This document shows, piece after piece, positions 1-64,000 of a DNA stretch of 64,000 nucleotides (position 1 is its first letter; every line of letters starts with the position of its first letter). The stretch lies in NCBI RefSeq assembly GCF_014204985.1, contig NZ_JACHMP010000001.1, forward strand, positions 5,332,001 through 5,396,000. The letters are read 5' to 3'. This DNA is from Streptosporangium becharense. GTDB lineage: Bacteria; Actinomycetota; Actinomycetes; Streptosporangiales; Streptosporangiaceae. A program made the translations under genes and the position numbers. The notes under the pieces were generated by a model that made no database searches, was not told the DNA's origin, and worked only from the letters and a program-made list of their open reading frames with translations.

Positions 1-265
1 GATAACCGAATTCCTGCGGAAGGTAACCGATTTTCTTCCGGACCTCCCGCACATCCTTTTCGCCGGTGATTCTCCTGCCGAGCAGGCGCAGTTCGCCGCC
101 GCCGGGCGGCGTCACGGTCGCGAGTGTTTTGAGCAGCGTGCTCTTACCCGCGCCGTTCGGTCCCAGCAGTGCGACGACACCGGCGTCGGCTCGCATCGTC
201 AGGCCGGAGATGACGGTGCGCGAGCCATAACTCTGCACCAGCCCTACGGCTTCGAGACCAGGCAT
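1..265 (-). CDS. ABC transporter ATP-binding protein, N-terminal part (cut by window edge)
   Basis: The minus strand from the ATG at 265 encodes about 88 residues before the window ends. The Walker A motif GPNGAGKST lies near residues 35-43, and the Q-loop region (YLPQEFGY) is the last part visible. This is the nucleotide-binding subunit of an ABC transporter; the Walker B and signature motifs lie outside the window. A Shine-Dalgarno-like GAGAGG sits about 9 nt before the ATG. The gene follows the small cysteine-rich ORF at 281-529 by only 15 nt on the same strand, so the two are probably co-transcribed and the transporter may export or confer resistance to that peptide (inference). Confidence 0.85.
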   Translation of the reverse strand, partial: MPGLEAVGLVQSYGSRTVISGLTMRADAGVVALLGPNGAGKSTLLKTLATVTPPGGGELRLLGRRITGEKDVREVRKKIGYLPQEFGY

Positions 266-280
266 TACGTGAAACCTCTC

Positions 281-529
281 TCATTGCTCGTCCGTCAAGG
301 CGGAGCACCGGACCCGGCCTCTCGGTCGGCCGGGTCCGGTGCCGGGTGCAGTCCCACACACCCTCCGCTTACCCATGCCGGTGCAGTCGACCTTGCCGTA
401 GGTCTTACCCCCGTGCTTGATGCAGGTCGGCATCGCCGATCCCGGCCCGGCCGCGAGAGTCGCGGTTACGCCGGCGTTCTCGATCACGGTGGCGAGGCCG
501 GCCGCAATCCGCCGGGTGCTGTTGCTCAC
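281..529 (-). CDS. Small secreted cysteine-rich peptide
   Basis: An 82-residue ORF starting at a GTG at 529. The first 32 residues look like a Sec signal: basic SNSTRR, then an alanine/glycine/valine stretch ending AAGPGSA, although internal E and N make the core weak. The mature part is basic and carries four cysteines (PTC, KVDC, RRVC, RVRC) with glycine- and proline-rich spacing. I do not recognise a family. The start overlaps by GTGA the stop of a possible 18-codon upstream ORF, which could couple translation. The gene sits 15 nt upstream of an ABC ATPase, an arrangement seen with exported peptides. It could instead be a low-complexity non-coding frame, so confidence is moderate. Confidence 0.5.
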   Translation of the reverse strand: MSNSTRRIAAGLATVIENAGVTATLAAGPGSAMPTCIKHGGKTYGKVDCTGMGKRRVCGTAPGTGPGRPRGRVRCSALTDEQ

Positions 530-855
530 ACCGGAATTCTTCGCGGGGGATCCTCTTCCCCCTGGGCGTATTCCATAGTCATAAGGATGGTTGCGAAACG
601 ACGCCGCCCTTTCGAATCTCCCGCAGCCTACGATCGTCATCGTATGACTTGCATATAAGATTTGTACAAGCAATGCTTCAAGAAGCCCTCGATGGAGCGG
701 CTTCCTGCTGGATATTCTGACCCAGTGTCACGAGGCGACTTTGGCCGGTGACGCGGGTCACGCCTCGGCGTCCGAGGTCTTTGTGGCCTCTACGAACGCC
801 GGAGGTATCTGGAGAGTGAGCGTTCGCCGAGCCGGAGCTTTGGACATGGCCGTGA

Positions 856-1110
856 ATGGTAAGCGTCAGCGCGACACTCATCGATGCGGTTCAGGTGTCG
901 AACGACACATTTCTCGTCATGGGTGAAGAAGCCCTCCTGGGCGAGGCCCCGGTCGGGACGGAGGACCCCTGGAGGATCCGTTCTTCGGCGAATGAGTAAT
1001 TCTTCCCGTCCGGCAACGGCGTCCTGGTCACCGTCGAGACCAGTGACCAGGGCGCCATTGCCATTGCCACCGATGCCATGGTCGAGCCGTATCCGCGGTG
1101 CGGCTGCTCG
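856..1110 (+). pseudogene. Decayed ORF with an in-frame stop
   Basis: From the ATG at 856 the frame reads as normal protein (…NDTFLVMGEEALLGEAP…DPWRIRSS…) up to a TAA at 997-999. It continues in the same frame with protein-like sequence (FFPSGNGVLVTVE…DQGAIAIATDAMVEPYP) to about 1110, after which it degenerates. A single-base change creating TAA, for example from a tyrosine codon, would explain the break. The family is not recognised. It lies just upstream of two LRR genes and may be a dead relic of an accessory gene, or two short ORFs. Confidence 0.4.
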
Positions 1111-1160
1111 GGACGGCGCACGTACGCGAGTGTGAAAACCAGCCGTGAGGTTGCCGTACC

Positions 1161-1212
1161 GATGACCCACAACCGGACCGCAAGTTCCCCCTCCTACGGT
1201 GGTCACCGATCA
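1161..1212 (+). repeat. Duplicated upstream block, copy 1 (second copy 2495-2546)
   Basis: About 52 bp upstream of the first LRR gene matches 2495-2546, upstream of the second, at roughly three of every four positions. It includes the shared run CGCAAGTTCCC and the run CTACGGTG. The duplication that made the two LRR genes therefore included the leader, and the conserved block may hold a promoter or operator. Confidence 0.55.
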
Positions 1213-1245
1213 CAACCCGGCGTTGGAAGAGAATGAGGGAACACG

Positions 1246-2193
1246 ATGACGGTGGTGAACCACGCGCTCCGGAATGCCCGGAGGCGGATCAACAAGTTCC
1301 TGCGCGAGGAATCGGACACGCTGGATCTGTCGAATCTGGGACTGGTCCGGGTGCCTGAGGAGGTGGCCGGACTTACCCATCTGCGGGTACTGGACTTGAA
1401 GGCCAACTACCTGACCGGGCTGCCTCAGTTCCTGACGGACCTGCCCGAGCTGACCGAGCTCCACCTCACGGGCAACCGCACGCTGACCGAGCTGCCCGAG
1501 TGGATCGGCGAGCTGACCGGACTGACCGGCCTCGACGTCTCGGTGACCGGGCTGCGCCGCCTTCCCGACCCGATGGGCAAGCTCACCGGCCTGGTGACAC
1601 TCGGCTTGAGCAACCTCCACGACCTGGAGGAGGTGCCCGAGTGGATCGGCGGTCTCACCCGGCTCGCCCGGCTCAAGATGTGGTACGCGGGGCCGGGCTG
1701 CTTCCCGGAGGCGATGGGTGATCTCACCTCCCTCACCAGGCTCGAAGCGAGCTATGCTCGGCCCGCCGACCTCTCTCCGTGGCTGGGCAGGCTGACCGGC
1801 CTGACATATCTCGACCTGGGGGCCATCCCGCTGGGCACTCTGCCGGAGTCGATCGGCAACCTCACGGCCCTCACCTGCCTCAGACTGTGGGGCGACCGGC
1901 TGACCGAGCTGCCGGAGTCGATCGGGAACCTCACCGCCCTCACCTCCCTCATCCTGAGCGGGAACCGGCTGACCGCCCTACCGGAGTCGATGCGGGCCCT
2001 CACCTCCCTGACCAGGCTCGACCTGCAGGAGAACCGGTTGGCCGAGCTGCCGGAATGGCTGGGCGGACTGACCGAGCTCACCGAGCTGCGCCTGGACGGC
2101 AACGACCCCCGCCCCCGGGTTCCGGCCTCGCTGCGCGCGCTCGCGCGGACCGACCCCGACTGGCGCCGCTTCCTGGCCAGCCGCAACCGCTGA
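1246..2193 (+). CDS. Leucine-rich repeat protein, tandem copy 1
   Basis: A 315-residue protein starting at the ATG at 1246 behind GAGGGAA. After a basic N-terminal helix (ALRNARRRINKFLREE) come about ten LRRs of the bacterial type, with LPEWIGELTGLTGLDV-like units of roughly 23 residues. A C-terminal cap ends in DPDWRRFLASRNR. No signal peptide, membrane segment or enzymatic domain is visible, so it is probably a cytoplasmic protein-interaction scaffold. It is a close tandem paralog of the gene at 2576. The last 100 bp are almost identical between the two copies, which suggests recent duplication or gene conversion. The partner ligand is unknown. Confidence 0.85.
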   Translation: MTVVNHALRNARRRINKFLREESDTLDLSNLGLVRVPEEVAGLTHLRVLDLKANYLTGLPQFLTDLPELTELHLTGNRTLTELPEWIGELTGLTGLDVSVTGLRRLPDPMGKLTGLVTLGLSNLHDLEEVPEWIGGLTRLARLKMWYAGPGCFPEAMGDLTSLTRLEASYARPADLSPWLGRLTGLTYLDLGAIPLGTLPESIGNLTALTCLRLWGDRLTELPESIGNLTALTSLILSGNRLTALPESMRALTSLTRLDLQENRLAELPEWLGGLTELTELRLDGNDPRPRVPASLRALARTDPDWRRFLASRNR

Positions 2194-2575
2194 GCTTCTC
2201 CTGGCGGGTGAGGAGACCGACGGTCCCTACCGGTGATGGAACATGGGGGTAGCGGGGGACACGTGGACGTGGGCAGCCGGCCCGAGGGCTCGCCCTGGGG
2301 GCCGCGGACACCGCGGAGCCGCGGTCGCGGAATGCTCGTCGAATGGTCGAATGAGGGAAGGCGCGCCAGGGACGCCGGTCGGCCGGCCCCGGCGACCGTA
2401 CTCCGTCATCGCTGCGCTCGCTCGGGCGCGGCCGTACCCCCTACCGGCCGGGCATCACGGCCAGGTGTCCTCGATGCCCGGGACAATCTGCGCCAATGAT
2501 CCACAAATGGATCGCAAGTTCCCGTCGCTACGGTGATCTCCGGTCAATTCATGGTGACGGCAGGGGGAAATCAGG

Positions 2576-3532
2576 ATGGCGGCGGCGAACCTTGTGCTGC
2601 GGAACGTTCGGCGACGGATCAACAAGTGCCTGCGTGAGGGGTCGGACACGCTGGATCTGTCGAGTCTGGGGCTGGTCCGGGTGCCCGAGGAGGTGACCGA
2701 GATTCCCGGCCTGCGGATGCTGAAACTGGCATGCAACCACCTGACCGAGCTGCCCCGGTTCCTGACCGACCTGCCCGAGCTGACCGAACTGAACCTCGCG
2801 GACAACCGCACGCTGACCGAACTGCCCGAGTGGATCGGCGAGCTGACCGGGCTCACCAGCCTTGACGCCTTGGCGACCAGGCTGCACCGCCTTCCCGACT
2901 CGATGGGGGAGCTCACCGGACTCAGGAAACTCAACCTGAGCATCATCCGTGATGACTCGGAGGGGGTGCCCGAGTGGATCGGCAACTTCACCCGGCTCAC
3001 CGAGCTCAAGGTGTGGTATGCCGGGTCGGCCTGCTTCTTCCCGGCGTCGATGGCCAACCTCACCGCCCTCACCAGGCTCAACCTGAGGGCGGCCGGCAAG
3101 CCTGCCGACTTCCCTTCGTGGCTGGGCGAGCTGACCGCTCTGACGCACCTCGGCCTGGCGGGCGGTCACCTGACCGCCCTGCCCGAGTCGATCGGGAACC
3201 TCACCGCCCTCACCTCCCTCAGCCTGTGGGACAACCAGGTGACCGAGCTGCCGGAGTCGATGGGGAACCTCACCGCCCTCACCTCCCTCCACCTGGACAA
3301 GAACCGGCTGACCGCCCTACCGGAGTCGATGCGGGCTCTCACCTCCCTGACCAGGCTCGGGCTGCGGGAAAACCGGTTGGCCGAGCTGCCGGAGTGGCTG
3401 GGTGAGCTGACCGAGCTCACCGAGCTGCGCCTGGACGGCAACGACCCCCGCCCCCGGGTTCCGGCCTCGCTGCGCGCGCTCGCGCGGACCGACCCCGACT
3501 GGCGCCGCTTCCTGGCCAGCCGCTACCGCTGA
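2576..3532 (+). CDS. Leucine-rich repeat protein, tandem copy 2
   Basis: A 318-residue paralog of the gene at 1246 with the same layout: a basic helix (RNVRRRINKCLREG), then TLDLSSLGLVRVP, about ten LRRs and the same C-terminal cap (DPDWRRFLASRYR). The start ATG at 2576 is preceded by a purine-rich GGGGGA about 8 nt upstream. Divergence from copy 1 is concentrated in the middle repeats, the likely ligand-binding face, while the termini are nearly identical. That pattern fits duplication followed by change of specificity or gene conversion of the ends (inference). Confidence 0.85.
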   Translation: MAAANLVLRNVRRRINKCLREGSDTLDLSSLGLVRVPEEVTEIPGLRMLKLACNHLTELPRFLTDLPELTELNLADNRTLTELPEWIGELTGLTSLDALATRLHRLPDSMGELTGLRKLNLSIIRDDSEGVPEWIGNFTRLTELKVWYAGSACFFPASMANLTALTRLNLRAAGKPADFPSWLGELTALTHLGLAGGHLTALPESIGNLTALTSLSLWDNQVTELPESMGNLTALTSLHLDKNRLTALPESMRALTSLTRLGLRENRLAELPEWLGELTELTELRLDGNDPRPRVPASLRALARTDPDWRRFLASRYR

Positions 3533-3828
3533 GCCCTTCACGATAAGTGGTGGGCGACAGGCCCACCCGCCGTCGTGCGCGTGGTCGCGGCGCGCTGTTC
3601 CCTGTCGATCACAGCTGCACGAGGACGAGGTTCGTGTTCTCCGCGGGCCCGTTGCCCACCGGTGACCGGCGGGGGCGAATCCTTCCCAGGTGGGAAGCGT
3701 GGTTTACGGCCGATCGGCATGGAGCGGCGCCGCTCCGTAATCCGATCGGACGGTCACCGCGACCTCCTACTGGGCGTTAAGTCATATGCCACGAAGTGCG
3801 AACTAAGCGGGCGAATATTTTTTCTGTG

Positions 3829-3858
3829 TAGACCTAAAACGACCAAATAACATACAGT
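3829..3858 (+). promoter_or_regulatory. Candidate promoter for the helicase-methylase operon
   Basis: The 3533-4024 intergenic stretch holds no convincing gene. An AT-rich patch near 3815-3860 contains TAGACC (3829-3834) and TACAGT (3853-3858) 18 nt apart, a fair fit to -35 and -10 elements. It lies about 165 bp upstream of the helicase start. Confidence 0.35.
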
Positions 3859-4024
3859 CCCATTCACGCCCTTGGCCGAACGGCCCGGGGCGATCGACTT
3901 CGCAGATCTTCGACCCCCGCCAGCCCCCGTCCGATCGCGCCTTCCCTCCGTGATCACGTATTCCGCGACCACGGAGTGGCGCACCCTGTGCGGGTGCTGC
4001 GGAGAAGCCGCCGGCGAGGAGTGA

Positions 4025-7000
4025 ATGGTGACGGGCGCGATCCCCCTGAGCGCGACATCCCCCAAAAGAAACCTTTCTTCCTTGAAAGAGGAAGAACCGG
4101 TCATCGGTGCCCTGGTGACGGTCCGCGGGGAGCGCTGGGTGGTCAGCGAGATCGAAACCGGGAACGCCGGCACCCTGGTGGGCCTGCAGAGCGTCGAGGA
4201 CGGCCGCTACGGCGACCGGCTCGACGTCGTCTGGGAGATCGAGCCGGGCCGCCGCGTCCTGCCCAGCGGCTCGCTGCCCGACGTGACCCCCGAGGGGTTC
4301 GACCCGCCCGAGCGGCTGGCCGCCTTCCTCGACGCCATCCGTTGGTCCGCCGTGGCGAGCGCCGACGTCAAGACGCTCCAGGCGCCGTTCCGCTCCGGGG
4401 TGGCCGTGGAGGACTACCAGCTGGAGCCGGTGGCCCGCGCGCTCGACGCACCCCGGGTGAACCTGCTGCTCGCCGACGACGTCGGCCTCGGCAAGACCAT
4501 CGAGGCCGGGCTCGTCGCCCAGGAGCTGCTGCTGCGCCACCGGGCCCGCCGCGTCATGATCGTCTGCCCGGCCGGGCTCACCCTCAAGTGGCGTGACGAG
4601 ATGGCCGAGAAGTTCGGCCTGGACTTCACGATCGTCGACACCGAGCGCTGCGCGATCGTGCGCCGCACCTACGGCAGCGCCGCCAACCCGTTCGAGGTGC
4701 ACCCGCTGACCATCGTCAGCCTGCCCTGGTTACGCGGGCCGAAGGCGCAGCGCCTCCTCGACGAGGTGCTCGACTCCTCCGGGCTGGAGCGCCGCTTCGA
4801 CCTGCTGATCCTCGACGAGGCGCACCACGTCGCCCCGGCCGCGCCGAAACAGGTCTACGCGGTCGACTCCCAGCAGACCAAGCTGATCCGCCGCCTCGCC
4901 CCGCACTTCACCCACCGGCTCTTCCTGTCGGCCACCCCGCACAACGGCTACCAGGCCAGTTTCACCGCGCTGCTGGAGATCCTCGACGACCAGCGCTTCG
5001 CCCGCGGTGTCGAGCCCGACCCCTCGGCCGTCGGGGAGGCGGTGGTGCGCCGGCTCAAACGGCACATCGTCAACGCCGACGGCACCAAGCGGTTCCTGGA
5101 GCGGGCCGCCCACGCCATGCCGGTCCGCTACCCCGACGACGAGCGGGAGATCCACGACCTGCTGAAGGAGTTCGCCCGGCTTCGCCGCGCCAGGCTCAAC
5201 CGGAGCAGGAAGGGACGCAAGGCCGCCGACCTGGTGACGCTGCTGCTGAAGAAACGTCTGTTCTCCAGCCCCGCCGCGTTCGCCCACACGGTCGGCGTCT
5301 ACCTGAGCACCGTCACCAGCACCAGCACCAGCACTGCCACCGGCACCTCCGCCTCTGCCGCGTCCGCGACCCAGGCCGCCGCGCCGGACGACGACGAGAT
5401 CCCCGAGTGGATGGAGGACTACTGGGAGCAGACGGCCGTCCTCGACGACGAGCCGCTCGCCGCGGCCGAGGACGACGCCCTCGGCATGGCCGCCCCGCTC
5501 CAGGGTGCCGCCACCGAGGCCGAGATCACCCTGCTGCGGCGGATGCGCGGCTGGGCACTCGACTACGCCGCCGCCCCCGACGCCAAGGCCCGCGAGCTGA
5601 TCACCTACCTCAAGGCCGTATGCCGCCCCGGCGGGCACTGGACCAACGAGCGGGTCGTGGTCTTCACCGAGTACCGCGACACCCAGAAGTGGCTGACCGA
5701 GCTGCTCCGTCAAGAGGAACTGGCCGGAGACCGGCTGGCGATCCTGCACGGCGGGATCGCCGCCGACGAGCGCGAGCAGCTCCGGGTCGCCTTCCAGACC
5801 GACCCGGCTGAGCACCCCGTCCGCATCCTGCTCGCCACCGACGCCGCCAGCGAAGGCATCGACCTGCAGAACCACTGCCACCGGCTGGTCAACTACGACA
5901 TCCCGTTCAACCCCAACAAACTGGAGCAGCGGATCGGCCGCATCGACCGCTGGGGCCAGAAACGCAACCCGGACGTCCGCCACTTCGTCGGCACCGGCTG
6001 GGACAGGGCGGTCGACTCCTTCGAGGCCGACCTGGAGTTCCTCTCCCGGGTGGCGAAGAAGGTCGCCCAGATGGAGGACGACCTCGGTTCGGTCAACGCC
6101 GTGCTGGCGGACGCCGTGCAGCGGCGGATGCTGGGCGACATCCCCGACTACGACGTGGAGCGCGCCGCCCGCGAGACCCGCGAGGCGCGGCGGACCGTGC
6201 AGGCCGAGACGAACGTCGGCGAGCAGGTGCGCCGGCTCCGCGCCAACCTCGACGACACCGTGCGCGAGCTGGGCATCACCCCGTCCGGGGTGAAACGGGT
6301 CGTCGACACCGCGCTCGCCCTGGCCCGCCAGCAGCCGCTCCGCCCGCACCTGGATCAGAAACACCTCGCCGAGGGGCTGTACGACGTGCCGCCGCTCACC
6401 GGCTCCTGGGAACGCGCCACGGCCGATCTCGCCGCCAAGCTCAGGAAGTCGGGCGAGCCGCCCCGGCAGCGTCCGGTCACGTTCGACGCCGCGGCCACCC
6501 TCGACCCGGAGGGCCGGGTCCGCGACGACGTGGTCCTCGCCCACCTGGGCCACCCGCTCGTCGCCATGTCCACCCGGCTGCTGCGCGCCGCCGTCTCCAA
6601 CCCCGAGATCGGCCTGCACCGGGTCGCCGCGGTCGTCAGCGACGACCCCGCCCTGGAGACCACCCTGGTCGGGGCGTTCTTCCGCTTCGTCCTGGTCGGC
6701 GGCGACGGCGTCCGGCTGCACGAGGAGGTCCTGCACGCCGGGGGCTGGGTGCCGGAGACCGGCCGGTTCCGGCGGCTGGAGAACCTGACCGCGCTCGGCG
6801 GCATCCTCGGCCGCGCTCTCGCCCAGGGCACCTCCGCCTCCGCCCCGGTACGGCACCGCCTGGCCGCCCTCTGGCCGAGGATCGGCGACGCCGTCGTGCA
6901 GTCGATCGACTGGCGCGTCGACGGCAAGGAGCAGAAGCGCCACCAGCTGGAACGCAAGCTCGCCCAGCGGATGGAGGCAGAGCAGACCAGGGTCGTCGCC

Positions 7001-7273
7001 AACCTCGACCAGTTCGGCGCGGCGCTGCGCGCCAAGCTCGCCGAGAACGAGGAGGACGACGCCCTCTTCAGCCGCATCGAGGCCACCCGGAGCAGGGAGG
7101 AGCTCGACCAGTACCGCAAGGACCGCAGATCCTGGGAGGAACGCTTGTCCCGCCTCGCCGAGGAACGTGACCGCGAGCTCGACGCCATCGCGGCCCGCTA
7201 CCGCGACCCGCGACCGCACCGGTTCCCGGTGGCCGTGGTCTTCGTCGTGCCGAAGCGGGAGGCGACCCGATGA
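4025..7273 (+). CDS. drmD: SNF2-family helicase, DISARM DrmD-like
   Basis: A 1082-residue superfamily 2 helicase. A small N-terminal beta domain is followed by the SNF2 core: Walker A DDVGLGKT (about 151-158), DEAH box LILDEAHH (about 262), SATPHNG (about 300) and motif VI QRIGRIDRWGQ (about 635). A Ser/Thr/Ala-rich linker (about 428-460) interrupts the core, and a long C-terminal region ends in charged coiled coil. The size and motif style match the DISARM helicase DrmD. GAGGAG precedes ATG-GTG at 4025; the GTG at 4028 is an alternative start. The stop overlaps the next start by ATGA, so it is translationally coupled to the methyltransferase. The predicted role is phage defence by DNA translocation. 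drmA, drmB and drmC are absent from the window. Confidence 0.8.
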   Translation: MVTGAIPLSATSPKRNLSSLKEEEPVIGALVTVRGERWVVSEIETGNAGTLVGLQSVEDGRYGDRLDVVWEIEPGRRVLPSGSLPDVTPEGFDPPERLAAFLDAIRWSAVASADVKTLQAPFRSGVAVEDYQLEPVARALDAPRVNLLLADDVGLGKTIEAGLVAQELLLRHRARRVMIVCPAGLTLKWRDEMAEKFGLDFTIVDTERCAIVRRTYGSAANPFEVHPLTIVSLPWLRGPKAQRLLDEVLDSSGLERRFDLLILDEAHHVAPAAPKQVYAVDSQQTKLIRRLAPHFTHRLFLSATPHNGYQASFTALLEILDDQRFARGVEPDPSAVGEAVVRRLKRHIVNADGTKRFLERAAHAMPVRYPDDEREIHDLLKEFARLRRARLNRSRKGRKAADLVTLLLKKRLFSSPAAFAHTVGVYLSTVTSTSTSTATGTSASAASATQAAAPDDDEIPEWMEDYWEQTAVLDDEPLAAAEDDALGMAAPLQGAATEAEITLLRRMRGWALDYAAAPDAKARELITYLKAVCRPGGHWTNERVVVFTEYRDTQKWLTELLRQEELAGDRLAILHGGIAADEREQLRVAFQTDPAEHPVRILLATDAASEGIDLQNHCHRLVNYDIPFNPNKLEQRIGRIDRWGQKRNPDVRHFVGTGWDRAVDSFEADLEFLSRVAKKVAQMEDDLGSVNAVLADAVQRRMLGDIPDYDVERAARETREARRTVQAETNVGEQVRRLRANLDDTVRELGITPSGVKRVVDTALALARQQPLRPHLDQKHLAEGLYDVPPLTGSWERATADLAAKLRKSGEPPRQRPVTFDAAATLDPEGRVRDDVVLAHLGHPLVAMSTRLLRAAVSNPEIGLHRVAAVVSDDPALETTLVGAFFRFVLVGGDGVRLHEEVLHAGGWVPETGRFRRLENLTALGGILGRALAQGTSASAPVRHRLAALWPRIGDAVVQSIDWRVDGKEQKRHQLERKLAQRMEAEQTRVVANLDQFGAALRAKLAENEEDDALFSRIEATRSREELDQYRKDRRSWEERLSRLAEERDRELDAIAARYRDPRPHRFPVAVVFVVPKREATR

Positions 7274-10200
7274 GCAGCCGCACCGGTTCCGCCACCGCTT
7301 CCGCCAGGTCCTCCCACAGGTCACCGGGCCGGCCCTCCGGCCGGGTCCACGACTCCGCGCGGCACCACCAGGGCTGGCTGAGCCTGGTGGACGTCTCCGG
7401 CCCCTTCCTCAGCCTGCCGGTGCTCCGCGAGACCTGGCCGACGCTCGACTCGCTGGACAGGTCACGGCGCGACCGGCTCCGCCTCCACCACGCCACCTGG
7501 CAGGCAGGCGGCGACCGCCGAGCGTGGATCTCCTACGTCCTGCGCGAACTGCTCCGCTGGGAGGACGCCGTCCGCATCGGCGGGCTCGACGCGCTGACTG
7601 TCGAGGTGCCCGAGCACGACACCTCCCTCACCCCATCGTTCGCGCTGTGCGTGCCGAAAGAGCCCGGGGGGCCCGGAGAGGCTGGGGAACCGGGTCGACC
7701 GGGAGAGCACGGGAAGCCCGGGGAACCAGGCCGACCGGGAGAAGTCGGGGACCTGGGCCGACCGGGAGACGCCGGGGAGCCGGGGGAGCGGGCCGTGTCC
7801 GGCGCGTCGCAGGACCCGGACGCGCTCAAGGACGTGCGTCTGCTCGGGATGATCACCAGCGGCCACCCCACGGCCCGGATGCGGACCTCCGGATGGGCCG
7901 CGACCCCCGTCGACCGGATGACCCGGCTCTGCCGCCACCACCGCGTCGAGCTCGGCCTGGTCACCGACGGCCGCTGGTGGGCCCTGGTCTGGGCACCCCG
8001 GGGCGGCGCCACCACGGTCGCCGTCTTCGACGCCGTCCCCTGGCCGGAGGCCGCCGAACGCGACGTCGTCCGCGCGTTCGTCTCGCTGCTCGACGTCGAC
8101 CGCTTCTTCGCCGTGCCGGAGGGGCAGCGGCTGCCCGCCCTGCTGGCCGCCAGCGTCGACAACCAGGAGGAGATCACCGAAGCCCTCGGCGTCCAGGTCC
8201 GCCAGGCCGTCGAACTGCTGGTCACCGCGATCGGCCGCGCGGGCGTGCGCGACGACATCGGGGCCCACGAGGTCTACCGGGGCTCGGTCGCGGTGATGAT
8301 GCGCATCGTCTTCTTGCTGTTCGCCGAGGAACGCGGCCTGCTGCCCGCCGGGAACGAGGTCTACGCCACCTCCTACTCGGCTGGCCTGCTCTGCGCCGAG
8401 CTGGAACGGCGGGCCCGTGAGGGCAGCGAGGAGGAGCTGGAGAACTCCTACGGCGCCTGGCACCGGCTGCTCGCCGTCTTCGAGGCCGTCTACCAGGGCG
8501 TCGACCATCCCCGCCTGACCATGCACCCGCACGACGGGTCGCTGTTCGACCCGCACACCTTCACCTGGATGCCGCTGACCATCGACGACCGGACCGTCCT
8601 GCACATGCTCAAGGCCGTGCAGTACGTCGAGGTCGGCACCGGGAAGAACCGCGAGCGCCGCAGGCTCAGCTTCCGCTCCCTCGACGTCGAGCAGATCGGC
8701 TACGTCTACGAGGGCCTGCTGTCGTATGAGGGGTTCCGTGCGGCGGACACCGTCGTCGGGCTCGTCGGCAAGCCCGGCCGGGAGGCGGAGGTCGAGCTGG
8801 CCGACCTCAAACGCCTCGCTGCGGACTTCGGGTTCGGCTTCGGCGGTCCCGGGGGTTCCGGAGGGCCGGGTGGTCCCGGCGGGTCCGGTGGTGCGGCGGG
8901 CGACAGGTTCGCGGCGAAGCTCGCCGAGCTGCACAAGGACACCGGCATCGGCACACCCGGAGCGCTCGCCCGGCGCCTGGCCCCGCTCGACGCGGCGGCC
9001 GAGCTGGAGGCGACCCGGAAGCTCCTCGCCGCCACCGACGGCGACGCCGACCTGGCCCGGCGGCTGCTGCCGTTCTACGGGATCCTCCGCGAGGACCTGC
9101 GCGGCCTGCCCGTCGTGATCCTGCCCGGCACGCTGTACGTCACCGAGTCGCCGCTGCGCAGGAACACCGGCACCCACTACACGCCGCGCAAGCTCGCCGA
9201 GGAGGTCGTCGCCGGAGCCCTGGAACCGCTGATCTACACGGTCGGCCCGTTGCAGACGGCCGACCGGACGCGGTGGAAGCCGAAGACGTCGCAGGAACTG
9301 CTGGCGCTCAAGGTCGCCGACATCGCCATGGGCTCGGCCGCGTTCCTGGTGGCCGCGGCCCGCTACCTCGGGGACGCCCTGGTCGACGCCTGGTCCCGCG
9401 AGGGCGACGCCGCCGCCGTCGCCTACTTGAAGACCGCCTCGGAGCACAGGGCGAACGCCGACGCGGACGCCGACCCGCTTGTCATCGAGGCCCGCCGGCA
9501 GATCATCGAGCACTGCCTGTACGGCGCGGACATCAACCCGATGGCCGTGGAGATGGCCAAACTGTCCCTCTGGCTCGTCTCCATGGACCCGTCCCGGCCG
9601 TTCACCTTCGTGGACGACCGGCTGGTGGCCGGAGACTCGCTGCTGGGGATCACGTCCATCGAGCAGCTCGAATACATGCACATGGACCCGGAGAAGGGCC
9701 GGGCGATCCACGAGGACCTCTTCGACTGGACGTCCGGAGTGCGGGAGAAGATCACCGAACTGGCCGCGCGCCGCCGGACGATCGCCGACATCGAGCTGGG
9801 GGAGGACCAGCTGGCCGGGCTGGGCCGCAAACGGGCCCGGCTTGAGGAGATCGGCATAGCCTCGGCCCAGCTCCGGCTGTTCGCCGACCTGACGGCGGGT
9901 GCGGCGCTGGCGTACGCGGGCAAGGGGGAACGGGGGCTCAGGGCCGGGTCGGAGCGGGCGGCGAAGCTGGCGAACGACGTGCATGAGGGGAAGGGGGAGC
10001 TGGAGGCCCGGGAGACGCGGAAGGAGTGGCTGGCGGCCGATCAGGTGGAGGGCAACTTCGACCGGCATCCGATCCACTGGCCACTAGTCTTTCCTGAAGT
10101 TTTCGAACAAGGCGGCTTTGATGCTGTAATCGGAAACCCGCCATTTCTCGGTGGTACGAAGATCGCGGGCCCGCTGGGGGCCGCTTACCGGGAGTACCTA

Positions 10201-11574
10201 GTCGAGGCGGTTGCGTCTGGAGTGCGGGCTGGCGGTCGATGCGATTTGGCCGGGTATTTTGTTTTACGTGCTCATGCGATTACCACCAGTGGTGGTCAGG
10301 CTGGTTTGATCGCTACTAACACTCTTGCTCAGGGTGATACACGAGAGGTTAGCCTTGATCAAATCGTTGCGACTGGTGTGACGATACGTCGAGCAGTCAA
10401 GAGTCGTCCCTGGCCATCCAAAAGTGCAGTTCTGGAGTATTGTGCAGTCTGGACTAGCCGCTCTGTGCTCGGTGAGCATGCGGAGCGGACTGCTGATGGT
10501 GTGGCGGTTTCGGGCATCACGCCTTCGCTTGACGCTGAATCTAGGGTTGGAGGCAACCCTGAACGGCTGGCGTCAAATATTAGGATGTCGTTTCAAGGGT
10601 CAAAATTAGATGGCATTGGCTTCACTTTAGAAATCGATGCGGCTCGATCGTTGATTGAAGATGATCCTCGTAATGCCGATGTGCTTTTCCCTTACCTTAA
10701 TGGTCAAGATCTCAACTCTCGCCCGGATTGTTCCAGTAGTCGCTGGGTTATCAATTTCAAGGATTTGGGCGAGGCGGAAGCTAGAACCTACGACGGGCCT
10801 TATGGTCAGGTGTTTCGACTAGTCAGGCCTTTTAGGGCTGTTCATGGGGAGAGTCGAACCAGAGAAAATTGGTGGAAGTATCAGCGCTCAAGGCCTGAGC
10901 TGTACCGGGCCATCGTGGGGCTGAAGCGAGTCATCGCGATCACTCGGGTGAGCAAGGTTGTGATGCCAGCAATGGTGTCAACTGGCCAAGTTATAAGTGA
11001 GGCGATTGTCGTATTCGTAACGGATGACACGGCGATGTTGACGCTGCTGTCGAGCGCACCGCACTATTGGTGGGCGCTCACCCGGGCGTCAACGATGAAG
11101 GGGGACCTCCGCTACACGCCGTCAGACGTCTTCGAGACACTGCCCCTCCCCGAACTCACCCAGGAGATGCGAGACCTCGGCGACCGGCTCGACACCTTCC
11201 GTCGAGACCTCATGCTCTCCCGCCAGGCCGGGCTGACCGCGACCTACAACCTGGTCAACGACCCCACGTGCCAGGAGAGGGACATCGTCGAGCTTCGCCG
11301 CATCCACAGGGCCATCGACGAGGCGGTCTGCCGTGCCTACGGCTGGGACGACCTGATCGGCCGACTCGATCACGGCCACCACAACGTGGGCCGCGAGACC
11401 CGCTACACGGTCGGCCCCGGTGTTCAGCGTGAACTCGTGGATCGCCTGCTGGAGCTCAACCACGCCCGCTACGCGGAAGAGGTCGCCAAGGGCCTCCATG
11501 ACAAGAAGCCCAGGAAAGGCGTGCGGAGCAGACCCAAGGGTGTGGTGAATACCGATCAGGAAGACCTGTTCTGA
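7270..11574 (+). CDS. drmMI: DNA adenine methyltransferase (Eco57I/DISARM DrmMI-like)
   Basis: A 1434-residue N6-adenine methyltransferase. A degenerate SAM-binding motif I, DIAMGSAAFLVAAARY, lies near residue 683 and the catalytic NPPF (GNPPFLGG) near residue 955. The target-recognition region follows, with a helical C-terminus. No nuclease motif is evident in the N-terminal region. Two low-complexity insertions stand out: a collagen-like Gly-X-Y run (about residues 134-176) and a Gly/Pro/Ser linker (about 519-543). From about 10081 to 11060 the GC content and GC3 drop sharply relative to the flanks, covering the catalytic loop and probable target-recognition domain. That suggests exchange of specificity by recombination. 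It is coupled to the helicase by ATGA. In class 1 DISARM this enzyme marks host DNA. Confidence 0.8.
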   Translation: MSSRTGSATASARSSHRSPGRPSGRVHDSARHHQGWLSLVDVSGPFLSLPVLRETWPTLDSLDRSRRDRLRLHHATWQAGGDRRAWISYVLRELLRWEDAVRIGGLDALTVEVPEHDTSLTPSFALCVPKEPGGPGEAGEPGRPGEHGKPGEPGRPGEVGDLGRPGDAGEPGERAVSGASQDPDALKDVRLLGMITSGHPTARMRTSGWAATPVDRMTRLCRHHRVELGLVTDGRWWALVWAPRGGATTVAVFDAVPWPEAAERDVVRAFVSLLDVDRFFAVPEGQRLPALLAASVDNQEEITEALGVQVRQAVELLVTAIGRAGVRDDIGAHEVYRGSVAVMMRIVFLLFAEERGLLPAGNEVYATSYSAGLLCAELERRAREGSEEELENSYGAWHRLLAVFEAVYQGVDHPRLTMHPHDGSLFDPHTFTWMPLTIDDRTVLHMLKAVQYVEVGTGKNRERRRLSFRSLDVEQIGYVYEGLLSYEGFRAADTVVGLVGKPGREAEVELADLKRLAADFGFGFGGPGGSGGPGGPGGSGGAAGDRFAAKLAELHKDTGIGTPGALARRLAPLDAAAELEATRKLLAATDGDADLARRLLPFYGILREDLRGLPVVILPGTLYVTESPLRRNTGTHYTPRKLAEEVVAGALEPLIYTVGPLQTADRTRWKPKTSQELLALKVADIAMGSAAFLVAAARYLGDALVDAWSREGDAAAVAYLKTASEHRANADADADPLVIEARRQIIEHCLYGADINPMAVEMAKLSLWLVSMDPSRPFTFVDDRLVAGDSLLGITSIEQLEYMHMDPEKGRAIHEDLFDWTSGVREKITELAARRRTIADIELGEDQLAGLGRKRARLEEIGIASAQLRLFADLTAGAALAYAGKGERGLRAGSERAAKLANDVHEGKGELEARETRKEWLAADQVEGNFDRHPIHWPLVFPEVFEQGGFDAVIGNPPFLGGTKIAGPLGAAYREYLVEAVASGVRAGGRCDLAGYFVLRAHAITTSGGQAGLIATNTLAQGDTREVSLDQIVATGVTIRRAVKSRPWPSKSAVLEYCAVWTSRSVLGEHAERTADGVAVSGITPSLDAESRVGGNPERLASNIRMSFQGSKLDGIGFTLEIDAARSLIEDDPRNADVLFPYLNGQDLNSRPDCSSSRWVINFKDLGEAEARTYDGPYGQVFRLVRPFRAVHGESRTRENWWKYQRSRPELYRAIVGLKRVIAITRVSKVVMPAMVSTGQVISEAIVVFVTDDTAMLTLLSSAPHYWWALTRASTMKGDLRYTPSDVFETLPLPELTQEMRDLGDRLDTFRRDLMLSRQAGLTATYNLVNDPTCQERDIVELRRIHRAIDEAVCRAYGWDDLIGRLDHGHHNVGRETRYTVGPGVQRELVDRLLELNHARYAEEVAKGLHDKKPRKGVRSRPKGVVNTDQEDLF

Positions 11575-11685
11575 CAGTCGGCGTTCGTTCTCCCATACCG
11601 CCCGCCTGCTCCTGGCGGGAGTCGACGTCTTCACCAGCGGTGTCGGTGCCGTCACGGGCAACGCGCCGACGAAGCCATTCGATGT

Positions 11686-11720
11686 GTTGAATCCGGTTGC
11701 AACGTGCGGCCGGATTCAAC
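11686..11720. terminator. Strong inverted repeat downstream of the methyltransferase
   Basis: A perfect 11-bp stem, GTTGAATCCGG (11686-11696) with CCGGATTCAAC (11710-11720), and a 13-nt loop lie 110 bp after the methyltransferase stop. There is no T-tract. It is a plausible hairpin terminator of the helicase-methylase operon. The rest of 11575-11942 shows no gene. Confidence 0.5.
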
Positions 11721-11942
11721 GCGTAGGGTCTTCACCGATCCCGGAGCGACTTGGCATCGCGGGTTGTTCGTAATGTGAGTGCTGCGCTAGGCGTCTGAGA
11801 TGCGGTGTTGTCATATGCGGACCGATTTCGGACATGGCGATCTCGAACGAGGGAGCGCCGAAAATGCCCTCCTTCTTCGCCGCTCTCATTTCGTTAATGA
11901 GCAGCCGTTGATCATTTGGTGTCCTTTTGCTGGAATAGCCGG

Positions 11943-13787
11943 GTGACGACCCCGGGTACGGCCTCCACGGCGGCACCGTTACTCGCCGCGTACCGCAAAG
12001 TCACCGAACTCGCCGAGACCCACGCTCCCGCGCTGGACAAAGCAGCCCGGACGATGGCCACGAGCGCCTGGGTGGGCGGCGGCGCACCCAGGTTCGGCGA
12101 CGAGCTGATGGAACGGCGCAAGCGGATGCAGGCGGCCTTCGAGCAGGCGCTCACCGAGATCGCCGATCTGATCACCAGGCAGGGCGAGAACCCGCCCCGG
12201 CCGCCCCGTCTGGTCTCACCGATCACGGTCGCCACCGCGGCCCGCAGTGCGTTCGCCGGCATGGACATCGAGGCGATGGAACGGCTGGTGGCCGAACTGG
12301 ACCGCACCGGTCATTCGCTGCCGGAGGCGGGATCGAAGCTGAACGCCGAATGCGTGGCAGTGGGCGTGGCCGCGACAGCGGGCCGCACGGTCGGTGAGGC
12401 GGGCACCTGGGCCGCCAGCCAGGCCGGAGACCTGCGCAAACGCATGGAGCTCCTCAAGAAGGAAGGCCCGGCCCCCTTCGCCGGTGCGGCGGGCGGCACG
12501 GGCGGAGCCGGTGGCGTGGGTGCGGACCTGGCCGCCGCCGGGCTGGTGGGGTACGGGTTGTTCGGCGGCTTCGCCCCGGACGGCAACGGGGCCGGAGCAC
12601 TGCTGGCCCGAGCGCAGACGGGTGACACCGAGGCGCTGGGCAAGGTGCTGGCGTTGCAGCGCGAAGGCAAGGACGCCGGTCTGGCCGGGCGGGTCAGCGC
12701 CTGGTGGCGGATGCTGGACCCGGCCGCCCGCCAAGGGCTGATCGACAAGGCGCCGGGTGCGGTTGGTTCCCTCAACGGCCTGCCCTCCGCCACCCGCGAT
12801 TCGGTGAACCGGGCCTTCCTGTCTCTTGAGGAGAAGCGGCTGCGGGACGCGAAGGCCGACCTGGTCAAGAAACGAGACGAGCATCTCCGGCTGCCCGGTC
12901 TCTACGGGAGATCCGGGACCGTTCCCGGTATCGAGGTCGAGCTGGAGAAATACTCCACCATGCTCGCCCGTGTCGAGGCGGTGAAGGCGGCCCTCGCCGA
13001 AGGGGGCCGGAACGGCCGGCCTCCGGCGCTGCTGCTGGGCTTCGACGTGAACGGGCAGGGCCGGGCCGTGGTCTCGTACGGCGACCCGGACACGGCTCAC
13101 CACGTCACCGCCTATGTGCCCGGCTTCACCACCACGGTCGAGGGGGACGGTGAGGACTTCAAACGTGCCCGGTCCACCTGGGACCAGGTTGACGGGTTGG
13201 CTCCCGGCAAGCGGACCGCGTCCATCGCCTGGCTCGGCTATGACGCACCTCAGATCAACCAGGTCTTCATGCCCGACCATTCGGTGGCCTCCGACAAGGC
13301 CGCCGAGAAAGGCTCCAAGGAACTGGTCTCCTTCGTCGATGGGCTGCGCGCCTCCCACCAGCCCGATGTTCCGGCCAACCTGACCATGGTCGGGCACAGC
13401 TACGGCTCGCTGACCACGGCCAAGGCCGCCGTGCAACGCCCGTTCGGCAAGCTGGCCGATGACCTCGTGTTCGTCGGCAGCCCCGGCCTCGGCGTCGGGC
13501 ACGCCCGCGATCTGGGAGTAGATCCGTCGCGTGTGTGGGTCGGCGCGGCTCCCGACGATCAGGTCGCCGACCTTGAGAGTTTCGGAGGGAATCCTTACGC
13601 ACCGAGCTTCGGGGCCAAGCATTTCCAGGTCGCGCCCGGAGGTCACTCCAACTATTGGAAGGACAGATCGGAATCCTTGCGTAACATCGGTCACATTATC
13701 GCTGGTGGATATGGAAAGGTGAATCCACCTCTGGAACCGGACCCGGCTCTTCTGTACTACCTGCAACAGCCGGTGCCTTCGGAGTGA
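11943..13787 (+). CDS. Alpha/beta hydrolase (DUF1023-type) with N-terminal WXG-like helical domain
   Basis: About 614 residues from the GTG at 11943; TTG 11916 and GTG 11919 are weaker alternatives. The N-terminal 100 residues are helical with the WXG-like turn SAWVGGGAPRFGDEL, as in ESX/type VII substrates. A Gly-rich linker follows (about 185-205). The C-terminal half is an alpha/beta-hydrolase domain with YVPGF and the nucleophile elbow GHSYGS. A late Asp (PDDQV) and a His (PGGHSNYW) complete a plausible triad. No Sec signal is seen, so export by type VII secretion is inferred. A lipoprotein gene follows 24 nt downstream. The last about 50 codons are AT-richer than the body. The substrate is unknown; an esterase or lipase-like toxin is possible. 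Confidence 0.75.
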   Translation: MTTPGTASTAAPLLAAYRKVTELAETHAPALDKAARTMATSAWVGGGAPRFGDELMERRKRMQAAFEQALTEIADLITRQGENPPRPPRLVSPITVATAARSAFAGMDIEAMERLVAELDRTGHSLPEAGSKLNAECVAVGVAATAGRTVGEAGTWAASQAGDLRKRMELLKKEGPAPFAGAAGGTGGAGGVGADLAAAGLVGYGLFGGFAPDGNGAGALLARAQTGDTEALGKVLALQREGKDAGLAGRVSAWWRMLDPAARQGLIDKAPGAVGSLNGLPSATRDSVNRAFLSLEEKRLRDAKADLVKKRDEHLRLPGLYGRSGTVPGIEVELEKYSTMLARVEAVKAALAEGGRNGRPPALLLGFDVNGQGRAVVSYGDPDTAHHVTAYVPGFTTTVEGDGEDFKRARSTWDQVDGLAPGKRTASIAWLGYDAPQINQVFMPDHSVASDKAAEKGSKELVSFVDGLRASHQPDVPANLTMVGHSYGSLTTAKAAVQRPFGKLADDLVFVGSPGLGVGHARDLGVDPSRVWVGAAPDDQVADLESFGGNPYAPSFGAKHFQVAPGGHSNYWKDRSESLRNIGHIIAGGYGKVNPPLEPDPALLYYLQQPVPSE

Positions 13788-13811
13788 CCGGTCGGCTTTC
13801 GAAGGAGCACG

Positions 13812-14336
13812 ATGACACAACGGTTTCGGACGTCAGTGCTAATCGCCGCGCTGCTGATATTCGCTGGGATCGGCGGTTGCGCAGGGGAGAGTGCCCAGAT
13901 GAGCGATGATTCTTCGTTGACCGAGGCTGAGGCGGTCGCCCGGGTCGAGGAGCTGGTCCGCCAAGTGGTCGCCGGGATCACCCCCGAGCCACAGTTGGAT
14001 CTCCTTCCCACGAGCCTGGCCGAGCATCCGTGCATTGCGAATGAAGGAAGCGTCTCAACGGGGAAGATATACGTCATCCGTTCCTATTACCTGAAGAGTC
14101 TACCCAAAGATCGTCTTTCAGAAGCTGGGCAGAAAATCCGGGACAACTGGGAGCAGGCTGGCCACAAGATAACGATGGCCCACATGTTCGAGTCCGGAGA
14201 GCCTCGGCTTTCTGGGGAGACGAGCGACGGCTTCGGCCTCGCCCTCGACACCACTATCACCACCAAGGAACTTCTTCTGAGGGTGGATTCGCCGTGTATG
14301 CGTCCCACCACCTCCTCCCCTTCGGCCGCTCCGTAG
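13812..14336 (+). CDS. Predicted lipoprotein downstream of the DUF1023 hydrolase
   Basis: A 174-residue protein starting at ATG 13812 behind GAAGGAG. A basic N-terminus and hydrophobic stretch (VLIAALLIFAGIGGC) end in a lipobox with Cys near residue 22, so it is predicted to be a membrane-anchored lipoprotein. The mature part is acidic and helical at first (SLTEAEAVARVEELVRQVV), then a mixed domain with two further cysteines. No family is recognised. The position, 24 nt after the hydrolase, parallels the lipoproteins at 16926 and 33607, each next to a large secreted-type protein. Base composition is less GC-rich than neighbouring genes. It may be an accessory or immunity partner (inference). 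Confidence 0.7.
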   Translation: MTQRFRTSVLIAALLIFAGIGGCAGESAQMSDDSSLTEAEAVARVEELVRQVVAGITPEPQLDLLPTSLAEHPCIANEGSVSTGKIYVIRSYYLKSLPKDRLSEAGQKIRDNWEQAGHKITMAHMFESGEPRLSGETSDGFGLALDTTITTKELLLRVDSPCMRPTTSSPSAAP

Positions 14337-14525
14337 TCGGCGTGCCGGTCGAGGAGCACGGACGTGCTCGCGATGCGGTCGGCGCTCATCAGCCGGGCCA
14401 CTCGATACGGACGGAGAAGCCGGGCGGTCCGTCGAGCGAGGGAGGAGGGCTGACTCCAGCGAGATCAGTGGGAAGAGGAAACGGTGGCTCGGCAGTCAGC
14501 GGTCTGCATCTGCGTTCTACTCGCC

Positions 14526-14565
14526 GGTTCGTCCTCTGGAGGACGCATCCTCCAGAGGACGAACC
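14526..14565. terminator. Perfect 18-bp hairpin, bidirectional terminator
   Basis: GGTTCGTCCTCTGGAGGA (14526-14543), loop CGCA and its exact reverse complement (14548-14565). It lies between the convergent lipoprotein gene (ends 14336) and the DUF397 gene (ends 14592), as expected for a shared terminator. Confidence 0.65.
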
Positions 14566-14591
14566 CGTTCTTGGCGGGCCGGCCTTCGTGG

Positions 14592-14801
14592 TCAGGTGAG
14601 GTCGTCGAAGCCGCCGCTCTTGATGCCGCCGATGAAGGCCGTCCACTCGTCATGGTGGAACGTGAGCGTGCCGCCTTCACGGTTCTTGGTGTCGCGGACG
14701 GCGACGGCGTCGGCGACGAACGCCACTTCGACGCAACTCGGACCGGTACCGCTGAGACTGCTCTTGCGCCACCGCGCACTGGAGAGATCGTGCTGCTGCA
14801 T
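14592..14801 (-). CDS. DUF397 domain protein
   Basis: A 69-residue protein typical of the family: WRKSSLSGTGPSCVEVA at the N-terminus, then VAVRDTKN and the C-terminal WTAFIGGIKSGGFDDL. AAGGA lies about 6 nt before the ATG. It follows the HTH regulator (stop 14816) by 14 nt on the same strand. DUF397 proteins are small partners, possibly antagonists, of DUF5753-type regulators in WhiJ/AbaA-like modules of filamentous actinomycetes (known for the family). With the ATPase gene at 16061 the module is complete. A second module lies at 34.4-36.5 kb. Confidence 0.9.
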   Translation of the reverse strand: MQQHDLSSARWRKSSLSGTGPSCVEVAFVADAVAVRDTKNREGGTLTFHHDEWTAFIGGIKSGGFDDLT

Positions 14802-14815
14802 CCCATTTCCTTCCG

Positions 14816-15691
14816 CTAGTGATCTTCGCGTAGGGATGCGAGTAGCGCGGCCGTGGCGGCAGGGCTGAGCGCTATCGCGCGAAGATGCTCACAAATGTGG
14901 TTGTAGAGCCGGATATCCGCCTCCTTCTCAAGGAACAGATCACCGACCATGCTGTCAATGTGAATTACGTCGGGACCATCCGCGCCGAACTTCAGGACGA
15001 TGAAGCTGCCGGGCATGCCCGGATGGGCTCCGGCGGAGAACGGGATGACCTGAACGGTGATGTGCGGACGCTGAGCTTGCTGGACGATATGTGCGAGCTG
15101 GGCACGCATGATGGCATCGCTGCCGACTGTCCGCGACAGCGCGGCCTGGTCCACGATCGCCCATAGCCGTAGAGGCGTGTCGCTATCCAGCAGTGCCTGA
15201 CGCCGCATCCGAGCGGTGACGAAACTCTCGACCTCGGCGTCGGTGGCGGTCGGTACCACGCCGCGGACCACCGCCCGAGCGTAGTCCTCGGTCTGTAGTA
15301 GGCCGGGGATGAACAGTGACTCGTAGTTGATGGCCTGCTGAGCCTCGGCTTCCAAGCCGATGTAGGTGCTGTACGGGCCGGGAAGTTCTGCTTCGAGACC
15401 GTGCAGCCAGCCGCGCTGTTTGGCCTCTTTCTGCAAAGTCACCAGATCAGTGCGACGGTCGCCGGTGACACCGTAGGCGTCGAGTAGGGCATTGAGTGTC
15501 CGGAGCTGCGGCTTGGTCTTGGCCGTCTCGATTCGGTGAAGCGTAGCGAGGTTGACGTCGGTCTTCTCGGTGACCTCAGCCTGCGAAAGTCCGGCTTCCT
15601 GACGGAGGCGGCGTAGTTCGCCCGCCAGGCGGCGCAGGCGCACTGTAGGTGGTTGACGCCTGACCGGCGACAGAGGTGCGATTTCGCCCAT
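14816..15691 (-). CDS. XRE-family HTH regulator with DUF5753 domain
   Basis: 291 residues from the ATG at 15691, preceded by GGAGGAG and GAGGG; an in-frame ATG at 15709 has no comparable site. The N-terminal HTH (LRRLRQEAGLSQAEVTEKTDVNLATLHRIE…, about residues 20-75) is of the Cro/C1 type. The rest is the DUF5753 sensor-like domain (LEAEAQQAINYESLFIPGLLQTEDYARAV, then AHPGMPGSFIVLKF). It is co-transcribed with DUF397 downstream and divergent from the ATPase at 16061. The family acts in development and secondary metabolism. The large divergent intergenic region probably carries its own operator. Confidence 0.9.
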   Translation of the reverse strand: MGEIAPLSPVRRQPPTVRLRRLAGELRRLRQEAGLSQAEVTEKTDVNLATLHRIETAKTKPQLRTLNALLDAYGVTGDRRTDLVTLQKEAKQRGWLHGLEAELPGPYSTYIGLEAEAQQAINYESLFIPGLLQTEDYARAVVRGVVPTATDAEVESFVTARMRRQALLDSDTPLRLWAIVDQAALSRTVGSDAIMRAQLAHIVQQAQRPHITVQVIPFSAGAHPGMPGSFIVLKFGADGPDVIHIDSMVGDLFLEKEADIRLYNHICEHLRAIALSPAATAALLASLREDH

Positions 15692-15737
15692 ACCCTCTTT
15701 CTCCTCCATCTTTAATGCCTTTCTGAATTATGCGGGC

Positions 15738-15770
15738 AGTGTAAATTCCTGCATTGCATTTACTTACAGT
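15738..15770. promoter_or_regulatory. AT-rich dyad upstream of the HTH gene, candidate operator
   Basis: GTAAAT (15741-15746) and ATTTAC (15758-15763) form an inverted repeat in an AT-rich patch about 50 bp upstream of the HTH start. It lies in the divergent 15692-16060 stretch, which otherwise shows no gene. Confidence 0.3.
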
Positions 15771-16060
15771 GATGGTGCATGCTCTCTGTGTAAGCCTTCC
15801 AGGTTGGACTCCTCCTGGAAGGCAAAACATGTGATTTCCCCAGACGGCCGGGCGGACGACCTTCCCTCCCGATGCGGCCCACCCCTGTCGGGTGTCCGTC
15901 CGGCTCCAGCGGTACGGCCGGCGGCGGTCCCCACACGCCTCCGGCCGTACCTCCCGTAGGACCGGCACCGTGTCCCCGTCCCCCGTGGGGAGAGCGGTGC
16001 CCCCGGCCGCGAACGGTGCCGGTCCTGCGGGCCTCACGTGTCGACCAGGATCGAGGGAAA

Positions 16061-16891
16061 ATGACCGGTGTCACCACCAGCGAGCACTACCTGGGGCTTT
16101 CCGTCTTCCCGACCTCGCCCTATTACGCCCGCGTCCACGTCCAGCGCGTGCTGGAGGGGTGGCGGCGGGACGACCTGATCGAGACGGCCCAGCTCGTCGT
16201 CTCCGAGCTGGTGTCCAACGCGATCAAGGCACACGCCTCGTTCTTCGCCGCCACGGAGGCGACGGCCCACGCGAGCCCCGACCACATCTGGATGGACCTC
16301 TACCGGGCCGATGAGACGGTCGTGCTGCGCGTCTGGGACGCCGGCCGCACCCCGCCCGTCCTCAGAAACCCCGACCCGGACGACGAGGGCGGACGCGGCC
16401 TCTACCTCGTCGACCTGATCGCGAAGGAGTGGGGCTACTACTGGCCGGCGTCGGGCGGAAAGATCGTCTGGTGTGCCCTGGCGGCCCCGCCGCCCCCCGG
16501 GAGGGAACGGAATGACCGCCGTCGCGGGGGCGGCCCCCGGCCGGGCGGGTCAGTGCCGCGCGGCGGAAGGCGGGACCTTCTCCGGGACGGACCGGAGCTC
16601 CCCTTCGAGCGCGTCGACGAGTGCCCTGGCCGCCTGGCGCAGCCGTGCCCGGCGGGCACTCAGGTCTTCGGCGAACCGCCGGGCCGTCGGCCCCACCCAC
16701 ACCGGCTGACCGGTGAACTGGTCGTGGGCGGAGTCGAGCGCGGTCTCCAGGATGGCGACCCGCGTCTTGACCTCCGCCAACGTCTCTTCCAGCACCTGAC
16801 GCCGCGGGTTGGGCACCAGATCCTCCGGATGAGGACTCATAAACCCCTCTTCGGACGTGGATACACCGGCAGATTTAATGGACATTATTAG
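16061..16891 (+). CDS. HATPase_c (anti-sigma/RsbW-like) protein with suspicious C-terminal overrun
   Basis: The first about 145 residues are a GHKL ATPase as in actinobacterial anti-sigma or serine kinases: N-box ELVSNAIKAH, G1 WDAGRTPP and G2 GGRGLYLV. The start ATG at 16061 follows GAGGGA. The frame then runs on to 16891 through sequence antisense to the WXG-like gene at 16550-16840, producing Arg/Gly/Pro-rich text without domain character. A six-C run near 16494-16499 marks the likely break: one extra base would give a stop within a few codons, making a normal 150-residue protein. I take the extension as a frameshift or lost stop. The gene forms an HTH/DUF397/ATPase module with its divergent neighbours. 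Confidence 0.75.
   Translation: MTGVTTSEHYLGLSVFPTSPYYARVHVQRVLEGWRRDDLIETAQLVVSELVSNAIKAHASFFAATEATAHASPDHIWMDLYRADETVVLRVWDAGRTPPVLRNPDPDDEGGRGLYLVDLIAKEWGYYWPASGGKIVWCALAAPPPPGRERNDRRRGGGPRPGGSVPRGGRRDLLRDGPELPFERVDECPGRLAQPCPAGTQVFGEPPGRRPHPHRLTGELVVGGVERGLQDGDPRLDLRQRLFQHLTPRVGHQILRMRTHKPLFGRGYTGRFNGHY
16550..16840 (-). CDS. WXG-like small helical protein
   Basis: 96 residues from the ATG at 16840, preceded by AGAGGGG. Two predicted helices flank a WXG-type turn (QPVWVGPTARRFAEDL), as in the small protein at 31149 and the N-terminus of the hydrolase at 11943. The C-terminal helix is Arg/Ala/Leu-rich. Proteins of this fold are type VII (ESX) secretion substrates or targeting partners (family knowledge). 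It is divergent from the lipoprotein at 16926, and the large protein at 17371-19419 lies beyond. In the third locus the equivalent genes are in one operon, so this locus looks rearranged. Confidence 0.65.
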   Translation of the reverse strand: MSPHPEDLVPNPRRQVLEETLAEVKTRVAILETALDSAHDQFTGQPVWVGPTARRFAEDLSARRARLRQAARALVDALEGELRSVPEKVPPSAARH

Positions 16892-16925
16892 GTCTACAAC
16901 ACATCGGCCAGCCCCGGAGGAATTC

Positions 16926-17369
16926 ATGGCATGTTCTGCACGGCGTGGCGTGGCGGTTTGCGCGGCGGTATTGCTGGCGGTGTCCGGATGCGCCGACAGC
17001 GGCCCTACGGCGGCAGAAGCCGGCGAGACTCTCAAAACGCACATCACGGAGTTGATGAAGGAGGGCCATGTTCTAGACGTCCGTATTACTGATTCTGGTG
17101 GGCGTGATATCCCTTGTGGTGAAGGTAAGGCGAAGCGGACCTTCGCTGCCGCAGGCAGGGACTCCGCAGAGCGGAGTGATCCAGACGGACTTAATACCTA
17201 TCTGATTGGTGTGCTCTCCTCGGTTGCCCCTTACCGGATCGTCGAAGACCGAGGGAACGCTCCTATCCGGCTCGCCAATGGCGAGTACAAGACAGTGATC
17301 ATCCTGGAGTCTCCGGCCGAAGGGCAGTATGCGGTTCGGGGTGAGACCGAGTGTCTTCCGGTTTCGTGA
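16926..17369 (+). CDS. Predicted lipoprotein, convergent with the large secreted-type protein
   Basis: 147 residues from the ATG at 16926, with GGAGG 6 nt upstream. The signal sequence RRGVAVCAAVLLAVSGC gives a lipobox with Cys near residue 21. The mature part has further cysteines (IPCGEG and TECLPVS) and no recognised domain. Its stop is separated by a single base from the stop of the oppositely oriented gene 17371-19419. From about 17040 on, the gene is clearly less GC-rich than its neighbours. Lipoproteins also accompany the loci at 11.9 kb and 31.1 kb. Confidence 0.7.
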   Translation: MACSARRGVAVCAAVLLAVSGCADSGPTAAEAGETLKTHITELMKEGHVLDVRITDSGGRDIPCGEGKAKRTFAAAGRDSAERSDPDGLNTYLIGVLSSVAPYRIVEDRGNAPIRLANGEYKTVIILESPAEGQYAVRGETECLPVS

Positions 17370-17370
17370 G

Positions 17371-19419
17371 CTAGCTGTCATAGGCCAATGCGCGATCGCG
17401 GCCCCGTTTGTTGCCGCCATCGAACCGGAGTGCTGTTCTGCTGGACAGCTCTCCCAGTAAGAACTCTTCGTCGCCGCCCATCCCGTTGGCCACCGCCCAC
17501 TTCTCGAATGCCTCAAGCCCCCGGTTGCCGTGCTTGATCAGCTCGGAGAACGGCTTGAGGTTGCCCTTGGCGTCGGTGATGGCCACGTCGGAGGGGTGGG
17601 CGGCCTGGAACTCGGCGGGTGTCACCTTCGGGGTGAAACCGTTGGCCATGAGCACCTGGGCGTAAGTGTGCTGGCGGCCGAGGGTCTCCGTCCTGTCCCC
17701 CTTGTTCACCCGGTCCATCCGAGTTTCGTCATCTTTGCCGAAGTTGTCCTCGGCGGAGAGGGAAGTGCTCAGCGCCAGCCAGCCGAACCCCACCCCCAGC
17801 GTCGGCGAGAAAAGCGTGCCCGTCAGCCCGATGGAGGCGTCGCGGAGGAACTTCACCACGTCCTGCTGCTGTTTGTCGATCATGTCCAGGTTGCCCTGGA
17901 CCTTCTCGACGGCGGCCAGCTCGAAGCCGCGTACGTTGCCCAGGGCGGTGAACACCCGGTCCAGATGGTCGATGTCCTTGGTGCGCCGGGCCGCCGCCGA
18001 GGCGTCGGCGATGAGTTTCTGGGAGAAGCGGCCCATGCCCTGGTCGAACGGGGCGAGGTTCTTGGCGGAGTCGGCGAAGGTCTTCAGGAAGCGGAGGGTG
18101 TCTCTCGGGCTCAGGGTGAACGCCGCCGTCGTGCCGAAGGCCGAGGTGAAGGGCTTCAGCGTGCTCGCCTCGGTCATGTTGGAGTCGCCGATGTTCGCAC
18201 CCTCGGTGATCTCGGCGGCGTAGGCGCCGGCCAGCGCCGCCATGAAGGGCCTGGCCCTCGGCGCGACCTGCATGGGTGTGCCCGGAGAGTCCTTGGTGCC
18301 GTCGGTGTCCCTGAGGTCCCCCATGATGATCATGGTGTTGAAGGCGAACTTCGCGGCTTCCGGGCTGTGCGGGCCCTCCTCGTAGGCTCCGCCCGCGGCG
18401 GCGAGCATCCGGCCGAACTCAGCGCCGGCGTCGAAGTCCATCCCCGCCGGCCGCTGGAAGGGGAGCTCGGGGGTTTCCACGCGATTGAGCTCGGTGAACA
18501 GGTCCCTGAGGTCTTCGCGTGACATGGTGTTGAACAGGCCCCTGGCCGCGTCGGGGCTGTTCGCCAGGGCGGGCAGCAGCGGGACGAGGTCGGTCTTCCA
18601 CCGCCGGGGGCGGCTGCCGTCGCCGCCGACCGGTTTCCCCACCCTGCTCCGTGCTATCTCGGTGAGCCACGCGGTGGGGAACATGCCGTGCCGGAGCAGG
18701 ATCGCCAGCTCACTCCCCGACGCCTTCTTGATGTCGCCCGCCTTCCACGCCGAACCCAGGAGGCCCGGCTGCGCGCCGACCGCCGTGGCCAGGGCGTTGC
18801 CGATGACCTTCCGGTGCTTCTCGGCGGCTTTCTTGTCGTACCTCTCCAGGCGGGTGACCATGGAGATCATGCCCTCGGGGCCGATGATCCGGAAGAACCC
18901 GGCGGTGAGGTAGGGGTCCTTCTGCCCGTCGGCGAGCTTGCCGAGGATCCGGTCGTAGGCGGCGGTGGGCAGGCCGAGAGGGGAGGAAGGAAGACGGCCG
19001 AACTCGAAGGCCAGCTCGGTGCCCTTCCGGGCGTTGCCCGCCGGGGACTTCCCCGTCTTCTCGTCGTAGGGCAGCAGCCCCCATCTGACCGGGTCGAGGA
19101 GCCCGCCGCCGGCCGACGTCGGGCCTTTCCCGGGGAGGCCGGGACCCGTCCCGAGGAGAGGAAGGTCCTGGTTGATCGTCTGCAGGCGTTTGCGCAGCGT
19201 CGGGAGCTCGTCGCCGACCCAGCCCTCGATCTCCTTGATCGGTTGCAGCCCCACCGCCGACACCTCGGCGGACGTGAGCAACCGCCGAATCCGCTCGGAC
19301 TGCTCGCCGATCACGCCGCGACCGCGCTCCAGCGCGTTGACGAAGCCGTCCATCAGGTCGGGATCGATTCCGGTGAAGTGCGGTGACGAAGGCCCTGTCG
19401 CCGAAGATATCGGGTCCAC
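17371..19419 (-). CDS. Large secreted-type helical protein of unknown function
   Basis: 682 residues from a GTG at 19419 with GGAGGG just upstream. The N-terminal about 110 residues are helical (LMDGFVNALERGRGVIGEQSERIRRLL) with EGWVGDELPTLRKRL resembling the second half of a WXG/LXG domain. The long middle region is helical and Ala-rich. A hydrophobic segment near 530-560 (LTGTLFSPTLGVGFGWLALS) could be membrane-active. The C-terminus has NKGDRTETLGRQHTYAQVLMANGF and WAVANGMGGDEEFLLGEL. It resembles the gene at 31391 in length, layout and neighbours. I cannot assign an activity; a type VII-exported effector is an inference. Confidence 0.65.
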   Translation of the reverse strand: MDPISSATGPSSPHFTGIDPDLMDGFVNALERGRGVIGEQSERIRRLLTSAEVSAVGLQPIKEIEGWVGDELPTLRKRLQTINQDLPLLGTGPGLPGKGPTSAGGGLLDPVRWGLLPYDEKTGKSPAGNARKGTELAFEFGRLPSSPLGLPTAAYDRILGKLADGQKDPYLTAGFFRIIGPEGMISMVTRLERYDKKAAEKHRKVIGNALATAVGAQPGLLGSAWKAGDIKKASGSELAILLRHGMFPTAWLTEIARSRVGKPVGGDGSRPRRWKTDLVPLLPALANSPDAARGLFNTMSREDLRDLFTELNRVETPELPFQRPAGMDFDAGAEFGRMLAAAGGAYEEGPHSPEAAKFAFNTMIIMGDLRDTDGTKDSPGTPMQVAPRARPFMAALAGAYAAEITEGANIGDSNMTEASTLKPFTSAFGTTAAFTLSPRDTLRFLKTFADSAKNLAPFDQGMGRFSQKLIADASAAARRTKDIDHLDRVFTALGNVRGFELAAVEKVQGNLDMIDKQQQDVVKFLRDASIGLTGTLFSPTLGVGFGWLALSTSLSAEDNFGKDDETRMDRVNKGDRTETLGRQHTYAQVLMANGFTPKVTPAEFQAAHPSDVAITDAKGNLKPFSELIKHGNRGLEAFEKWAVANGMGGDEEFLLGELSSRTALRFDGGNKRGRDRALAYDS

Positions 19420-19659
19420 TGTTCCCTCCCCCTGTTTTCGATTTTCACCCCGTCCCCCACGGCCATATTAGAAAGGGGTGGTGCGAATCCGCTATGCGAA
19501 TCCGCGGGCGAGCTGGTTCATGGGCCCGTGTATCCCGGATTCATCGACCCGCACACCCCGGAGCCGGAGTCGGCGATTGATGATATGCCTCGACCTTAAT
19601 CTCATATTTAACCGGCGCGAATGGATAATCTTGATCGCCTTATATCCCGTGTGTAACTC

Positions 19660-19893
19660 TTGTGCGTTGTGGCGGCGAATGCGACAGCGGAACTGGAGGC
19701 TGCGTTATCACGGGTCGTGGGGCTCGCGCAGGACCACGTTCCGATGCTCGACTCGTGCATGCGGTGCATGGTGTCGAACGCCTGGGTCGGCGGGGGAGCA
19801 CCGGTCGGGCCGTGGCCAAACCGGGACATGTGCAAGGCCATCACCGTCCGTGGAACGAGGATGAAAAAGGCTCACTGCCCGTCCCAAGCCTGA
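19660..19893 (+). pseudogene. Fragment of a WXG-like protein
   Basis: The frame gives ANATAELEAALSRVVGLAQ, then HVPMLDSCMRCMVSNAWVGGGAP, closely paralleling the hydrolase N-terminus at 11943 (LAETHAPALDKAARTMATSAWVGGGAP). Downstream of GGGAP the similarity is lost and the frame ends early. It is divergent from the large gene at 17371-19419 and is probably the decayed WXG partner of that locus. The region to 20197 contains only one more protein-like scrap (about 19865-20026, plus strand), with no recognisable family. Confidence 0.5.
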
Positions 19894-20197
19894 TGACTTC
19901 CTGCTCCCGATCACGGCAACCGGCAACGGCGACGTGCTGAATCTAGGAGCTTTCGTCGTGCCGCATCTGGCCGAACGGGACACCGGAGCCTTCCTCCAGC
20001 ACCTTGACATGACGGCCACGTCGTAGGTCGTCGCTCTCGGAAGGCCTGCGAGGCCGCCGGGCTCGTGTCGTTCGCGGCTCCGGCGATGTCCTCTTGCGGA
20101 GCGGGCCGGGTGTCCACTGATTCGAACAGTTCGATTTTTGGAATCCGATACATCAAGTCCCTGGGGATGCTCCTGCTGCCTCGATAGCATCGGGGAC

Positions 20198-21116
20198 ATG
20201 CTCCAGGAACTGCGTGAACGCGCCGCACTCGTGGCGTTGTTGCAGCGTCCTGGCGCCAAGTGGCAGGACATCGCGCTCGACGTGCTTGGGACCGGTAGTG
20301 CGGTGACCGTGCTTGAGAGAGAACTCCGGCCTCAGGACGCGTTGTTCCCCGAGACGGATCCCGTGGTGTCCGCCGTCGCGCGGGCCGCCGAATCCCTGGC
20401 CGCCTGGGAGGTGGCGGGCATCGGCATCCACGCCTGTTTCGACAACGATTACCCGAGTCAGTTGCGCAGCATCCACCAGATGCCCCCGCTGCTATTCTCG
20501 CGAGGCGCCCTCATCGAGGACCCGCGCGATAGCCGTCGTGGGCACACGGCAGGCGAGCGAGCAGGGTCTTCGGACCGCGTCCATCGTGGCGAGAGAACTG
20601 GCCCTGCACAAGGTGACCGTGGTCAGCGGCCTCGCCAAGGGCATTGACACCGCCGCGCACAGAGCGGCACTCGAAGCGGGTGGCCGGACCGCGGCTGTCA
20701 TCGGGACGGGCATCAACCGTTTCTACCCGGGCGAGAACCGGACGTTGCAGCAGTGGATTGCTCACGAAGGCGCGGTGATCAGTCAGTTCTGGCCGGATGC
20801 CCCGCCTGTCAAGCAGAGCTTCCCGATGCGCAACGCGGTGATGAGCGGTTACGCGGCGGCCCCGGTGGTGGTGGAGGCGCCTTGGAAGAGCGGTGCACGT
20901 ATCCAAGCCCGTCTGGCTCTGGAGCACGGCCGCTCCGTCGTGATGCCCGATCAGCTCCTGGAGCACGACTGGACGCGAGAATATGCGGAGAAGCCCGGAG
21001 TTTACGTGGCTTCCAGCCTCGAAGAGCTACTTTCGGTGGTGGAGCAATCGATCTCGGATCTGCACACCGGCCCTGATGCGCTTCCGGAGACCGCCTACCT
21101 TGTCGAAACCGGCTGA
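20198..21116 (+). pseudogene. dprA: DprA-like DNA-processing protein, frameshifted
   Basis: The first part (ATG 20198) encodes a helical N-terminus ending CFDNDYPSQLRSIHQMPPLL, FSRGALIED. Near 20519-20523 the frame shifts, and the Rossmann domain continues in another frame: AIAVVGTRQASEQG, TVVSGLAKGIDTAAHRAAL, AAVIGTGINRFYPGENR, then GAVISQFWP. All are hallmarks of DprA. A single-base deletion explains the break, because joining the frames gives a complete protein of about 305 residues. DprA binds ssDNA and loads RecA during transformation. Paired with the phosphoribosyltransferase remnant immediately downstream, it may instead belong to an accessory DprA-PRTase module. Confidence 0.75.
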
Positions 21117-21119
21117 TCC

Positions 21120-21714
21120 CTGGCATTCCGTTCGTGCAGAGCCGCTCAGCAGGCCCTTTATCTTCGCAATCCCCTTGGTCCCTCGCTTTCTGTCTGTCAT
21201 GTGTGCCGAGGTCGCATGAACCCCGGCTGGAGCCGGTGCCACCCGTGTGAGCGGCATGTGGAGCCGGCGGGGTCACGGGTCGCCGACGTCGTGGTGCCCG
21301 TCTCCTACGCGATAAAGGGGGCACAGCACGCGCACAATCTCATCGCTTACAAGGCGCGATCCCCTCACTGAGAAGCCAGACCGTTCTCCTCAGTCTTCTT
21401 CTGCTCTTCGTCCAGGAGCATCTCGGCTGCGTTTCCCGAGCGACCGGCGTCGCCGGCTGGAGCCATGCGGCGGTCGTGTCCAGCACCAAGAACCGGTCGG
21501 GTGAGCATCCCCTGCGAGTATTGACAGGGGGTACGCGAGAACTCATGCGCCGCTGGGTGGTCGGGTAGAACGAACAATGGTCGCTGGGCCGCGGGTGGGC
21601 AGCGCCTTCCGGGGACTGTGAATCGATAGACCCACCCGCTCGTCCGTGGCAATTCGGCTGAGGGTGGAATCATTGCTCGCTGCGCGGACGGTGACGATCC
21701 TGCTGCCAGGATAG
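21120..21714 (+). pseudogene. ComF-like phosphoribosyltransferase, multiply frameshifted
   Basis: Just after the dprA stop the same frame encodes a zinc-ribbon (CHVCRGRMNPGWSRCHPC) followed by ADVVVPVSYAIKGAQHAHNL, IAYKARSPH and a stop near 21369. Two bases away the frame continues as PSLRSQTVLLSLLLLFVQEH, then GWSHAAVVSSTKNRSGEHPL. It resumes in a third frame as LLAARTVTILLPG, ending at 21714. These pieces line up as one Zn-ribbon PRTase of about 200 residues with at least two frameshifts. Together with frameshifted dprA this is a dead two-gene module. I see no other gene up to 22071. Confidence 0.6.
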
Positions 21715-22071
21715 AGCGATCCAGGCCGGGTGCTCTTCTTGGGCCACCGATTGTGTGAGATCTGTCTCCCGCTGTAACCGCATTAAATGACTTGCGCAAG
21801 TACTGGGGGTCGGGGTTATAGTCTTAATGCGATCATGGAGCTGCCCGCGCGATGAGACATCCCGGAGGAAAGCAGCCCTTCGAAATCGTCTTCCCGTGTC
21901 ATGGCCTGCCATAACGCCTCCCAGAGCAGATTGACAGCCCGGTTCGCGTCGGCGCCACCGCACGTTGACGCACCCTGTCTCTTCGAAACCGTTCGGCATC
22001 GCGAACCGTTGCATGTGGCGGCGGCATCGCTGCGAATGAAGCAAGTCGCAACATCTACGAAAGGTGTGACG

Positions 22072-22560
22072 ATGGTGCGTAAATTCACTCGCCGGTTCGA
22101 CTCCCAGGCGCCGCGGAACCCCAACGCGGAGCTTTACGACAGTCACGTGCTGAGGCCCAGTTCCTGGGGAACGGCTTACATCGTCCCCGGGGGTGCGCGG
22201 AAGTCCGCTTTCCACACCTCTCTCACGTGCGAGGCTCTGCTCCGGACGCTCGAACTGACCCGGAGGCTCGGGCATGATCTCGATGTCGTCCCCGTCGAGC
22301 TCCGCCAGGCGTGTCAGGCTTACGCCGTCTGCCCGATGTGCTCCGAGCGATACGTCAGCAGTCCCCAGTACCGACGGTGTCTTGTGTGGCTCGACGCTGA
22401 CTGGCGCCCGGGAGCCGTGCTCCTCGAATGGCGGCGGGCAGCAGACCGGGTATGGCACGGTGTGGTGGTCGTCCGCCGTTGGCGTGGAAGGGGGTCGTTC
22501 GCACTGGCAATGCCGGAACATGACCTTAAAAAGCTCGGCCACGCTCTGCCGTCCCGCTGA
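22072..22560 (+). CDS. Hypothetical protein with CPMC motif
   Basis: 162 residues from the ATG at 22072, chosen because GAAAGG precedes it; the open frame extends upstream without a good ribosome site. The N-terminus is basic (VRKFTRRFDSQAPRNPNAEL). A CPMC pair sits near residue 90 (YAVCPMCSERYVSSPQYRRC), possibly half of a zinc site, followed by a Trp/Arg-rich C-terminus (WRRAADRVWHGVVVVRRWRG). No family is recognised. A long inverted repeat follows at 22611-22690. Confidence 0.5.
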   Translation: MVRKFTRRFDSQAPRNPNAELYDSHVLRPSSWGTAYIVPGGARKSAFHTSLTCEALLRTLELTRRLGHDLDVVPVELRQACQAYAVCPMCSERYVSSPQYRRCLVWLDADWRPGAVLLEWRRAADRVWHGVVVVRRWRGRGSFALAMPEHDLKKLGHALPSR

Positions 22561-22610
22561 ATCCGGTTGACCTCGATTTTTCGCGCGGATCTCGGAAAAC
22601 TCGATCACCC

Positions 22611-22690
22611 ACGAGAAAAGTGCCCTTGGTCCTGGGGAGAGCGGACCCTTCCGGGGTCTGTACGAGCCGGTTCGCGGGCACTTCTCTCGT
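22611..22690. repeat. Large inverted repeat or structured RNA candidate
   Basis: ACGAGAAAAGTGCCC (22611-22625) pairs with GGGCACTTCTCTCGT (22676-22690) with one mismatch, enclosing 50 nt that contain an inner GACCC/GGGTC hairpin. It could be a terminator for the upstream gene or a structured RNA. The rest of 22561-22937 holds no gene. Confidence 0.4.
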
Positions 22691-22937
22691 GAAGGCGTCG
22701 TGACGCCGACATGTCCGCGAACGATCATGCGTACCGCCGTCCTCTGTTCTGCCGTCCTCCGCTTCGGGATGATGGCTACCGGAGGCTCTGCGGGTGGCGT
22801 TTCCGAACCACATCGTTCTCGCCGCGGTCGGCCTGGTCGGCTCTCGGAGGAAAGCTGCAGGTCGGCGCCATATTTCTGTCGGACTCGGCTGATATCGATG
22901 GCCACCACAATGATTCCGAGATTTGTGGAGCTGCGGC

Positions 22938-23333
22938 ATGGCGACAGTCACCTTCCGGGACGAGACCGCGACGGGAAGACCGATAGAGGAGTTCACCCTC
23001 CCCGACCTGCCGGAGAGCATCTCCGCCCGAGAACTGGTGCGGCTTCGCGTCCGTGAGGAGGTCGCCCGCCACAACGCCGACCCCTCTTCCCGGTTCACCG
23101 GCCTGGTCCGCCCGTCGGACGCCGAGGCTGAGCTGAACGGCTACCGGATGGGCGGTGCCAGGCGGCGGATCGACTGGGAGAAGCAGGCGGACGTCGCGGA
23201 GCGGGCGTTCCAGCGCAACGGTTTCGTGCTGCTGATCGGGGAGCGGCAGATCGAGGACCTGTCCGAGGTGATCGACCTGACCGGTGACCCGGTGGTGTCG
23301 TTCATCAAGCTCGTCCCGCTGGTCGGGGGCTGA
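22938..23333 (+). CDS. Small conserved-looking protein upstream of DUF4132 gene
   Basis: 131 residues from the ATG at 22938, with GGAG 7 nt upstream. Beta-rich start (MATVTFRDETATGRPIEEF), then a helix with ESISARELVRLRVREEVARH, and a basic middle. The end (GERQIEDLSEVIDLTGD, then VVSFIKLVPLVGG) suggests a compact domain. The stop is one base before the DUF4132 start, so the two are co-translated and probably physically linked partners. I do not recognise the family. Confidence 0.65.
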   Translation: MATVTFRDETATGRPIEEFTLPDLPESISARELVRLRVREEVARHNADPSSRFTGLVRPSDAEAELNGYRMGGARRRIDWEKQADVAERAFQRNGFVLLIGERQIEDLSEVIDLTGDPVVSFIKLVPLVGG

Positions 23334-23334
23334 C

Positions 23335-25773
23335 ATGGGTGTCCTCGCCGACTTCCCATGCGCTCACGACCACGTCATCCGCCAGGTCGACCTGCCGGCC
23401 CGCGACGTCTTCGCCCGCTTCGACACGGCCTTCGCCGAGGGACGGCGGCTCCCCGGCGAGGACGACGACCTGCGGTTGTTCGGCCGCTGGGCACAGATGC
23501 GGCTCAGCCTGGGCACGGACGGGGGCCACGATCACGACGAGCGTGTCCTGCGCCTGACCCGCTCCGTCGCCGAGACCGGCATCCCCTGGACGGTCCAGGA
23601 CGTCAGGTTCCTCTGGTCGGCCGCCCACGCGCTGATGACCTGGAGGCACACCAACTACCCGGAGCTGTACCGGATCCCGCTCGCCGCGGTCCGGCGCCTG
23701 GACTACGCCGACCGCCGCCGTGTCCTGGAGGGGACACCGGAGTGGTTCCGCCGGTACCACCGGCCGGTCTGGGAAGCCGTGCACGAGCAGTTGGAGGAGG
23801 TGCTGACCGAACCCGCCGAGAACGGCCCGGCCGCCCTGATCCGCAACGTGATCTGGAACTGTGACTCCTTCGCCCGCATGCTCGCCGAGGAGTACGGCCC
23901 GCGCTTGGCCGGCCCCGCCGTCCTGCCGCTGCTGCACCACTGGAACACCGCCCGGTCCGCCAAGCCCAGCGACAGGTGGCTGAAGACCGCTCGGATACTG
24001 CTGACGCCCGAGGCCGCCGGTCTCGTCCGCGAGATCCTCACCCGGGTCGCGGCCCACCGGGAGAAGCCCGTCGAGAACGGCCACGGTTGGGCTGAGACCG
24101 TCTTCCTGCACGAGCGCACCGCCGTACCCGTGCGCGGCATGGTGTGGACGTGCGAGCTGATCGATGAGCCGTGGGTGGCCTCGCTCCTCGGTGACGTCGC
24201 CCTGACCTGCGGTGTCGGGATCGGCGGGTCGGGAGCCAACTGCCGCAGCGAGAAGCTCGCCAACGCCGCCGTCGGCGTCCTGGCCCGCCGCGGCGGGCTG
24301 GACGCGGTCGCGCCGCTGGCCCGGATCCAGGTCAAGGTCCGCAAGAAGACCGTGCTGGCGGGCGTGGCGCGCACCCTCGACGCGGTTGCCGACCAGGCGG
24401 GCCTGACCCGCGAGCAGCTGCTGGACCGCACCGTGCCCACCTTCGGGCTCGGCCCGGACGGGGTCCGGGAGGAGAGGATCGGCGACTGCCTCGTACGGCT
24501 GTGTGCCGACGGCAGCGCGCTGCGGTTCGTCAACGCCGCCGGAAAGACCGTCAAGGCGGCCCCGCAGGCGATCCGCAAGGACCCGGCGCTGGCCGAGCTC
24601 AAGACCACGCTCAAGGAACTCAGGCAGGCCCTGCCGGCCGAGCGGTTCCGGCTGGAGCGGGCACTGGCCGAAGAACGCATGTGGCGCTGGCACCAGGTGG
24701 AGGAGTTCTTCCTCGACCACCCGGTCACCGGCCGGTACGCCCGCAACTTCATCTGGCAGATCCTCCAGGGCCCGGCCGGGATCCCCGTCCGGACCGCCGG
24801 CGGCTGGGAGCTCACCGACCCGCGGGGACGCCGCATCCAGCCGTCCCCCGACACCCCGGTCCTGCTCTGGCACCCGATCCGCGAGGCGGCCGAGGACGTG
24901 CGGGCCTGGCGCGACCACCTGCTGGAGCACGGGATCCGCCAGCCGTACAAGCAGGCGTTCCGCGAGGTCTACCTGCTGACCCCCGCCGAGGAACGCACCG
25001 GCACCTTCTCCAACCGGTTCGCCGGGCACGTGCTGCGCTACGGCCAGGCCAAGGCCCTGCTGAACCAGCGCGGCTGGACCGACCTGTCGATCGGCCACTG
25101 GGACTACGAGTGCGGAGGCGACCAGGGCGACGCCGTCAAGGAGCTGTCCGGCTGGCAGGCCCGCTGGGGCATGCACGTGGTCGGCGATCCGGGCACCGAC
25201 GGCTGGGGCACCGCCTCCTTCTGCGCCACCGAGCAGATCGCCTTCCACCCCGCCGGGAACACGCTCAGCCGCTACGACCACGCCTATCGCGAGGGCGTGC
25301 CGCTGACCGAGGTGCCACCGCTGGTGCTGTCGGAGGTGCTGCGCGACGCCGACCTGGCCGTGGGCGTCACCTCGGTCGGTCTCGACGAGCAGGCGACCGG
25401 CGGGCACGAGGACTACTGGCACTCCTACGGGTTCGGCGAACTCACCGAGACCGCAAAGACCCGGCGCGACGCGCTCGCCCGGCTGCTGCCCCGGCTGAGG
25501 ATCGCCGGCCGGGCGGAACTGACCGACCGGTTCCTGCGGGTCCGCGGCGACCTGCGCACCTACCGGATCCACCTGGGGTCGGGCAACATCCTGATGGAGC
25601 CCAACGACGCCTACCTGTGCATCGTCCCGACCCACGACCGTGACGCCGCGTCCGTCTTCCTGCCCTTCGAGGAGGACGGCGGCATGCTGTCGGTCATCCT
25701 GTCCAAGGCGTTCCTGCTCGCCGCCGACACGACGATCACCGACCCGTCGATCACCCGCCAGCTCGGCGGCTGA
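23335..25773 (+). CDS. DUF4132 domain protein
   Basis: 812 residues from the ATG at 23335, one base after the previous stop. The N-terminal two-thirds are helical and repeat-like (HEAT-like stretches, TVLAGVARTLDAVADQAGL). The C-terminal DUF4132 domain contains GTFSNRFAGHVLRYGQAKAL, YECGGDQGDAVKELSGWQAR and the end HLGSGNILMEPNDAYLCIVP. DUF4132 proteins (MolR-like) have no settled function and often sit in accessory regions. No membrane segments are seen. Together with the small protein at 22938 it forms a two-gene unit, and 250 bp downstream lies the LRR-WD40 giant on the same strand. Confidence 0.8.
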   Translation: MGVLADFPCAHDHVIRQVDLPARDVFARFDTAFAEGRRLPGEDDDLRLFGRWAQMRLSLGTDGGHDHDERVLRLTRSVAETGIPWTVQDVRFLWSAAHALMTWRHTNYPELYRIPLAAVRRLDYADRRRVLEGTPEWFRRYHRPVWEAVHEQLEEVLTEPAENGPAALIRNVIWNCDSFARMLAEEYGPRLAGPAVLPLLHHWNTARSAKPSDRWLKTARILLTPEAAGLVREILTRVAAHREKPVENGHGWAETVFLHERTAVPVRGMVWTCELIDEPWVASLLGDVALTCGVGIGGSGANCRSEKLANAAVGVLARRGGLDAVAPLARIQVKVRKKTVLAGVARTLDAVADQAGLTREQLLDRTVPTFGLGPDGVREERIGDCLVRLCADGSALRFVNAAGKTVKAAPQAIRKDPALAELKTTLKELRQALPAERFRLERALAEERMWRWHQVEEFFLDHPVTGRYARNFIWQILQGPAGIPVRTAGGWELTDPRGRRIQPSPDTPVLLWHPIREAAEDVRAWRDHLLEHGIRQPYKQAFREVYLLTPAEERTGTFSNRFAGHVLRYGQAKALLNQRGWTDLSIGHWDYECGGDQGDAVKELSGWQARWGMHVVGDPGTDGWGTASFCATEQIAFHPAGNTLSRYDHAYREGVPLTEVPPLVLSEVLRDADLAVGVTSVGLDEQATGGHEDYWHSYGFGELTETAKTRRDALARLLPRLRIAGRAELTDRFLRVRGDLRTYRIHLGSGNILMEPNDAYLCIVPTHDRDAASVFLPFEEDGGMLSVILSKAFLLAADTTITDPSITRQLGG

Positions 25774-26025
25774 AAGGGCCGCGGCGGTCTCCCCGGGGTG
25801 CTCCCCCGGCTCGCGAGGAGGGGGGTCATACGACTCGCCGACGAGACCGCCGCGTGGCGTCGCCGCCCGCTGTGGAGGGGCCGGTCGGACCGACCAAGCC
25901 CCCTCAAACGAACGACAAGCCGTTCGCCAGTTCCGATCTCTACCCTCGTTCTCGGCCTCCACATCCGGTGCGACGCGAGGCGGGAAGGCCGGTCCAGCAT
26001 ATGAAAGACGCCGAGGAGAGAGATC

Positions 26026-29000
26026 GTGGCGGGTTCGGGGAACGGTCGGGCGACCGCTGATGCGCGGATCGCCGAGTGTCTGCGGGAGGGGTCGACCGAG
26101 CTCGGCCTTGGCGGGCTGGGCCTGGAGACGCTGCCCGACTCCATCGGCGACCTGACCCACCTCGAAAAGCTCGATCTGCGGGAAAATCGGCTGACGACTC
26201 TGCCGGAGTCGCTGGGAAACCTCACCGCTCTGGAGCGGCTCGATCTGCAGGACAACCGGCTGGTCGCCCTTCCGGAGTCGCTGGGCAACCTCGACCGCCT
26301 CGACACGCTCTACCTGCACGGCAACCGGTTGACCGCCCTGCCCGAGTCGCTGGGCGGCCTCAGGAGCCTGGCCTGGCTCTACCTGTACCGCAACCTGCTG
26401 ACCACCCTGCCCGACTCGGTGGGCGATCTCACCCGTCTTAAGAGACTCGAACTGTGGGACAACCGGCTGACCGCCCTGCCCGAATCGCTGGGCGGCCTCG
26501 GCAGCCTCCACAGGCTCGAACTCCATGACAACCGGTTGACGGCCCTGCCCGAGTCGCTGGGCGGCCTCACGAATCTCAGCACACTGCAACTGCGGAACAA
26601 CCGGCTGACCGTGCTGCCCGGGTCGCTGGGCGACCTCGCCCGCCTCGCAAAGCTCGACCTGCGGGACAACCAGATCACCGCCCTGCCCGAGTCGCTGGGC
26701 GGCCTCACCGCTCTCACCGACCTGGACCTGGGCGGAAACCGGCTCGCCGCCCTGCCGGAGTCGTTGGGCGGCCTCACCGCCCTCATCGACCTGAACTTGA
26801 ACGACAACCGGCTGACGGAGCTGCCCGAGTCGGTGGGGAACCTCGCCGCCCTGATCCGGCTGTATCTGGGTGGTAACCGGTTGACCACGCTACCCGGCTC
26901 GATGGGTCGCCTCACCGGCCTCGAAAAGCTCGATCTGCGGGACAACGAGATCACCGCCCTGCCGGAGTCGTTGGGCGGGCTTCCCCGGCTGACCTGGCTC
27001 AACGTGCAAGGCAACCGGCTGACCGCGTTGCCCGAGCGGCGCCGGGACCTGTCGCCCGCGCAGGCCGCGTTGCGTGCGCTGAGCACCTGGTTGCGGGAGC
27101 TGCACCGCGAAGCGGGCCGGCCGAGCCTGCACGACCTGGCGGTGCGGATCAACGAGCGCCTGGGGGAGGACGCGGTCGGTCCGGCCACGGTGCACACGGT
27201 GCTGCACTGCCGCATCCTGCCCAGCTGGCCGCAGGTGGAGCAGGTGGTGCGGGTGCTGGGCGGGCAGGCCGAGGCGGTGCGGCCGGTGTGGGAGGCCGCC
27301 TACGAGGTCTCCCCGGAGCGGGCGGTGGCAGAGGGCCTGTACCGGCCGGTGGGCGGCGACCCGGTCACCGGCCGCGGCGACCGTTCACGGGACCCGGCGC
27401 TGTGGTTGTGGGATCCGGCCATCGGCCGTTACGAGGTCCCCGACGGGCCGAGGGTGCCCGACGCCGGCGGCCACGAGTACTTTCCCGGCAGGCACATCCG
27501 CCATTGCGGCGCCGTCTACGCGATCGCCTACCACCCCGACGACCGCCTGCTGGCCACCGGGAACGACGAGGGGGAGGTGTGGCTGTGGGACCCGGTCACC
27601 GGCGAACCCGTCACCGCCGCGCTGACCGGACACGGCGGCTTCGTCACCGGGCTGGCCTTCCACCCGCACGGCCACCTGCTGGCCAGCGCCGACGGCTGGA
27701 CGATCCGGTTGTGGAACCCGGTCACCGGCGACCCGGCCGGTGCGGTTCCCGTCCTGTACGAGGGTGGTGTCCGGCGGATCGCCTTCGACCACGAGGGGCA
27801 CCTGCTGGCCGCGGCCTGCTCCGACGGCACCGTGCGGGTGTGGGACCCGGCCACCGGGGCCCTCGCCGCGGACCCGTTCGCCTGTCCCAGGAAAGAGGTG
27901 TGGGCGTTGGCCTTCCGCCCGGGCGGGCGGGTGCTGGTCACCGCCGGCGTCGACGGCACTGACGGCACCGCCACCGACGGCATCGAGGGCGATGGCGAAG
28001 ACGGCGCCGGCGAAGACGGTGACGGCACCGGCAGTGCCGGTGCGGTGGTGCGGCTGCACGACCTGGACACCGGCGAGTCCGTCACCCGTCCCTTGACCGG
28101 ACAGGCCGGAGAGATCGTCCTGGCGACCCTCAACCCTGACGCCACCTGGCTCGCCGCCGCCGTCAACGACCCGCTCCGGCCGCACCAGGTCCGCACGGTG
28201 CGGCTGTGGGACGTAGGCAGCGGTGAGCCCGTCGCCGACCCGTTCGAGTCTCCCTGCGAGGAGATCTGGGCGATGGCCTTCCATCCCGACGGCCGGCTGC
28301 TCGCCGTCGGCGGCAAGCACTGGCGGTACCTCAACTACCGGTTGCAGCTGTGGGACCCGGTCACCGGCTCCCACCAGGCCCTGTACTCGGGCCTGTACGA
28401 CCAGCCCGACCACGTCCGTACGGTGGCGTTCCATCCCGGCGGCCACGTCCTGGCCACGGGCAGTCACTTCGACACCGACGTGCAGCAGTGGACCCTCGTC
28501 GCCGCACCGGTCGGCGCGCCACTGGTCCACCATGGGGAGAGCGTCCGCGGACTGGCCTTCCACCCCGACGGCCACCTGCTCGCCGCCGTGATCGACAGCC
28601 GCACGGTGTGGCTCTGGGATCCGGCCACCGGCGCACCCGTCACCGTGCCCCCTGTCGGGCGTGCCGAGGCGGTGGCCTTCCACCCCGGCGGCCGAGTGCT
28701 CGCGACCGCCTACAGCGACGAGACCGGTGGAACGGTGCGGTTGTCGGACCTGGTCACCGGCGAGCCCATCGGAGCACCCCTCGCCGGCCACGTTCCCCAC
28801 GTCTCCGTACGGATCGCATTCCAGCCCGGCGGCCGGTTGCTCGCCACCACCGACCTCATCTGGGCTGATCACATCGACATCGTGTGGCTGTGGGACGTGG
28901 ACACCGGTGAGCTCGTCGACGGCCTCCCCATGAGCCGGGGGATCCGAAAGATCACCTTCCACCCCGGCGGCCGATGGCTGGCCGTCACCGAGGACGACGG

Positions 29001-29451
29001 CACGGTGCGGTTGTGGGACCCGTTCACCGGGGAACCCGCCTGCGTGCCCATCCGCACCGGCTACGAGCCGGGGAGCAGGCCCGGCACGGTGGTCTTCCAC
29101 CCCGACGGCCATCTGCTCGCCACCGCCACCGCCACCGTTACCGGCGACGCCGACGAGGTGCGGCTGTGGGACCCGTTCACCGGTGAACGGGTCGGCACCC
29201 TCGCCACCGACCGGCAGTGCGGCGGCGTCGAGGCGGCGGTCTTCCATCCCGGCGGCCGGTTGCTCGCCACCGGCCACGGTGACGGAACGATACGGTTCTG
29301 GGACCTGCCCACCGGCGAACCCGTCGGCGCTCCCCTCATCGGGCATCCCGGTGCCGTCACGTCGCTGGCCTTCCATCCCGCCGGGCATCTGCTGGCCGCC
29401 GCCGACGCCGCCGGGACGGCCCGGCTCTGGATCGAGACGCCGCACGGGTGA
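26026..29451 (+). CDS. LRR - HTH-like - WD40 fusion protein
   Basis: 1141 residues from a GTG at 26026 behind GAGGAGAGAG. Residues about 34-335 are thirteen near-perfect 23-residue LRRs (LPESLGGLTALTDLDLGGNR type). The centre (about 350-430) holds LRELHREAGRPSLHDLAVRI and VHTVLHCRILPSWPQVEQVV, like the HTH domain found in actinobacterial signalling proteins. Residues about 495-1141 carry fourteen WD-type units, each with a VRLWDPVTGEP-like core, enough for two seven-bladed propellers. An Asp/Gly/Glu-rich insert (DGIEGDGEDGAGEDGDGTGS) splits one blade. No NTPase or catalytic domain is present. It is probably a large scaffold or sensor, and it is related in its LRR style to the proteins at 1246 and 2576. 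Confidence 0.85.
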   Translation: MAGSGNGRATADARIAECLREGSTELGLGGLGLETLPDSIGDLTHLEKLDLRENRLTTLPESLGNLTALERLDLQDNRLVALPESLGNLDRLDTLYLHGNRLTALPESLGGLRSLAWLYLYRNLLTTLPDSVGDLTRLKRLELWDNRLTALPESLGGLGSLHRLELHDNRLTALPESLGGLTNLSTLQLRNNRLTVLPGSLGDLARLAKLDLRDNQITALPESLGGLTALTDLDLGGNRLAALPESLGGLTALIDLNLNDNRLTELPESVGNLAALIRLYLGGNRLTTLPGSMGRLTGLEKLDLRDNEITALPESLGGLPRLTWLNVQGNRLTALPERRRDLSPAQAALRALSTWLRELHREAGRPSLHDLAVRINERLGEDAVGPATVHTVLHCRILPSWPQVEQVVRVLGGQAEAVRPVWEAAYEVSPERAVAEGLYRPVGGDPVTGRGDRSRDPALWLWDPAIGRYEVPDGPRVPDAGGHEYFPGRHIRHCGAVYAIAYHPDDRLLATGNDEGEVWLWDPVTGEPVTAALTGHGGFVTGLAFHPHGHLLASADGWTIRLWNPVTGDPAGAVPVLYEGGVRRIAFDHEGHLLAAACSDGTVRVWDPATGALAADPFACPRKEVWALAFRPGGRVLVTAGVDGTDGTATDGIEGDGEDGAGEDGDGTGSAGAVVRLHDLDTGESVTRPLTGQAGEIVLATLNPDATWLAAAVNDPLRPHQVRTVRLWDVGSGEPVADPFESPCEEIWAMAFHPDGRLLAVGGKHWRYLNYRLQLWDPVTGSHQALYSGLYDQPDHVRTVAFHPGGHVLATGSHFDTDVQQWTLVAAPVGAPLVHHGESVRGLAFHPDGHLLAAVIDSRTVWLWDPATGAPVTVPPVGRAEAVAFHPGGRVLATAYSDETGGTVRLSDLVTGEPIGAPLAGHVPHVSVRIAFQPGGRLLATTDLIWADHIDIVWLWDVDTGELVDGLPMSRGIRKITFHPGGRWLAVTEDDGTVRLWDPFTGEPACVPIRTGYEPGSRPGTVVFHPDGHLLATATATVTGDADEVRLWDPFTGERVGTLATDRQCGGVEAAVFHPGGRLLATGHGDGTIRFWDLPTGEPVGAPLIGHPGAVTSLAFHPAGHLLAAADAAGTARLWIETPHG

Positions 29452-29502
29452 CCTGCCCCGGTCGGCCCGCGCTGCGGAGCCCGTCTCACCCCTGGGGCCG
29501 TC

Positions 29503-30663
29503 TCACCCGAACGGGTGCGTGCCGGCCGGCGACGGCGTCCAGTCGCCGAGGTGGGTCCGGACGGTTCGCTCGGCGGCCTGCTCGGCGGTCAGCTGGGGCC
29601 TGTTCTCGGGGACGGGGATCGCGGCTCCCGGACCGGAGTTGCGGTACTCGCCGAACCTGGCCTCCTGCCAGGGGTAGCCGGAGCTCATGTTCACGTACGG
29701 CGCGGCGGTGTCGATCGCGGGGCCGATCCGGGTCTCGCGTACGGTCAGCATCGGGACGGCGGTGGGGTCGCTGCTCGGTCGCCAGGGGCGGGCGAGGCCG
29801 TAGGAGCCGTCGGGGACGTCACCGGTGACGCGGCACCTGCTCGCCAGGTAGCCGTGCGGGTTGGCGCCGGCGGTGCTCGGCGCGAACACGTACCCGTAGG
29901 GCCTGAACGTCACGTCCCGGGGCAGCGCGCGCAGTTCGCACCGGTCGAAGACGGCGGTGGCGCGGCCGAAGACGAAGTCGACGTCGCCCTCGATGTGGCA
30001 GTCGCGGTAGTACTGCCGGGCGAACGAGGTGAGAGCGCGGGTGTCGGCGTACAGCGTGTCCTGGTGGCCCAGGAAGCGGCAGGACCAGAAGGCGGAGCGG
30101 TCACCCATGATCTTCGCGGCGACGGCCTGCGTCCCGGTGATCTCCGGGTGGTCGGCGCGCAGCCAGTCGTTGGCGAAGGTCACGTGGGAGGCGGTGAAGC
30201 CGTCGGCCTGGACCGTGGTGGTGGCGCTGCCGCTGGTGCCGTACGTGCCGCCGCCGGGCTTGGGCGTCCCGGCGGCGTTGTCGAAGACGATGACGACGTC
30301 GCGGGCGTCCCGGGTGGCGCCGACGAAGGTCAGGCCGGTCTTGGCCTGGGGCACCAGGACCGTCTCGCGGTAGGTCCCGGCCGCGATCACCAGGGTCCAG
30401 CCCTGCTCCGGGGCGTCCGGCGTCGCGGTGACGGCCGCCTGGACGGTGGTGTGGTCGCCCCGGCCCTGGGCGTCGACGTACAGGGTGCGCTCGTTCAGCC
30501 TGCGGAGCGGTGACCCGTACCGCCCGAAGGGACGCCGGTGGGCGGTCCCGGCCGCCGCTCCGGCCGCCGCTCCGGTGGCCGGGACGAGCGCGAGGCCGAG
30601 GGCCGTGGTCGCGGCTCCGGCCAGCACCTGACGCCGGCCGAACAACGGGCTCTGGGGCGACAT
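29503..30663 (-). CDS. Pectinesterase, exported (Tat signal)
   Basis: 386 residues from the ATG at 30663, with GGGAG 7 nt upstream. The N-terminus has a twin-arginine signal (FGRRQVLAG, then an Ala-rich hydrophobic stretch). The rest is a right-handed beta-helix carbohydrate esterase family 8 enzyme. It has the family motifs GHQDTLY and DVDFVFG (catalytic aspartates) and LARPW (active-site arginine). It demethylesterifies pectin outside the cell, a trait of plant-litter or soil actinomycetes. It is monocistronic with its own good promoter and faces the LRR-WD40 gene tail to tail with a 51-nt gap. Confidence 0.9.
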   Translation of the reverse strand: MSPQSPLFGRRQVLAGAATTALGLALVPATGAAAGAAAGTAHRRPFGRYGSPLRRLNERTLYVDAQGRGDHTTVQAAVTATPDAPEQGWTLVIAAGTYRETVLVPQAKTGLTFVGATRDARDVVIVFDNAAGTPKPGGGTYGTSGSATTTVQADGFTASHVTFANDWLRADHPEITGTQAVAAKIMGDRSAFWSCRFLGHQDTLYADTRALTSFARQYYRDCHIEGDVDFVFGRATAVFDRCELRALPRDVTFRPYGYVFAPSTAGANPHGYLASRCRVTGDVPDGSYGLARPWRPSSDPTAVPMLTVRETRIGPAIDTAAPYVNMSSGYPWQEARFGEYRNSGPGAAIPVPENRPQLTAEQAAERTVRTHLGDWTPSPAGTHPFG

Positions 30664-30678
30664 GGTCACACTCCCGTG

Positions 30679-30705
30679 TCACATATGCGGAAAGGTTTCA
30701 CATAT
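30679..30705 (-). promoter_or_regulatory. Direct repeat in the pectinesterase leader, candidate operator
   Basis: TCACATAT occurs at 30679-30686 and 30698-30705, 19 bp apart, between the promoter and ribosome site of the pectinesterase gene. The spacing of about two helical turns suits a dimeric repressor or activator. Confidence 0.35.
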
Positions 30706-30717
30706 AAGAACACCTGG

Positions 30718-30746
30718 AAGTTAGATAAACCTGGCGGTGGTGTCAA
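30718..30746 (-). promoter_or_regulatory. Promoter of the pectinesterase gene
   Basis: On the minus strand a consensus TTGACA (30741-30746) is followed 17 nt later by TAACTT (30718-30723), about 55 nt before the start codon. This is one of the best housekeeping-type promoters in the window. The remainder of 30747-31148 shows no gene. Confidence 0.6.
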
Positions 30747-31148
30747 CAGTGGGAATCCGCCACCCGGTAGGTAACCGGAAACCGGAGTGACGCGGCGGAA
30801 CCTGAAACCAGGAAGATGTGGTGGACCGGGGCCGGATTCGGGGCGATGGGTCCGGCTTCCCGCCCGGAAAATCCCTCGCTCCGTGATACCGCTTTACAGG
30901 CGGGCCGAAAAGGGTGAGGTCTGATGACCGCGTATCCCGTGCGAGGCGATCGGGTCTACCTTTTCGGGACGCTCCGGCGGTTTTTGTGAACTCTTTAATA
31001 TGGCGCTGCTCGGACCGTATCAGGTGTTTCTCGTATTTCGGAATGTCGAGGGTTGTTCGGCGGAGGCGCCGATGATTAACCTGTCGCAGGGGCCGGGGGG
31101 CCGCCTCTTGATCTGTTTCTGTACGGCGAGCCATACGGGGAGATCTTC

Positions 31149-31394
31149 GTGGCCGACCTCGATCGCGAAGCGATGCGAGCGGTGGTGGAACGGATCCAAC
31201 GGCTGTCGGACGAACACTGGTGGGCACTCGACCACTCCTGCCGCCTGATGGCGGACAACGCGTGGATGGGGCCCACGGGAAGCAAGTTCGGCACCGACGT
31301 CCAGGCCGACCAGCGCGAGCTGCGCGACCAGCTCGCCCGGGCGGTGCACAGCGCTCAGCGGAAGCTGGCGTCACTGCCGGACAAGACGACATGA
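31149..31394 (+). CDS. WXG-like small helical protein
   Basis: 81 residues from a GTG at 31149 with GGGGAG 6 nt upstream. Two helices flank the turn NAWMGPTGSKFG, the WXG-type signature shared with proteins at 16550 and 11943. Its stop overlaps the next start by ATGA at 31391-31394. It is the first gene of a coupled three-gene operon with the large protein and a lipoprotein. Such proteins typically pair with a larger substrate for type VII secretion (family knowledge). Confidence 0.7.
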   Translation: MADLDREAMRAVVERIQRLSDEHWWALDHSCRLMADNAWMGPTGSKFGTDVQADQRELRDQLARAVHSAQRKLASLPDKTT

Positions 31395-33610
31395 CCGGCT
31401 CAGGCTTCAGCGGGGTCAAGCAACCCGAGTTCGACACGATGACCGGCAAGCACACCCAGGCGGCTGGGCAACTGGAACGGCTGGCGCAGACCCTGTACGC
31501 GGAACTCCAGCGCGCCGGGCTGGACACCGCGCCGGCGCTGCGTATCCGCGAGCTGGCCGGCCGGGTCGGCAAGCAGGCCGAGGACCTGCGGCGCCGGCAG
31601 ACGCTGATCCGCGAGATGGAGCAGCAGAAGGTCAGCTTCGGGACCTCCCGCCCCGAAGGCTCCTTCCTGGAGATGCCCGACGGGCTCGACGCGGCGCAGG
31701 GGCTGCTGGACGGAACGGTGGCGTCCAACGCGGCGCTGCTGGCCGCGGGCGGCGACGCCAAGGCACTCGCCCAGTTGCAGAAGTACGCGAAACGGGCCGG
31801 TGACCCGGAGTTCGTCAAGGCGTTCCTGCGGAAGCTGGGGGCCAAGGGCATCACCGAACTCCCCGGCTCGCTCGCGGCGCAACTGCGCGACCGCCTCAAC
31901 CACGGCGACTCGGCGAGCGTGGACCGCCTCTCCGCGCAGGGCAAGGACGCCCTGCGCCTGCTGAGCGCGGCGCTCGCCCGGGGGACGGACCCGAAGAACA
32001 AGGCGTACATGGGCGACGACTTCCTCAAGAAACTCGCGGCGCAGGGCAGGGCACAGCACACCTTCGGTGACACGAAGTACGGGGGATACCAGGCTCAGGC
32101 GCTCATCTGGCGGGCACACGAGGGGAAACCGCCGTTCTCCGCACGGTTCATGGAGGTGGTCGGCAGCGACGTGGTCGCCTACGAGCACGAGCAGTACAAG
32201 AACCGGTGGGCGGCGAGCAAGGACGTGCTCGGTGAGGTGATCGGCGGTGGCCGCCAGGTCCCGCTGTTCGACCTGGGTGCGGCGCTGGGCCTGGGCACCC
32301 TACTGCACACCGGGCAGAAGACGTGGAGAGACGCGACCAAGAAGGTCAGGCCGGCGGTACTGGAAGATCTGCTCCACATAGCGTCGACCAGCAAGGAGTC
32401 GTCCCAGGCCCTGCTGAGCCGGACCCCGCCCGGCTGGAAGCACTCCGTGCTCACCCACCTGCTGACGACGCGGCTGCGTGCCTTCCGCTACACCGGCTCC
32501 TACGGGACGTTCGTCAACGTGCTGCTGAACACCACGACGGACCAGGACGCCACCTCCAAGAAGCTGGCCGCCGAGATGATCAAAACCCTGGGCGGGGAGA
32601 TCCGCAAGTCCTTCGGCAAGGCGGACACCGGCAACCTGGCGATCACCAACAGGGGTGAACTCGACCGGCACGACTTCCTGCGCTACCCGCTCGCCCGTGC
32701 CATGGCGGCCAACATCGACCAGTTCTCCGAACTCCTCATCCACCACGGCACCTTCGACAAGGCCGACGCCACCGACCTGTCCTATGCGCTGGCCCTGGCC
32801 GCCCGGGACGACAAGGGCTTCGAGGCGTTGGTCCGGGCCCAGACCGAGCACATGAAGGCGGCACTCGCCACCGTGCCCCCGCTCGGCCTGAAGAAGTCGA
32901 ACCTCAAGGAACTCGGCTTCACCGAGGCCGACCTGAAGAAGTTCGACTTCGACGACGACGGCAAGGTCGGCAAGGACGACGTCAGGCAGTTCCTCGTCGA
33001 CAGGATCGTCTCCGAGGCCCGTCCCTTCTCACACATCGTGGAGATCCGCCGCCAGGCGTTGATCGCCGAGGGACTGGACGACAAGAAGGCGTCCGAGGCA
33101 CTGCGCACCATGGTGCGCGACGCGGTCGGGGTGCTCCCGGTTCCCGGCTCCCGGTGGGTCGGCGCGCAGGCCGAAGGCGCTCTCAGCAAGCTGATGACCA
33201 ACGTGTACGAGAAGACCTGGGGGATCGCCTACGACGAAGGCGCCAAGCAGGCCGCACGACTGGCGGCGGAGGGCACGCCGAAGCTGGACGAGTCATACCG
33301 GACGCTGGCGAACGACCGGATCGGGGTGGAGAGACTGGCGGAACAGATGATCGCCACGGCAATGCTGGAGAAGGGGATGCTGGATGACGTCGAACTCGAA
33401 GGTCAATCTTTCTTCGTTGGAGCCCCGCCGAAGATCAAGTCTTTCACTGAGATGAGTCCAGGTGACTATAAAGAATTCCTTGAGTGGGTTAATGAGAACA
33501 GTGGAAGTGCCGACCTGCTTGAGCGATTTAGGGGGACATTCCGTATAACCAGCGAGGTGGATGACTATCTCAGCCTTCAGATCCCATCCTCCAAGGGAGA
33601 CGGTAAGTGA
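31391..33610 (+). CDS. Large secreted-type protein with EF-hand-like loop
   Basis: 739 residues from the ATG at 31391 overlapping the previous stop. The N-terminal about 90 residues are helical (MTGKHTQAAGQLERLAQTLY), as in WXG/LXG-type substrates. A long helical middle follows. An EF-hand or dockerin-like calcium loop, FDFDDDGKVGKDDVRQFL, lies near residues 517-534. The last about 70 codons (from about 33395) are much less GC-rich than the rest. The stop overlaps the lipoprotein start by GTGA. It parallels the gene at 17371-19419. The composition break at the C-terminus is as in polymorphic toxins with exchanged tips, but no toxin fold is recognised. Confidence 0.7.
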   Translation: MTGSGFSGVKQPEFDTMTGKHTQAAGQLERLAQTLYAELQRAGLDTAPALRIRELAGRVGKQAEDLRRRQTLIREMEQQKVSFGTSRPEGSFLEMPDGLDAAQGLLDGTVASNAALLAAGGDAKALAQLQKYAKRAGDPEFVKAFLRKLGAKGITELPGSLAAQLRDRLNHGDSASVDRLSAQGKDALRLLSAALARGTDPKNKAYMGDDFLKKLAAQGRAQHTFGDTKYGGYQAQALIWRAHEGKPPFSARFMEVVGSDVVAYEHEQYKNRWAASKDVLGEVIGGGRQVPLFDLGAALGLGTLLHTGQKTWRDATKKVRPAVLEDLLHIASTSKESSQALLSRTPPGWKHSVLTHLLTTRLRAFRYTGSYGTFVNVLLNTTTDQDATSKKLAAEMIKTLGGEIRKSFGKADTGNLAITNRGELDRHDFLRYPLARAMAANIDQFSELLIHHGTFDKADATDLSYALALAARDDKGFEALVRAQTEHMKAALATVPPLGLKKSNLKELGFTEADLKKFDFDDDGKVGKDDVRQFLVDRIVSEARPFSHIVEIRRQALIAEGLDDKKASEALRTMVRDAVGVLPVPGSRWVGAQAEGALSKLMTNVYEKTWGIAYDEGAKQAARLAAEGTPKLDESYRTLANDRIGVERLAEQMIATAMLEKGMLDDVELEGQSFFVGAPPKIKSFTEMSPGDYKEFLEWVNENSGSADLLERFRGTFRITSEVDDYLSLQIPSSKGDGK

Positions 33611-34194
33611 AGCTTCTCCGGCGAGGTGGCGTACTGGCTGCTGTCATGCTTCTCATCTCGGCTTGTACGCCAGATGAGGCGATCGTTTCCACGCCTGCTC
33701 CTGTCATCCCGGTTGTCGATTCGGCCCCCTATCTTTGCGGGCTTGTTCCCGAACAGGGGCTTCGCTTGGTCAGTGGTGTAAAGACGTTACTGAACGAGGA
33801 GAGCACCGGTAGTAAGGAGACCGGTAGTTGTTGGACACAGGATGCTCTACCTGACTCGTTACGAGTGGCGTGGACACAGGAAACCGCCAAGACGAAGCGC
33901 GACCATATCGACTTCCTCATGGATGACAGGCGTGCCGTTTTCACGCGGTATGGGGCGACGAAGCTGCCTGGGGACCTCGGCGAGGGTTACGCGGCGTATT
34001 TCCCGATTGTTCAGGCCGAAGACCAACATTACCGGGTGGTCGCGGGGTTCTCCTGTGGCGGCAAAAAGCGGATCCTCGACCTCTACCTCGCCCAGATCGC
34101 CAAGGGCCGGGACGGGATCAGGGACATGATCGAGCTGATGCGGATCGCGCAGAAGCGCTACGGCCGGCTCCACAAGTGCACGCCCGGTGAGTAG
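33607..34194 (+). CDS. Predicted lipoprotein of the third WXG locus
   Basis: 195 residues from a GTG at 33607 overlapping the previous stop. The signal MKLLRRGGVLAAVMLLISAC gives a lipobox Cys at residue 20. The mature domain starts PYLCGLVPEQGLRLVSG, reminiscent of DUF3558-type actinobacterial lipoproteins, and contains conserved-looking cysteines (GSCW, FSCGGK, LHKCTPGE). The first half is AT-richer than the second. A damaged copy of its C-terminal coding sequence survives at 50824-50913. It is tightly coupled to the large protein, so an immunity or surface-assembly role is possible (inference). Confidence 0.75.
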   Translation: MKLLRRGGVLAAVMLLISACTPDEAIVSTPAPVIPVVDSAPYLCGLVPEQGLRLVSGVKTLLNEESTGSKETGSCWTQDALPDSLRVAWTQETAKTKRDHIDFLMDDRRAVFTRYGATKLPGDLGEGYAAYFPIVQAEDQHYRVVAGFSCGGKKRILDLYLAQIAKGRDGIRDMIELMRIAQKRYGRLHKCTPGE

Positions 34195-34380
34195 CTCGAG
34201 AGCCTTGACACCCTCGATCCGGAACGCGAACGAAGCGGCCGGGTATCTGTGATCGCGCTCCGTGTGATGCGAACGCGGGATCGCCTGCCGAGGGGAGGGG
34301 TTCGCCCTGCGCGGGCGTCGGGAACCTCGTCAGGTGATCCGGCGTGACCTGACAGGGGTCAGATGACGCACTCGACCGCT

Positions 34381-34788
34381 TCACGGCTTCGCCAGTTGGA
34401 ACCAGACCACGCGGCCGGACAAGGTCTCGTACCAGCCCCAGGCGGTGGCCACCTCCTGGACCAGCCACAGCCCGCGACCGCCGCCGCTGTCGGGGCTCAC
34501 ATCCGGGCGGGCGTGAGGACGACGTTCGGTCGATCCGCCGTCGATCACGTCGACGTGGAGCGTTCCGAGATGGTCGGCGACGGCCACGATCACTCTCCCG
34601 CCGGGGGTGCGGCCGGAGTCGGAGTGGCGTACGGCGTTGGTGAAGAGTTCGCTGACGAGCAGCAGCGCGTCGTCGGCGCGGGCGTGGTCGACGCCCTTGA
34701 GCAGGTCGCGGACATAGCGCCGGGCACGGGGGACGGCCGCGACCTCGGCGGGCAGGTCGACCTGTCCCAGTAATCCCAGCGCTCTCAC
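34381..34788 (-). CDS. HATPase_c (anti-sigma/RsbW-like) protein
   Basis: 135 residues using the GTG at 34788, which has GGAGG 7 nt upstream and overlaps the stop of the gene at 34785-35063 by GTGA. An upstream in-frame start at 34842 lacks these features. GHKL motifs: N-box ELFTNAVRHS, G1 VIDGGS and G2 GGRGLWLV. Such small ATPases act as anti-sigma or regulatory kinases and accompany HTH/DUF397 pairs; this one is divergent from the pair at 35281-36477. It parallels the ATPase at 16061. Confidence 0.85.
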   Translation of the reverse strand: MRALGLLGQVDLPAEVAAVPRARRYVRDLLKGVDHARADDALLLVSELFTNAVRHSDSGRTPGGRVIVAVADHLGTLHVDVIDGGSTERRPHARPDVSPDSGGGRGLWLVQEVATAWGWYETLSGRVVWFQLAKP

Positions 34789-35063
34789 CGCGCCGCCTCC
34801 AGGATCCGCTCGGCCGCCACCCGCATCTTGGTACGGCCCCATTGATCACGATTCGGCTGGGCACAGTACCGGGGCCAGGTGAACACCGAGGTACGGCCCC
34901 GCTGCGCGGTCGTAGCCCTGGGCCGGCCCGGTGACAGGAAGATCTGCACGCTCGGTGGCTCGTCGGACGGGAACCGGACCACGGAGTCGAACCCGAGAGC
35001 ACTCAACTCCCAGGCCAGCTCCACCAACCGTCCATCCCACCCTTCGAGATCACGTGTCTTCAT
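34785..35063 (-). CDS. Hypothetical protein co-translated with the HATPase
   Basis: 92 residues starting at the ATG at 35063 (MKTRDLEGWDGRLVELAWEL). The sequence includes FDSVVRFPSDEPPSVQIF and ends in a basic tail (GRTKMRVAAERILEAAR). No domain is recognised. Its stop overlaps the ATPase start (GTGA), so it is the first gene of a two-gene operon. It may be a small regulatory partner of the ATPase/HTH module. Confidence 0.65.
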   Translation of the reverse strand: MKTRDLEGWDGRLVELAWELSALGFDSVVRFPSDEPPSVQIFLSPGRPRATTAQRGRTSVFTWPRYCAQPNRDQWGRTKMRVAAERILEAAR

Positions 35064-35130
35064 CCGCTCGCCTACCCTTCCGCCTGTGGTGTTTGGTCAC
35101 GCATCGTCCTGATTTGCGTGCCGCTACGAC

Positions 35131-35185
35131 TGTTGGCATTGCAACACCACCAGATATTTCATCGAGTACGCTCAGTTAGCAACTG
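35131..35185. promoter_or_regulatory. Dyad symmetries between divergent regulator genes
   Basis: The AT-rich spacer contains TGTTG…CAACA (35131-35146, 6-nt centre) and CAGTTAGCAACTG (35173-35185, arms of 5). They are candidate binding sites for the HTH regulator encoded at 35281. Confidence 0.35.
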
Positions 35186-35280
35186 ATTCTGCAAAGTTAC
35201 CGTTCGATTCTTTCTGGAGTTCCAGTGCGACGGAATGGTGTCGAACGGCACACTGTCCGTAGTCATCTGGGGAGGTTGAT

Positions 35281-36144
35281 GTGGCAGGAGGGCGTGGCCC
35301 CACTGTTCGACGTCGGCGGCTGGCCAGCGAACTACGCAGGCTGCGTGAGCGCAAAGCGCTGACGATCGAGGAAGCTGCTGAGCGTGTGGGCTGGTCCACC
35401 GCGAAGGTCTCGCGGATTGAGACGGCCCGAGTCGGGATCACATCCCCAGATCTCACTCGTCTGCTCGATCTGTACGAACTTGACGCGGGCAAGCGGACCG
35501 TCCTGCATGCGCTGGCGAGAACGGCGCGTACGAAGGGATGGTGGGACGCCTACACCGACTCTCTGCCCAGCGACTATGCGACTTACATTCAGCTTGAGGC
35601 GGAGGCCGCGTTCATCCGCAGCTTCGACGGCATGCTCGTCCATGGTCTGCTCCAGACTGAGGACTACGCCCGGGAGGTCATTCGTTCGGCTCTCATGGCT
35701 CTGTCTCCACCTGCAGAGGTCGATCGACGTGTCGAAGTTCGTATGACTCGCCAGAACCTCCTGCTGCGCGAGGAGAACCCTCTTCGGTTCTGGACGGTGA
35801 TTGATGAGGCTGTCCTCGCTCGACGGGTCGGCTCAGCAGAGACCATGCGCGGCCAGTACGCCAAGCTTGCTGAGTTCGCTGGCCGAGACAACATCACGAT
35901 CCAGGTGTTGCCGTTCAGCGCAGGAGTTCACCCCGCCACCGCTGGGACGTTCGCCATCATGGAGTTTCGTGAGCCTTACGACCCTGACGTGGTGTACGTC
36001 GAGAGCATGACGAGTAGTCTGTATGTAGAAAAAGATGCTGAAATGTACTGGTATACGCTCGCGTTTGACCACCTTCGGGCGGTGGCACTCGGCCCCGACG
36101 AGTCGAGAGCGTTGATCTCAGAGATGGCCGAGAAGTCCTCCTGA
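35281..36144 (+). CDS. XRE-family HTH regulator with DUF5753 domain
   Basis: 287 residues from a GTG at 35281 behind GGGAGG. N-terminal HTH (RLRERKALTIEEAAERVG, then WSTAKVSRIETARVGI) and DUF5753 domain (YIQLEAEAAFIRSFDGMLVH, GLLQTEDYAREV, then VHPATAGTFAIMEF). It is a paralog of the regulator at 14816-15691 and is followed by its DUF397 partner. It is divergent from the ATPase operon at 34381-35063. Members of this family control development and antibiotic production in filamentous actinomycetes. Confidence 0.9.
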   Translation: MAGGRGPTVRRRRLASELRRLRERKALTIEEAAERVGWSTAKVSRIETARVGITSPDLTRLLDLYELDAGKRTVLHALARTARTKGWWDAYTDSLPSDYATYIQLEAEAAFIRSFDGMLVHGLLQTEDYAREVIRSALMALSPPAEVDRRVEVRMTRQNLLLREENPLRFWTVIDEAVLARRVGSAETMRGQYAKLAEFAGRDNITIQVLPFSAGVHPATAGTFAIMEFREPYDPDVVYVESMTSSLYVEKDAEMYWYTLAFDHLRAVALGPDESRALISEMAEKSS

Positions 36145-36183
36145 GAAATAGCTTCTACTTGATCGGAAAGGCTAGGCTCCAAA

Positions 36184-36477
36184 GTGGACGTGTCTCGCAT
36201 CGTGTGGCTTAAGAGCAGTCTTAGCGGTAACGGTTCTAATTGCGTGGAAGTTGGTATCTGGCGTAAGAGCTCCCTAAGTGGCAACGGCCCAGACTGCGTC
36301 GAAGTCATGCTCGCCGACACCGCCTCCACCACCACCGAACCCACCACCGACGCCGACCACCTCTTCCTGGTCCGTGACTCCAAGGACCCCGACGGCCCGG
36401 TCCTGTCCTTCACCCCCACCGAATGGGACGCCTTCATCACCGGCATCAAGGGCGGTGCCTTCACCGATCCGGCCTGA
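36184..36477 (+). CDS. DUF397 protein with duplicated N-terminal motif
   Basis: 97 residues from a GTG at 36184. The usual DUF397 opening motif occurs twice in a row: LKSSLSGNGSNCVEV then WRKSSLSGNGPDCVEV. It is followed by a Thr-rich spacer and the standard C-terminus (FTPTEWDAFITGIKGGAF). Canonical members, such as the one at 14592, have a single motif, so a short tandem duplication occurred here. It is the partner of the HTH regulator 40 nt upstream. Confidence 0.85.
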   Translation: MDVSRIVWLKSSLSGNGSNCVEVGIWRKSSLSGNGPDCVEVMLADTASTTTEPTTDADHLFLVRDSKDPDGPVLSFTPTEWDAFITGIKGGAFTDPA

Positions 36478-36495
36478 TCGTCCAGATGCTCGCGA

Positions 36496-36532
36496 TCTCA
36501 CCCTTCCCCGCCGCCGGTGGGGAAGGGTGAGA
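36496..36532. terminator. Hairpin terminator after DUF397 gene
   Basis: A perfect 14-bp stem, TCTCACCCTTCCCC (36496-36509) with its complement at 36519-36532 and a 9-nt loop. It lies 19 nt after the DUF397 stop. Confidence 0.65.
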
Positions 36533-36556
36533 CGAGCGCGGGGATGTGTGACCCGG

Positions 36557-36606
36557 GTCTCCGGATGCCACCGGATGGGCACGATAGTCCGGTGGCATCC
36601 GGAGAC
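36557..36606. terminator. Hairpin terminator after hsdR
   Basis: A perfect 19-bp stem, GTCTCCGGATGCCACCGGA (36557-36575) with its complement at 36588-36606 and a 12-nt loop. It lies 20 nt downstream of the hsdR stop on the minus strand. With the previous hairpin it separates two convergent operons. Confidence 0.7.
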
Positions 36607-36626
36607 GGAGGCATGAGCACCCGCCG

Positions 36627-39600
36627 CTACGCCTTCGGTGCCCATTCGTTGGCGAAGGTCTCCATCTGCTTGATGACGAGGTCCACGGCCTGGCGCTCCT
36701 CCTCCGGCGGGTAGTCGAACTTCGCCAGCAGCCGCCGGACGCGGGTGCGCAGCTTGGCCCGTACGGGCTCCCGGGAGAGCCAGTCGACGCTCAGGTTCTT
36801 GCGGATGTCCGCGACCAGCGCGCGGGCGATCTCGGCGAGGGTGTCGTCGCCCATCAGGGCCCGGGCCATACCGTGCTGGGCCACGGCGTCGTAGAAGGCG
36901 AGTTCGGCGTGGTTGAGCGGGGGGTCGAAGCGCTCGCCGCGCCGGGCGTCCGCGGAGACCTCCCGGGCCATGGCGACCAGCTCGGCGATCAGCTCTGCAC
37001 TGCTGAGCTGCTGCCGCATATACCGGATCATCAGGTCTTCGAGGCGCTCGGTGAAGCTCTCCCGGCGGACGATGTTGTGCCGGGTCACCTCACGCATCTT
37101 CTGCTGGATCAACCGGCGCAGGGCCTCGGCGGCCAGGTGCGGCGTCTCCGACTCCTGGAGTCTGCGCAGGTGCTCATCGTTGAGCCGGGTGATGTCGAGC
37201 AGCCCGATGCCGGCCTCGGCGTACAGGTCGGTGATCTCCTCGGCGTCGACGACGGAGGCGGCCAGCTGCGACAGGTAGAGGTTGACCTCGTCGGCCACCG
37301 GTTTGCCGGCGGCCTCGCGGTCTGCGACGTCCAGCTTCACCATCCGGGCCCGCACCTCGACGAAGAAGGCGATGTCTCGGCGCCACGTCTTCAGGTCCTC
37401 GAAGCGCTCGGAGATCTCCCGGCTCATCGCGCACAGCCGGTGGAAGCGCTCCAGGCGGGTGGCGCTCTCCTTGAAACGGGTGGAGAGCGGCTTGGCGTCG
37501 CCCTCCACCTGGTTGCCGGGTGTGCGCGGGTTGCGTAGATACTCGGTCACTCGGCGCAGGGTGTGCAGGCGCGGCTCGGGGTGAGAGGTGTCGGTGAGCA
37601 ACGCCCGCCAGTCGACACCGGCGAGCTGGCCGCAGATGGTCGTGTACTCGTTGCGGACCTCGGTGATGGCGCGGTCGATGTCCTTGCCCAGAGTCTGGTC
37701 CTGCTGGTCGCTCGGGGTGTACTCCGCCAGGGCCTTCTTCAGGTTCTCGGTGAGCGGGGCGTAGCCGACGAGCAGGCCGTCCTGCTTGCCGCGGAAACGG
37801 CGGTTGACCCGGGCCAGGGCCTGCATCAGGTTCGCACCCCGCACGGGCCGGTCCATGTAGAGGGTGTGGATCGGCGGCGCGTCGTAGCCGGTGAGCAGCA
37901 TCGAGTGGACGATCAACAGCTCCAGCTCGTCGTCGGGGTCCTTGGCGCGGGCCTGGACGGCCCTGTGCTGGGAGGGACGCAGGGCGTGCTCGCGCAGGTG
38001 CTTTGGATCGCTGGGATCACCGTGGAAGACGATCTTCATCTTGCCCTTGTCGACCGCCTCGTCGGCCCAGTCGGGCCGCAGGTCGGCGAGGGCGTCGTAG
38101 AGCCTGACGCAGACCTCCCGGCTGACGCAGACGACCATCGCCTTGCCCGGCCCGCCGATCTGCGGACGCATCAGCTCCGACCGCTTCTCCCAGTGGGCGA
38201 CCAGGTCCTCGGCGAGGGTCTTGATCCGGTCGGGTGCGCCGTAGACGTTGGTCATCTGGGCGGCGTACTGCATGGCCCGGCGACGCTCGGCGTCGTCCAG
38301 GTTGGCGGTCAGCGCGTCGGCCTTCTGGTCGATGGTCTCCGGGTCTACGTCCGGAGGCAGCGAGACCGGGATGAGCCGCGGCTCGTGGTAGACCCGGACG
38401 GTCGCCTCGTCGTCCACGGCCCGCTTGAGGTCGTAGACGTCGATGTACTCACCGAACACCTCGCGCGTGTTGACGTCGGCCCTGGAGATGGGCGTGCCGG
38501 TGAAGGCGATGAGCGTGGCGTGCGGCAGGGCGTCGCGCAGGTGGCGGGCGTAGCCGTCGAGGCTGTCGTAGTGGCTGCGGTGCGCCTCGTCCACGATGAC
38601 CAGGATGTTGCGCCGATCGGACAGGAGCGGGTGGTCGATGCCCGCCTCCTTCTCCTGCTTGGTACGGCCGAACTTCTGCAGGGTGGTGAAGACGATCCCG
38701 CCGGTGCGGCGGCGGGTCAGCTCGTCGCGGAGCTCCTCGCGGCTCTGGACCTGGACCGGGGTCTGCCCCAGGAGGACCTGGCTGTCGGTGAAGGTGCCGA
38801 ACAGCTGGTCGTCGAGGTCGTTGCGGTCGGTGATGACGACGATCGTCGGGTTGTTGAGCGCGGGCTGCCGGGAGGCCAGCGCGCTGACGCACACCATCTC
38901 CTCCGACTTGCCGGAACCCTGGGTGTGCCAGACCACGCCGGCCTGCCCGTTGCTCCGCGACGCCTCGACGATGGAGGCGACGGCCCTGGTGACGGCGTGA
39001 TACTGGTGCGGCTTGGCGATGCGCTTGCCGGTCGGCGTGAAGTTGACGAAGTTCTCGGCGAGGGTCAGGAAGCGCCGCTGCCCGAACAGGCCGTGCAGGG
39101 CGAGGAACATCGCCTCCTCGCCGTCGTAGCCGAGTGCGCCGGTGTCGACGCGCTCGCCGTTCTCGACAATGTTCCACGGTGCGAAGTGCTCGTACGGAGT
39201 GAACGGCGTGCCGTACTTGGCGGTGACGCCGTCGGAGACCATGCAGAGCACGTTGTAGCGGAACGCGAGCGGGAACTCGTCGAGGTAGGTGCCGAGCTGG
39301 GCGTGCGCGTCCTTGAGGGTGGCGTGCTCGTCGGCGGCGCTCTTCAGCTCGATGACGGCCAACGGCAGCCCGTTGACGTAGAGGACGACGTCGAAGCGGC
39401 GCCTATGCTCGCCGTCGATGACGGTGACCTGGTTGACGGCGCGGTAGGTGTTCCTGTTCGGGTCGCGCAGGTCGACGAGGCGGACGGTCGGGGTGTGCTC
39501 CGCGCCGAACTCGTCGGTGTAGGTGACGGCCCGGATGCCGGAGATCAGATGCTCGTGGGCGAGCCGGTTCTCGGCGAACGCCTCACGGGACTTGGGGGTG

Positions 39601-39836
39601 GTGGCGACCCCCAGGGCCTCGTGCACGGCGGCGGGCGGCAACTCGGGGTTGAGCCGCTCGATCGCGGCCCGCAGCTCGTCGTGGAGGACCAGGTCGTCCC
39701 ACGTGACACGGCCACCGGAGCCGGGTGCGATCCCCTTGCCCTCTCCCGGCTCCCAGCTGAGCTTCCCGAGCTCCTCCAGGGCGAGCCTCTCCCAGACGGC
39801 CTCGGTCATCTTGCCGTTGTGCATGCCGCCGGTCAT
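36627..39836 (-). CDS. hsdR: Type I restriction enzyme R subunit
   Basis: 1069 residues from an ATG at 39836 that overlaps the hsdS stop (ATGA). The N-terminal nuclease domain shows the PD-(D/E)xK core LAVIELKSAADEH (about residue 160). The helicase motor has Walker A GSGKSEEM, DEAH box VIVDEAHRSH and FTGTPIS. Motif VI-type residues ALARVNRRFRGK are present. The helical C-terminus (EEERQAVDLVIKQMETFANEW) is the usual HsdM-contact region. All key residues look intact, so it is predicted active. It is the last gene of a four-gene operon. Confidence 0.92.
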   Translation of the reverse strand: MTGGMHNGKMTEAVWERLALEELGKLSWEPGEGKGIAPGSGGRVTWDDLVLHDELRAAIERLNPELPPAAVHEALGVATTPKSREAFAENRLAHEHLISGIRAVTYTDEFGAEHTPTVRLVDLRDPNRNTYRAVNQVTVIDGEHRRRFDVVLYVNGLPLAVIELKSAADEHATLKDAHAQLGTYLDEFPLAFRYNVLCMVSDGVTAKYGTPFTPYEHFAPWNIVENGERVDTGALGYDGEEAMFLALHGLFGQRRFLTLAENFVNFTPTGKRIAKPHQYHAVTRAVASIVEASRSNGQAGVVWHTQGSGKSEEMVCVSALASRQPALNNPTIVVITDRNDLDDQLFGTFTDSQVLLGQTPVQVQSREELRDELTRRRTGGIVFTTLQKFGRTKQEKEAGIDHPLLSDRRNILVIVDEAHRSHYDSLDGYARHLRDALPHATLIAFTGTPISRADVNTREVFGEYIDVYDLKRAVDDEATVRVYHEPRLIPVSLPPDVDPETIDQKADALTANLDDAERRRAMQYAAQMTNVYGAPDRIKTLAEDLVAHWEKRSELMRPQIGGPGKAMVVCVSREVCVRLYDALADLRPDWADEAVDKGKMKIVFHGDPSDPKHLREHALRPSQHRAVQARAKDPDDELELLIVHSMLLTGYDAPPIHTLYMDRPVRGANLMQALARVNRRFRGKQDGLLVGYAPLTENLKKALAEYTPSDQQDQTLGKDIDRAITEVRNEYTTICGQLAGVDWRALLTDTSHPEPRLHTLRRVTEYLRNPRTPGNQVEGDAKPLSTRFKESATRLERFHRLCAMSREISERFEDLKTWRRDIAFFVEVRARMVKLDVADREAAGKPVADEVNLYLSQLAASVVDAEEITDLYAEAGIGLLDITRLNDEHLRRLQESETPHLAAEALRRLIQQKMREVTRHNIVRRESFTERLEDLMIRYMRQQLSSAELIAELVAMAREVSADARRGERFDPPLNHAELAFYDAVAQHGMARALMGDDTLAEIARALVADIRKNLSVDWLSREPVRAKLRTRVRRLLAKFDYPPEEERQAVDLVIKQMETFANEWAPKA

Positions 39837-40988
39837 AAGGCGTCCTCGACGATCCGCTCCGCATCCCGGACGCGCAGCTTGCCGGACATGAGCTGGGGGA
39901 GGAGGGTGTCGCGCAGGGCGGCGAGGGTGCGAGACTCCTGCTCCACCCGTGTTGCTTGAGTCATAAGTGGTCGTACGCGTTCGGACACCTCAGCCGCCGC
40001 AGCCGGTTCCAAGACCTTGATGAGCTGCTTATGTGCAGCATCTCGATTCAACCCGGGCACAGCTGAGTCGCCCACGAGTGCGGGAAGGTTTGCGGTCTCC
40101 AGTATGAGGAATGCAACTTCAGGAGATATGAACTTTGCGTTGATATCCACGAAGAAGGCTGTGTCAATCACCCAGCAAGGCTTGGGTGACCAGGAAACCC
40201 AGCCAGCATTTGCTCCCTTTCTTCCGACCACAGGAGTCGGACCGGATGTCAGTGGCGTGTCATGCCAACCTACCTGCCCGGTGCATCCGTAGACGGGTGT
40301 AGCACCTTCCCGGCGTTCTGCCTCTCGAAGTGCTTTACCGTACTTAAGGGATACGAAATTCCCTAGTTCGGAAGAGGTGCTTGCATCTGCAGAAAAATTC
40401 CTATAGATGGAACGAGACAACTCAAGCGCTGTCAATGTGATGCGCTCGTTGACCGCGATCTTGTCGTCCAGTGCCCCGAGCGCTGCTGCGATAGATTTCT
40501 GGATAGTTAACGGAGGGCTTGGAACCCGAAGCGACTTGATTGTCGCTACCGGCTGCCCCAGGCCGGGGACGCCAACGGTTGATACGTTCTGGAGGAGCTC
40601 ATGCTGGCCGTCCGGGGATGAGAACCAGTAGTAGTAGAACTCCGGAAGGGACCGTTTAGGGTCAAGACGGGCTTTAACCTGGCTTGTTGAAAGGACGTAC
40701 CGATGGTATCGGGGTGTGCGAGGGATCATTGATATCTGTCCTACTGTGCCCCGATGAGTGAAGACCAAATCGCCGGGTGCTAAGTTTGCTCCAGGTATCT
40801 GATCAGCTTTCTCGCCGCTGATGAACACGAATTCATCATCAAGGAACACGCCTTTGCTGAGATTGACTCCGCGGACTACTGGAATCCCTTGGGGGATGTA
40901 GTCCTCTTTGGTGATCGCAGACCCGTAAGGCTTTGAGAATGCGCTTTTCTCTGCCGCTGCGAGTTCTTCGAATCGGACCGTAGGCCAC

Positions 40989-40996
<8 letters not shown>
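39833..40996 (-). CDS. hsdS: Type I restriction-modification specificity subunit
   Basis: 387 residues. The ATG at 40996 is preferred (GGGGAGG 4 nt upstream, overlapping the hsdM end) over a TTG one codon earlier. It has two target-recognition domains separated by the conserved helical spacer (TIQKSIAAALGALDDKIAVN) and a similar helix at the C-terminus (ESRTLAALRDTLLPQLMSGK). The two halves give the usual pseudo-symmetry. Most of the gene (about 39960-40985) is markedly less GC-rich than hsdM and hsdR, as expected when recognition domains are swapped horizontally. It determines the target sequence for the complex. Confidence 0.9.
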
Positions 40997-42623
<1,627 letters not shown>

Positions 42624-42702
42624 CGTTCCTCTTTCCTCTGCGAGGGGGACGTGTTTCTTCTGCGAGGGGCGTACGGGGATCGTGGCGGTAGATGGTGGTG
42701 TA

Positions 42703-44850
42703 TCAGGAATCGTCGATGGTCAGAGTGCCGTCGGCGAAACCCGCGACGGTCAGGCGGCGGATCTCCTCCAGGGCGTCGTCCTGCGCGCGCAGCAGTTCCC
42801 GCCGTCGCTCGACCTCGGCGAGCAGGGCGTCGAGCCGCGCCGCGTCCGCCGGGTCGAGGTCGGGGAGGACGAAGTCCTCGATCCGCCGCGCGGGCCGTAC
42901 CGCGCCGCGGCTGCGGCCGGTGTTCCTGGCCGCGCTCAGCAGGGCGGCCAGGACGCGGGGTGTGAGCGGACGCTCGGAGGCGGGGGCGACGCGCAGGACG
43001 CGGGCGGGAAACGCCACCACGCACGTGCCCTCGTGGTCGACGGTGAAGCCGAGCCGGGGCGTGAGGGTGTAGACGAGGTCACCGGGCTCGGTGAACGCGG
43101 CGTACTCGTAGCCGGCGAGCACTGCGCGGTCGATGCGCCGCGCGCCGGCCGGGAGGTCACCGATGACCTCCTCGGGGCCGAGCACCGGGTGGTGGCCCTC
43201 GGCCGTCAGGTGCCGCGCGTCGAGGCGGTGCCCACTGACCTTCGTGACGCGTCCCGCCGCGATGAGCGCGCCGACCGTGGTGAGCCCCGGTCGCTCGCCG
43301 GTGCGCAGTACGACGCCGCCGCGCAGGCGGCCGTACTCGCCGGTGTATCGCCGGGCGTGCTCGTCGGCCTGCTCCAGCCGTCCCTCAGCCTCGGCGATCA
43401 GCGCGGGCCGCTCGGTCACCGTGCGGGCCAGGACGTGGGAGACGGGCGGCTCCATCGGGACGAGCGGGCCGCCGAACTCCGCGTCGAGCCGCGCGACGGG
43501 GACGATGCGGCCGTAGCGGGGGTCGTGCCCGTCGGAGCGGCGCCCCTCCGCGCGCCAGAGCAGGACGTCCTCGGCCAGCCGTGCCCGGACGCGCTCGTCC
43601 AGTGCTTCGGCACCGAGGTCGGCGAGGAGGACGAAGCCGCGCACGGCCGTGATCGGGTCGCGGGTGAGCGTCCACAACGCGCAGCGGTAGCCGGGGCGGT
43701 ACGGGGTCACGCCGCCGGGCAGGGTGACGACGGACTCCACGATGCCGCTGCGCAGGAGAGTGGAGCGGAACCGGGCCTCCTGCGTGTCGGGCAGTGCGCC
43801 GACGAGGGCGTCGGCGGGACCGAGCACGACGGCGGTGCGGCCCGGGCCGAGCAGGTCGCAGACCCGCTCGACGGCCTCCAGCGCGGCCAGCTTCGACCGG
43901 GTCTCCCCGGCCCGGTAGGGGAGGCGGGTGACGATGAGATCCAGGTCGGCCAGTCGTTCCTCCAGGTCGGCGCCGACACGCACGTCGAGGTCGAGTTCGT
44001 CGACGCCGCCGAGCAGGAGCCGGCGGCGGGTGAGGCGGGCGAGCCACTCGTCGGGCTCCGCGGCCAGCGCGCGGATCATCGTGGGATCCTCCACCGCGCG
44101 GACGAGCGCCGCCAGGAGGTCTCCCGCTCCGGCGTGGGGATCGGCGAGGGTGACCGTGCCGTGCCGCTCCACCCCGGATCGCGGGTCGGCGAGCCGGACG
44201 AGCAGCCGGAGGAGCTCGGGTGTGAGGGCGTCGGCGGTGAGTTCGGCCAGGCCGAGGCGGGCCCGTGCCGCCAGGAGCTGCTCGTACGCGCCTGCCGGGG
44301 TGTAGGCCGCCTCGACCAGGTCTTCGGCGAGACGGGCCAGGGGTACGGCCGAGCCGTCGGTGGCTCGCAGCTCCCGCAGGACGAGCTCGTCCTCGGCGTC
44401 CATCCGCTCGGCGCGGCGCCGGAGGGCGGCCCACGTCTCGTCCGGGTCCAGGTGCGCGTCTCCGCGCGGGTCGTCCGAGGCGCCGGGGAGCAGCGGCTTC
44501 TCGTCGAGGTGACGCAGGCAGAGCAGGCTGCCGACGATCTCGACGAGCCGGCGCGGGCCGAACCGGTCCGCGTGGGCGGCGATGGAGTGGAGGGCGGGCT
44601 CGGCCCGGAGGCGGGCCGGGTCGGTGTTGCCCAGGCCCGAGGTGATCAGCCAGTCGACCACCTCCCGGCTGTGGAACCGCGGCCGTCCGGCGCTTCCGGG
44701 CACCGCGGCGGGGAAGTCGTCGTACCGGCGGCGCCAGGTGGAGACCACGGGCCGCCTGACCTGGGCCATCGCGGCTATCTCGGCCATGGAGACCAGGGGA
44801 GCCGGGCAGAGGTCGGGCGTTCCGGGAGGCGTGGACCGGAGGTGTGACAT
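42703..44850 (-). CDS. Methylase-like protein with HTH and degenerate catalytic motif
   Basis: 715 residues from the ATG at 44850, with GGAGAG 9 nt upstream. The N-terminus has an HTH of the MerR/excisionase type (MAEIAAMAQVRRPVVSTWRR and FHSREVVDWL). The centre resembles an HsdM-type N6-adenine methylase fold with a motif I-like ADPHAGAGDLL, but the catalytic NPPY/F position reads IVTRLPYRA, with no Asn, so methylation is unlikely. The C-terminal third resembles an HsdS-like recognition domain (TTVGALIAAGRVTKVSGHRL, then helical DALLAEVERRRELLRAQ). It may be a DNA-binding regulator or sensor derived from a fused M-S protein. It is the first gene of the hsdMSR operon and divergent from the DndB-like gene. 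Confidence 0.7.
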   Translation of the reverse strand: MSHLRSTPPGTPDLCPAPLVSMAEIAAMAQVRRPVVSTWRRRYDDFPAAVPGSAGRPRFHSREVVDWLITSGLGNTDPARLRAEPALHSIAAHADRFGPRRLVEIVGSLLCLRHLDEKPLLPGASDDPRGDAHLDPDETWAALRRRAERMDAEDELVLRELRATDGSAVPLARLAEDLVEAAYTPAGAYEQLLAARARLGLAELTADALTPELLRLLVRLADPRSGVERHGTVTLADPHAGAGDLLAALVRAVEDPTMIRALAAEPDEWLARLTRRRLLLGGVDELDLDVRVGADLEERLADLDLIVTRLPYRAGETRSKLAALEAVERVCDLLGPGRTAVVLGPADALVGALPDTQEARFRSTLLRSGIVESVVTLPGGVTPYRPGYRCALWTLTRDPITAVRGFVLLADLGAEALDERVRARLAEDVLLWRAEGRRSDGHDPRYGRIVPVARLDAEFGGPLVPMEPPVSHVLARTVTERPALIAEAEGRLEQADEHARRYTGEYGRLRGGVVLRTGERPGLTTVGALIAAGRVTKVSGHRLDARHLTAEGHHPVLGPEEVIGDLPAGARRIDRAVLAGYEYAAFTEPGDLVYTLTPRLGFTVDHEGTCVVAFPARVLRVAPASERPLTPRVLAALLSAARNTGRSRGAVRPARRIEDFVLPDLDPADAARLDALLAEVERRRELLRAQDDALEEIRRLTVAGFADGTLTIDDS

Positions 44851-44935
44851 CCGCCGGCTCTCCTTCCTCGGAATCGCCGCCCAATCGCGGTGCACCGCAC
44901 TCTACGCACACTCAGGCATCGACATTGAAGAAATC

Positions 44936-44955
44936 TTGATAACCCGGGTTATCAA
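44936..44955. promoter_or_regulatory. Perfect 20-bp palindrome, probable operator
   Basis: TTGATAACCCGGGTTATCAA is a perfect palindrome centred in the 227-bp spacer between the divergent methylase-like and DndB-like genes. Its AT-rich ends stand out in this GC-rich DNA. It is a strong candidate operator controlling both directions, possibly bound by the HTH of the methylase-like protein. Confidence 0.7.
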
Positions 44956-45077
44956 CTTTGCGATTGCTTGGGAGAGTGAAAGAGGTCACTCTCGACTCGC
45001 AACATCACAGCAGTGCGCCGGGCCTCGCGAATCCCCGCCGTCCCGGCCGTTCCGTGTCGAGAAGGAGCCCCCGGACC

Positions 45078-46304
45078 ATGACTCTGACCATGCCGACCAC
45101 GACCGTCGAAGGAATCCAGCTGACCGTGACCCCGTTCCGCCCGGACGCGGTGATCGGGACGATGGGGCTGTCGACGCTGCTCCAGCTCGTGCCCTCCCCG
45201 AAGACGGAGGAGGACAAGCGGGCACTGAAGTACGCCCCCGGTGCTCTGCGCCGGCACGCCGAGGTCCGCAGTCTCGTGCAGCGGATGCTGAAGTCCACTC
45301 AGAAGGGGCGGAACGTCACCTCGTACGCCTCCTACATCGCCTCTGCCGTGAACGGGGAGTACGGCGCCGGCTGGTCCACCCCGCCGATCACGTTATGGCT
45401 GGACGGGCAGCTCGGCGCGGTCGGCGACGAGCTGATCCCCGGCAGTGGCATCCGAACCGTCACGATGACTCCGGGCACGCCCGTGGTGGCCATCGACGGG
45501 GAGACCCAGGTCGCCGCCTGGCACGAGCTGTACGACGACCCGGAGCGTTTCGGGACCACGTACGACCGGCTGGGCAGGGTGCGGGTGCCGTTCGAGCTGT
45601 ACTTCGGGCTGAGCGTCGAGGACGCCCGGCAGATCTTCTACGACCGCAACGTCGAGGGGGTGCCGGTCGCCAAGAACCTGGCGATGTCCATGGACCAGCG
45701 CGACATCGGCACTCAGCTCGCCCACCGTGTCGCCGGTGCGGTCAAGGTCGACCACGACGGGAAGATCATGCCGTTCGCCAAGCTGGTGCAGTCGCGCAAG
45801 CGCCAGCTCACCAAGACCGATCCCGAGCTCGTCACCCTCTCCGCCCTGCGAGTGCTGGTGATCACCGCGCTGCACGGGCGGGCCGGTCTCGCCCTGTCCT
45901 CCACGACCGTGCACGAGGGCGACCTGCCCGACGGGGTCACCGCGGAGCAGTCCGAGCGCCGGCTCGTCCCCCTGCTGTCGGCGCTGGTCGCGCGGCTCTA
46001 CCCCCACTTCGCCGCACGTGGTGCCGTCTCCGCGCCGGCCGTCCTCGCCGGGATCGGCATCGCCGCGCACCAGGCCACCGGCTGGGCCACCTCGGGTCGG
46101 CCGCTGACCGAGGACGAGCTGACCGAGCTGCTGGACTCGGTGCGCTGGGAGCGTGAGGCCCGCTACTGGGACGGTGTCGCCGCCAGTGCGAACGCCCAGG
46201 GGACTCTCAACTTCGGCGGCGGGGCCAAGGACTCCGGCGGACGCGTCGCCGACGCCCTGCTGCATCCCGACACCGAGCACGGTCGCAAGATTCGCGGCTG
46301 GTGA
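45078..46304 (+). CDS. DndB-like protein (DGQHR-type fold)
   Basis: 408 residues from the ATG at 45078, with AAGGAG about 10 nt upstream. The core AIDGETQVAAW corresponds to the DGQHR signature of DndB/DGQHR proteins, here altered to DGETQ. It is followed by FYDRNVEGVPVAKNLAMSMD, the typical 'asparagine and lysine' stretch of DndB. DndB is a transcriptional regulator of phosphorothioate modification clusters. No dndC, dndD or dndE gene occurs here, so this is an orphan. It is divergent from the methylase-like gene across a palindrome. It may report on or regulate the RM operon (inference). Confidence 0.75.
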   Translation: MTLTMPTTTVEGIQLTVTPFRPDAVIGTMGLSTLLQLVPSPKTEEDKRALKYAPGALRRHAEVRSLVQRMLKSTQKGRNVTSYASYIASAVNGEYGAGWSTPPITLWLDGQLGAVGDELIPGSGIRTVTMTPGTPVVAIDGETQVAAWHELYDDPERFGTTYDRLGRVRVPFELYFGLSVEDARQIFYDRNVEGVPVAKNLAMSMDQRDIGTQLAHRVAGAVKVDHDGKIMPFAKLVQSRKRQLTKTDPELVTLSALRVLVITALHGRAGLALSSTTVHEGDLPDGVTAEQSERRLVPLLSALVARLYPHFAARGAVSAPAVLAGIGIAAHQATGWATSGRPLTEDELTELLDSVRWEREARYWDGVAASANAQGTLNFGGGAKDSGGRVADALLHPDTEHGRKIRGW

Positions 46305-46317
46305 CCGGGGCTGTGAC

Positions 46318-46358
46318 GGGTCCGGGCTGCGCGGGCACATCCCGCTCGGCCCGGATCC
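46318..46358. terminator. Hairpin terminator between convergent genes
   Basis: A GC-rich imperfect stem of about 18 bp (46318-46335 with 46341-46358) and a 5-nt loop lie 14 nt after the DndB-like stop. They precede the convergent Nudix gene end at 46396. Confidence 0.55.
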
Positions 46359-46395
46359 CGAGCCCCCGCAAACGGAACCCGCCGCACGCTCCGGG

Positions 46396-47112
46396 TCAGG
46401 AGGACACCTCACCTGATCGCAGCAACGGCGGGATCAGCAGCGACGCGGCCCCCCGCCGGTAGAGGGCCGCGGGCCTGCCGGTTTCGGAGGAGCGGCGCTC
46501 ACCCGTGGGGTTGAGAAACCCCTCCGTCCGTGTCACCTTCCTGCGGAAATTGCTGGGGTCGAGGCTGAAGCCCCACACGGCCTCATAGATGCGGCGCAGG
46601 TCGCCGACGGTGAAAGGCTCGGGGCAGAACGCCGCGGCCACCGTCGTGTGCTCAAGCTGCGATCTCGCCCGTTCCAGCCCGTCACGCAGTATCGCGGCAT
46701 GGTCGAAGGCGAGTGACGTGTCGTCGGCGAGAGCCGAGGAGACCGGTTCCCAGTGTGCCGCCGCGGCATCCGTACCCGCGACGGGCAGCGGCAGATCGGG
46801 GCCGAGTGCGAGATAGGCCACCGTGATGACTCTGCCCCGTGGATCGCGGTCCGGGTCGCTGTAGGCGCGCAACTGCTCCAGATGCAGTGTGCGGCCGTCA
46901 AGCCCGGTCTCCTCACTCAACTCCCGCAGGGCGGCCTCGTCCAGGGTCTCCCCGTCGCGGATGAACCCCCCCGGCAACGCCGGCTGTCCCAGGTACGGCT
47001 GGTTGCCGCGTTCGATCAGCAAGACCTGTAGCCGGCTCCGCCGGACAGTGAAGATCACTAGATCGACCGTCACGGTGACCGACGCTCGGCTCCGGCCGGA
47101 TCTTTCCATCAC
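46396..47112 (-). CDS. Nudix hydrolase-HTH regulator (NrtR-like)
   Basis: 238 residues. The N-terminal Nudix domain has an intact box GGFIRDGETLDEAALRELSE, then ETGL. The C-terminal about 80 residues form a winged helix (FTVGDLRRIYEAVWGFSLDP, NFRRKVTR), the NrtR/ADP-ribose-sensing architecture. There is no Shine-Dalgarno site, but a TAAAGT -10 lies 6 nt before the GTG at 47112, so the transcript may be leaderless; the ATG at 47109 is the next codon. It is divergent from the operon at 47203-50591, with an inverted repeat overlapping both promoters. It probably represses itself and that operon in response to a nucleotide such as ADP-ribose (inference). Confidence 0.85.
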   Translation of the reverse strand: MMERSGRSRASVTVTVDLVIFTVRRSRLQVLLIERGNQPYLGQPALPGGFIRDGETLDEAALRELSEETGLDGRTLHLEQLRAYSDPDRDPRGRVITVAYLALGPDLPLPVAGTDAAAAHWEPVSSALADDTSLAFDHAAILRDGLERARSQLEHTTVAAAFCPEPFTVGDLRRIYEAVWGFSLDPSNFRRKVTRTEGFLNPTGERRSSETGRPAALYRRGAASLLIPPLLRSGEVSS

Positions 47113-47125
47113 GTGAACACTTTAA

Positions 47126-47181
47126 CTAAAGGTCACCTTGACTCAAACCGTCCGGCGACTTATGGTCAAGTGGACCTAAAG
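47126..47181. promoter_or_regulatory. Inverted repeat overlapping divergent promoters
   Basis: CTAAAGGTCACCTTGAC (47126-47142) and GTCAAGTGGACCTAAAG (47165-47181) are inverted copies matching at 13 of 17 positions. On the plus strand TTGACT (47138-47143) and TATGGT (47161-47166) with a 17-nt spacer form a promoter, and both elements lie inside the repeat arms. This is a probable Nudix-regulator operator. Confidence 0.6.
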
Positions 47182-47202
47182 GGAAGGCGGAGGAAGCGTG
47201 GC

Positions 47203-48942
47203 ATGGCCCGATCCGAGGCAACACGAGGCGAAGGGGAACACCGCGAGTCCCTGAGGCAGGACATGGCCACCCGGCACCTCTGCGCGGGTGTGTACCTCGA
47301 CCCCGCCTTCCGGCGCATCGTCCTCCGTCAGGTGCACAACGACACGAAACGCATGGTCGCCCCGTCCTACGGATTCGATCTCGTTCCGGTCGTCAGGCAC
47401 GCCTGGAAGGCGTGGGCCCTGGAGACGGGCCAGCACGTGTGCGTTCTGGCGGTGTTCGTGACCGGCTTCTGGGTCAACCCGCCGGCCGCTCTCACCGTCG
47501 TCAGCGGGATCGGACTGTGGTGCCTGTCCCGCCTGGTGATCAGGAGTGCCCGGGTGGTGCTCCCGCTCCGAGCCAAAAAGGTGGTGGACAGGTGGTTGTG
47601 GCGGACGCGGTGGCGAAGCGAGGTGGACAAGTTACGGGAACAGGAACGTCTTCTCCGCCTCAGTGGCATGGGGTGCGGTGTCCTCATCGTGGCACCGCCG
47701 CTGCTGGCGGAGATCTCCCGGGTGCCGCTGGGTGAGATGGCGGCGACGGCGATGCTCCTCGCGTCGCTCGTCGTCCTCGCAGTGGCCGGAAGGGGTGCGG
47801 TTCATCAGCTGTGCCTCAACCGCATGTACAGGGCCGACTCGCTATCGCCGTCAAAGCTGACCAGGCGTGAGCAGGCGATCAACGATCAGCAGTTCCACCC
47901 CTATGTGGTGTATCGCAGACCTTCACCCAGGGAAACCGAGGAGAAGCCGGGGGAGCTTGATTTCGATCTGCTGGACAGCGAGACGAGCCCGTTCATAGGG
48001 AGCGGAAAACTCGTGCACCGCTGGCAACCCCCGCTCACCATCCAGCTTCTGAGCACCGAAAGGGCGGACGGCTCGATGGAGGAGCGCGAGCGGCTGGCCT
48101 CGCCGTTCAGGGCGTGCGAACTCGTGGCGCATCTGAAGAAGGCGATGGAGCCGATGGGGGACGTCAACGATCCGACCAGGCTGCGAGGTTTCGAGAGAAA
48201 CGATCGGCTCTACATCGCGGAGACCGACGTCCGGCCCGGCCCTGACTGGTTGCGGGAGCGACCCGGCCGATACGGCATCGACGAGGTGATCGACGACCCT
48301 CACGGAATCGTCCATCACTTCCTGGAGATCCGGGCGAGCGTCACCGGAGAGGTGGTGACCACGGTTTTCCTGCGGGTGAGCGTCAAAGGGCGGGCTCTCA
48401 GCCTCGATTTCGCCGCCTGCGCGCTGACCCGCACGCCCGTCGAGTATCACCTGCTCGACGCTTTCGGCGAGGACGGCGCGGGTGCGGTGCTGCGTTCCGC
48501 ACTGCGCGGACTGGTCAACCTCCCGGCTGAGCTGGCGGGGGTGCGATGTATGGCCGAGGCTCCCGTGCTTCTGGCCGGTGCCGTGAAAGCGCGGAAGAAC
48601 CGTCTGCTCGTCCGCCGCCGTGGAGCGGTCATCGGCGCTCAGTTGAGCGTCAGGGAGGAGAAGTCGACTCCCTGGAATCAGGCGCAGCTGGACAGGACCA
48701 CCATCTATGACTACATGAAGCTCATCGAGCAGCGGCTTCTGAAAGCGACCGAGGAATTCCTTAATTCAAAGAAAATCGACGTCTCGGCCTTCAATAAGAA
48801 GGCGACCAGCATCGTCAACATGGGTGTGCTCAACATGGGCGGAAAGATAGATATGAATCAGACGGCGGTCGGTGCCAAAGCGCATGTGCGCGTCGACGTC
48901 CGAGAGCCCGACGGAAACCACGGAGACTCACCGGCGGAATGA
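47203..48942 (+). CDS. Membrane protein with cytoplasmic domain, first gene of nucleosidase operon
   Basis: 579 residues from the ATG at 47203, with GGAGG 9 nt upstream; the open frame upstream overlaps the operator and is not used. About four membrane segments lie in residues 75-210 (including HVCVLAVFVTGFW, ALTVVSGIGLWCLSRLV, GVLIVAPPLLA and AATAMLLASLVVLAVAG). A large, presumably cytoplasmic domain follows, not recognised. Near the C-terminus MGGKIDMNQTAVGAKAHVRV resembles the N-terminus of the next protein (YGGSMEISQSAFGHGATVNV), suggesting a shared interaction element. It is in an operon with a nucleosidase-like protein and a membrane-anchored PLD-like protein. Confidence 0.7.
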   Translation: MARSEATRGEGEHRESLRQDMATRHLCAGVYLDPAFRRIVLRQVHNDTKRMVAPSYGFDLVPVVRHAWKAWALETGQHVCVLAVFVTGFWVNPPAALTVVSGIGLWCLSRLVIRSARVVLPLRAKKVVDRWLWRTRWRSEVDKLREQERLLRLSGMGCGVLIVAPPLLAEISRVPLGEMAATAMLLASLVVLAVAGRGAVHQLCLNRMYRADSLSPSKLTRREQAINDQQFHPYVVYRRPSPRETEEKPGELDFDLLDSETSPFIGSGKLVHRWQPPLTIQLLSTERADGSMEERERLASPFRACELVAHLKKAMEPMGDVNDPTRLRGFERNDRLYIAETDVRPGPDWLRERPGRYGIDEVIDDPHGIVHHFLEIRASVTGEVVTTVFLRVSVKGRALSLDFAACALTRTPVEYHLLDAFGEDGAGAVLRSALRGLVNLPAELAGVRCMAEAPVLLAGAVKARKNRLLVRRRGAVIGAQLSVREEKSTPWNQAQLDRTTIYDYMKLIEQRLLKATEEFLNSKKIDVSAFNKKATSIVNMGVLNMGGKIDMNQTAVGAKAHVRVDVREPDGNHGDSPAE

Positions 48943-48952
48943 GGAGGAAATC

Positions 48953-49852
48953 ATGAACGGTAACAGTGGCGTCGTGAGCTATGGAGGGTCCATGGAGATC
49001 AGCCAGTCCGCGTTCGGGCACGGCGCGACGGTCAACGTGTCCGCCGCCCGGGAGAAGGAAGCAGAAAAAGCAGAACACGCCAGACGCGCCGATGTCGGGG
49101 TGGTCACCATCCTTTCTGAGGAGGCCAGGGCGGTTCACAAGGCGCTCGGTCTGGAACGTGTCCGGAGCGGTGAGATTCCTTTCTTCGAGGGAACTGTGAG
49201 CGTCCGGGGCGTGGACGCGAGGGTCGCCGCGGTCCGTGCCCTGTCCCAGGGGCAGAGATCGACCGTGATGGCCTTCGAGAACCTCCGCCGGCACTACAAC
49301 CCCGCCGTCGTCGTCCTCGCCGGGATCGGCGGTGGCATCCACAGGGACGTCGCGATCGACGACGTCGTCGTGGCCACCCAGGTCGTCTACTACGACCTCC
49401 GTAAGGAAACCGCTGACGGGCGGCGACGCAGAGGAGACGAGCGGGAAACGCCAGCGGTGATCGGCCGTGCCGTCCAGTCCTTCTTCACCGATCACGGCGA
49501 GCCGGCCAAAGTCTCCACCGTCGGCACCGACGGTGTCATACGTGACTACCGGGTGCTCACCGGTCCGATCGGCTCCGGCGAAGCGGTGATCGCGGATGCG
49601 GAATCAGAGATCATCCGATACCTGAAGGGCTTCAATGACAAGATCCTCGCCGTGGACATGGAAGCCGGTGGTCTGACCCAGGCGTTCCACGAGCAGGACG
49701 GCCCCCAGGTCGTCCGCGGCTGGGTCGTCGTACGGGGCATCTCCGACGACGCCGACTGGGACAAGAACGACGCCCATCACGACACCGCCGCCTGGCATGC
49801 GGCGACTGTCCTGCGCAGCATCCTCCCCTATCTGGTGATCGGCAGGACCTGA
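48953..49852 (+). CDS. Phosphorylase-superfamily nucleosidase (predicted effector)
   Basis: 299 residues from the ATG at 48953 with AGGAGG 5 nt upstream. Residues 1-30 carry the motif YGGSMEISQSAFGHGATVNV, then an Ala/Glu linker. From about 45 on comes a purine nucleoside phosphorylase/MTA-SAH nucleosidase-type domain: DVGVVTILSEEARAV, VVVLAGIGGGIHRDVAIDDV, the substrate-binding AVDMEAGG and VVRGISDDAD. Enzymes of this superfamily cleave N-glycosidic bonds. In conflict systems they occur as effectors acting on nucleotides (family knowledge). The added N-terminal motif matches the preceding membrane protein. Confidence 0.8.
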   Translation: MNGNSGVVSYGGSMEISQSAFGHGATVNVSAAREKEAEKAEHARRADVGVVTILSEEARAVHKALGLERVRSGEIPFFEGTVSVRGVDARVAAVRALSQGQRSTVMAFENLRRHYNPAVVVLAGIGGGIHRDVAIDDVVVATQVVYYDLRKETADGRRRRGDERETPAVIGRAVQSFFTDHGEPAKVSTVGTDGVIRDYRVLTGPIGSGEAVIADAESEIIRYLKGFNDKILAVDMEAGGLTQAFHEQDGPQVVRGWVVVRGISDDADWDKNDAHHDTAAWHAATVLRSILPYLVIGRT

Positions 49853-49892
49853 CATCCCAGCTTCCCGTGGTCTTCGACGAAGGGGATGAGAC

Positions 49893-50591
49893 GTGGACGC
49901 GTTCGTGCTCGGCGTGGTGAGCTCTCTCCTCGCCACCGCCCTCACCGTCGCCGGGGGCTGGCTCTTCTCCATGCGTTCCCGCCAGTGGCCGGTCGCGTTG
50001 CTCTCCCGGTTGACGGGGCTGGGAGTCCGTCGTGTGTTCGCCCGGCAGCACCTGGCCTCTTCGGAACTGGCCGTCGAACTGGCACGTGCGCGCTGGGTGC
50101 GTGTTCTCGCCGGGCGTGGGAACGAGCTGACGCGCGATGGGTTCGCCGCCGTCTGGGAGGCCGCGGGCAGGCGCCTGGAGTTCGTGCAGGTCCTCCTGCC
50201 CGACGCGGACCTCGGCCCTGGCTCATGGCTCTCCATGCGGGAGGAGGAGATGCGCCGGGTGGATCTGGGCTTCTCCTCCGGTCTGCTCGCCGAACAGGTG
50301 CGGGTCAACGCCGCCTATGTGAACGAGGTCGCCCGGCACCGTCACGCCGTCTCACTGCGGTTCTACGACCTGCCCAACATGCACCGCGTCATCATCACCG
50401 ACAAGGTCGCCTACCTCACCATCTACCGACAGACACAGCACGGCCGTAACTCGCCGTGTATGGTCGCGCGCCGTCCTGGGCTGATGTACGACTACGCACT
50501 ACTTCTCTTCAACACTGCCTGGGATCACAGTCGCCCGACAGGAGGGCCTGTGAATCCCGGCAGTGGAGATCTTCCGCCTTCTCAAGGATGA
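49893..50591 (+). CDS. Membrane-anchored protein, possibly PLD-like
   Basis: 232 residues from a GTG at 49893 behind AAGGGG. One N-terminal membrane segment (LGVVSSLLATALTVAGGWLF) precedes a cytoplasmic domain: WVRVLAGRGNELTRDGFAAV, LEFVQVLLPDADLGPGSWLS, then LRFYDLPNMHRVIITDKVAY. The His…Asp-Lys spacing is reminiscent of a degenerate phospholipase-D (HKD) motif. I do not see a second HKD copy, so activity is unproven. It is the third gene of the Nudix-regulated operon. It could be a membrane effector or a receptor partner for the nucleosidase. Confidence 0.6.
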   Translation: MDAFVLGVVSSLLATALTVAGGWLFSMRSRQWPVALLSRLTGLGVRRVFARQHLASSELAVELARARWVRVLAGRGNELTRDGFAAVWEAAGRRLEFVQVLLPDADLGPGSWLSMREEEMRRVDLGFSSGLLAEQVRVNAAYVNEVARHRHAVSLRFYDLPNMHRVIITDKVAYLTIYRQTQHGRNSPCMVARRPGLMYDYALLLFNTAWDHSRPTGGPVNPGSGDLPPSQG

Positions 50592-50617
50592 CGGTTCTGG
50601 TAGGGCGTTCGTGCAGC

Positions 50618-50722
50618 ATGCGCCAGACGCCGCAGGACAACAAGCGGCACGTGGACACGGGCTTCGGCGAGGGCTGGGGTACGGCGCATGACCGGCTCGT
50701 CACCCTCGCCGAGACGCTCTGA
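50618..50722 (+). pseudogene. Possible C-terminal fragment of an SRPBCC-type protein
   Basis: The frame reads MRQTPQDNKRHVDTGFGEGW, GTAHDRLVTLAETL and a stop. Its GW…L..L ending is typical of AHSA1/SRPBCC C-termini. There is no N-terminal part, so it is a relic at best. Confidence 0.25.
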
Positions 50723-50823
50723 CGACTCCGCGGCGGCAGCCAGGGCCCACGCGCTTTCCGTGCTCGCCGGATGCTCCGGCTGGCGGTGATCGTCACAATC
50801 GGCAACGAGGGAGAGCGGAGGTC

Positions 50824-50913
50824 CGGGAAGGGAAGATCAGGGACATGAGCGAGCTGATGCGGATCACCCAGAAGTGCTACGGCCACCTTCACAGCTGCAC
50901 GCCCGGTATGTGA
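50824..50913 (+). pseudogene. C-terminal remnant of a 33607-type lipoprotein
   Basis: The frame gives GKIRDMSELMRITQKCYGHL, HSCTPGM and a stop, matching the end of the lipoprotein at 33607-34194 (GIRDMIELMRIAQKRYGRLH, KCTPGE) in both protein and DNA. No upstream portion remains. A further WXG/large protein/lipoprotein locus therefore once existed here and was deleted. Confidence 0.7.
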
Positions 50914-50922
50914 GCCGGGCGG

Positions 50923-51621
50923 TCACCGCAGTCTGACCTCCACCCCGCCGGAGAACATGGAGTCGTGGAGCTGGATCGCCTTGGGCTTGAAGTCCTTGGG
51001 GACGTCGAACAGGAGGATCCCGCTCACCGAATTGCCGGGGTTGATGTTGTTGAGGAAAGCGTTGGAGCCCTCCAGGCCGAGGGCGGCGCCCGAGTCGGTG
51101 TCGTACTGCCTGCCCTCGCTGTCGATGAGCTTCTGTGCCGATCCGTCGAACAGCTGAGCCTCGTCGCCGATGTTTCGCACGGTGACGTGTACGAGGACGT
51201 ACTGGCCTTGGGCCTTGGAGGCGGCGAAGCCCTGGCCTACCTGGGCGAGGCCCTTCTCGATCTTGGTGATCTCGAAGGAGAACTTGCCGTCCTTGACCAC
51301 GTCGCCGATCCCTGGCGGCTTCCGCTCGCTCTGATCGTCCCGCCCGCTGGACGGGGCCGAGGTGCCGGGTGCGGTCGTGCCGTCCGGGGTGCCGGAGGTT
51401 TCATCTCCTCCGCTGAGGATGACGGCGATGACCACCAGGGCCACCAGTGCGGCCGTGCCCGCGAGGAACATGCGCAGGCAGCCACCACGCTTCTTCTGCA
51501 CCGGCGCCGCCTGCGGGTGACCGGGCTGAGGTTGGCCGGACTGCTGGTAGCCGGGCTGGGAGGGGTCGGGATGGGGCTGGCCGGGCTGTGGTGGCTGGTT
51601 TTCGTACACGACAAAGCTCAC
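50923..51621 (-). CDS. DUF4352-type membrane-anchored protein
   Basis: About 232 residues from a GTG at 51621; the GTG at 51609 is an alternative, and neither has a strong ribosome site. A Pro/Gln-rich cytoplasmic head (QPPQPGQPHPDPSQPGYQQS) and basic KKRGGCLR precede a membrane segment (MFLAGTAALVALVVIAVIL). An external linker (TSGTPDGTTAPGTSAPSS) leads to a DUF4352 immunoglobulin-like domain (YVLVHVTVRNIGDEAQLFDG). Such proteins are surface-exposed with unknown ligands. The 51622-51983 stretch upstream is AT-rich near 51710-51760 and holds no gene that I can support. Confidence 0.8.
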   Translation of the reverse strand: MSFVVYENQPPQPGQPHPDPSQPGYQQSGQPQPGHPQAAPVQKKRGGCLRMFLAGTAALVALVVIAVILSGGDETSGTPDGTTAPGTSAPSSGRDDQSERKPPGIGDVVKDGKFSFEITKIEKGLAQVGQGFAASKAQGQYVLVHVTVRNIGDEAQLFDGSAQKLIDSEGRQYDTDSGAALGLEGSNAFLNNINPGNSVSGILLFDVPKDFKPKAIQLHDSMFSGGVEVRLR

Positions 51622-51983
51622 TTTCGGGGGAATTCGGGAAAATGCGACGGCGGCCGTCAAGCGAATTTAAGGAGGTCAGTGAACCATGGCGTGAATCGAC
51701 GACACAACACCATAATTGATTTATTGGCTATTGACGTATTTTTCCTTTTTGGGTGATTTTCGTGGGTGTGCAGTCGTCGTCTCCTCGTGTCGGCCTGCCT
51801 GTGGGGACGTCCATGGCGATAGGTCGCGGACATCATCCTGTGTATGCGTGCCGCGCACTGACTCGGCCTGGCGCCGGTCGTCGGCCGTCTTTCCGGCCGG
51901 ATCTCCGACCGTCTTCCAGGCGGGATTTTCGTCCGGATTTCCGGTCAGATCCATATCCGGAACCCCGCCCGGCTGACCCCTGG

Positions 51984-52830
51984 GTGCGCCTCACTGGCCG
52001 ATACGGACTGGTGGGATGGAATGCCGGTGCGTCACGGCGGCGCGAATCCTGACCGTTTCCTACGGCCTCAAGCTGGGCGGGAAAAATGTCGTACAGATGT
52101 CTCTTCTTGCGCAAAGACCGATCCGCTGTAGGCGAAGCTGACTTTTTGCTATCTTTTTTGTCCATTCGGTGCCAGTGGCATGGGAACCGTGTGGCTGGTG
52201 AAGGAGGAGACGCTCGGTGGTGAGGCCGTCCGTCAAGGGAATGCGCATCCTCGGAAACATCGGCGAGCAGGGCTGCGCCGAGCTGATCGCCAGGGTTATG
52301 CGGGAGGCCGACATCATGGCGCGGCTGCGTCACCCAATGATCGTCACCGCGCACGACGTGCTGACGGAGGATGGCAGGCCGCGGATCGTCATGGAGCGGC
52401 TGCACGGCCGCGGTCCTGGTGACGGGCCGGCGGCTCGCAGTCGCCCATCCGGGTGGCCGGGATCGGTGCCGGCCTCGAACATCGCTGTCCACTCGGTGGG
52501 TCACCCGGATCAGTCGGGCAGTGTGGGCCGCTCCAACGGCGGCGCATGTCCACGTGATCCTGCACCGTAACGTCAATCCGGCCGCCGTCCTCCTCGACGC
52601 GGACGGCTGTGATGCTCACGGACTTGGGCATTGCCCCACCCCGGCGCGGAAGCGACGACAAGGAGTTTGGTCGGCTCGCCCGGTCACGTCGCGTCTGAGT
52701 GGTTCCACTTGGAGATCGCCGGGTCGCCGTCAAACCTGTGGTCGCTCGGCACGCCCCTCCATCTGGCCGTCGAGGGCGAGGCGAGCGTCGGCCGGTGTCC
52801 CATTCCGACGCCCACCCCCGCCTGTGCTGA
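51984..52830 (+). pseudogene. Serine/threonine protein kinase, disrupted
   Basis: The kinase N-terminus (GTG 51984: RLTGRYGLVGWNAGAS) is broken by a 142-bp insertion. It then resumes with SGMGTVWLVKEETLGGEAV, the glycine-rich loop. After a frameshift come VKGMRILGNIGEQGCAELIA, READIMARLRHPMIVTAHDV and LTEDGRPRIVMERLHGR. Other frames preserve a catalytic-loop relic (HRNVNPAAVLLDADG, for HRDxKPxNVLL) and GSPGHVASEWFH with SNLWSLGTPLHLAVEGEASV. Several frameshifts and the lost HRD aspartate show that the gene is dead. Confidence 0.75.
52031..52172. mobile_element. 142-bp insertion in the kinase pseudogene, flanked by 6-bp direct repeats
   Basis: CGGTGC occurs at 52025-52030 and 52167-52172. Removing one copy and the intervening DNA restores the kinase frame across its glycine-rich loop (GWNAGASGMGTVWL). 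The insert is AT-richer towards its right end and has no ORF or clear terminal inverted repeats. It could be a MITE-like insertion with a target duplication, or another small insertion event. Confidence 0.5.
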
Positions 52831-52845
52831 CCGATGCGCGGATGG

Positions 52846-53745
52846 TCACAGCAGGGTCTTGAGGAACTCCCTGGTGCGTACGGCGTCGTCGCCGGTGGCG
52901 TACTCGGAGGCGACGAAGTCCGTCACGCCCGCGTCGGCCAGGAGCCGGATCTGCGCGGCCACCTCCTTCTCGTCGCCCACCAGGGCGACGTCGGCGGGTC
53001 CGCCGGCCTGCTCGCGGTCGAGCATCGCCCGGTAGGACGGCATCCTGCCGTACACCTCGTACACCTTGGCGGCGCGGGCACGGCCGGCTGCGACGTCGTC
53101 GGTGACGCACACCGGGAGAGCGCACACCACCCGTGGTCGCGGGCGTCCCTGCGCGGCCGCGGTGATCGTGGGGACCGCGTAGTCGGCGACGGTCCTGGGG
53201 CCGGTCATCCAGAGCACGGTGCCGTCCGCCATCTCGCCGGCCAACCGGAGCATCCGCGGGGCCAGCGCGGCGACGAGCACGGGCAGGTCGTCCACGCGGG
53301 GTGTCGTGAGGTTCAGGTGGGCCCTGATGGTCTCCCCGTCGAAGTCGGCCTTCTCGCCCCTCGCCAGCGGCATCAGCACGGACAGGAACTCCCGCATGTG
53401 CCGGGCCGGCCGGTCGTAGCTGTAACCGAACTTGTCCTCGATGATCACTCGATGGGACAGGCCGATGCCCAGGGTCAGCCGCCCGCCGAGTGCGGCGTTC
53501 ACTGTCAGCGCCTGCTGTGCCAGTGCCGCCGGGTGCCGGGGGTAGGTCGGGACCACGGCGGTGCCCAGTTCGATCCCGGGCACCCGGCTCCCCACGACGG
53601 TCAGCGCGGTCAGCGCGTCCAGCGCGAGGATGTGCGGCATCCACACGGACGCGAAGCCGTCCTCGGCGGCGCGGTCCACCTTCGCGTGCAGCTCGTCGAG
53701 CGCGTTCGTCCTGTTCGGCGCGTCAAGCAGCAGGCCCACTCTCAT
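52846..53745 (-). CDS. LLM-class F420-dependent oxidoreductase
   Basis: 299 residues from the ATG at 53745, with GGAG 6 nt upstream. It is a luciferase-like TIM barrel: MRVGLLLDAPNRTNALDELH, then AAEDGFASVWMPH. Also present are LGTAVVPTYPRHPAALAQQA, LTLGIGLSHRVIIEDKFGYS and PVLVAALAPRMLRLAGEMAD. Actinobacterial members use coenzyme F420 to oxidise or reduce alcohols, ketones or enones. It is divergent from the acyl-CoA catabolic operon (starts 53915) across a spacer with three dyads, so it probably belongs to the same regulon. Confidence 0.88.
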   Translation of the reverse strand: MRVGLLLDAPNRTNALDELHAKVDRAAEDGFASVWMPHILALDALTALTVVGSRVPGIELGTAVVPTYPRHPAALAQQALTVNAALGGRLTLGIGLSHRVIIEDKFGYSYDRPARHMREFLSVLMPLARGEKADFDGETIRAHLNLTTPRVDDLPVLVAALAPRMLRLAGEMADGTVLWMTGPRTVADYAVPTITAAAQGRPRPRVVCALPVCVTDDVAAGRARAAKVYEVYGRMPSYRAMLDREQAGGPADVALVGDEKEVAAQIRLLADAGVTDFVASEYATGDDAVRTREFLKTLL

Positions 53746-53784
53746 GCCGGACTCCGTCCTACTCACCGATCCCGTCGGTTAATC

Positions 53785-53859
53785 GTCAACAACCATCTTG
53801 ACTCGATACTTACCGCTCAAGACGAGGTCTTGCGCCTTTAAGTTAACATGGAATAACTT
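53785..53859. promoter_or_regulatory. Cluster of three dyads between divergent catabolic genes
   Basis: GTCAA…TTGAC (53785-53802), CAAGACGAGGTCTTG (53818-53832, perfect arms of 6) and AAGTTA…TAACTT (53840-53859) lie within 75 bp between the oxidoreductase and thiolase genes. They are candidate operators for the TetR-type regulator at 59450. Confidence 0.45.
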
Positions 53860-53914
53860 CCTGAGGGTAGATGCCCGCGGGGTCCCCAGCGGGCCGTGGC
53901 GGAGGAGGAGAGCC

Positions 53915-55099
53915 GTGGAACGCCGGGTACGCGTCGCAGGGGTCGGGATGATTCCGTTCACGAAACCCAGTGCGGGTGACACCTATGACTCCATGGGAGA
54001 GCGGGCCGTACGGGCCGCGCTGGAGGACGCCGGCATCGGGTACGAGCTGGTCCGGCAGGCCTACGTGGGCTACGTCTACGGGGACTCGACCAGCGGCCAG
54101 AAGGCCCTGTACGGGGTGGGTCTGTCCGGGATTCCCGTCGTCAATGTCAACAACAACTGTTCCACCGGGTCCTCCGCGCTCTGGCTGGCCCGCCAGGCCG
54201 TCGAGCACGGGGCCGCCGAGTGCGTGCTCGTGGTGGGCTTCGAGCAGATGAAGCCCGGCGCGTTGCAGAACGTGTGGAACGACAGGCCCCTGGTGTTCGA
54301 CCGCTTCACCGAGGCGATGGCCGGTGCGCAGGAGCCCGCCGACGCCCCGCTCGCCGCGCAGCTCTTCGGCGGAGCCGGCGCCGCGTACATGGCGAGGTAC
54401 GGCACGGCGAAGGAGACGTTCGCCAAGATCTCCGTCAAGGCGCGCAGGCACGCGGCGCACAACCCGTACGCGGTGTTCCGCGATCCGGTGACGGAGGAGG
54501 AGGTGCTGGCCTCACCGCACGTCTACGGGCCGCTGACCAGGCTCCAGTGCTGCCCCCCGACCTGCGGGGCGGCGGCGGCCGTACTGTGCAGCGAGGAGTT
54601 CGCCCGGCGGCACGGCCTCAGCGCGGACGTGGCGATCCGGGCCCAGGCGCTGACCACCGACACCCCGAGCACGTTCGCGTCGGGCGACATGACGCGTGTC
54701 GTCGGCTACGACATGACGCGCGAGGCCGCCCGGCAGGTGTACGAGGCGTCGGGGATCGGCCCCGGGGACATCCCCGTGGTGGAACTGCACGACTGTTTCA
54801 CCGCCAACGAGCTGATCACCTATGAGGCGCTGGGACTGACCCCCGAGGGCACGGCGGAGAAGTTCGTGCTCGACGGTGACAACACCTACGGAGGCCGGGT
54901 GGTCACCAACCCGTCGGGCGGCCTGCTGTCCAAGGGCCACCCGCTGGGGGCCACCGGGCTGGCGCAGTGCGCCGAGCTGGTCTGGCAGCTGCGCGGGCGG
55001 GCCGAGGCCCGCCAGGTGGAGGGTGCGCGGCTCGCGCTCCAGCACAACCTGGGGCTCGGCGGTGCCTGCGTCGTCACGCTCTACGAGAAGGTGTCATGA
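53915..55099 (+). CDS. Thiolase / SCP-x-type acyl-CoA lyase
   Basis: 394 residues from a GTG at 53915 directly behind GGAGGAG. Thiolase-superfamily motifs: nucleophile NNNCSTGSSALW (Cys near 83), VELHDCF (about 291) and GHPLGATG (about 341). The SCP-x/lipid-transfer subgroup carries out thiolysis or retro-aldol cleavage of acyl-CoA side chains. It is the first gene of an operon of overlapping genes (two MaoC-like halves, SDR, acyl-CoA dehydrogenase, CoA ligase), typical of side-chain or alicyclic acid degradation. The end overlaps the next gene by ATGA. Confidence 0.88.
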   Translation: MERRVRVAGVGMIPFTKPSAGDTYDSMGERAVRAALEDAGIGYELVRQAYVGYVYGDSTSGQKALYGVGLSGIPVVNVNNNCSTGSSALWLARQAVEHGAAECVLVVGFEQMKPGALQNVWNDRPLVFDRFTEAMAGAQEPADAPLAAQLFGGAGAAYMARYGTAKETFAKISVKARRHAAHNPYAVFRDPVTEEEVLASPHVYGPLTRLQCCPPTCGAAAAVLCSEEFARRHGLSADVAIRAQALTTDTPSTFASGDMTRVVGYDMTREAARQVYEASGIGPGDIPVVELHDCFTANELITYEALGLTPEGTAEKFVLDGDNTYGGRVVTNPSGGLLSKGHPLGATGLAQCAELVWQLRGRAEARQVEGARLALQHNLGLGGACVVTLYEKVS

Positions 55100-55536
55100 G
55101 ACTCCAGGACGCGCTGGGCGTCGTTTTCCCCCCGCACGACGTGGTGGTGGAGCGCGGCAGGCTGCGGCTCTTCGCGAAGGTGACCGGCCAGGAGGACCCC
55201 GTCTACGTCGACGTCGACGCCGCCGCCCGGGCGGGCCACCGCGACCTGCCGGTACCGCCGACGTTCCTGTTCTGCCTGGAGATGGAACAGCCGGGCGACC
55301 CGCTGGCCTACATCCGCGACCTCGGCGTCGACCTGCGCAAGGTGCTCCACGGGGAGCAGCGGTTCGACTACCGCGGCATGGCGTACGCGGGTGACACGCT
55401 GACCTTCGCCTCCCGGATCACCGACGCGTACCGGAAGAAGGGCGGAAAGCTCACCTTCCTCATCCGCACGACGCGGGTGACCCGCGCCGGCACGCCCGTC
55501 GCCGACCTCAGCAGCACGATCGTGGTGACCTCATGA
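55096..55536 (+). CDS. MaoC-type (FAS1-like) dehydratase N-terminal-type subunit
   Basis: 146 residues from the ATG at 55096 overlapping the thiolase stop. It is a hotdog fold of the MaoC_dehydrat_N type: RLFAKVTGQEDPVYVDVDAA, VPPTFLFCLEMEQ and LHGEQRFDYRGMAYAGDTLT. Such subunits lack the full catalytic Asp/His loop and pair with a second MaoC subunit, here the next gene. Together they form a heteromeric enoyl-CoA hydratase. The last nine codons are part of a 27-bp tandem duplication shared with the next gene's start. Confidence 0.88.
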   Translation: MRLQDALGVVFPPHDVVVERGRLRLFAKVTGQEDPVYVDVDAAARAGHRDLPVPPTFLFCLEMEQPGDPLAYIRDLGVDLRKVLHGEQRFDYRGMAYAGDTLTFASRITDAYRKKGGKLTFLIRTTRVTRAGTPVADLSSTIVVTS

Positions 55537-55565
55537 AACAGCACGATCGTGATGACCTCATGAAG
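55512..55565 (+). repeat. 27-bp tandem duplication at the MaoC gene junction
   Basis: 55512-55538 and 55539-55565 are identical at 25 of 27 positions. The repeat duplicates the ATGA stop/start overlap, creating a second in-frame start (ATG 55533 and ATG 55560) and a nine-codon N-terminal extension. Confidence 0.8.
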
Positions 55566-55925
55566 CTGGAGATCCCGCCGATCAGCCGGACCACGCTGGC
55601 GCTCTACGCGGGCGCCTCCGGCGATCACAACCCGATCCACATCGACCTGGACGTCGCCCGCTCGGCCGGACTGGAGGACGTGTTCGCCCACGGCATGCTC
55701 TCCATGGGGTACCTGGCCAGGCTGCTGACCGACCTGGTCCCGCAGGAGCGCATCCGCTCCTACGGCGTGCGGTTCACCGCCGTCACCCCCGTGCACGCCC
55801 GGCCGACCTGCACGGCGGTCAGGGGCAGGGTGGAGGACGGCCTCACCCATCTCGACCTGACCATGACCCTGGACGACGGCACGGTCACCCTCCAGGGGCA
55901 AGCGATCATCGAAGGAGAGCTGTGA
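55533..55925 (+). CDS. MaoC-family enoyl-CoA hydratase subunit
   Basis: 130 residues from the ATG at 55533; the ancestral start is probably the ATG at 55560 (MKLEIPPISRTT), the first nine codons coming from a tandem duplication. It contains the hydratase 2 motif with catalytic Asp and His, YAGASGDHNPIHIDLDVAR, and VFAHGMLSMGYLARLL. It is expected to pair with the preceding subunit to hydrate an enoyl-CoA. The stop overlaps the SDR start by GTGA. Confidence 0.9.
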   Translation: MKQHDRDDLMKLEIPPISRTTLALYAGASGDHNPIHIDLDVARSAGLEDVFAHGMLSMGYLARLLTDLVPQERIRSYGVRFTAVTPVHARPTCTAVRGRVEDGLTHLDLTMTLDDGTVTLQGQAIIEGEL

Positions 55926-56722
55926 AACTCGAAGGCAAGGTCGCGATCGTCTCCGGCTCCGGACGCGGCATCGGACGGGAGATCGCCGTCAAGCTCGCCG
56001 CCGAGGGCGCCCGGGTCGTGGTCAACGACCTCGACAGGGAGCCCGCGGCGGAGACGGTGGCCGCCATCGAGGCGGCGGGGGGCGAGGCACTGGCCTGCGT
56101 GGGCAGCGTCACCGACGACGGCTTCGCCGAACGCTTCGTCGCCGAGGCGGTCGACGGCTTCGGCGGGCTGGACATCATCGTCAACAACGCCGGATACACC
56201 TGGGACAACGTCATCCAGAAGATGGCCGACGAACAGTGGGACGCGATGCACGACGTCCACGTCAAGGCGCCGTTCCGCGTCCTCCGCGCGGCGCAGCCGT
56301 ACATCAGGGCCAATCCCGTCGACCACCACCGCAAGGTGGTGAACATCTCCTCGGTGTCCGGCATCGGCGGCCATCCCGGCCAGGCCAACTACTCCAGCGC
56401 CAAGGCCGCCGTCATCGGGCTGACCAAGGCGCTGAGCAAGGAATGGGGCCGGCTGAAGGTCAACGTCAACGCGGTCGCGTTCGGGCTCATCGAGACCCGG
56501 CTCACCGTGGCCGTGTCGGGTGCGGAGACCATCGAGGTCGAGGGCCGGCAGATCAAGGTCGGCATCAGCACCGACTTCCTCGCCGCCTCCACGGCGATGA
56601 TCCCGCTGGGCCGGGCCGGCAGCCCGGCGGAGGCGGCGGGTGCGGTGTACCTGCTCTGCCTGCCGGAGTCCGACTACATCAGCGGCCAGGTGGTCGTCTG
56701 CGGCGGCGGCCTGTCGGTGTAG
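55922..56722 (+). CDS. Short-chain dehydrogenase/reductase
   Basis: 266 residues from a GTG at 55922. Rossmann motif SGSGRGIG (11-18), NNAG (about 89), catalytic Ser in NISSVSG and YSSAK (about 157-161) are all intact. The C-terminal loop is longer than usual (EVEGRQIKVGISTDFLAAST). In this operon it most likely oxidises the 3-hydroxyacyl-CoA made by the MaoC pair, or an alcohol intermediate. Confidence 0.92.
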   Translation: MKLEGKVAIVSGSGRGIGREIAVKLAAEGARVVVNDLDREPAAETVAAIEAAGGEALACVGSVTDDGFAERFVAEAVDGFGGLDIIVNNAGYTWDNVIQKMADEQWDAMHDVHVKAPFRVLRAAQPYIRANPVDHHRKVVNISSVSGIGGHPGQANYSSAKAAVIGLTKALSKEWGRLKVNVNAVAFGLIETRLTVAVSGAETIEVEGRQIKVGISTDFLAASTAMIPLGRAGSPAEAAGAVYLLCLPESDYISGQVVVCGGGLSV

Positions 56723-56729
56723 GAAGATC

Positions 56730-57872
56730 ATGAGCTACGCGTCCCCCTGGATCATCGGCGACGTCGCCCTGCTGGGCGAGACCGCCAGGCGCTTCCTGGC
56801 CGCCGAGGCCGTACCGAGACAGCCCGAATGGGAGGCCCGGCGGTGCGTCGACCGCGGCTTCTGGCGCGAGGCCGGCGAGATCGGGCTGCTGTGCGCCGGC
56901 GTCCCCGAAACGTACGGCGGCGGTGGCGGCACCTTCGCCCACGACCTGGTCATCCTGCAGGAACAGGCCAGAGCGCTGGAGCACGGCTTCGGCAACCCCG
57001 TGCACAGCGGCATCGTCGCGCACTACCTGGCGTCCTTCGGCACCGAGGAGCAGAAGCTGCGCTGGCTGCCCGGCATGGCGTCCGGCGAGGTGGTCGCGGC
57101 CATCGCCATGAGCGAGCCCGGGGCCGGTTCGGACCTGCAGTCGATCACCACGAGGGCGGTGCGGGACGGCGACGAGTATGTGATCGACGGCGCCAAGACG
57201 TTCATCACGAACGGCGGCTCGTGCGATCTGGTGGTCGTGGTCGCCAGCACGGACCCGCCACGGCGTGCCCGCGGGATCTCGCTGTTCCTCGTGGACGCGG
57301 ACACTCCCGGTTTCCGCAGGGGACGCGTCCTGGACAAGATCGGGCAACACGGCGCCGACACCGCGGAGCTGTTCTTCGACGAGGTCCGCGTGCCGGTCGG
57401 CGCGCTGCTCGGTGGCGTCGAGGGCCAGGGCTTCGTCCAGCTCATGCGCCAGCTTCCCCAGGAGCGGCTGATCATCGCCGTCATGGCGGTGACCGCCGCG
57501 GAGCAGGCGCTGGAGCAGACCGTCCGTTACGTCAAGGAGCGGCACGTCTTCGGCGAGCCGCTGTTCAACAAGCAGAACACCCGGTTCGAACTGGCCGAGT
57601 GCGCCACGCTCACCCATGCCGGACGGGTTTTCGCCGACTCGTGTGTCGAGCGGCACCTGCGGGGTGAACTCGACTCGGCCACCGCGTCGATGGCCAAGTG
57701 GTGGCTGAGCGAGGTGCAGTGCCAGGTCGTCGACCGCTGCCTGCAGTTGTTCGGGGGATACGGCTACATGCGGGAGTTCCCGATCGCCCGCATGTACGCC
57801 GACGCGCGCGCTCAGAAGATCTACGGCGGCGCGAACGAAGTCATGAAGGAGCTCATCGCTCGATCCCTGTAA
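56730..57872 (+). CDS. Acyl-CoA dehydrogenase
   Basis: 380 residues from the ATG at 56730 with AGGA 5 nt upstream. Typical features: AIAMSEPGAGSDLQSITT (FAD/substrate region), IDGAKTFITNGGSCDLVVVV, then QLFGGYGYMREFPIARMYAD and the C-terminal KIYGGANEVMKELIARSL. The catalytic glutamate of this family lies in the GGANE region. It introduces the 2,3-double bond in the acyl-CoA, the step before the MaoC hydratase. Confidence 0.93.
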   Translation: MSYASPWIIGDVALLGETARRFLAAEAVPRQPEWEARRCVDRGFWREAGEIGLLCAGVPETYGGGGGTFAHDLVILQEQARALEHGFGNPVHSGIVAHYLASFGTEEQKLRWLPGMASGEVVAAIAMSEPGAGSDLQSITTRAVRDGDEYVIDGAKTFITNGGSCDLVVVVASTDPPRRARGISLFLVDADTPGFRRGRVLDKIGQHGADTAELFFDEVRVPVGALLGGVEGQGFVQLMRQLPQERLIIAVMAVTAAEQALEQTVRYVKERHVFGEPLFNKQNTRFELAECATLTHAGRVFADSCVERHLRGELDSATASMAKWWLSEVQCQVVDRCLQLFGGYGYMREFPIARMYADARAQKIYGGANEVMKELIARSL

Positions 57873-57888
57873 GCCCGTTAGGAGTGCC

Positions 57889-59436
57889 GTGTACCTGACC
57901 CAAGGGCTGCACCGTTCACTGCAGCAGAACCCCGACGCCCCGGCCACGATCTTCGGTGAGCGGGTGCGAAGCTTCCGCGAGCAGGCCGGCCGGGTGTCCC
58001 GCCTGGCCGCGGCGCTCCGCGCGCTGGGCGTCACCGACGGGGAGCGCGTCGGTATCCTCGCCCTCAACTCCGACCGATACGCCGAGGCCCTGCTGGCCGT
58101 GCCGTGGGCCGACGGCGTGCTCAACCCCGTCAACATCCGCTGGAGCACGGCGGAGATCGCCTACTCCCTGGCCGAGTGTCAGACCGGCATCCTGATGGTG
58201 GACGACCGGTTCGCCCCGTACGTTCCCGCGCTGGCGCAGGGCCACCCGGGCCTGAAGACCGTCATCCACCTCGGTGACGGGCCGGCACCGGACGGCATGC
58301 TCGGTTACGAGGACCTGATCGCCGCGCACGAGCCGATCCCCGACGCGCGCAGGGGCGGTGACGCCCTGCTCGGAGTCTTCTACACCGGCGGCACCACGGG
58401 CTTCCCCAAGGGGGCGATGATCAGCCACGCGAACCTGTGCGTCGCCACGCTCGGCGCGCAGGCCGTCACCCCGTCCGGGCTGCCGGGCGGCAGGACGCTC
58501 CTGGCCGCGCCGATGTTCCACATGGCCGCGCTGGCCGCCTGGTACACGCAGCTCGCCGTGGGCGGCACACATGTGATCACCCCGTACTTCGACCCAGGTG
58601 AGGTCATCGAGACGATCGCCCGGCACCGGGTGAGCTACATCATGCTGGTGCCCACGATGATCCAGATGGTGCTCGACCACCCGCTCGCCGCCGAGCACGA
58701 CCTGTCCTGCGTGCGGAGCGTGGTCTACGGCGCGTCGCCGATCAGCGAGACCCTGCTCCGCCGGGCCATGAAGGTGTTCCCCCGAGGGGGCTTCGTCCAG
58801 GCGTACGGGATGACGGAGCTCGCACCGATCGCCACCATGCTGACCCCGCGCGACCACGAGGAGGGCACGCGGCTGCGCTCGGCCGGCCGGGCCGCGGCGC
58901 ACACCGAGGTGGCCGTCGTCGGCCACGACGGCCGGGAGCTCACGCGCGGGGAGGTGGGCGAGGTCGTGGTCCGCGGCGGAAACGTCATGCTCGGCTACTG
59001 GAACAAGCCGGAGGAGACGGCCGCGGCGCTGCGCGACGGGTGGATGCACACCGGCGACGGCGGCTACATGGACGAGGACGGGTATCTCTACATCGTCGAC
59101 CGGATCAAAGACATGATCATCACAGGTGGTGAGAACGTCTACTCCGCCGAGGTCGAGAACGTCTTGGCCGCCCACCCCGCCGTGGCCCAGTGCGCCGTCA
59201 TCGGCGTCCCTGACCCCGACTGGGGCGAACGGGTGCACGCGGTCATCGTGCTCCAGCCCGGAGCCACCGCGTCGCCCGAGGAGATCCGGGAACACTGCAA
59301 GTCGCTCATCGCGGGCTACAAGGCGCCGCGCAGTTGCGAGTTCGTCGAGCAGCTTCCGATGTCGGCCGCCGGAAAGATCCTCAAACGCGAGCTGCGCAGG
59401 CCGTACTGGGAGGAAGCAGATCGTCGCGTCAGATGA
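57889..59436 (+). CDS. Acyl-CoA synthetase (AMP-dependent)
   Basis: 515 residues from a GTG at 57889 behind TAGGAG. The adenylate-forming motifs are intact: P-loop FYTGGTTGFPKGAMIS (about 165), YGMTELAPIA, the hinge YIVDRIKDMIITGGENVYSA and the catalytic lysine GKILKREL. It activates a carboxylic acid to its CoA ester for the pathway encoded upstream. The substrate cannot be read from sequence; medium-chain, alicyclic or steroid-derived acids are possible. Confidence 0.93.
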   Translation: MYLTQGLHRSLQQNPDAPATIFGERVRSFREQAGRVSRLAAALRALGVTDGERVGILALNSDRYAEALLAVPWADGVLNPVNIRWSTAEIAYSLAECQTGILMVDDRFAPYVPALAQGHPGLKTVIHLGDGPAPDGMLGYEDLIAAHEPIPDARRGGDALLGVFYTGGTTGFPKGAMISHANLCVATLGAQAVTPSGLPGGRTLLAAPMFHMAALAAWYTQLAVGGTHVITPYFDPGEVIETIARHRVSYIMLVPTMIQMVLDHPLAAEHDLSCVRSVVYGASPISETLLRRAMKVFPRGGFVQAYGMTELAPIATMLTPRDHEEGTRLRSAGRAAAHTEVAVVGHDGRELTRGEVGEVVVRGGNVMLGYWNKPEETAAALRDGWMHTGDGGYMDEDGYLYIVDRIKDMIITGGENVYSAEVENVLAAHPAVAQCAVIGVPDPDWGERVHAVIVLQPGATASPEEIREHCKSLIAGYKAPRSCEFVEQLPMSAAGKILKRELRRPYWEEADRRVR

Positions 59437-59449
59437 ACCGCCGTCTAGT

Positions 59450-60649
59450 ATGGCTCGGGTGAACGGGAAGGCGACGGTGCGAGCCAGGCCACGCGATCGC
59501 AGAGCGCAGATCCTTCGCACCGCCGCCGGTCTCTTCCACGAGCGCGGCTACCACGGCGTGGGCGTCGGCGAGATCGCCGCGGTGGTCGGCATCTCCGGCC
59601 CCGCGCTCTACAAGCACTTCCGCGGCAAACACGATCTGCTCTGGCACGCCATCGACAGCGGGATGGCCGGGTTCGAGTCGGTGACGGCGGGCGACCTGGA
59701 GGAACTGCTCGACGCCATGGTGGCGCTGGCGCTGGAGCGGCGTGAGCTCGGCGTGCTGTGGCAGCGGGAGTCGCGCAACCTCAACGAACCGGAACGGGCC
59801 GAGTTCCGCCACCGGCTGCGGCGCAACGCGGAACGCGACGCGGAGCTGCTCCGCCGGGCCCGTCCCGAGCTGGGGGAGCGCGACGCGCTGCTGCTCTCGT
59901 GGGGGATCACCGCGCTCGTGAGCAGCCCGTCCCACCACCGGGCGGCACCGGCCGGCTACCCGGGGCTGCTGCGGGCCATGGTCGCGGCGGTGGCCCACAG
60001 CACCAGCCTGATCGCCGCGCCGCCCGTGCCGGTCCCCCCGGAGGCGTCGGCCACCCGCGCCTCCAGGAGGGAGGCCATCCTCGCGGCGGCCACCCGCCTG
60101 TTCAGCCGGAACGGTTTCGCGGCGGTGTCCAACGACGACATCGGCGCGGCGACCGGCGTCACCGGGCCCACCGTGTACAAACACTTCGCCAGCAAGACCG
60201 AGATCCTCCTCACCGCGCTCAACCGCGGCGAGGAGGCGCTCCAGCTCGCGCTCGACCGGGCGCTCGCGCACGCGTCCGACCAGGCGGGTGCCCTGTCCGC
60301 CGTCGTGGCCTCGTACGTGGACTTCGCGGCCGGCCATCCTGATCTCATCGGCGTGCTGATCACCGAGATCACCTACCTCCCGCCGGAGGAACGGCACGCC
60401 AACCGCCGCAAGCAGCACCGGTACGTCGCCGAATGGACCCGCCTGCTGCGGGCCGAGCGACCGGAGCTGTCCGAGCCCGAGGCTCTGGCGCTGGTGCACG
60501 GCGCGCTCACCCTGATCAACGATCTGGTACGGCTGCCGCTGATCCGGTCCCGGGCACACCTGAACGAGGAACTCGCCGGCCTGGCGCTCGACGTGCTGCG
60601 CTCCGGCCGGGCGGCCCGCGCGAGCGCCGGACGGGAGACGGCTGGCTGA
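59450..60649 (+). CDS. TetR-family regulator with two tandem TetR domains
   Basis: About 399 residues. Two complete TetR HTH units occur: ILRTAAGLFHERGYHGVGVG with GISGPALYKHFRGKHDLLWH, and ILAAATRLFSRNGFAAVSND with VTGPTVYKHFASKTEILLTA. Each is followed by a ligand-type helical region. There is no ribosome site. A TAGTAT -10-like element ends at 59451, 7 nt before the GTG at 59459, so a leaderless start at 59459 is as likely as the ATG at 59450. It directly follows the CoA ligase and probably represses the catabolic operon, responding to an acyl-CoA. Confidence 0.88.
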   Translation: MARVNGKATVRARPRDRRAQILRTAAGLFHERGYHGVGVGEIAAVVGISGPALYKHFRGKHDLLWHAIDSGMAGFESVTAGDLEELLDAMVALALERRELGVLWQRESRNLNEPERAEFRHRLRRNAERDAELLRRARPELGERDALLLSWGITALVSSPSHHRAAPAGYPGLLRAMVAAVAHSTSLIAAPPVPVPPEASATRASRREAILAAATRLFSRNGFAAVSNDDIGAATGVTGPTVYKHFASKTEILLTALNRGEEALQLALDRALAHASDQAGALSAVVASYVDFAAGHPDLIGVLITEITYLPPEERHANRRKQHRYVAEWTRLLRAERPELSEPEALALVHGALTLINDLVRLPLIRSRAHLNEELAGLALDVLRSGRAARASAGRETAG

Positions 60650-60699
60650 CCGCGCGAGCGCCGGGCGGGAGACACGAGCGGGAGACGGCCGGCTGACCG
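60618..60699 (+). repeat. Imperfect direct repeat at the regulator stop
   Basis: The segment CGCGAGCGCCGG… to CTGACCG (60618-60651) is repeated at 60653-60698 with a 12-nt internal insertion. The repeat includes the TetR stop codon. Confidence 0.5.
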
Positions 60700-60906
60700 C
60701 GCAACTGACGTCCGCCCACGTCCACCTGGATCGCCCAGCTCGCCTCCCGCGCCGCGGTCGCCCAGATGATCAAGGGATGGCGCGGACTCGGTAGCCTGGT
60801 TCCGCCCGCAACCGCGGGTGCTCCCCCTCCGGCGGCCGGGGCGGCGGCGAGCACGGCCGGTACCCGGGGCGGCGGCGAGCACGACGCGATCAGTATGGAG
60901 GACGCC

Positions 60907-62571
60907 GTGGCAGCGCTCGTGCACGTCGATCGGGTTCCCGTCGCCGTGCGATCACCGCGGCGGACGCGGATCTGGAACCACGCGGTCACGGTGGCCGCCG
61001 CGGCCGTGACGGCCTTCGCCGGGTGGCGGAACCGGTGGATCAGCGACGACGGCCTGATCGCGGTGCGGACCGTCCGGCAGTTGCTCGCGGGCAACGGGCC
61101 GGTCTTCAACGCCGGTGAGCGGGTCGAGGCCAACACCAGCACGGCGTGGACCTACCTGGTCGCCGCGGTCTCCTGGCTGAGCCGGGGGGACGTGGCCTAC
61201 GTCGCGGTGCTGCTCGGTCTGGCGTGCACGGTCGGCGCGGTGGTGTTCGCGGTGACCGGCGCCGTGCGGCTGCACGGCGGTCCACGCCTGCTCCTGCCCG
61301 CCGGGGTGGCGGTGGTCCTCGCGCTGCCGCCGTTCTGGGACTTCGCCACCTCCGGCCTGGAGACCGGGCTGACGTTCCTGTGGATCGGCCTGTCGTGGTG
61401 GCTGCTGGTCCGGGCGGCCCGGGAGGGGCCGGTGCTGCCCCTGGTGTTCGTCCTCGGCCTGGCGCCGCTGGTCCGGCCGGAGCTGGCCCTGGTCTACCCG
61501 GTCTTCTTCGGCGTGCTGCTCATGCTGCGGTGGCCGGGGTGGCGTGCCGCCGCCCGCTGGGTCGCGCTGTCGGCGGCTCTGCCGGTTGCCTACCAGGTCT
61601 TCCGGATGGGCTACTACGGGTTGCTCGTGCCCAACACCGCCCTCGCCAAGGAGGCCGGTGACAGCCGGTGGGCACGCGGCCTGCTCTACGCCGGGGACAC
61701 GATGCTGACCTACCAGCTCATCGGCCCCATGCTGGCGGTGGTCCCGCTGTCGCTGTGGGCCTGCCGCGGACGCCGTGACCTCCTCGTGGCGGCGGCCCCG
61801 CTCGCCGCCGGGGTGCTGATGCTGCTGTACGTCCTGCGGGTCGGCGGTGACTTCATGCACGGCCGGATGATGCTGCCGGCCCTGCTGCTCCTGCTGCTGC
61901 CCGCCATGGTCCTGCCACTGCACGCCGTCACCGCGGTCGCCTGCGCGACCGTGGGACTGTGGGCCGTGGTGTGCGCCGTGGCGCTGAGAGTGCCGTACGC
62001 ACAGGCCGTCGGGCCGGACGGGATCGCCGACGAGCGCGGCTTCTACGTGCTGCGGACCGGTGATCCGCATCCGGTCACCGCCGAGTCCTACGCCCGATCC
62101 AGTCCGGACCCGCTGAGCACGGGCGGCGCCACCGGCCTGCACCTGCCCGGCCTGGAACCGGTGCCGCTCCGCGCCGACCTGCCCGCCCGCCTGGCCGTGG
62201 CGGGCCGGGTGCTGGGCACGGTGAGCGCGCCGTTCCCGCTGGACGTCCTCGTCGTCGACCAGCTCGGCCTGGCCAACGCCCTGGGCAGCCACATGGCACT
62301 GGCCTGCGGGCAGCGGGCCGGGCACGAGAAACCGCTTCCCGACGAGTACGTCCTCGCCGACTACATGGCCCCGGGAGCTCACCTGGCCGACGACCGGCTC
62401 CGGGCCGAGGTGGAGCGGGTCAGGGGCGAGCTGGCCGGCGGCCGGTTCCGGGAGTTGCTGGACGCCACGAGGGCTCCGCTGACCCCGCGCAGGTTCTGGG
62501 AGAACCTGGTGGGTGCCCCGGCCCGCACCGCCTTCCGCTTCCCCACCGGGAACACCTCCTGCCCGCCGTGA
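60907..62571 (+). CDS. GT-C membrane glycosyltransferase (AftB-like)
   Basis: 554 residues from the GTG at 60907, chosen because GGAGG lies 5 nt upstream; the in-frame ATG at 60895 overlaps that site. The first external loop has the GT-C acidic pair (WISDDGLIAVRTVRQLLAGN, then ANTSTAWTY). About ten membrane helices follow and a soluble C-terminal domain of about 180 residues, as in mycobacterial AftB-type arabinofuranosyltransferases using decaprenyl-phosphate sugars. The acceptor in this organism, which probably lacks a mycobacterial wall, is unknown; glycoprotein or wall teichoic polymers are possible. Confidence 0.75.
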   Translation: MAALVHVDRVPVAVRSPRRTRIWNHAVTVAAAAVTAFAGWRNRWISDDGLIAVRTVRQLLAGNGPVFNAGERVEANTSTAWTYLVAAVSWLSRGDVAYVAVLLGLACTVGAVVFAVTGAVRLHGGPRLLLPAGVAVVLALPPFWDFATSGLETGLTFLWIGLSWWLLVRAAREGPVLPLVFVLGLAPLVRPELALVYPVFFGVLLMLRWPGWRAAARWVALSAALPVAYQVFRMGYYGLLVPNTALAKEAGDSRWARGLLYAGDTMLTYQLIGPMLAVVPLSLWACRGRRDLLVAAAPLAAGVLMLLYVLRVGGDFMHGRMMLPALLLLLLPAMVLPLHAVTAVACATVGLWAVVCAVALRVPYAQAVGPDGIADERGFYVLRTGDPHPVTAESYARSSPDPLSTGGATGLHLPGLEPVPLRADLPARLAVAGRVLGTVSAPFPLDVLVVDQLGLANALGSHMALACGQRAGHEKPLPDEYVLADYMAPGAHLADDRLRAEVERVRGELAGGRFRELLDATRAPLTPRRFWENLVGAPARTAFRFPTGNTSCPP

Positions 62572-62649
62572 ACGCCCCCTGCCCGCCGTGAACGCCCCCT
62601 GCCCGCCGTGAATACCCCCTGCTCACCGGGAACGCCTCTGCCCGCCGTG
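62551..62649 (+). repeat. Five tandem 20-bp repeats over the glycosyltransferase stop
   Basis: The unit AACGCCCCCTGCCCGCCGTG is repeated at 62551, 62571, 62591, 62611 (diverged) and 62631 (19 bp). The stop codon lies at the junction of the first and second units, so unit gain or loss could alter the C-terminus. Confidence 0.8.
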
Positions 62650-62717
62650 AACGTACGCCCGGCGGGCCGGCCGGACGCGGTGTGGTCCTGCCACGCGGTC
62701 CGGGCGGGAACGTCCGT

Positions 62718-63452
62718 TCACTCGCCGGGTGCCTCGGGCGTGGGGGAGCAACCGTAGGTCACAGGGTAGATCTCCATGGAGATCGAGCCGCTGGGGGCGG
62801 CGAGATCGTGGAAGTTACGGGTGACGGCCGTGCCGAAGATACCCGGGTACGCCTCGCGGACGGCCTCGTTGACCCGGGTGGCCAGGTGGACGCCGTTACC
62901 GGTGCCGGCGTCGGCGCCGAAGGTCAGGACCATGCCCGCGTGCTGCCCGGCCAGGCGGTCCCGGTGCCTGCCCACCTCCTGCCGGACCTGGGCGGCCAGG
63001 ACGTCGTCGGTGGCGCCGGGGGTGACCCGGAAGGCGATCGTGATCGGTTTCGCCCGGACACCCCCGACGCGGCCGGCACAGGGGGACGGGGCCGGGGAGG
63101 GGCCGGACCGGGCGGGGGCCGGGTCGTCGTCCTGCTCCGGGGAGTTCGCCGGGTCCTCGTCGTCCTCCGGGGAACGCGACGGGCTCTCGTCCTCCGTCAA
63201 GGGGCGGGCCGGGGCGGGTGACGGCAGGGGGACGCCCGGCAGGGAGGGGACGGTGTCCGGCACGGGCCGGCCGCCGTCGTCCGGAGCCCCGGTGGCACCG
63301 GGCGGAAGCCGGACGGCCTCCACGGGAGACGGGGTGGGGACGGGCGGCGGTGCCTGAGCCCCCAGCATGATGATCGTGAGCCCGAGCAGCAGGTCCGCGA
63401 AGAGCCAGCCGGCCAGCAGGGTCGAGGCGGGTGTTCTGCGGCGGGCGGTCAC
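62718..63452 (-). CDS. MotB/ExbD-like stator subunit with OmpA-like end
   Basis: 244 residues from a GTG at 63452 overlapping the previous gene's stop (GTGA). A single N-terminal membrane helix carries an acidic residue (LLAGWLFADLLLGLTIIMLG), as the proton-binding Asp of MotB/ExbD/ZorB. A Pro/Ser/Asp-rich external linker follows (about 35-125). The C-terminal domain (LTFGADAGTGNGVHLATRVN) resembles a shortened OmpA-type peptidoglycan-binding fold. It pairs with the upstream gene as an ion-driven motor unit. No zorC or zorD homologue lies downstream in this window. Confidence 0.6.
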   Translation of the reverse strand: MTARRRTPASTLLAGWLFADLLLGLTIIMLGAQAPPPVPTPSPVEAVRLPPGATGAPDDGGRPVPDTVPSLPGVPLPSPAPARPLTEDESPSRSPEDDEDPANSPEQDDDPAPARSGPSPAPSPCAGRVGGVRAKPITIAFRVTPGATDDVLAAQVRQEVGRHRDRLAGQHAGMVLTFGADAGTGNGVHLATRVNEAVREAYPGIFGTAVTRNFHDLAAPSGSISMEIYPVTYGCSPTPEAPGE

Positions 63453-64000
63453 CGTGAGGTCCTCTGCGGGAGGTCCGGATCGCTCTCACGGTCGTGGTCG
63501 CTCTCACGGTCGTGGTCGCTCTCACGGTCACCTTCACGGTCGCGGTCGCGGTCGTGGTCGTGGTCGCTCTCACGGTCACCCCCGCCCTCACGGTCGCCCG
63601 CACGGTCACCGCTCTGCGTTCCGTGGCCGTTCTCCGTGCCGTCACTCTTCTCCGTGCCGTGGCGGTGCTCCGTGCCGCCGTCGCTCTGCGTGCCGTCGCT
63701 GTTCTCCGCGCCGCCGCCGTTCTCGGGAGCGTCGCCGCCACGGGAGGCGGGTGCCCTGAGGACGTCGGCCGCCCGGTCGACCGCGAGCTGGAGCCGGGTG
63801 ATCGCCTGCCGCAGCTCCGCGACCTCGCCGCCCGCGAGCTCCCGTACCCGGACCGGCAGGTCGGCCAGCACGTCCGCGAGCGCCGCGGGGAGCCGGTCGA
63901 GCGTCTCCCGGGTCTCCTCCAGCAGGACGACCGTCTTCCCCGAGGTGTCGGAGACGAACTCGACCAGGGAGACGTGGGCCCCGGCGGTGGCCGACCACTC
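63449..64000 (-). CDS. C-terminal part of the partner of the MotB-like protein (cut by window edge)
   Basis: The frame enters at 64000 and ends at 63449. It encodes a helical coiled-coil region (TVVLLEETRETLDRLPAALA and VAELRQAITRLQLAVDRAAD), followed by a low-complexity tail rich in Gly/Thr/Glu and then Asp/Arg/His/Glu (DHDRESDHDRESDPDL). MotA/ZorA-type proteins carry long cytoplasmic coiled coils after their membrane part, which would lie beyond the window. Overlap with the MotB-like gene supports one functional unit, but the N-terminus is not seen. Confidence 0.5.
   Translation of the reverse strand, partial: EWSATAGAHVSLVEFVSDTSGKTVVLLEETRETLDRLPAALADVLADLPVRVRELAGGEVAELRQAITRLQLAVDRAADVLRAPASRGGDAPENGGGAENSDGTQSDGGTEHRHGTEKSDGTENGHGTQSGDRAGDREGGGDRESDHDHDRDRDREGDRESDHDRESDHDRESDPDLPQRTSR
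63478..63600. repeat. Tandem repeats encoding a charged tail
   Basis: Units of about 18 bp containing TCTCACGGTCGTGGTCGC recur several times. They encode the repeated Asp/His/Arg/Glu/Ser tail of the gene at 63449. Copy number may vary between strains. Confidence 0.7.

What the first reader, a model, noticed from the sequence alone, without database searches (positions are those of the whole stretch)
47203..50591. Three-gene membrane protein, nucleosidase and PLD-like operon under a Nudix regulator
A four-helix membrane protein, a phosphorylase-superfamily nucleosidase with an extra N-terminal motif and a membrane-anchored PLD-like protein form one operon. It is controlled by a divergent Nudix-HTH protein of the ADP-ribose-sensing type. 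The set looks like a nucleotide-depleting or membrane-acting conflict system triggered by nucleotide signals. I do not recognise it as a named system.
Basis: inference. Interest (0 to 1): 0.7.

Follow-up and report, generated by a model that had tools for sequence, protein, structure and literature searches.

The report
Receptor–nucleosidase pair sharing a motif
A bacterial operon encodes a membrane protein and a nucleotide-cutting enzyme whose tails carry the same short sequence, and the two tails change together from species to species, as one would expect of a prion-like on-switch that does without the usual immune receptor.

Summary
The operon (a four-TM protein here called ORF1, the PNP_UDP_1 nucleosidase NUC, a TM-anchored PLD-fold protein) lies beside a divergent NrtR-type Nudix/winged-helix gene. 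Of 77 named actinomycete loci found with ORF1, 75 have NUC at its 3' end, 71 NrtR and 46 the PLD gene. The promoter carries a conserved double operator (62 of 77). Matched pairs score 78.5 against 52.8 for mismatched (70 pairs, 0 of 20000 permutations), and some loci carry unrelated motifs that are nearly identical within the locus. No third protein of this genome carries the motif clearly, and none of its NB-ARC or NACHT places coincides with a motif hit. ORF1 paralogues are matched likewise to small proteins. This is the signature of amyloid-type (BASS/RHIM-like) signalosomes, but without an NLR. Best reading: an ADP-ribose-derepressed, membrane-anchored receptor templates a nucleosidase that depletes nucleotides. 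The matching is shown; amyloid formation, direction, substrate and anti-phage role are inferred.

The parts
46396..47112 (-). NrtR-type regulator: Nudix domain whose Nudix box fits the consensus (consensus recalled) plus NrtR winged-helix domain; likely repressor of the operon
   Evidence: Pfam PF00293 4.6e-19 and PF21906 1.7e-16; PDB relatives 2fml, 3gz5, AraR 5bs6; hit at E < 1e-40 in 71 of 77 named loci
47127..47181 (+). Promoter with two operators: CTAAAGGTC-ACC-TTGACT ... TATGGTCA-AGTG-GACCTAAA; putative -35 TTGACT (47138-47143), 17-nt spacer, -10 TATGGT (47161-47166)
   Evidence: double site (slightly loosened pattern) upstream of ORF1 in 62 of 77 loci, 4 elsewhere in 1,237,662 flank bases; single exact match in the own genome, reversed-pattern control 0
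47203..48942 (+). ORF1: membrane protein with four TM helices, an unassigned alpha/beta domain and a disordered C-terminal tail; proposed receptor/scaffold
   Evidence: hydropathy, AlphaFold2 model, no family match, no Foldseek PDB match at E <= 0.001
48811..48891 (+). ORF1 C-terminal signalling motif (residues 537-563, IVNMGVLNMGGKIDMNQTAVGAKAHVR)
   Evidence: matched to NUC N-terminal motif, co-varying across loci; pLDDT below 50 from residue 547
48953..49852 (+). NUC: PNP_UDP_1 nucleosidase, proposed effector; residues E57, E237 and D265 invariant in 27 of 27
   Evidence: Pfam 1.9e-15; PADLOC PDC-M60C 1.7e-23 and 'Effector' PN-superfamily 1.4e-20; MTAN structures 1.2e-22 by profile; alignment A4
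48962..49039 (+). NUC N-terminal signalling motif (residues 4-29, NSGVVSYGGSMEISQSAFGHGATVNV)
   Evidence: with the ORF1 copy the only clear motif site in the genome
49893..50591 (+). PLD-fold protein with N-terminal TM, lacking HxKx4D at its active-site place; accessory (profile hit at 46 of 77 named loci)
   Evidence: AlphaFold2 model pLDDT 84.6, Foldseek to F13, NucT, PLD3, signature test, counts

Best explanation
A two-protein, NLR-free signalling system built on a homotypic, probably amyloid-type motif. An NrtR-like Nudix repressor holds the operon down through two operators over the -35 and -10, and likely lets go when ADP-ribose (a product of NAD+ breakdown during infection or damage) accumulates. 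ORF1 sits in the membrane with an alpha/beta domain and a disordered tail. On a stimulus ORF1 clusters, its tail motifs nucleate a cross-beta assembly, and this templates the matching motif at the N-terminus of NUC. Clustered NUC becomes an active nucleosidase that strips bases from a nucleotide or nucleoside pool (ATP or a related purine compound) and stops the hypha or cell. The PLD-fold protein is a probably non-catalytic accessory at the membrane. Shown: gene set, operator, motif pairing, conserved catalytic residues. Inferred: amyloid nature, direction from ORF1 to NUC, ADP-ribose as inducer, substrate, and role in defence or regulated cell death.
For: Motif pairing: 53 pairs, matched 76.4 v mismatched 55.2, 0 of 20000 permutations; still 69.0 v 46.6 at ORF1 identity below 48% (n 22); three control segment pairs differ by at most 1.2 points. 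Named loci (partly the same ones): 70 pairs, 78.5 v 52.8, 0 of 20000; at identity below 45% 69.7 v 42.9, n 15. Second architecture (NrtR | PLD-ORF1-NUC) with unrelated motifs that match within a locus (scores 131, 172, 146, 77). 35 ORF1 paralogues paired with the next small gene, chosen without looking at the motif: 65.5 v 39.0, 0 of 20000. Within-genome insulation: mean self 67.7, cross 33.6, both directions in 6 of 8 genomes. No third clear motif site in the genome: ORF1 1.9e-17 and NUC 2.6e-12, both of which are in the profile themselves, next hit 0.44. Disordered tail. Catalytic E57, E237, D265 invariant in 27 of 27. Precedent: fungal PUASM links PNP_UDP effectors to NLRs and forms amyloid (PMC9815663, passages). 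Operator.
Against: No amyloid assay or trained amyloid-motif predictor was available; 50 motif peptides match no Pfam amyloid family. In 3 of 70 pairs the two motifs are at least 85% identical as DNA, so some matching is recent copying, not selection alone. Two NUC systems in one Actinomadura alba strain are not insulated (self 63, 54; cross 52, 56). In closely related clusters the own partner is often not the top-ranked one (rank 1 in 18 and 17 of 70). One control segment pair was marginal (22.8 v 21.6, 244 of 5000 permutations as high). In a phylum-wide sample the 7 other ORF1 relatives had no NUC among their called genes, so the nucleosidase branch is only part of the family. No defence-island signal was established at other loci. 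Position (motif at the C-terminus of a membrane protein) also fits ORF1 being the executor.
Confidence: 0.52

Rival explanations
1. Same motif-pair signalling but in the opposite direction: NUC binds or turns over a nucleotide signal and, once oligomeric, templates ORF1, whose four TM helices permeabilise the membrane (ORF1 as a Bell/HeLo-like executor).
For: In BASS signalosomes the membrane-active partner carries the motif at its C-terminus, as ORF1 does (PMC7889193, passages). ORF1 paralogues have small partners with no recognised enzyme domain in the three tested.
Against: NUC keeps all MTAN-type catalytic residues in 27 of 27, and PNP enzymes are known effectors; ORF1 has a large conserved soluble domain suited to sensing.
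Confidence: 0.2
2. Static docking: the motifs form a stable heteromer or beta-structure that simply holds a stress-induced nucleosidase at the membrane, with no prion-like switch and possibly a metabolic (NAD/nucleoside repair) role.
For: Matching alone does not prove amyloid; NrtR regulators elsewhere control NAD metabolism (PMC6800001, passages).
Against: Ordinary docking interfaces are not expected (inference) to drift to unrelated sequences while staying near-identical between the partners; patchy distribution; the motif is the same sequence on both sides and Gly/Asn/Ser-rich, as in amyloid motifs.
Confidence: 0.2
3. Ordinary purine salvage: NUC is an MTA/SAH-type nucleosidase with incidental neighbours.
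For: Nearest solved structures by sequence are MTANs.
Against: NCBIfam MTAN equivalog cut-offs not met (63.1 v 169 and 39.9 v 73.8 bits); two other PNP_UDP_1 proteins score far higher in the genome (143.2 and 127.9 bits v 57.3); the strong ORF1 form is absent from most relatives searched; NUC is tied to ORF1 in 75 of 77 loci.
Confidence: 0.05

Closest known systems
Bacterial amyloid signalling (BASS) NLR signalosomes (Dyrka et al. 2020 J Mol Biol; not held, known here only through passages of PMC7889193 and PMC8086366)
   Same: Adjacent genes share a short motif at protein termini; found in filamentous actinomycetes; motif families diverse between loci, matched within
   Different: No NLR found: the partner is a four-TM protein of no known family; the enzyme is a nucleosidase with an N-terminal motif; dedicated NrtR-type repressor and operators
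Fungal PUASM (PNP_UDP-associated amyloid signalling motif; PMC9815663, passages)
   Same: A PNP_UDP effector linked to its partner by a shared motif
   Different: Fungal, partner is an NLR (NACHT), motif on the effector's C-terminus, pattern FxGxGxQxxGxGxF rather than the window's
PNP-superfamily nucleosidase effectors of defence systems (PADLOC models; CBASS and Detocs recalled; ATP hydrolysis by PNP_UDP modules noted in PMC12881547, passages)
   Same: NUC matches PADLOC 'Effector' PN-superfamily (1.4e-20) and PDC-M60C (1.7e-23)
   Different: ORF1 and the PLD gene match no PADLOC model, so no known partner is in the operon; coupling is by a peptide motif
NrtR regulators of NAD+ metabolism (M. 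smegmatis NrtR, PMC6800001, passages)
   Same: Nudix plus winged-helix repressor next to its target, palindromic operators
   Different: Targets this operon, with an AGGTCA-type operator rather than GTTTTCGA-N7-TCGAAAAC; Nudix box intact here, degraded in MsNrtR
EAD/death-like adaptor conflict systems (PMC7159879, PMC8195603; passages)
   Same: Adaptor modules couple regulators to effectors, PNPase-type among them, in multicellular bacteria
   Different: Those adaptors are folded domains, often within NTPase systems; here it is a short, fast-evolving peptide and no NTPase in the operon

Membership tests
NLR-associated amyloid signalosome (BASS) | neighbouring genes share a matched short terminal motif | tested here: met
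NLR-associated amyloid signalosome (BASS) | one partner is an NLR/STAND protein bearing the motif | tested here: not met
   ORF1 has no Pfam match; motif profile finds no third clear site in the genome; none of 9 NB-ARC and 5 NACHT places (one shared) coincides with a motif hit, and 8 NB-ARC loci searched directly show no convincing match. Other STAND families were not searched by name
NLR-associated amyloid signalosome (BASS) | effector is a Bell domain with C-terminal motif | tested here: inconclusive
   ORF1 is a membrane protein with C-terminal motif, but of 579 aa and with an extra alpha/beta domain; no Bell profile was on hand
NLR-associated amyloid signalosome (BASS) | motif belongs to BASS1-10 or a curated amyloid family | tested here: inconclusive
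   no Pfam amyloid family among the hits of 50 peptides (HMMER filters drop weak matches); BASS profiles not held
NLR-associated amyloid signalosome (BASS) | motif forms cross-beta fibres | not testable with these tools
   needs peptide assays
NrtR family | Nudix domain plus NrtR winged helix | tested here: met
NrtR family | palindromic sites at a divergent target | tested here: met
   conserved paired sites between the genes; binding itself not tested
NrtR family | NCBIfam equivalog NF050029 cut-off (ADPR-responsive NtrR) | tested here: not met
   127.7 bits against 400
NrtR family | ADP-ribose releases DNA | not testable with these tools
   needs binding assay
MTA/SAH nucleosidase (equivalog) | curated score cut-off | tested here: not met
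   63.1 against 169 bits, 39.9 against 73.8
PNP_UDP_1 superfamily | curated cut-off and MTAN-type catalytic residues | tested here: met
   57.3 against 25.1 bits; E57, E237, D265 invariant in 27 of 27, aligned to MTAN; catalytic roles recalled
Phospholipase D superfamily (catalytic) | HxKx4D at the active site | tested here: not met
   regex found in 1 of 27, at residue 50, not at the active-site place; PLD fold itself met
PDC-M60 candidate defence system | companion M60 components | tested here: not met
   only NUC matches (PDC-M60C); ORF1 and the PLD gene have no PADLOC match at E <= 1

The most novel reading that the evidence does not exclude
A superfamily of membrane receptors of actinomycetes, each with a rapidly evolving prion-like tail matched to its own neighbouring effector (nucleosidase, DUF5955-like helical protein or a roughly 185-residue protein), forms the first NLR-free amyloid signalling network in bacteria; the nucleosidase branch is an ADP-ribose-derepressed suicide or defence switch.
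Probability: 0.45. Interest if true: 0.9.

Novelty: new variant of a known kind. Interest (0 to 1): 0.76.

Why it matters
[quoted passage not shown]). These loci offer dozens of matched pairs, some with wholly different motifs, a defined promoter and an enzymatic read-out, so the question can be tested directly. It would also give PNP-type nucleosidases, a known class of immune effector, a new kind of switch.

Tried and rejected
Salvage operon: rejected as main reading. Catalytic PLD: rejected. An NLR upstream of the pair: looked for and not found in this genome; an NLR with a strongly diverged motif could be missed. Fold identity for ORF1: Foldseek gave nothing at E <= 0.001; many of the 50 rows listed are START/Bet v1-like ligand-binding folds (E 0.05-1, poor superposition), a lead only. 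Known amyloid families in Pfam: no hit; two chance families at E 0.05 and 0.15. Defence-island enrichment at other loci: of 100 neighbour proteins the top PADLOC model at E <= 1e-10 matched 4; 57 models matched at least one member, 25 shown; a control list was prepared but not run. Mobile carriage: 3 plasmid records with a match, one covering most of ORF1; no relative confirmed in viral contigs. Matching as a product of DNA copying: true for 3 of 70 pairs at nucleotide identity >= 0.85; in the other 67 same-residue codon identity is 0.54 against 0.48 expected. Literature searches for a prior description showed none among the papers listed (lists were cut); the library is open-licence PMC only, and Dyrka 2020 is not held. 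Rows dropped: one search used 70 of 77 loci (L141, L158, L164, L185 and L196 not parsed by the regex; L192 and L198 without a downstream NUC); one search used 35 of 36 paralogue loci (L070 had no small gene; three loci with NUC, L076, L077 and L112, set aside); one search used the genomes for which both kinds of locus had been fetched, leaving out G029 (L070 without partner); one search used 100 of the 145 neighbours listed.
Full report
WHAT IS THERE. The coordinates hold three co-directional genes, ORF1 (47203-48942), NUC (48953-49852) and a PLD-fold gene (49893-50591), with a divergent regulator at 46396-47112. ORF1 has no match in Pfam, PADLOC or NCBIfam. Hydropathy gives four TM helices, which also stand out in the alignment average beside one weaker peak in the beta region, and AlphaFold2 gives a confident model (pLDDT 87.0, pTM 0.84) in which residues 547-579 are below pLDDT 50. 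NUC is a PNP_UDP_1 protein from residue 48 onward. The third protein has one N-terminal TM and a PLD fold; the HxKx4D regex occurs in 1 of 27 relatives, at residue 50, and not at the active-site place in any. The regulator is Nudix plus NrtR winged helix.

CONSERVATION. In 297 genomes of the order, ORF1-like matches occur in 132, of which 52 have a best E-value below 1e-50 (my count from the table); in the window's genus the strong form is in 4 of 16. Of these 77, 75 carry a NUC hit at or directly after the ORF1 end (not L192 and L198), 71 an NrtR hit at E < 1e-40, 46 a PLD hit, and 46 all three. In the phylum at large the family is rare: 8 of 396 genomes at E <= 1e-30, the window's own included. 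At the 7 other loci the NUC profile hit none of the genes I called; 4 (L262, L263, L265, L267) have a small neighbouring gene with, by eye, a matching motif, L264 is cut by its contig end, and L266 and L268 show no partner.

THE SHARED MOTIF. Reading NUC N-termini and ORF1 C-termini side by side shows the same pattern, roughly N-x-G-[VI]-x-N-x-G-G-x(6)-S-A-[VI]-G-x(2)-A, in both. Whether the two copies change together was tested by aligning every ORF1 tail with every NUC head. First set: 37 loci, matched 69.3 v mismatched 55.6, 0 of 10000 permutations. Larger set: 53 pairs, 76.4 v 55.2, 0 of 20000, and the gap persists when ORF1s are thinned to below 48% identity (n 22, 69.0 v 46.6); other segments used as controls show little or nothing (22.8 v 21.6 with 244 of 5000 permutations as high; 21.7 v 21.5 with 1974; 24.8 v 24.9 with 2739). 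Named loci, partly overlapping the first sets: 70 pairs, 78.5 v 52.8, 0 of 20000. If the two motifs had evolved independently, a tail should resemble its own partner no more than another's, whatever the species tree; permutation counts are still not exact probabilities because loci are related. The own partner is top-ranked for 18 (by ORF1) and 17 (by NUC) of 70, since sister loci share motifs; thinned to below 50% identity (n 24) the median rank is 2 both ways.

UNRELATED MOTIFS, SAME RULE. Operator- and PLD-guided fetching found a second gene order, NrtR | PLD-ORF1-NUC, with distant ORF1 and NUC versions. Their motifs do not resemble the window's but match within each locus: L232 NHYGHQVHGDMHDGGGNQFGPNPT v NHYGHRVRGDMHDSGGNQFGPNPT (score 131), L233 (172), L235 (146), L236 (77); L233 and L235 are relatives of each other and also match crosswise (143, 156), while the other cross pairs score 26-56. 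Distant ORF1 paralogues, common in the family, are followed by a small gene: in 35 loci 28 partners have 110-139 aa, six 179-194 and one (L064, unmatched) 218. Three of the short ones were scanned: all hit DUF5955, one above its cut-off. Taking the next coding-like gene without looking at the motif, these 35 pairs score 65.5 matched v 39.0 mismatched, 0 of 20000, own partner first in 13. In 8 genomes that hold both an ORF1-NUC pair and an ORF1-small-protein pair, self scores average 67.7 and cross scores 33.6, self higher in both directions in 6 of 8; two NUC-type systems in Actinomadura alba are not insulated (self 63, 54; cross 52, 56). Matching is not simply recent DNA copying: only 3 of 70 pairs reach 85% nucleotide identity, though those look like homogenisation (five such pairs of the first set at 91-95%).

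NO NLR. A profile of the motif (50 peptides, the two window peptides among them) searched in six frames of the window's genome finds ORF1 (1.9e-17) and NUC (2.6e-12), as it must; the point is that the next hit has E 0.44. The genome has nine NB-ARC places and five NACHT places, one of them shared; none coincides with a motif hit by coordinates. Eight NB-ARC loci compared directly with the two window peptides give best local scores of 28-42; a small control (shuffled, one frame only, so easier to exceed) reached 32. The two highest, 42 and 38, are in short frames of 105 and 132 residues, not in the long NB-ARC frames.

REGULATION. The ORF1-NrtR intergenic regions carry CTAAAGGTC-N3-TTGACT and TTATGGTCA-N4-GACCTAAA, with 17 nt between TTGACT and TATGGT in the window (47138-47166), so the sites cover a sigma-70-like promoter. 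The double site, in a slightly loosened form, is present upstream of ORF1 in 62 of 77 loci and 4 times in 1,237,662 bases of flank; 10 loci with NrtR lack it in this form. In the own genome it occurs once, here. In 200 genomes of the order 36 sites were listed in 33 genomes (reversed-pattern control 1): by coordinates 26 precede an ORF1, 8 (two of them overlapping) a PLD gene, 1 a NUC-like gene (L231) and 1 another gene near a PNP-containing protein (L230). This points to a dedicated regulon. ADP-ribose as ligand is inferred from the NrtR family: M. smegmatis NrtR is released from DNA by ADP-ribose and has a degraded Nudix box (PMC6800001, passages), whereas the box here fits the Nudix consensus (consensus recalled).

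WHAT IT DOES. NUC keeps E57, E237 and D265 in 27 of 27, aligning with MTAN structures (catalytic roles recalled), but misses the MTAN equivalog cut-offs, and the genome has two other, better-scoring PNP_UDP_1 proteins. Its best PADLOC matches are PDC-M60C (1.7e-23) and the 'Effector' PN-superfamily model (1.4e-20). Fungal PNP_UDP effectors are coupled to NLRs by an amyloid motif, PUASM, reported to form fibres and, for the effector side, prions (PMC9815663, passages), and PNP_UDP modules are described as ATP-hydrolysing immune modules in several kingdoms (PMC12881547, passage). From this I infer that ORF1 and NUC work as receptor and effector coupled by a templating motif, with nucleotide depletion as output.

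CONTEXT. The window is defence-rich: DrmD/DrmMI DISARM-type genes at 4025-11574, type I restriction genes at 36627-42623, an N6-methylase-like and a DndB-like gene next to the regulator. At other loci no PADLOC model recurs (top 4 of 100 neighbours; no control run), so the defence role rests on the parts, the patchy distribution and the window's own neighbourhood.

VERDICT. The new fact is a matched, fast-diverging peptide pair that joins a membrane protein of unknown family to a nucleosidase, with no NLR found. It works like an amyloid signalosome; it is not filed as a member of the NLR-associated BASS class, because the NLR was looked for and not found.

Noticed in passing
4025-11574: DISARM-type pair: DrmD helicase and DrmMI methylase (PADLOC E = 0 for both); other DISARM genes were not looked for.
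   Followed up: partly
36627-46304: HsdR and HsdM followed by a 730-aa N6-methylase-like protein (weak mad2 match), then a DndB-like protein with a weak DGQHR match; no HsdS was recognised among the genes scanned.
   Followed up: no
1246-3532 and 26026-29451: Two LRR proteins with closely similar N-termini and an LRR-WD40 protein with a loosely similar one.
   Followed up: no
23284-25773: DUF4132 plus DUF7737 protein of unknown role.
   Followed up: no
L062-L075, L078-L081, L103-L121 (without L112): Widespread ORF1 paralogues, most followed by a small motif-matched protein (DUF5955-like or about 185 aa): a larger family with no name in the libraries searched.
   Followed up: partly
L198:6969-7916 and 7917-9674: Glycomyces locus in which a different PNP-type protein lies upstream of ORF1 and carries a Gly-rich, motif-like stretch at its C-terminus instead of its N-terminus.
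   Followed up: no
L230: Operator site before a gene of unknown family beside a 654-aa PNP-containing protein, hinting at a wider NrtR-controlled nucleosidase regulon.
   Followed up: no
L087, L088, L090, L092, L094: Motif copies in ORF1 and NUC 91-95% identical as DNA, suggesting recent gene conversion between the two genes.
   Followed up: partly
L011 (genome G190): ORF1 of a same-genus relative is in two pieces about 2 kb apart, so the system looks broken there.
   Followed up: no
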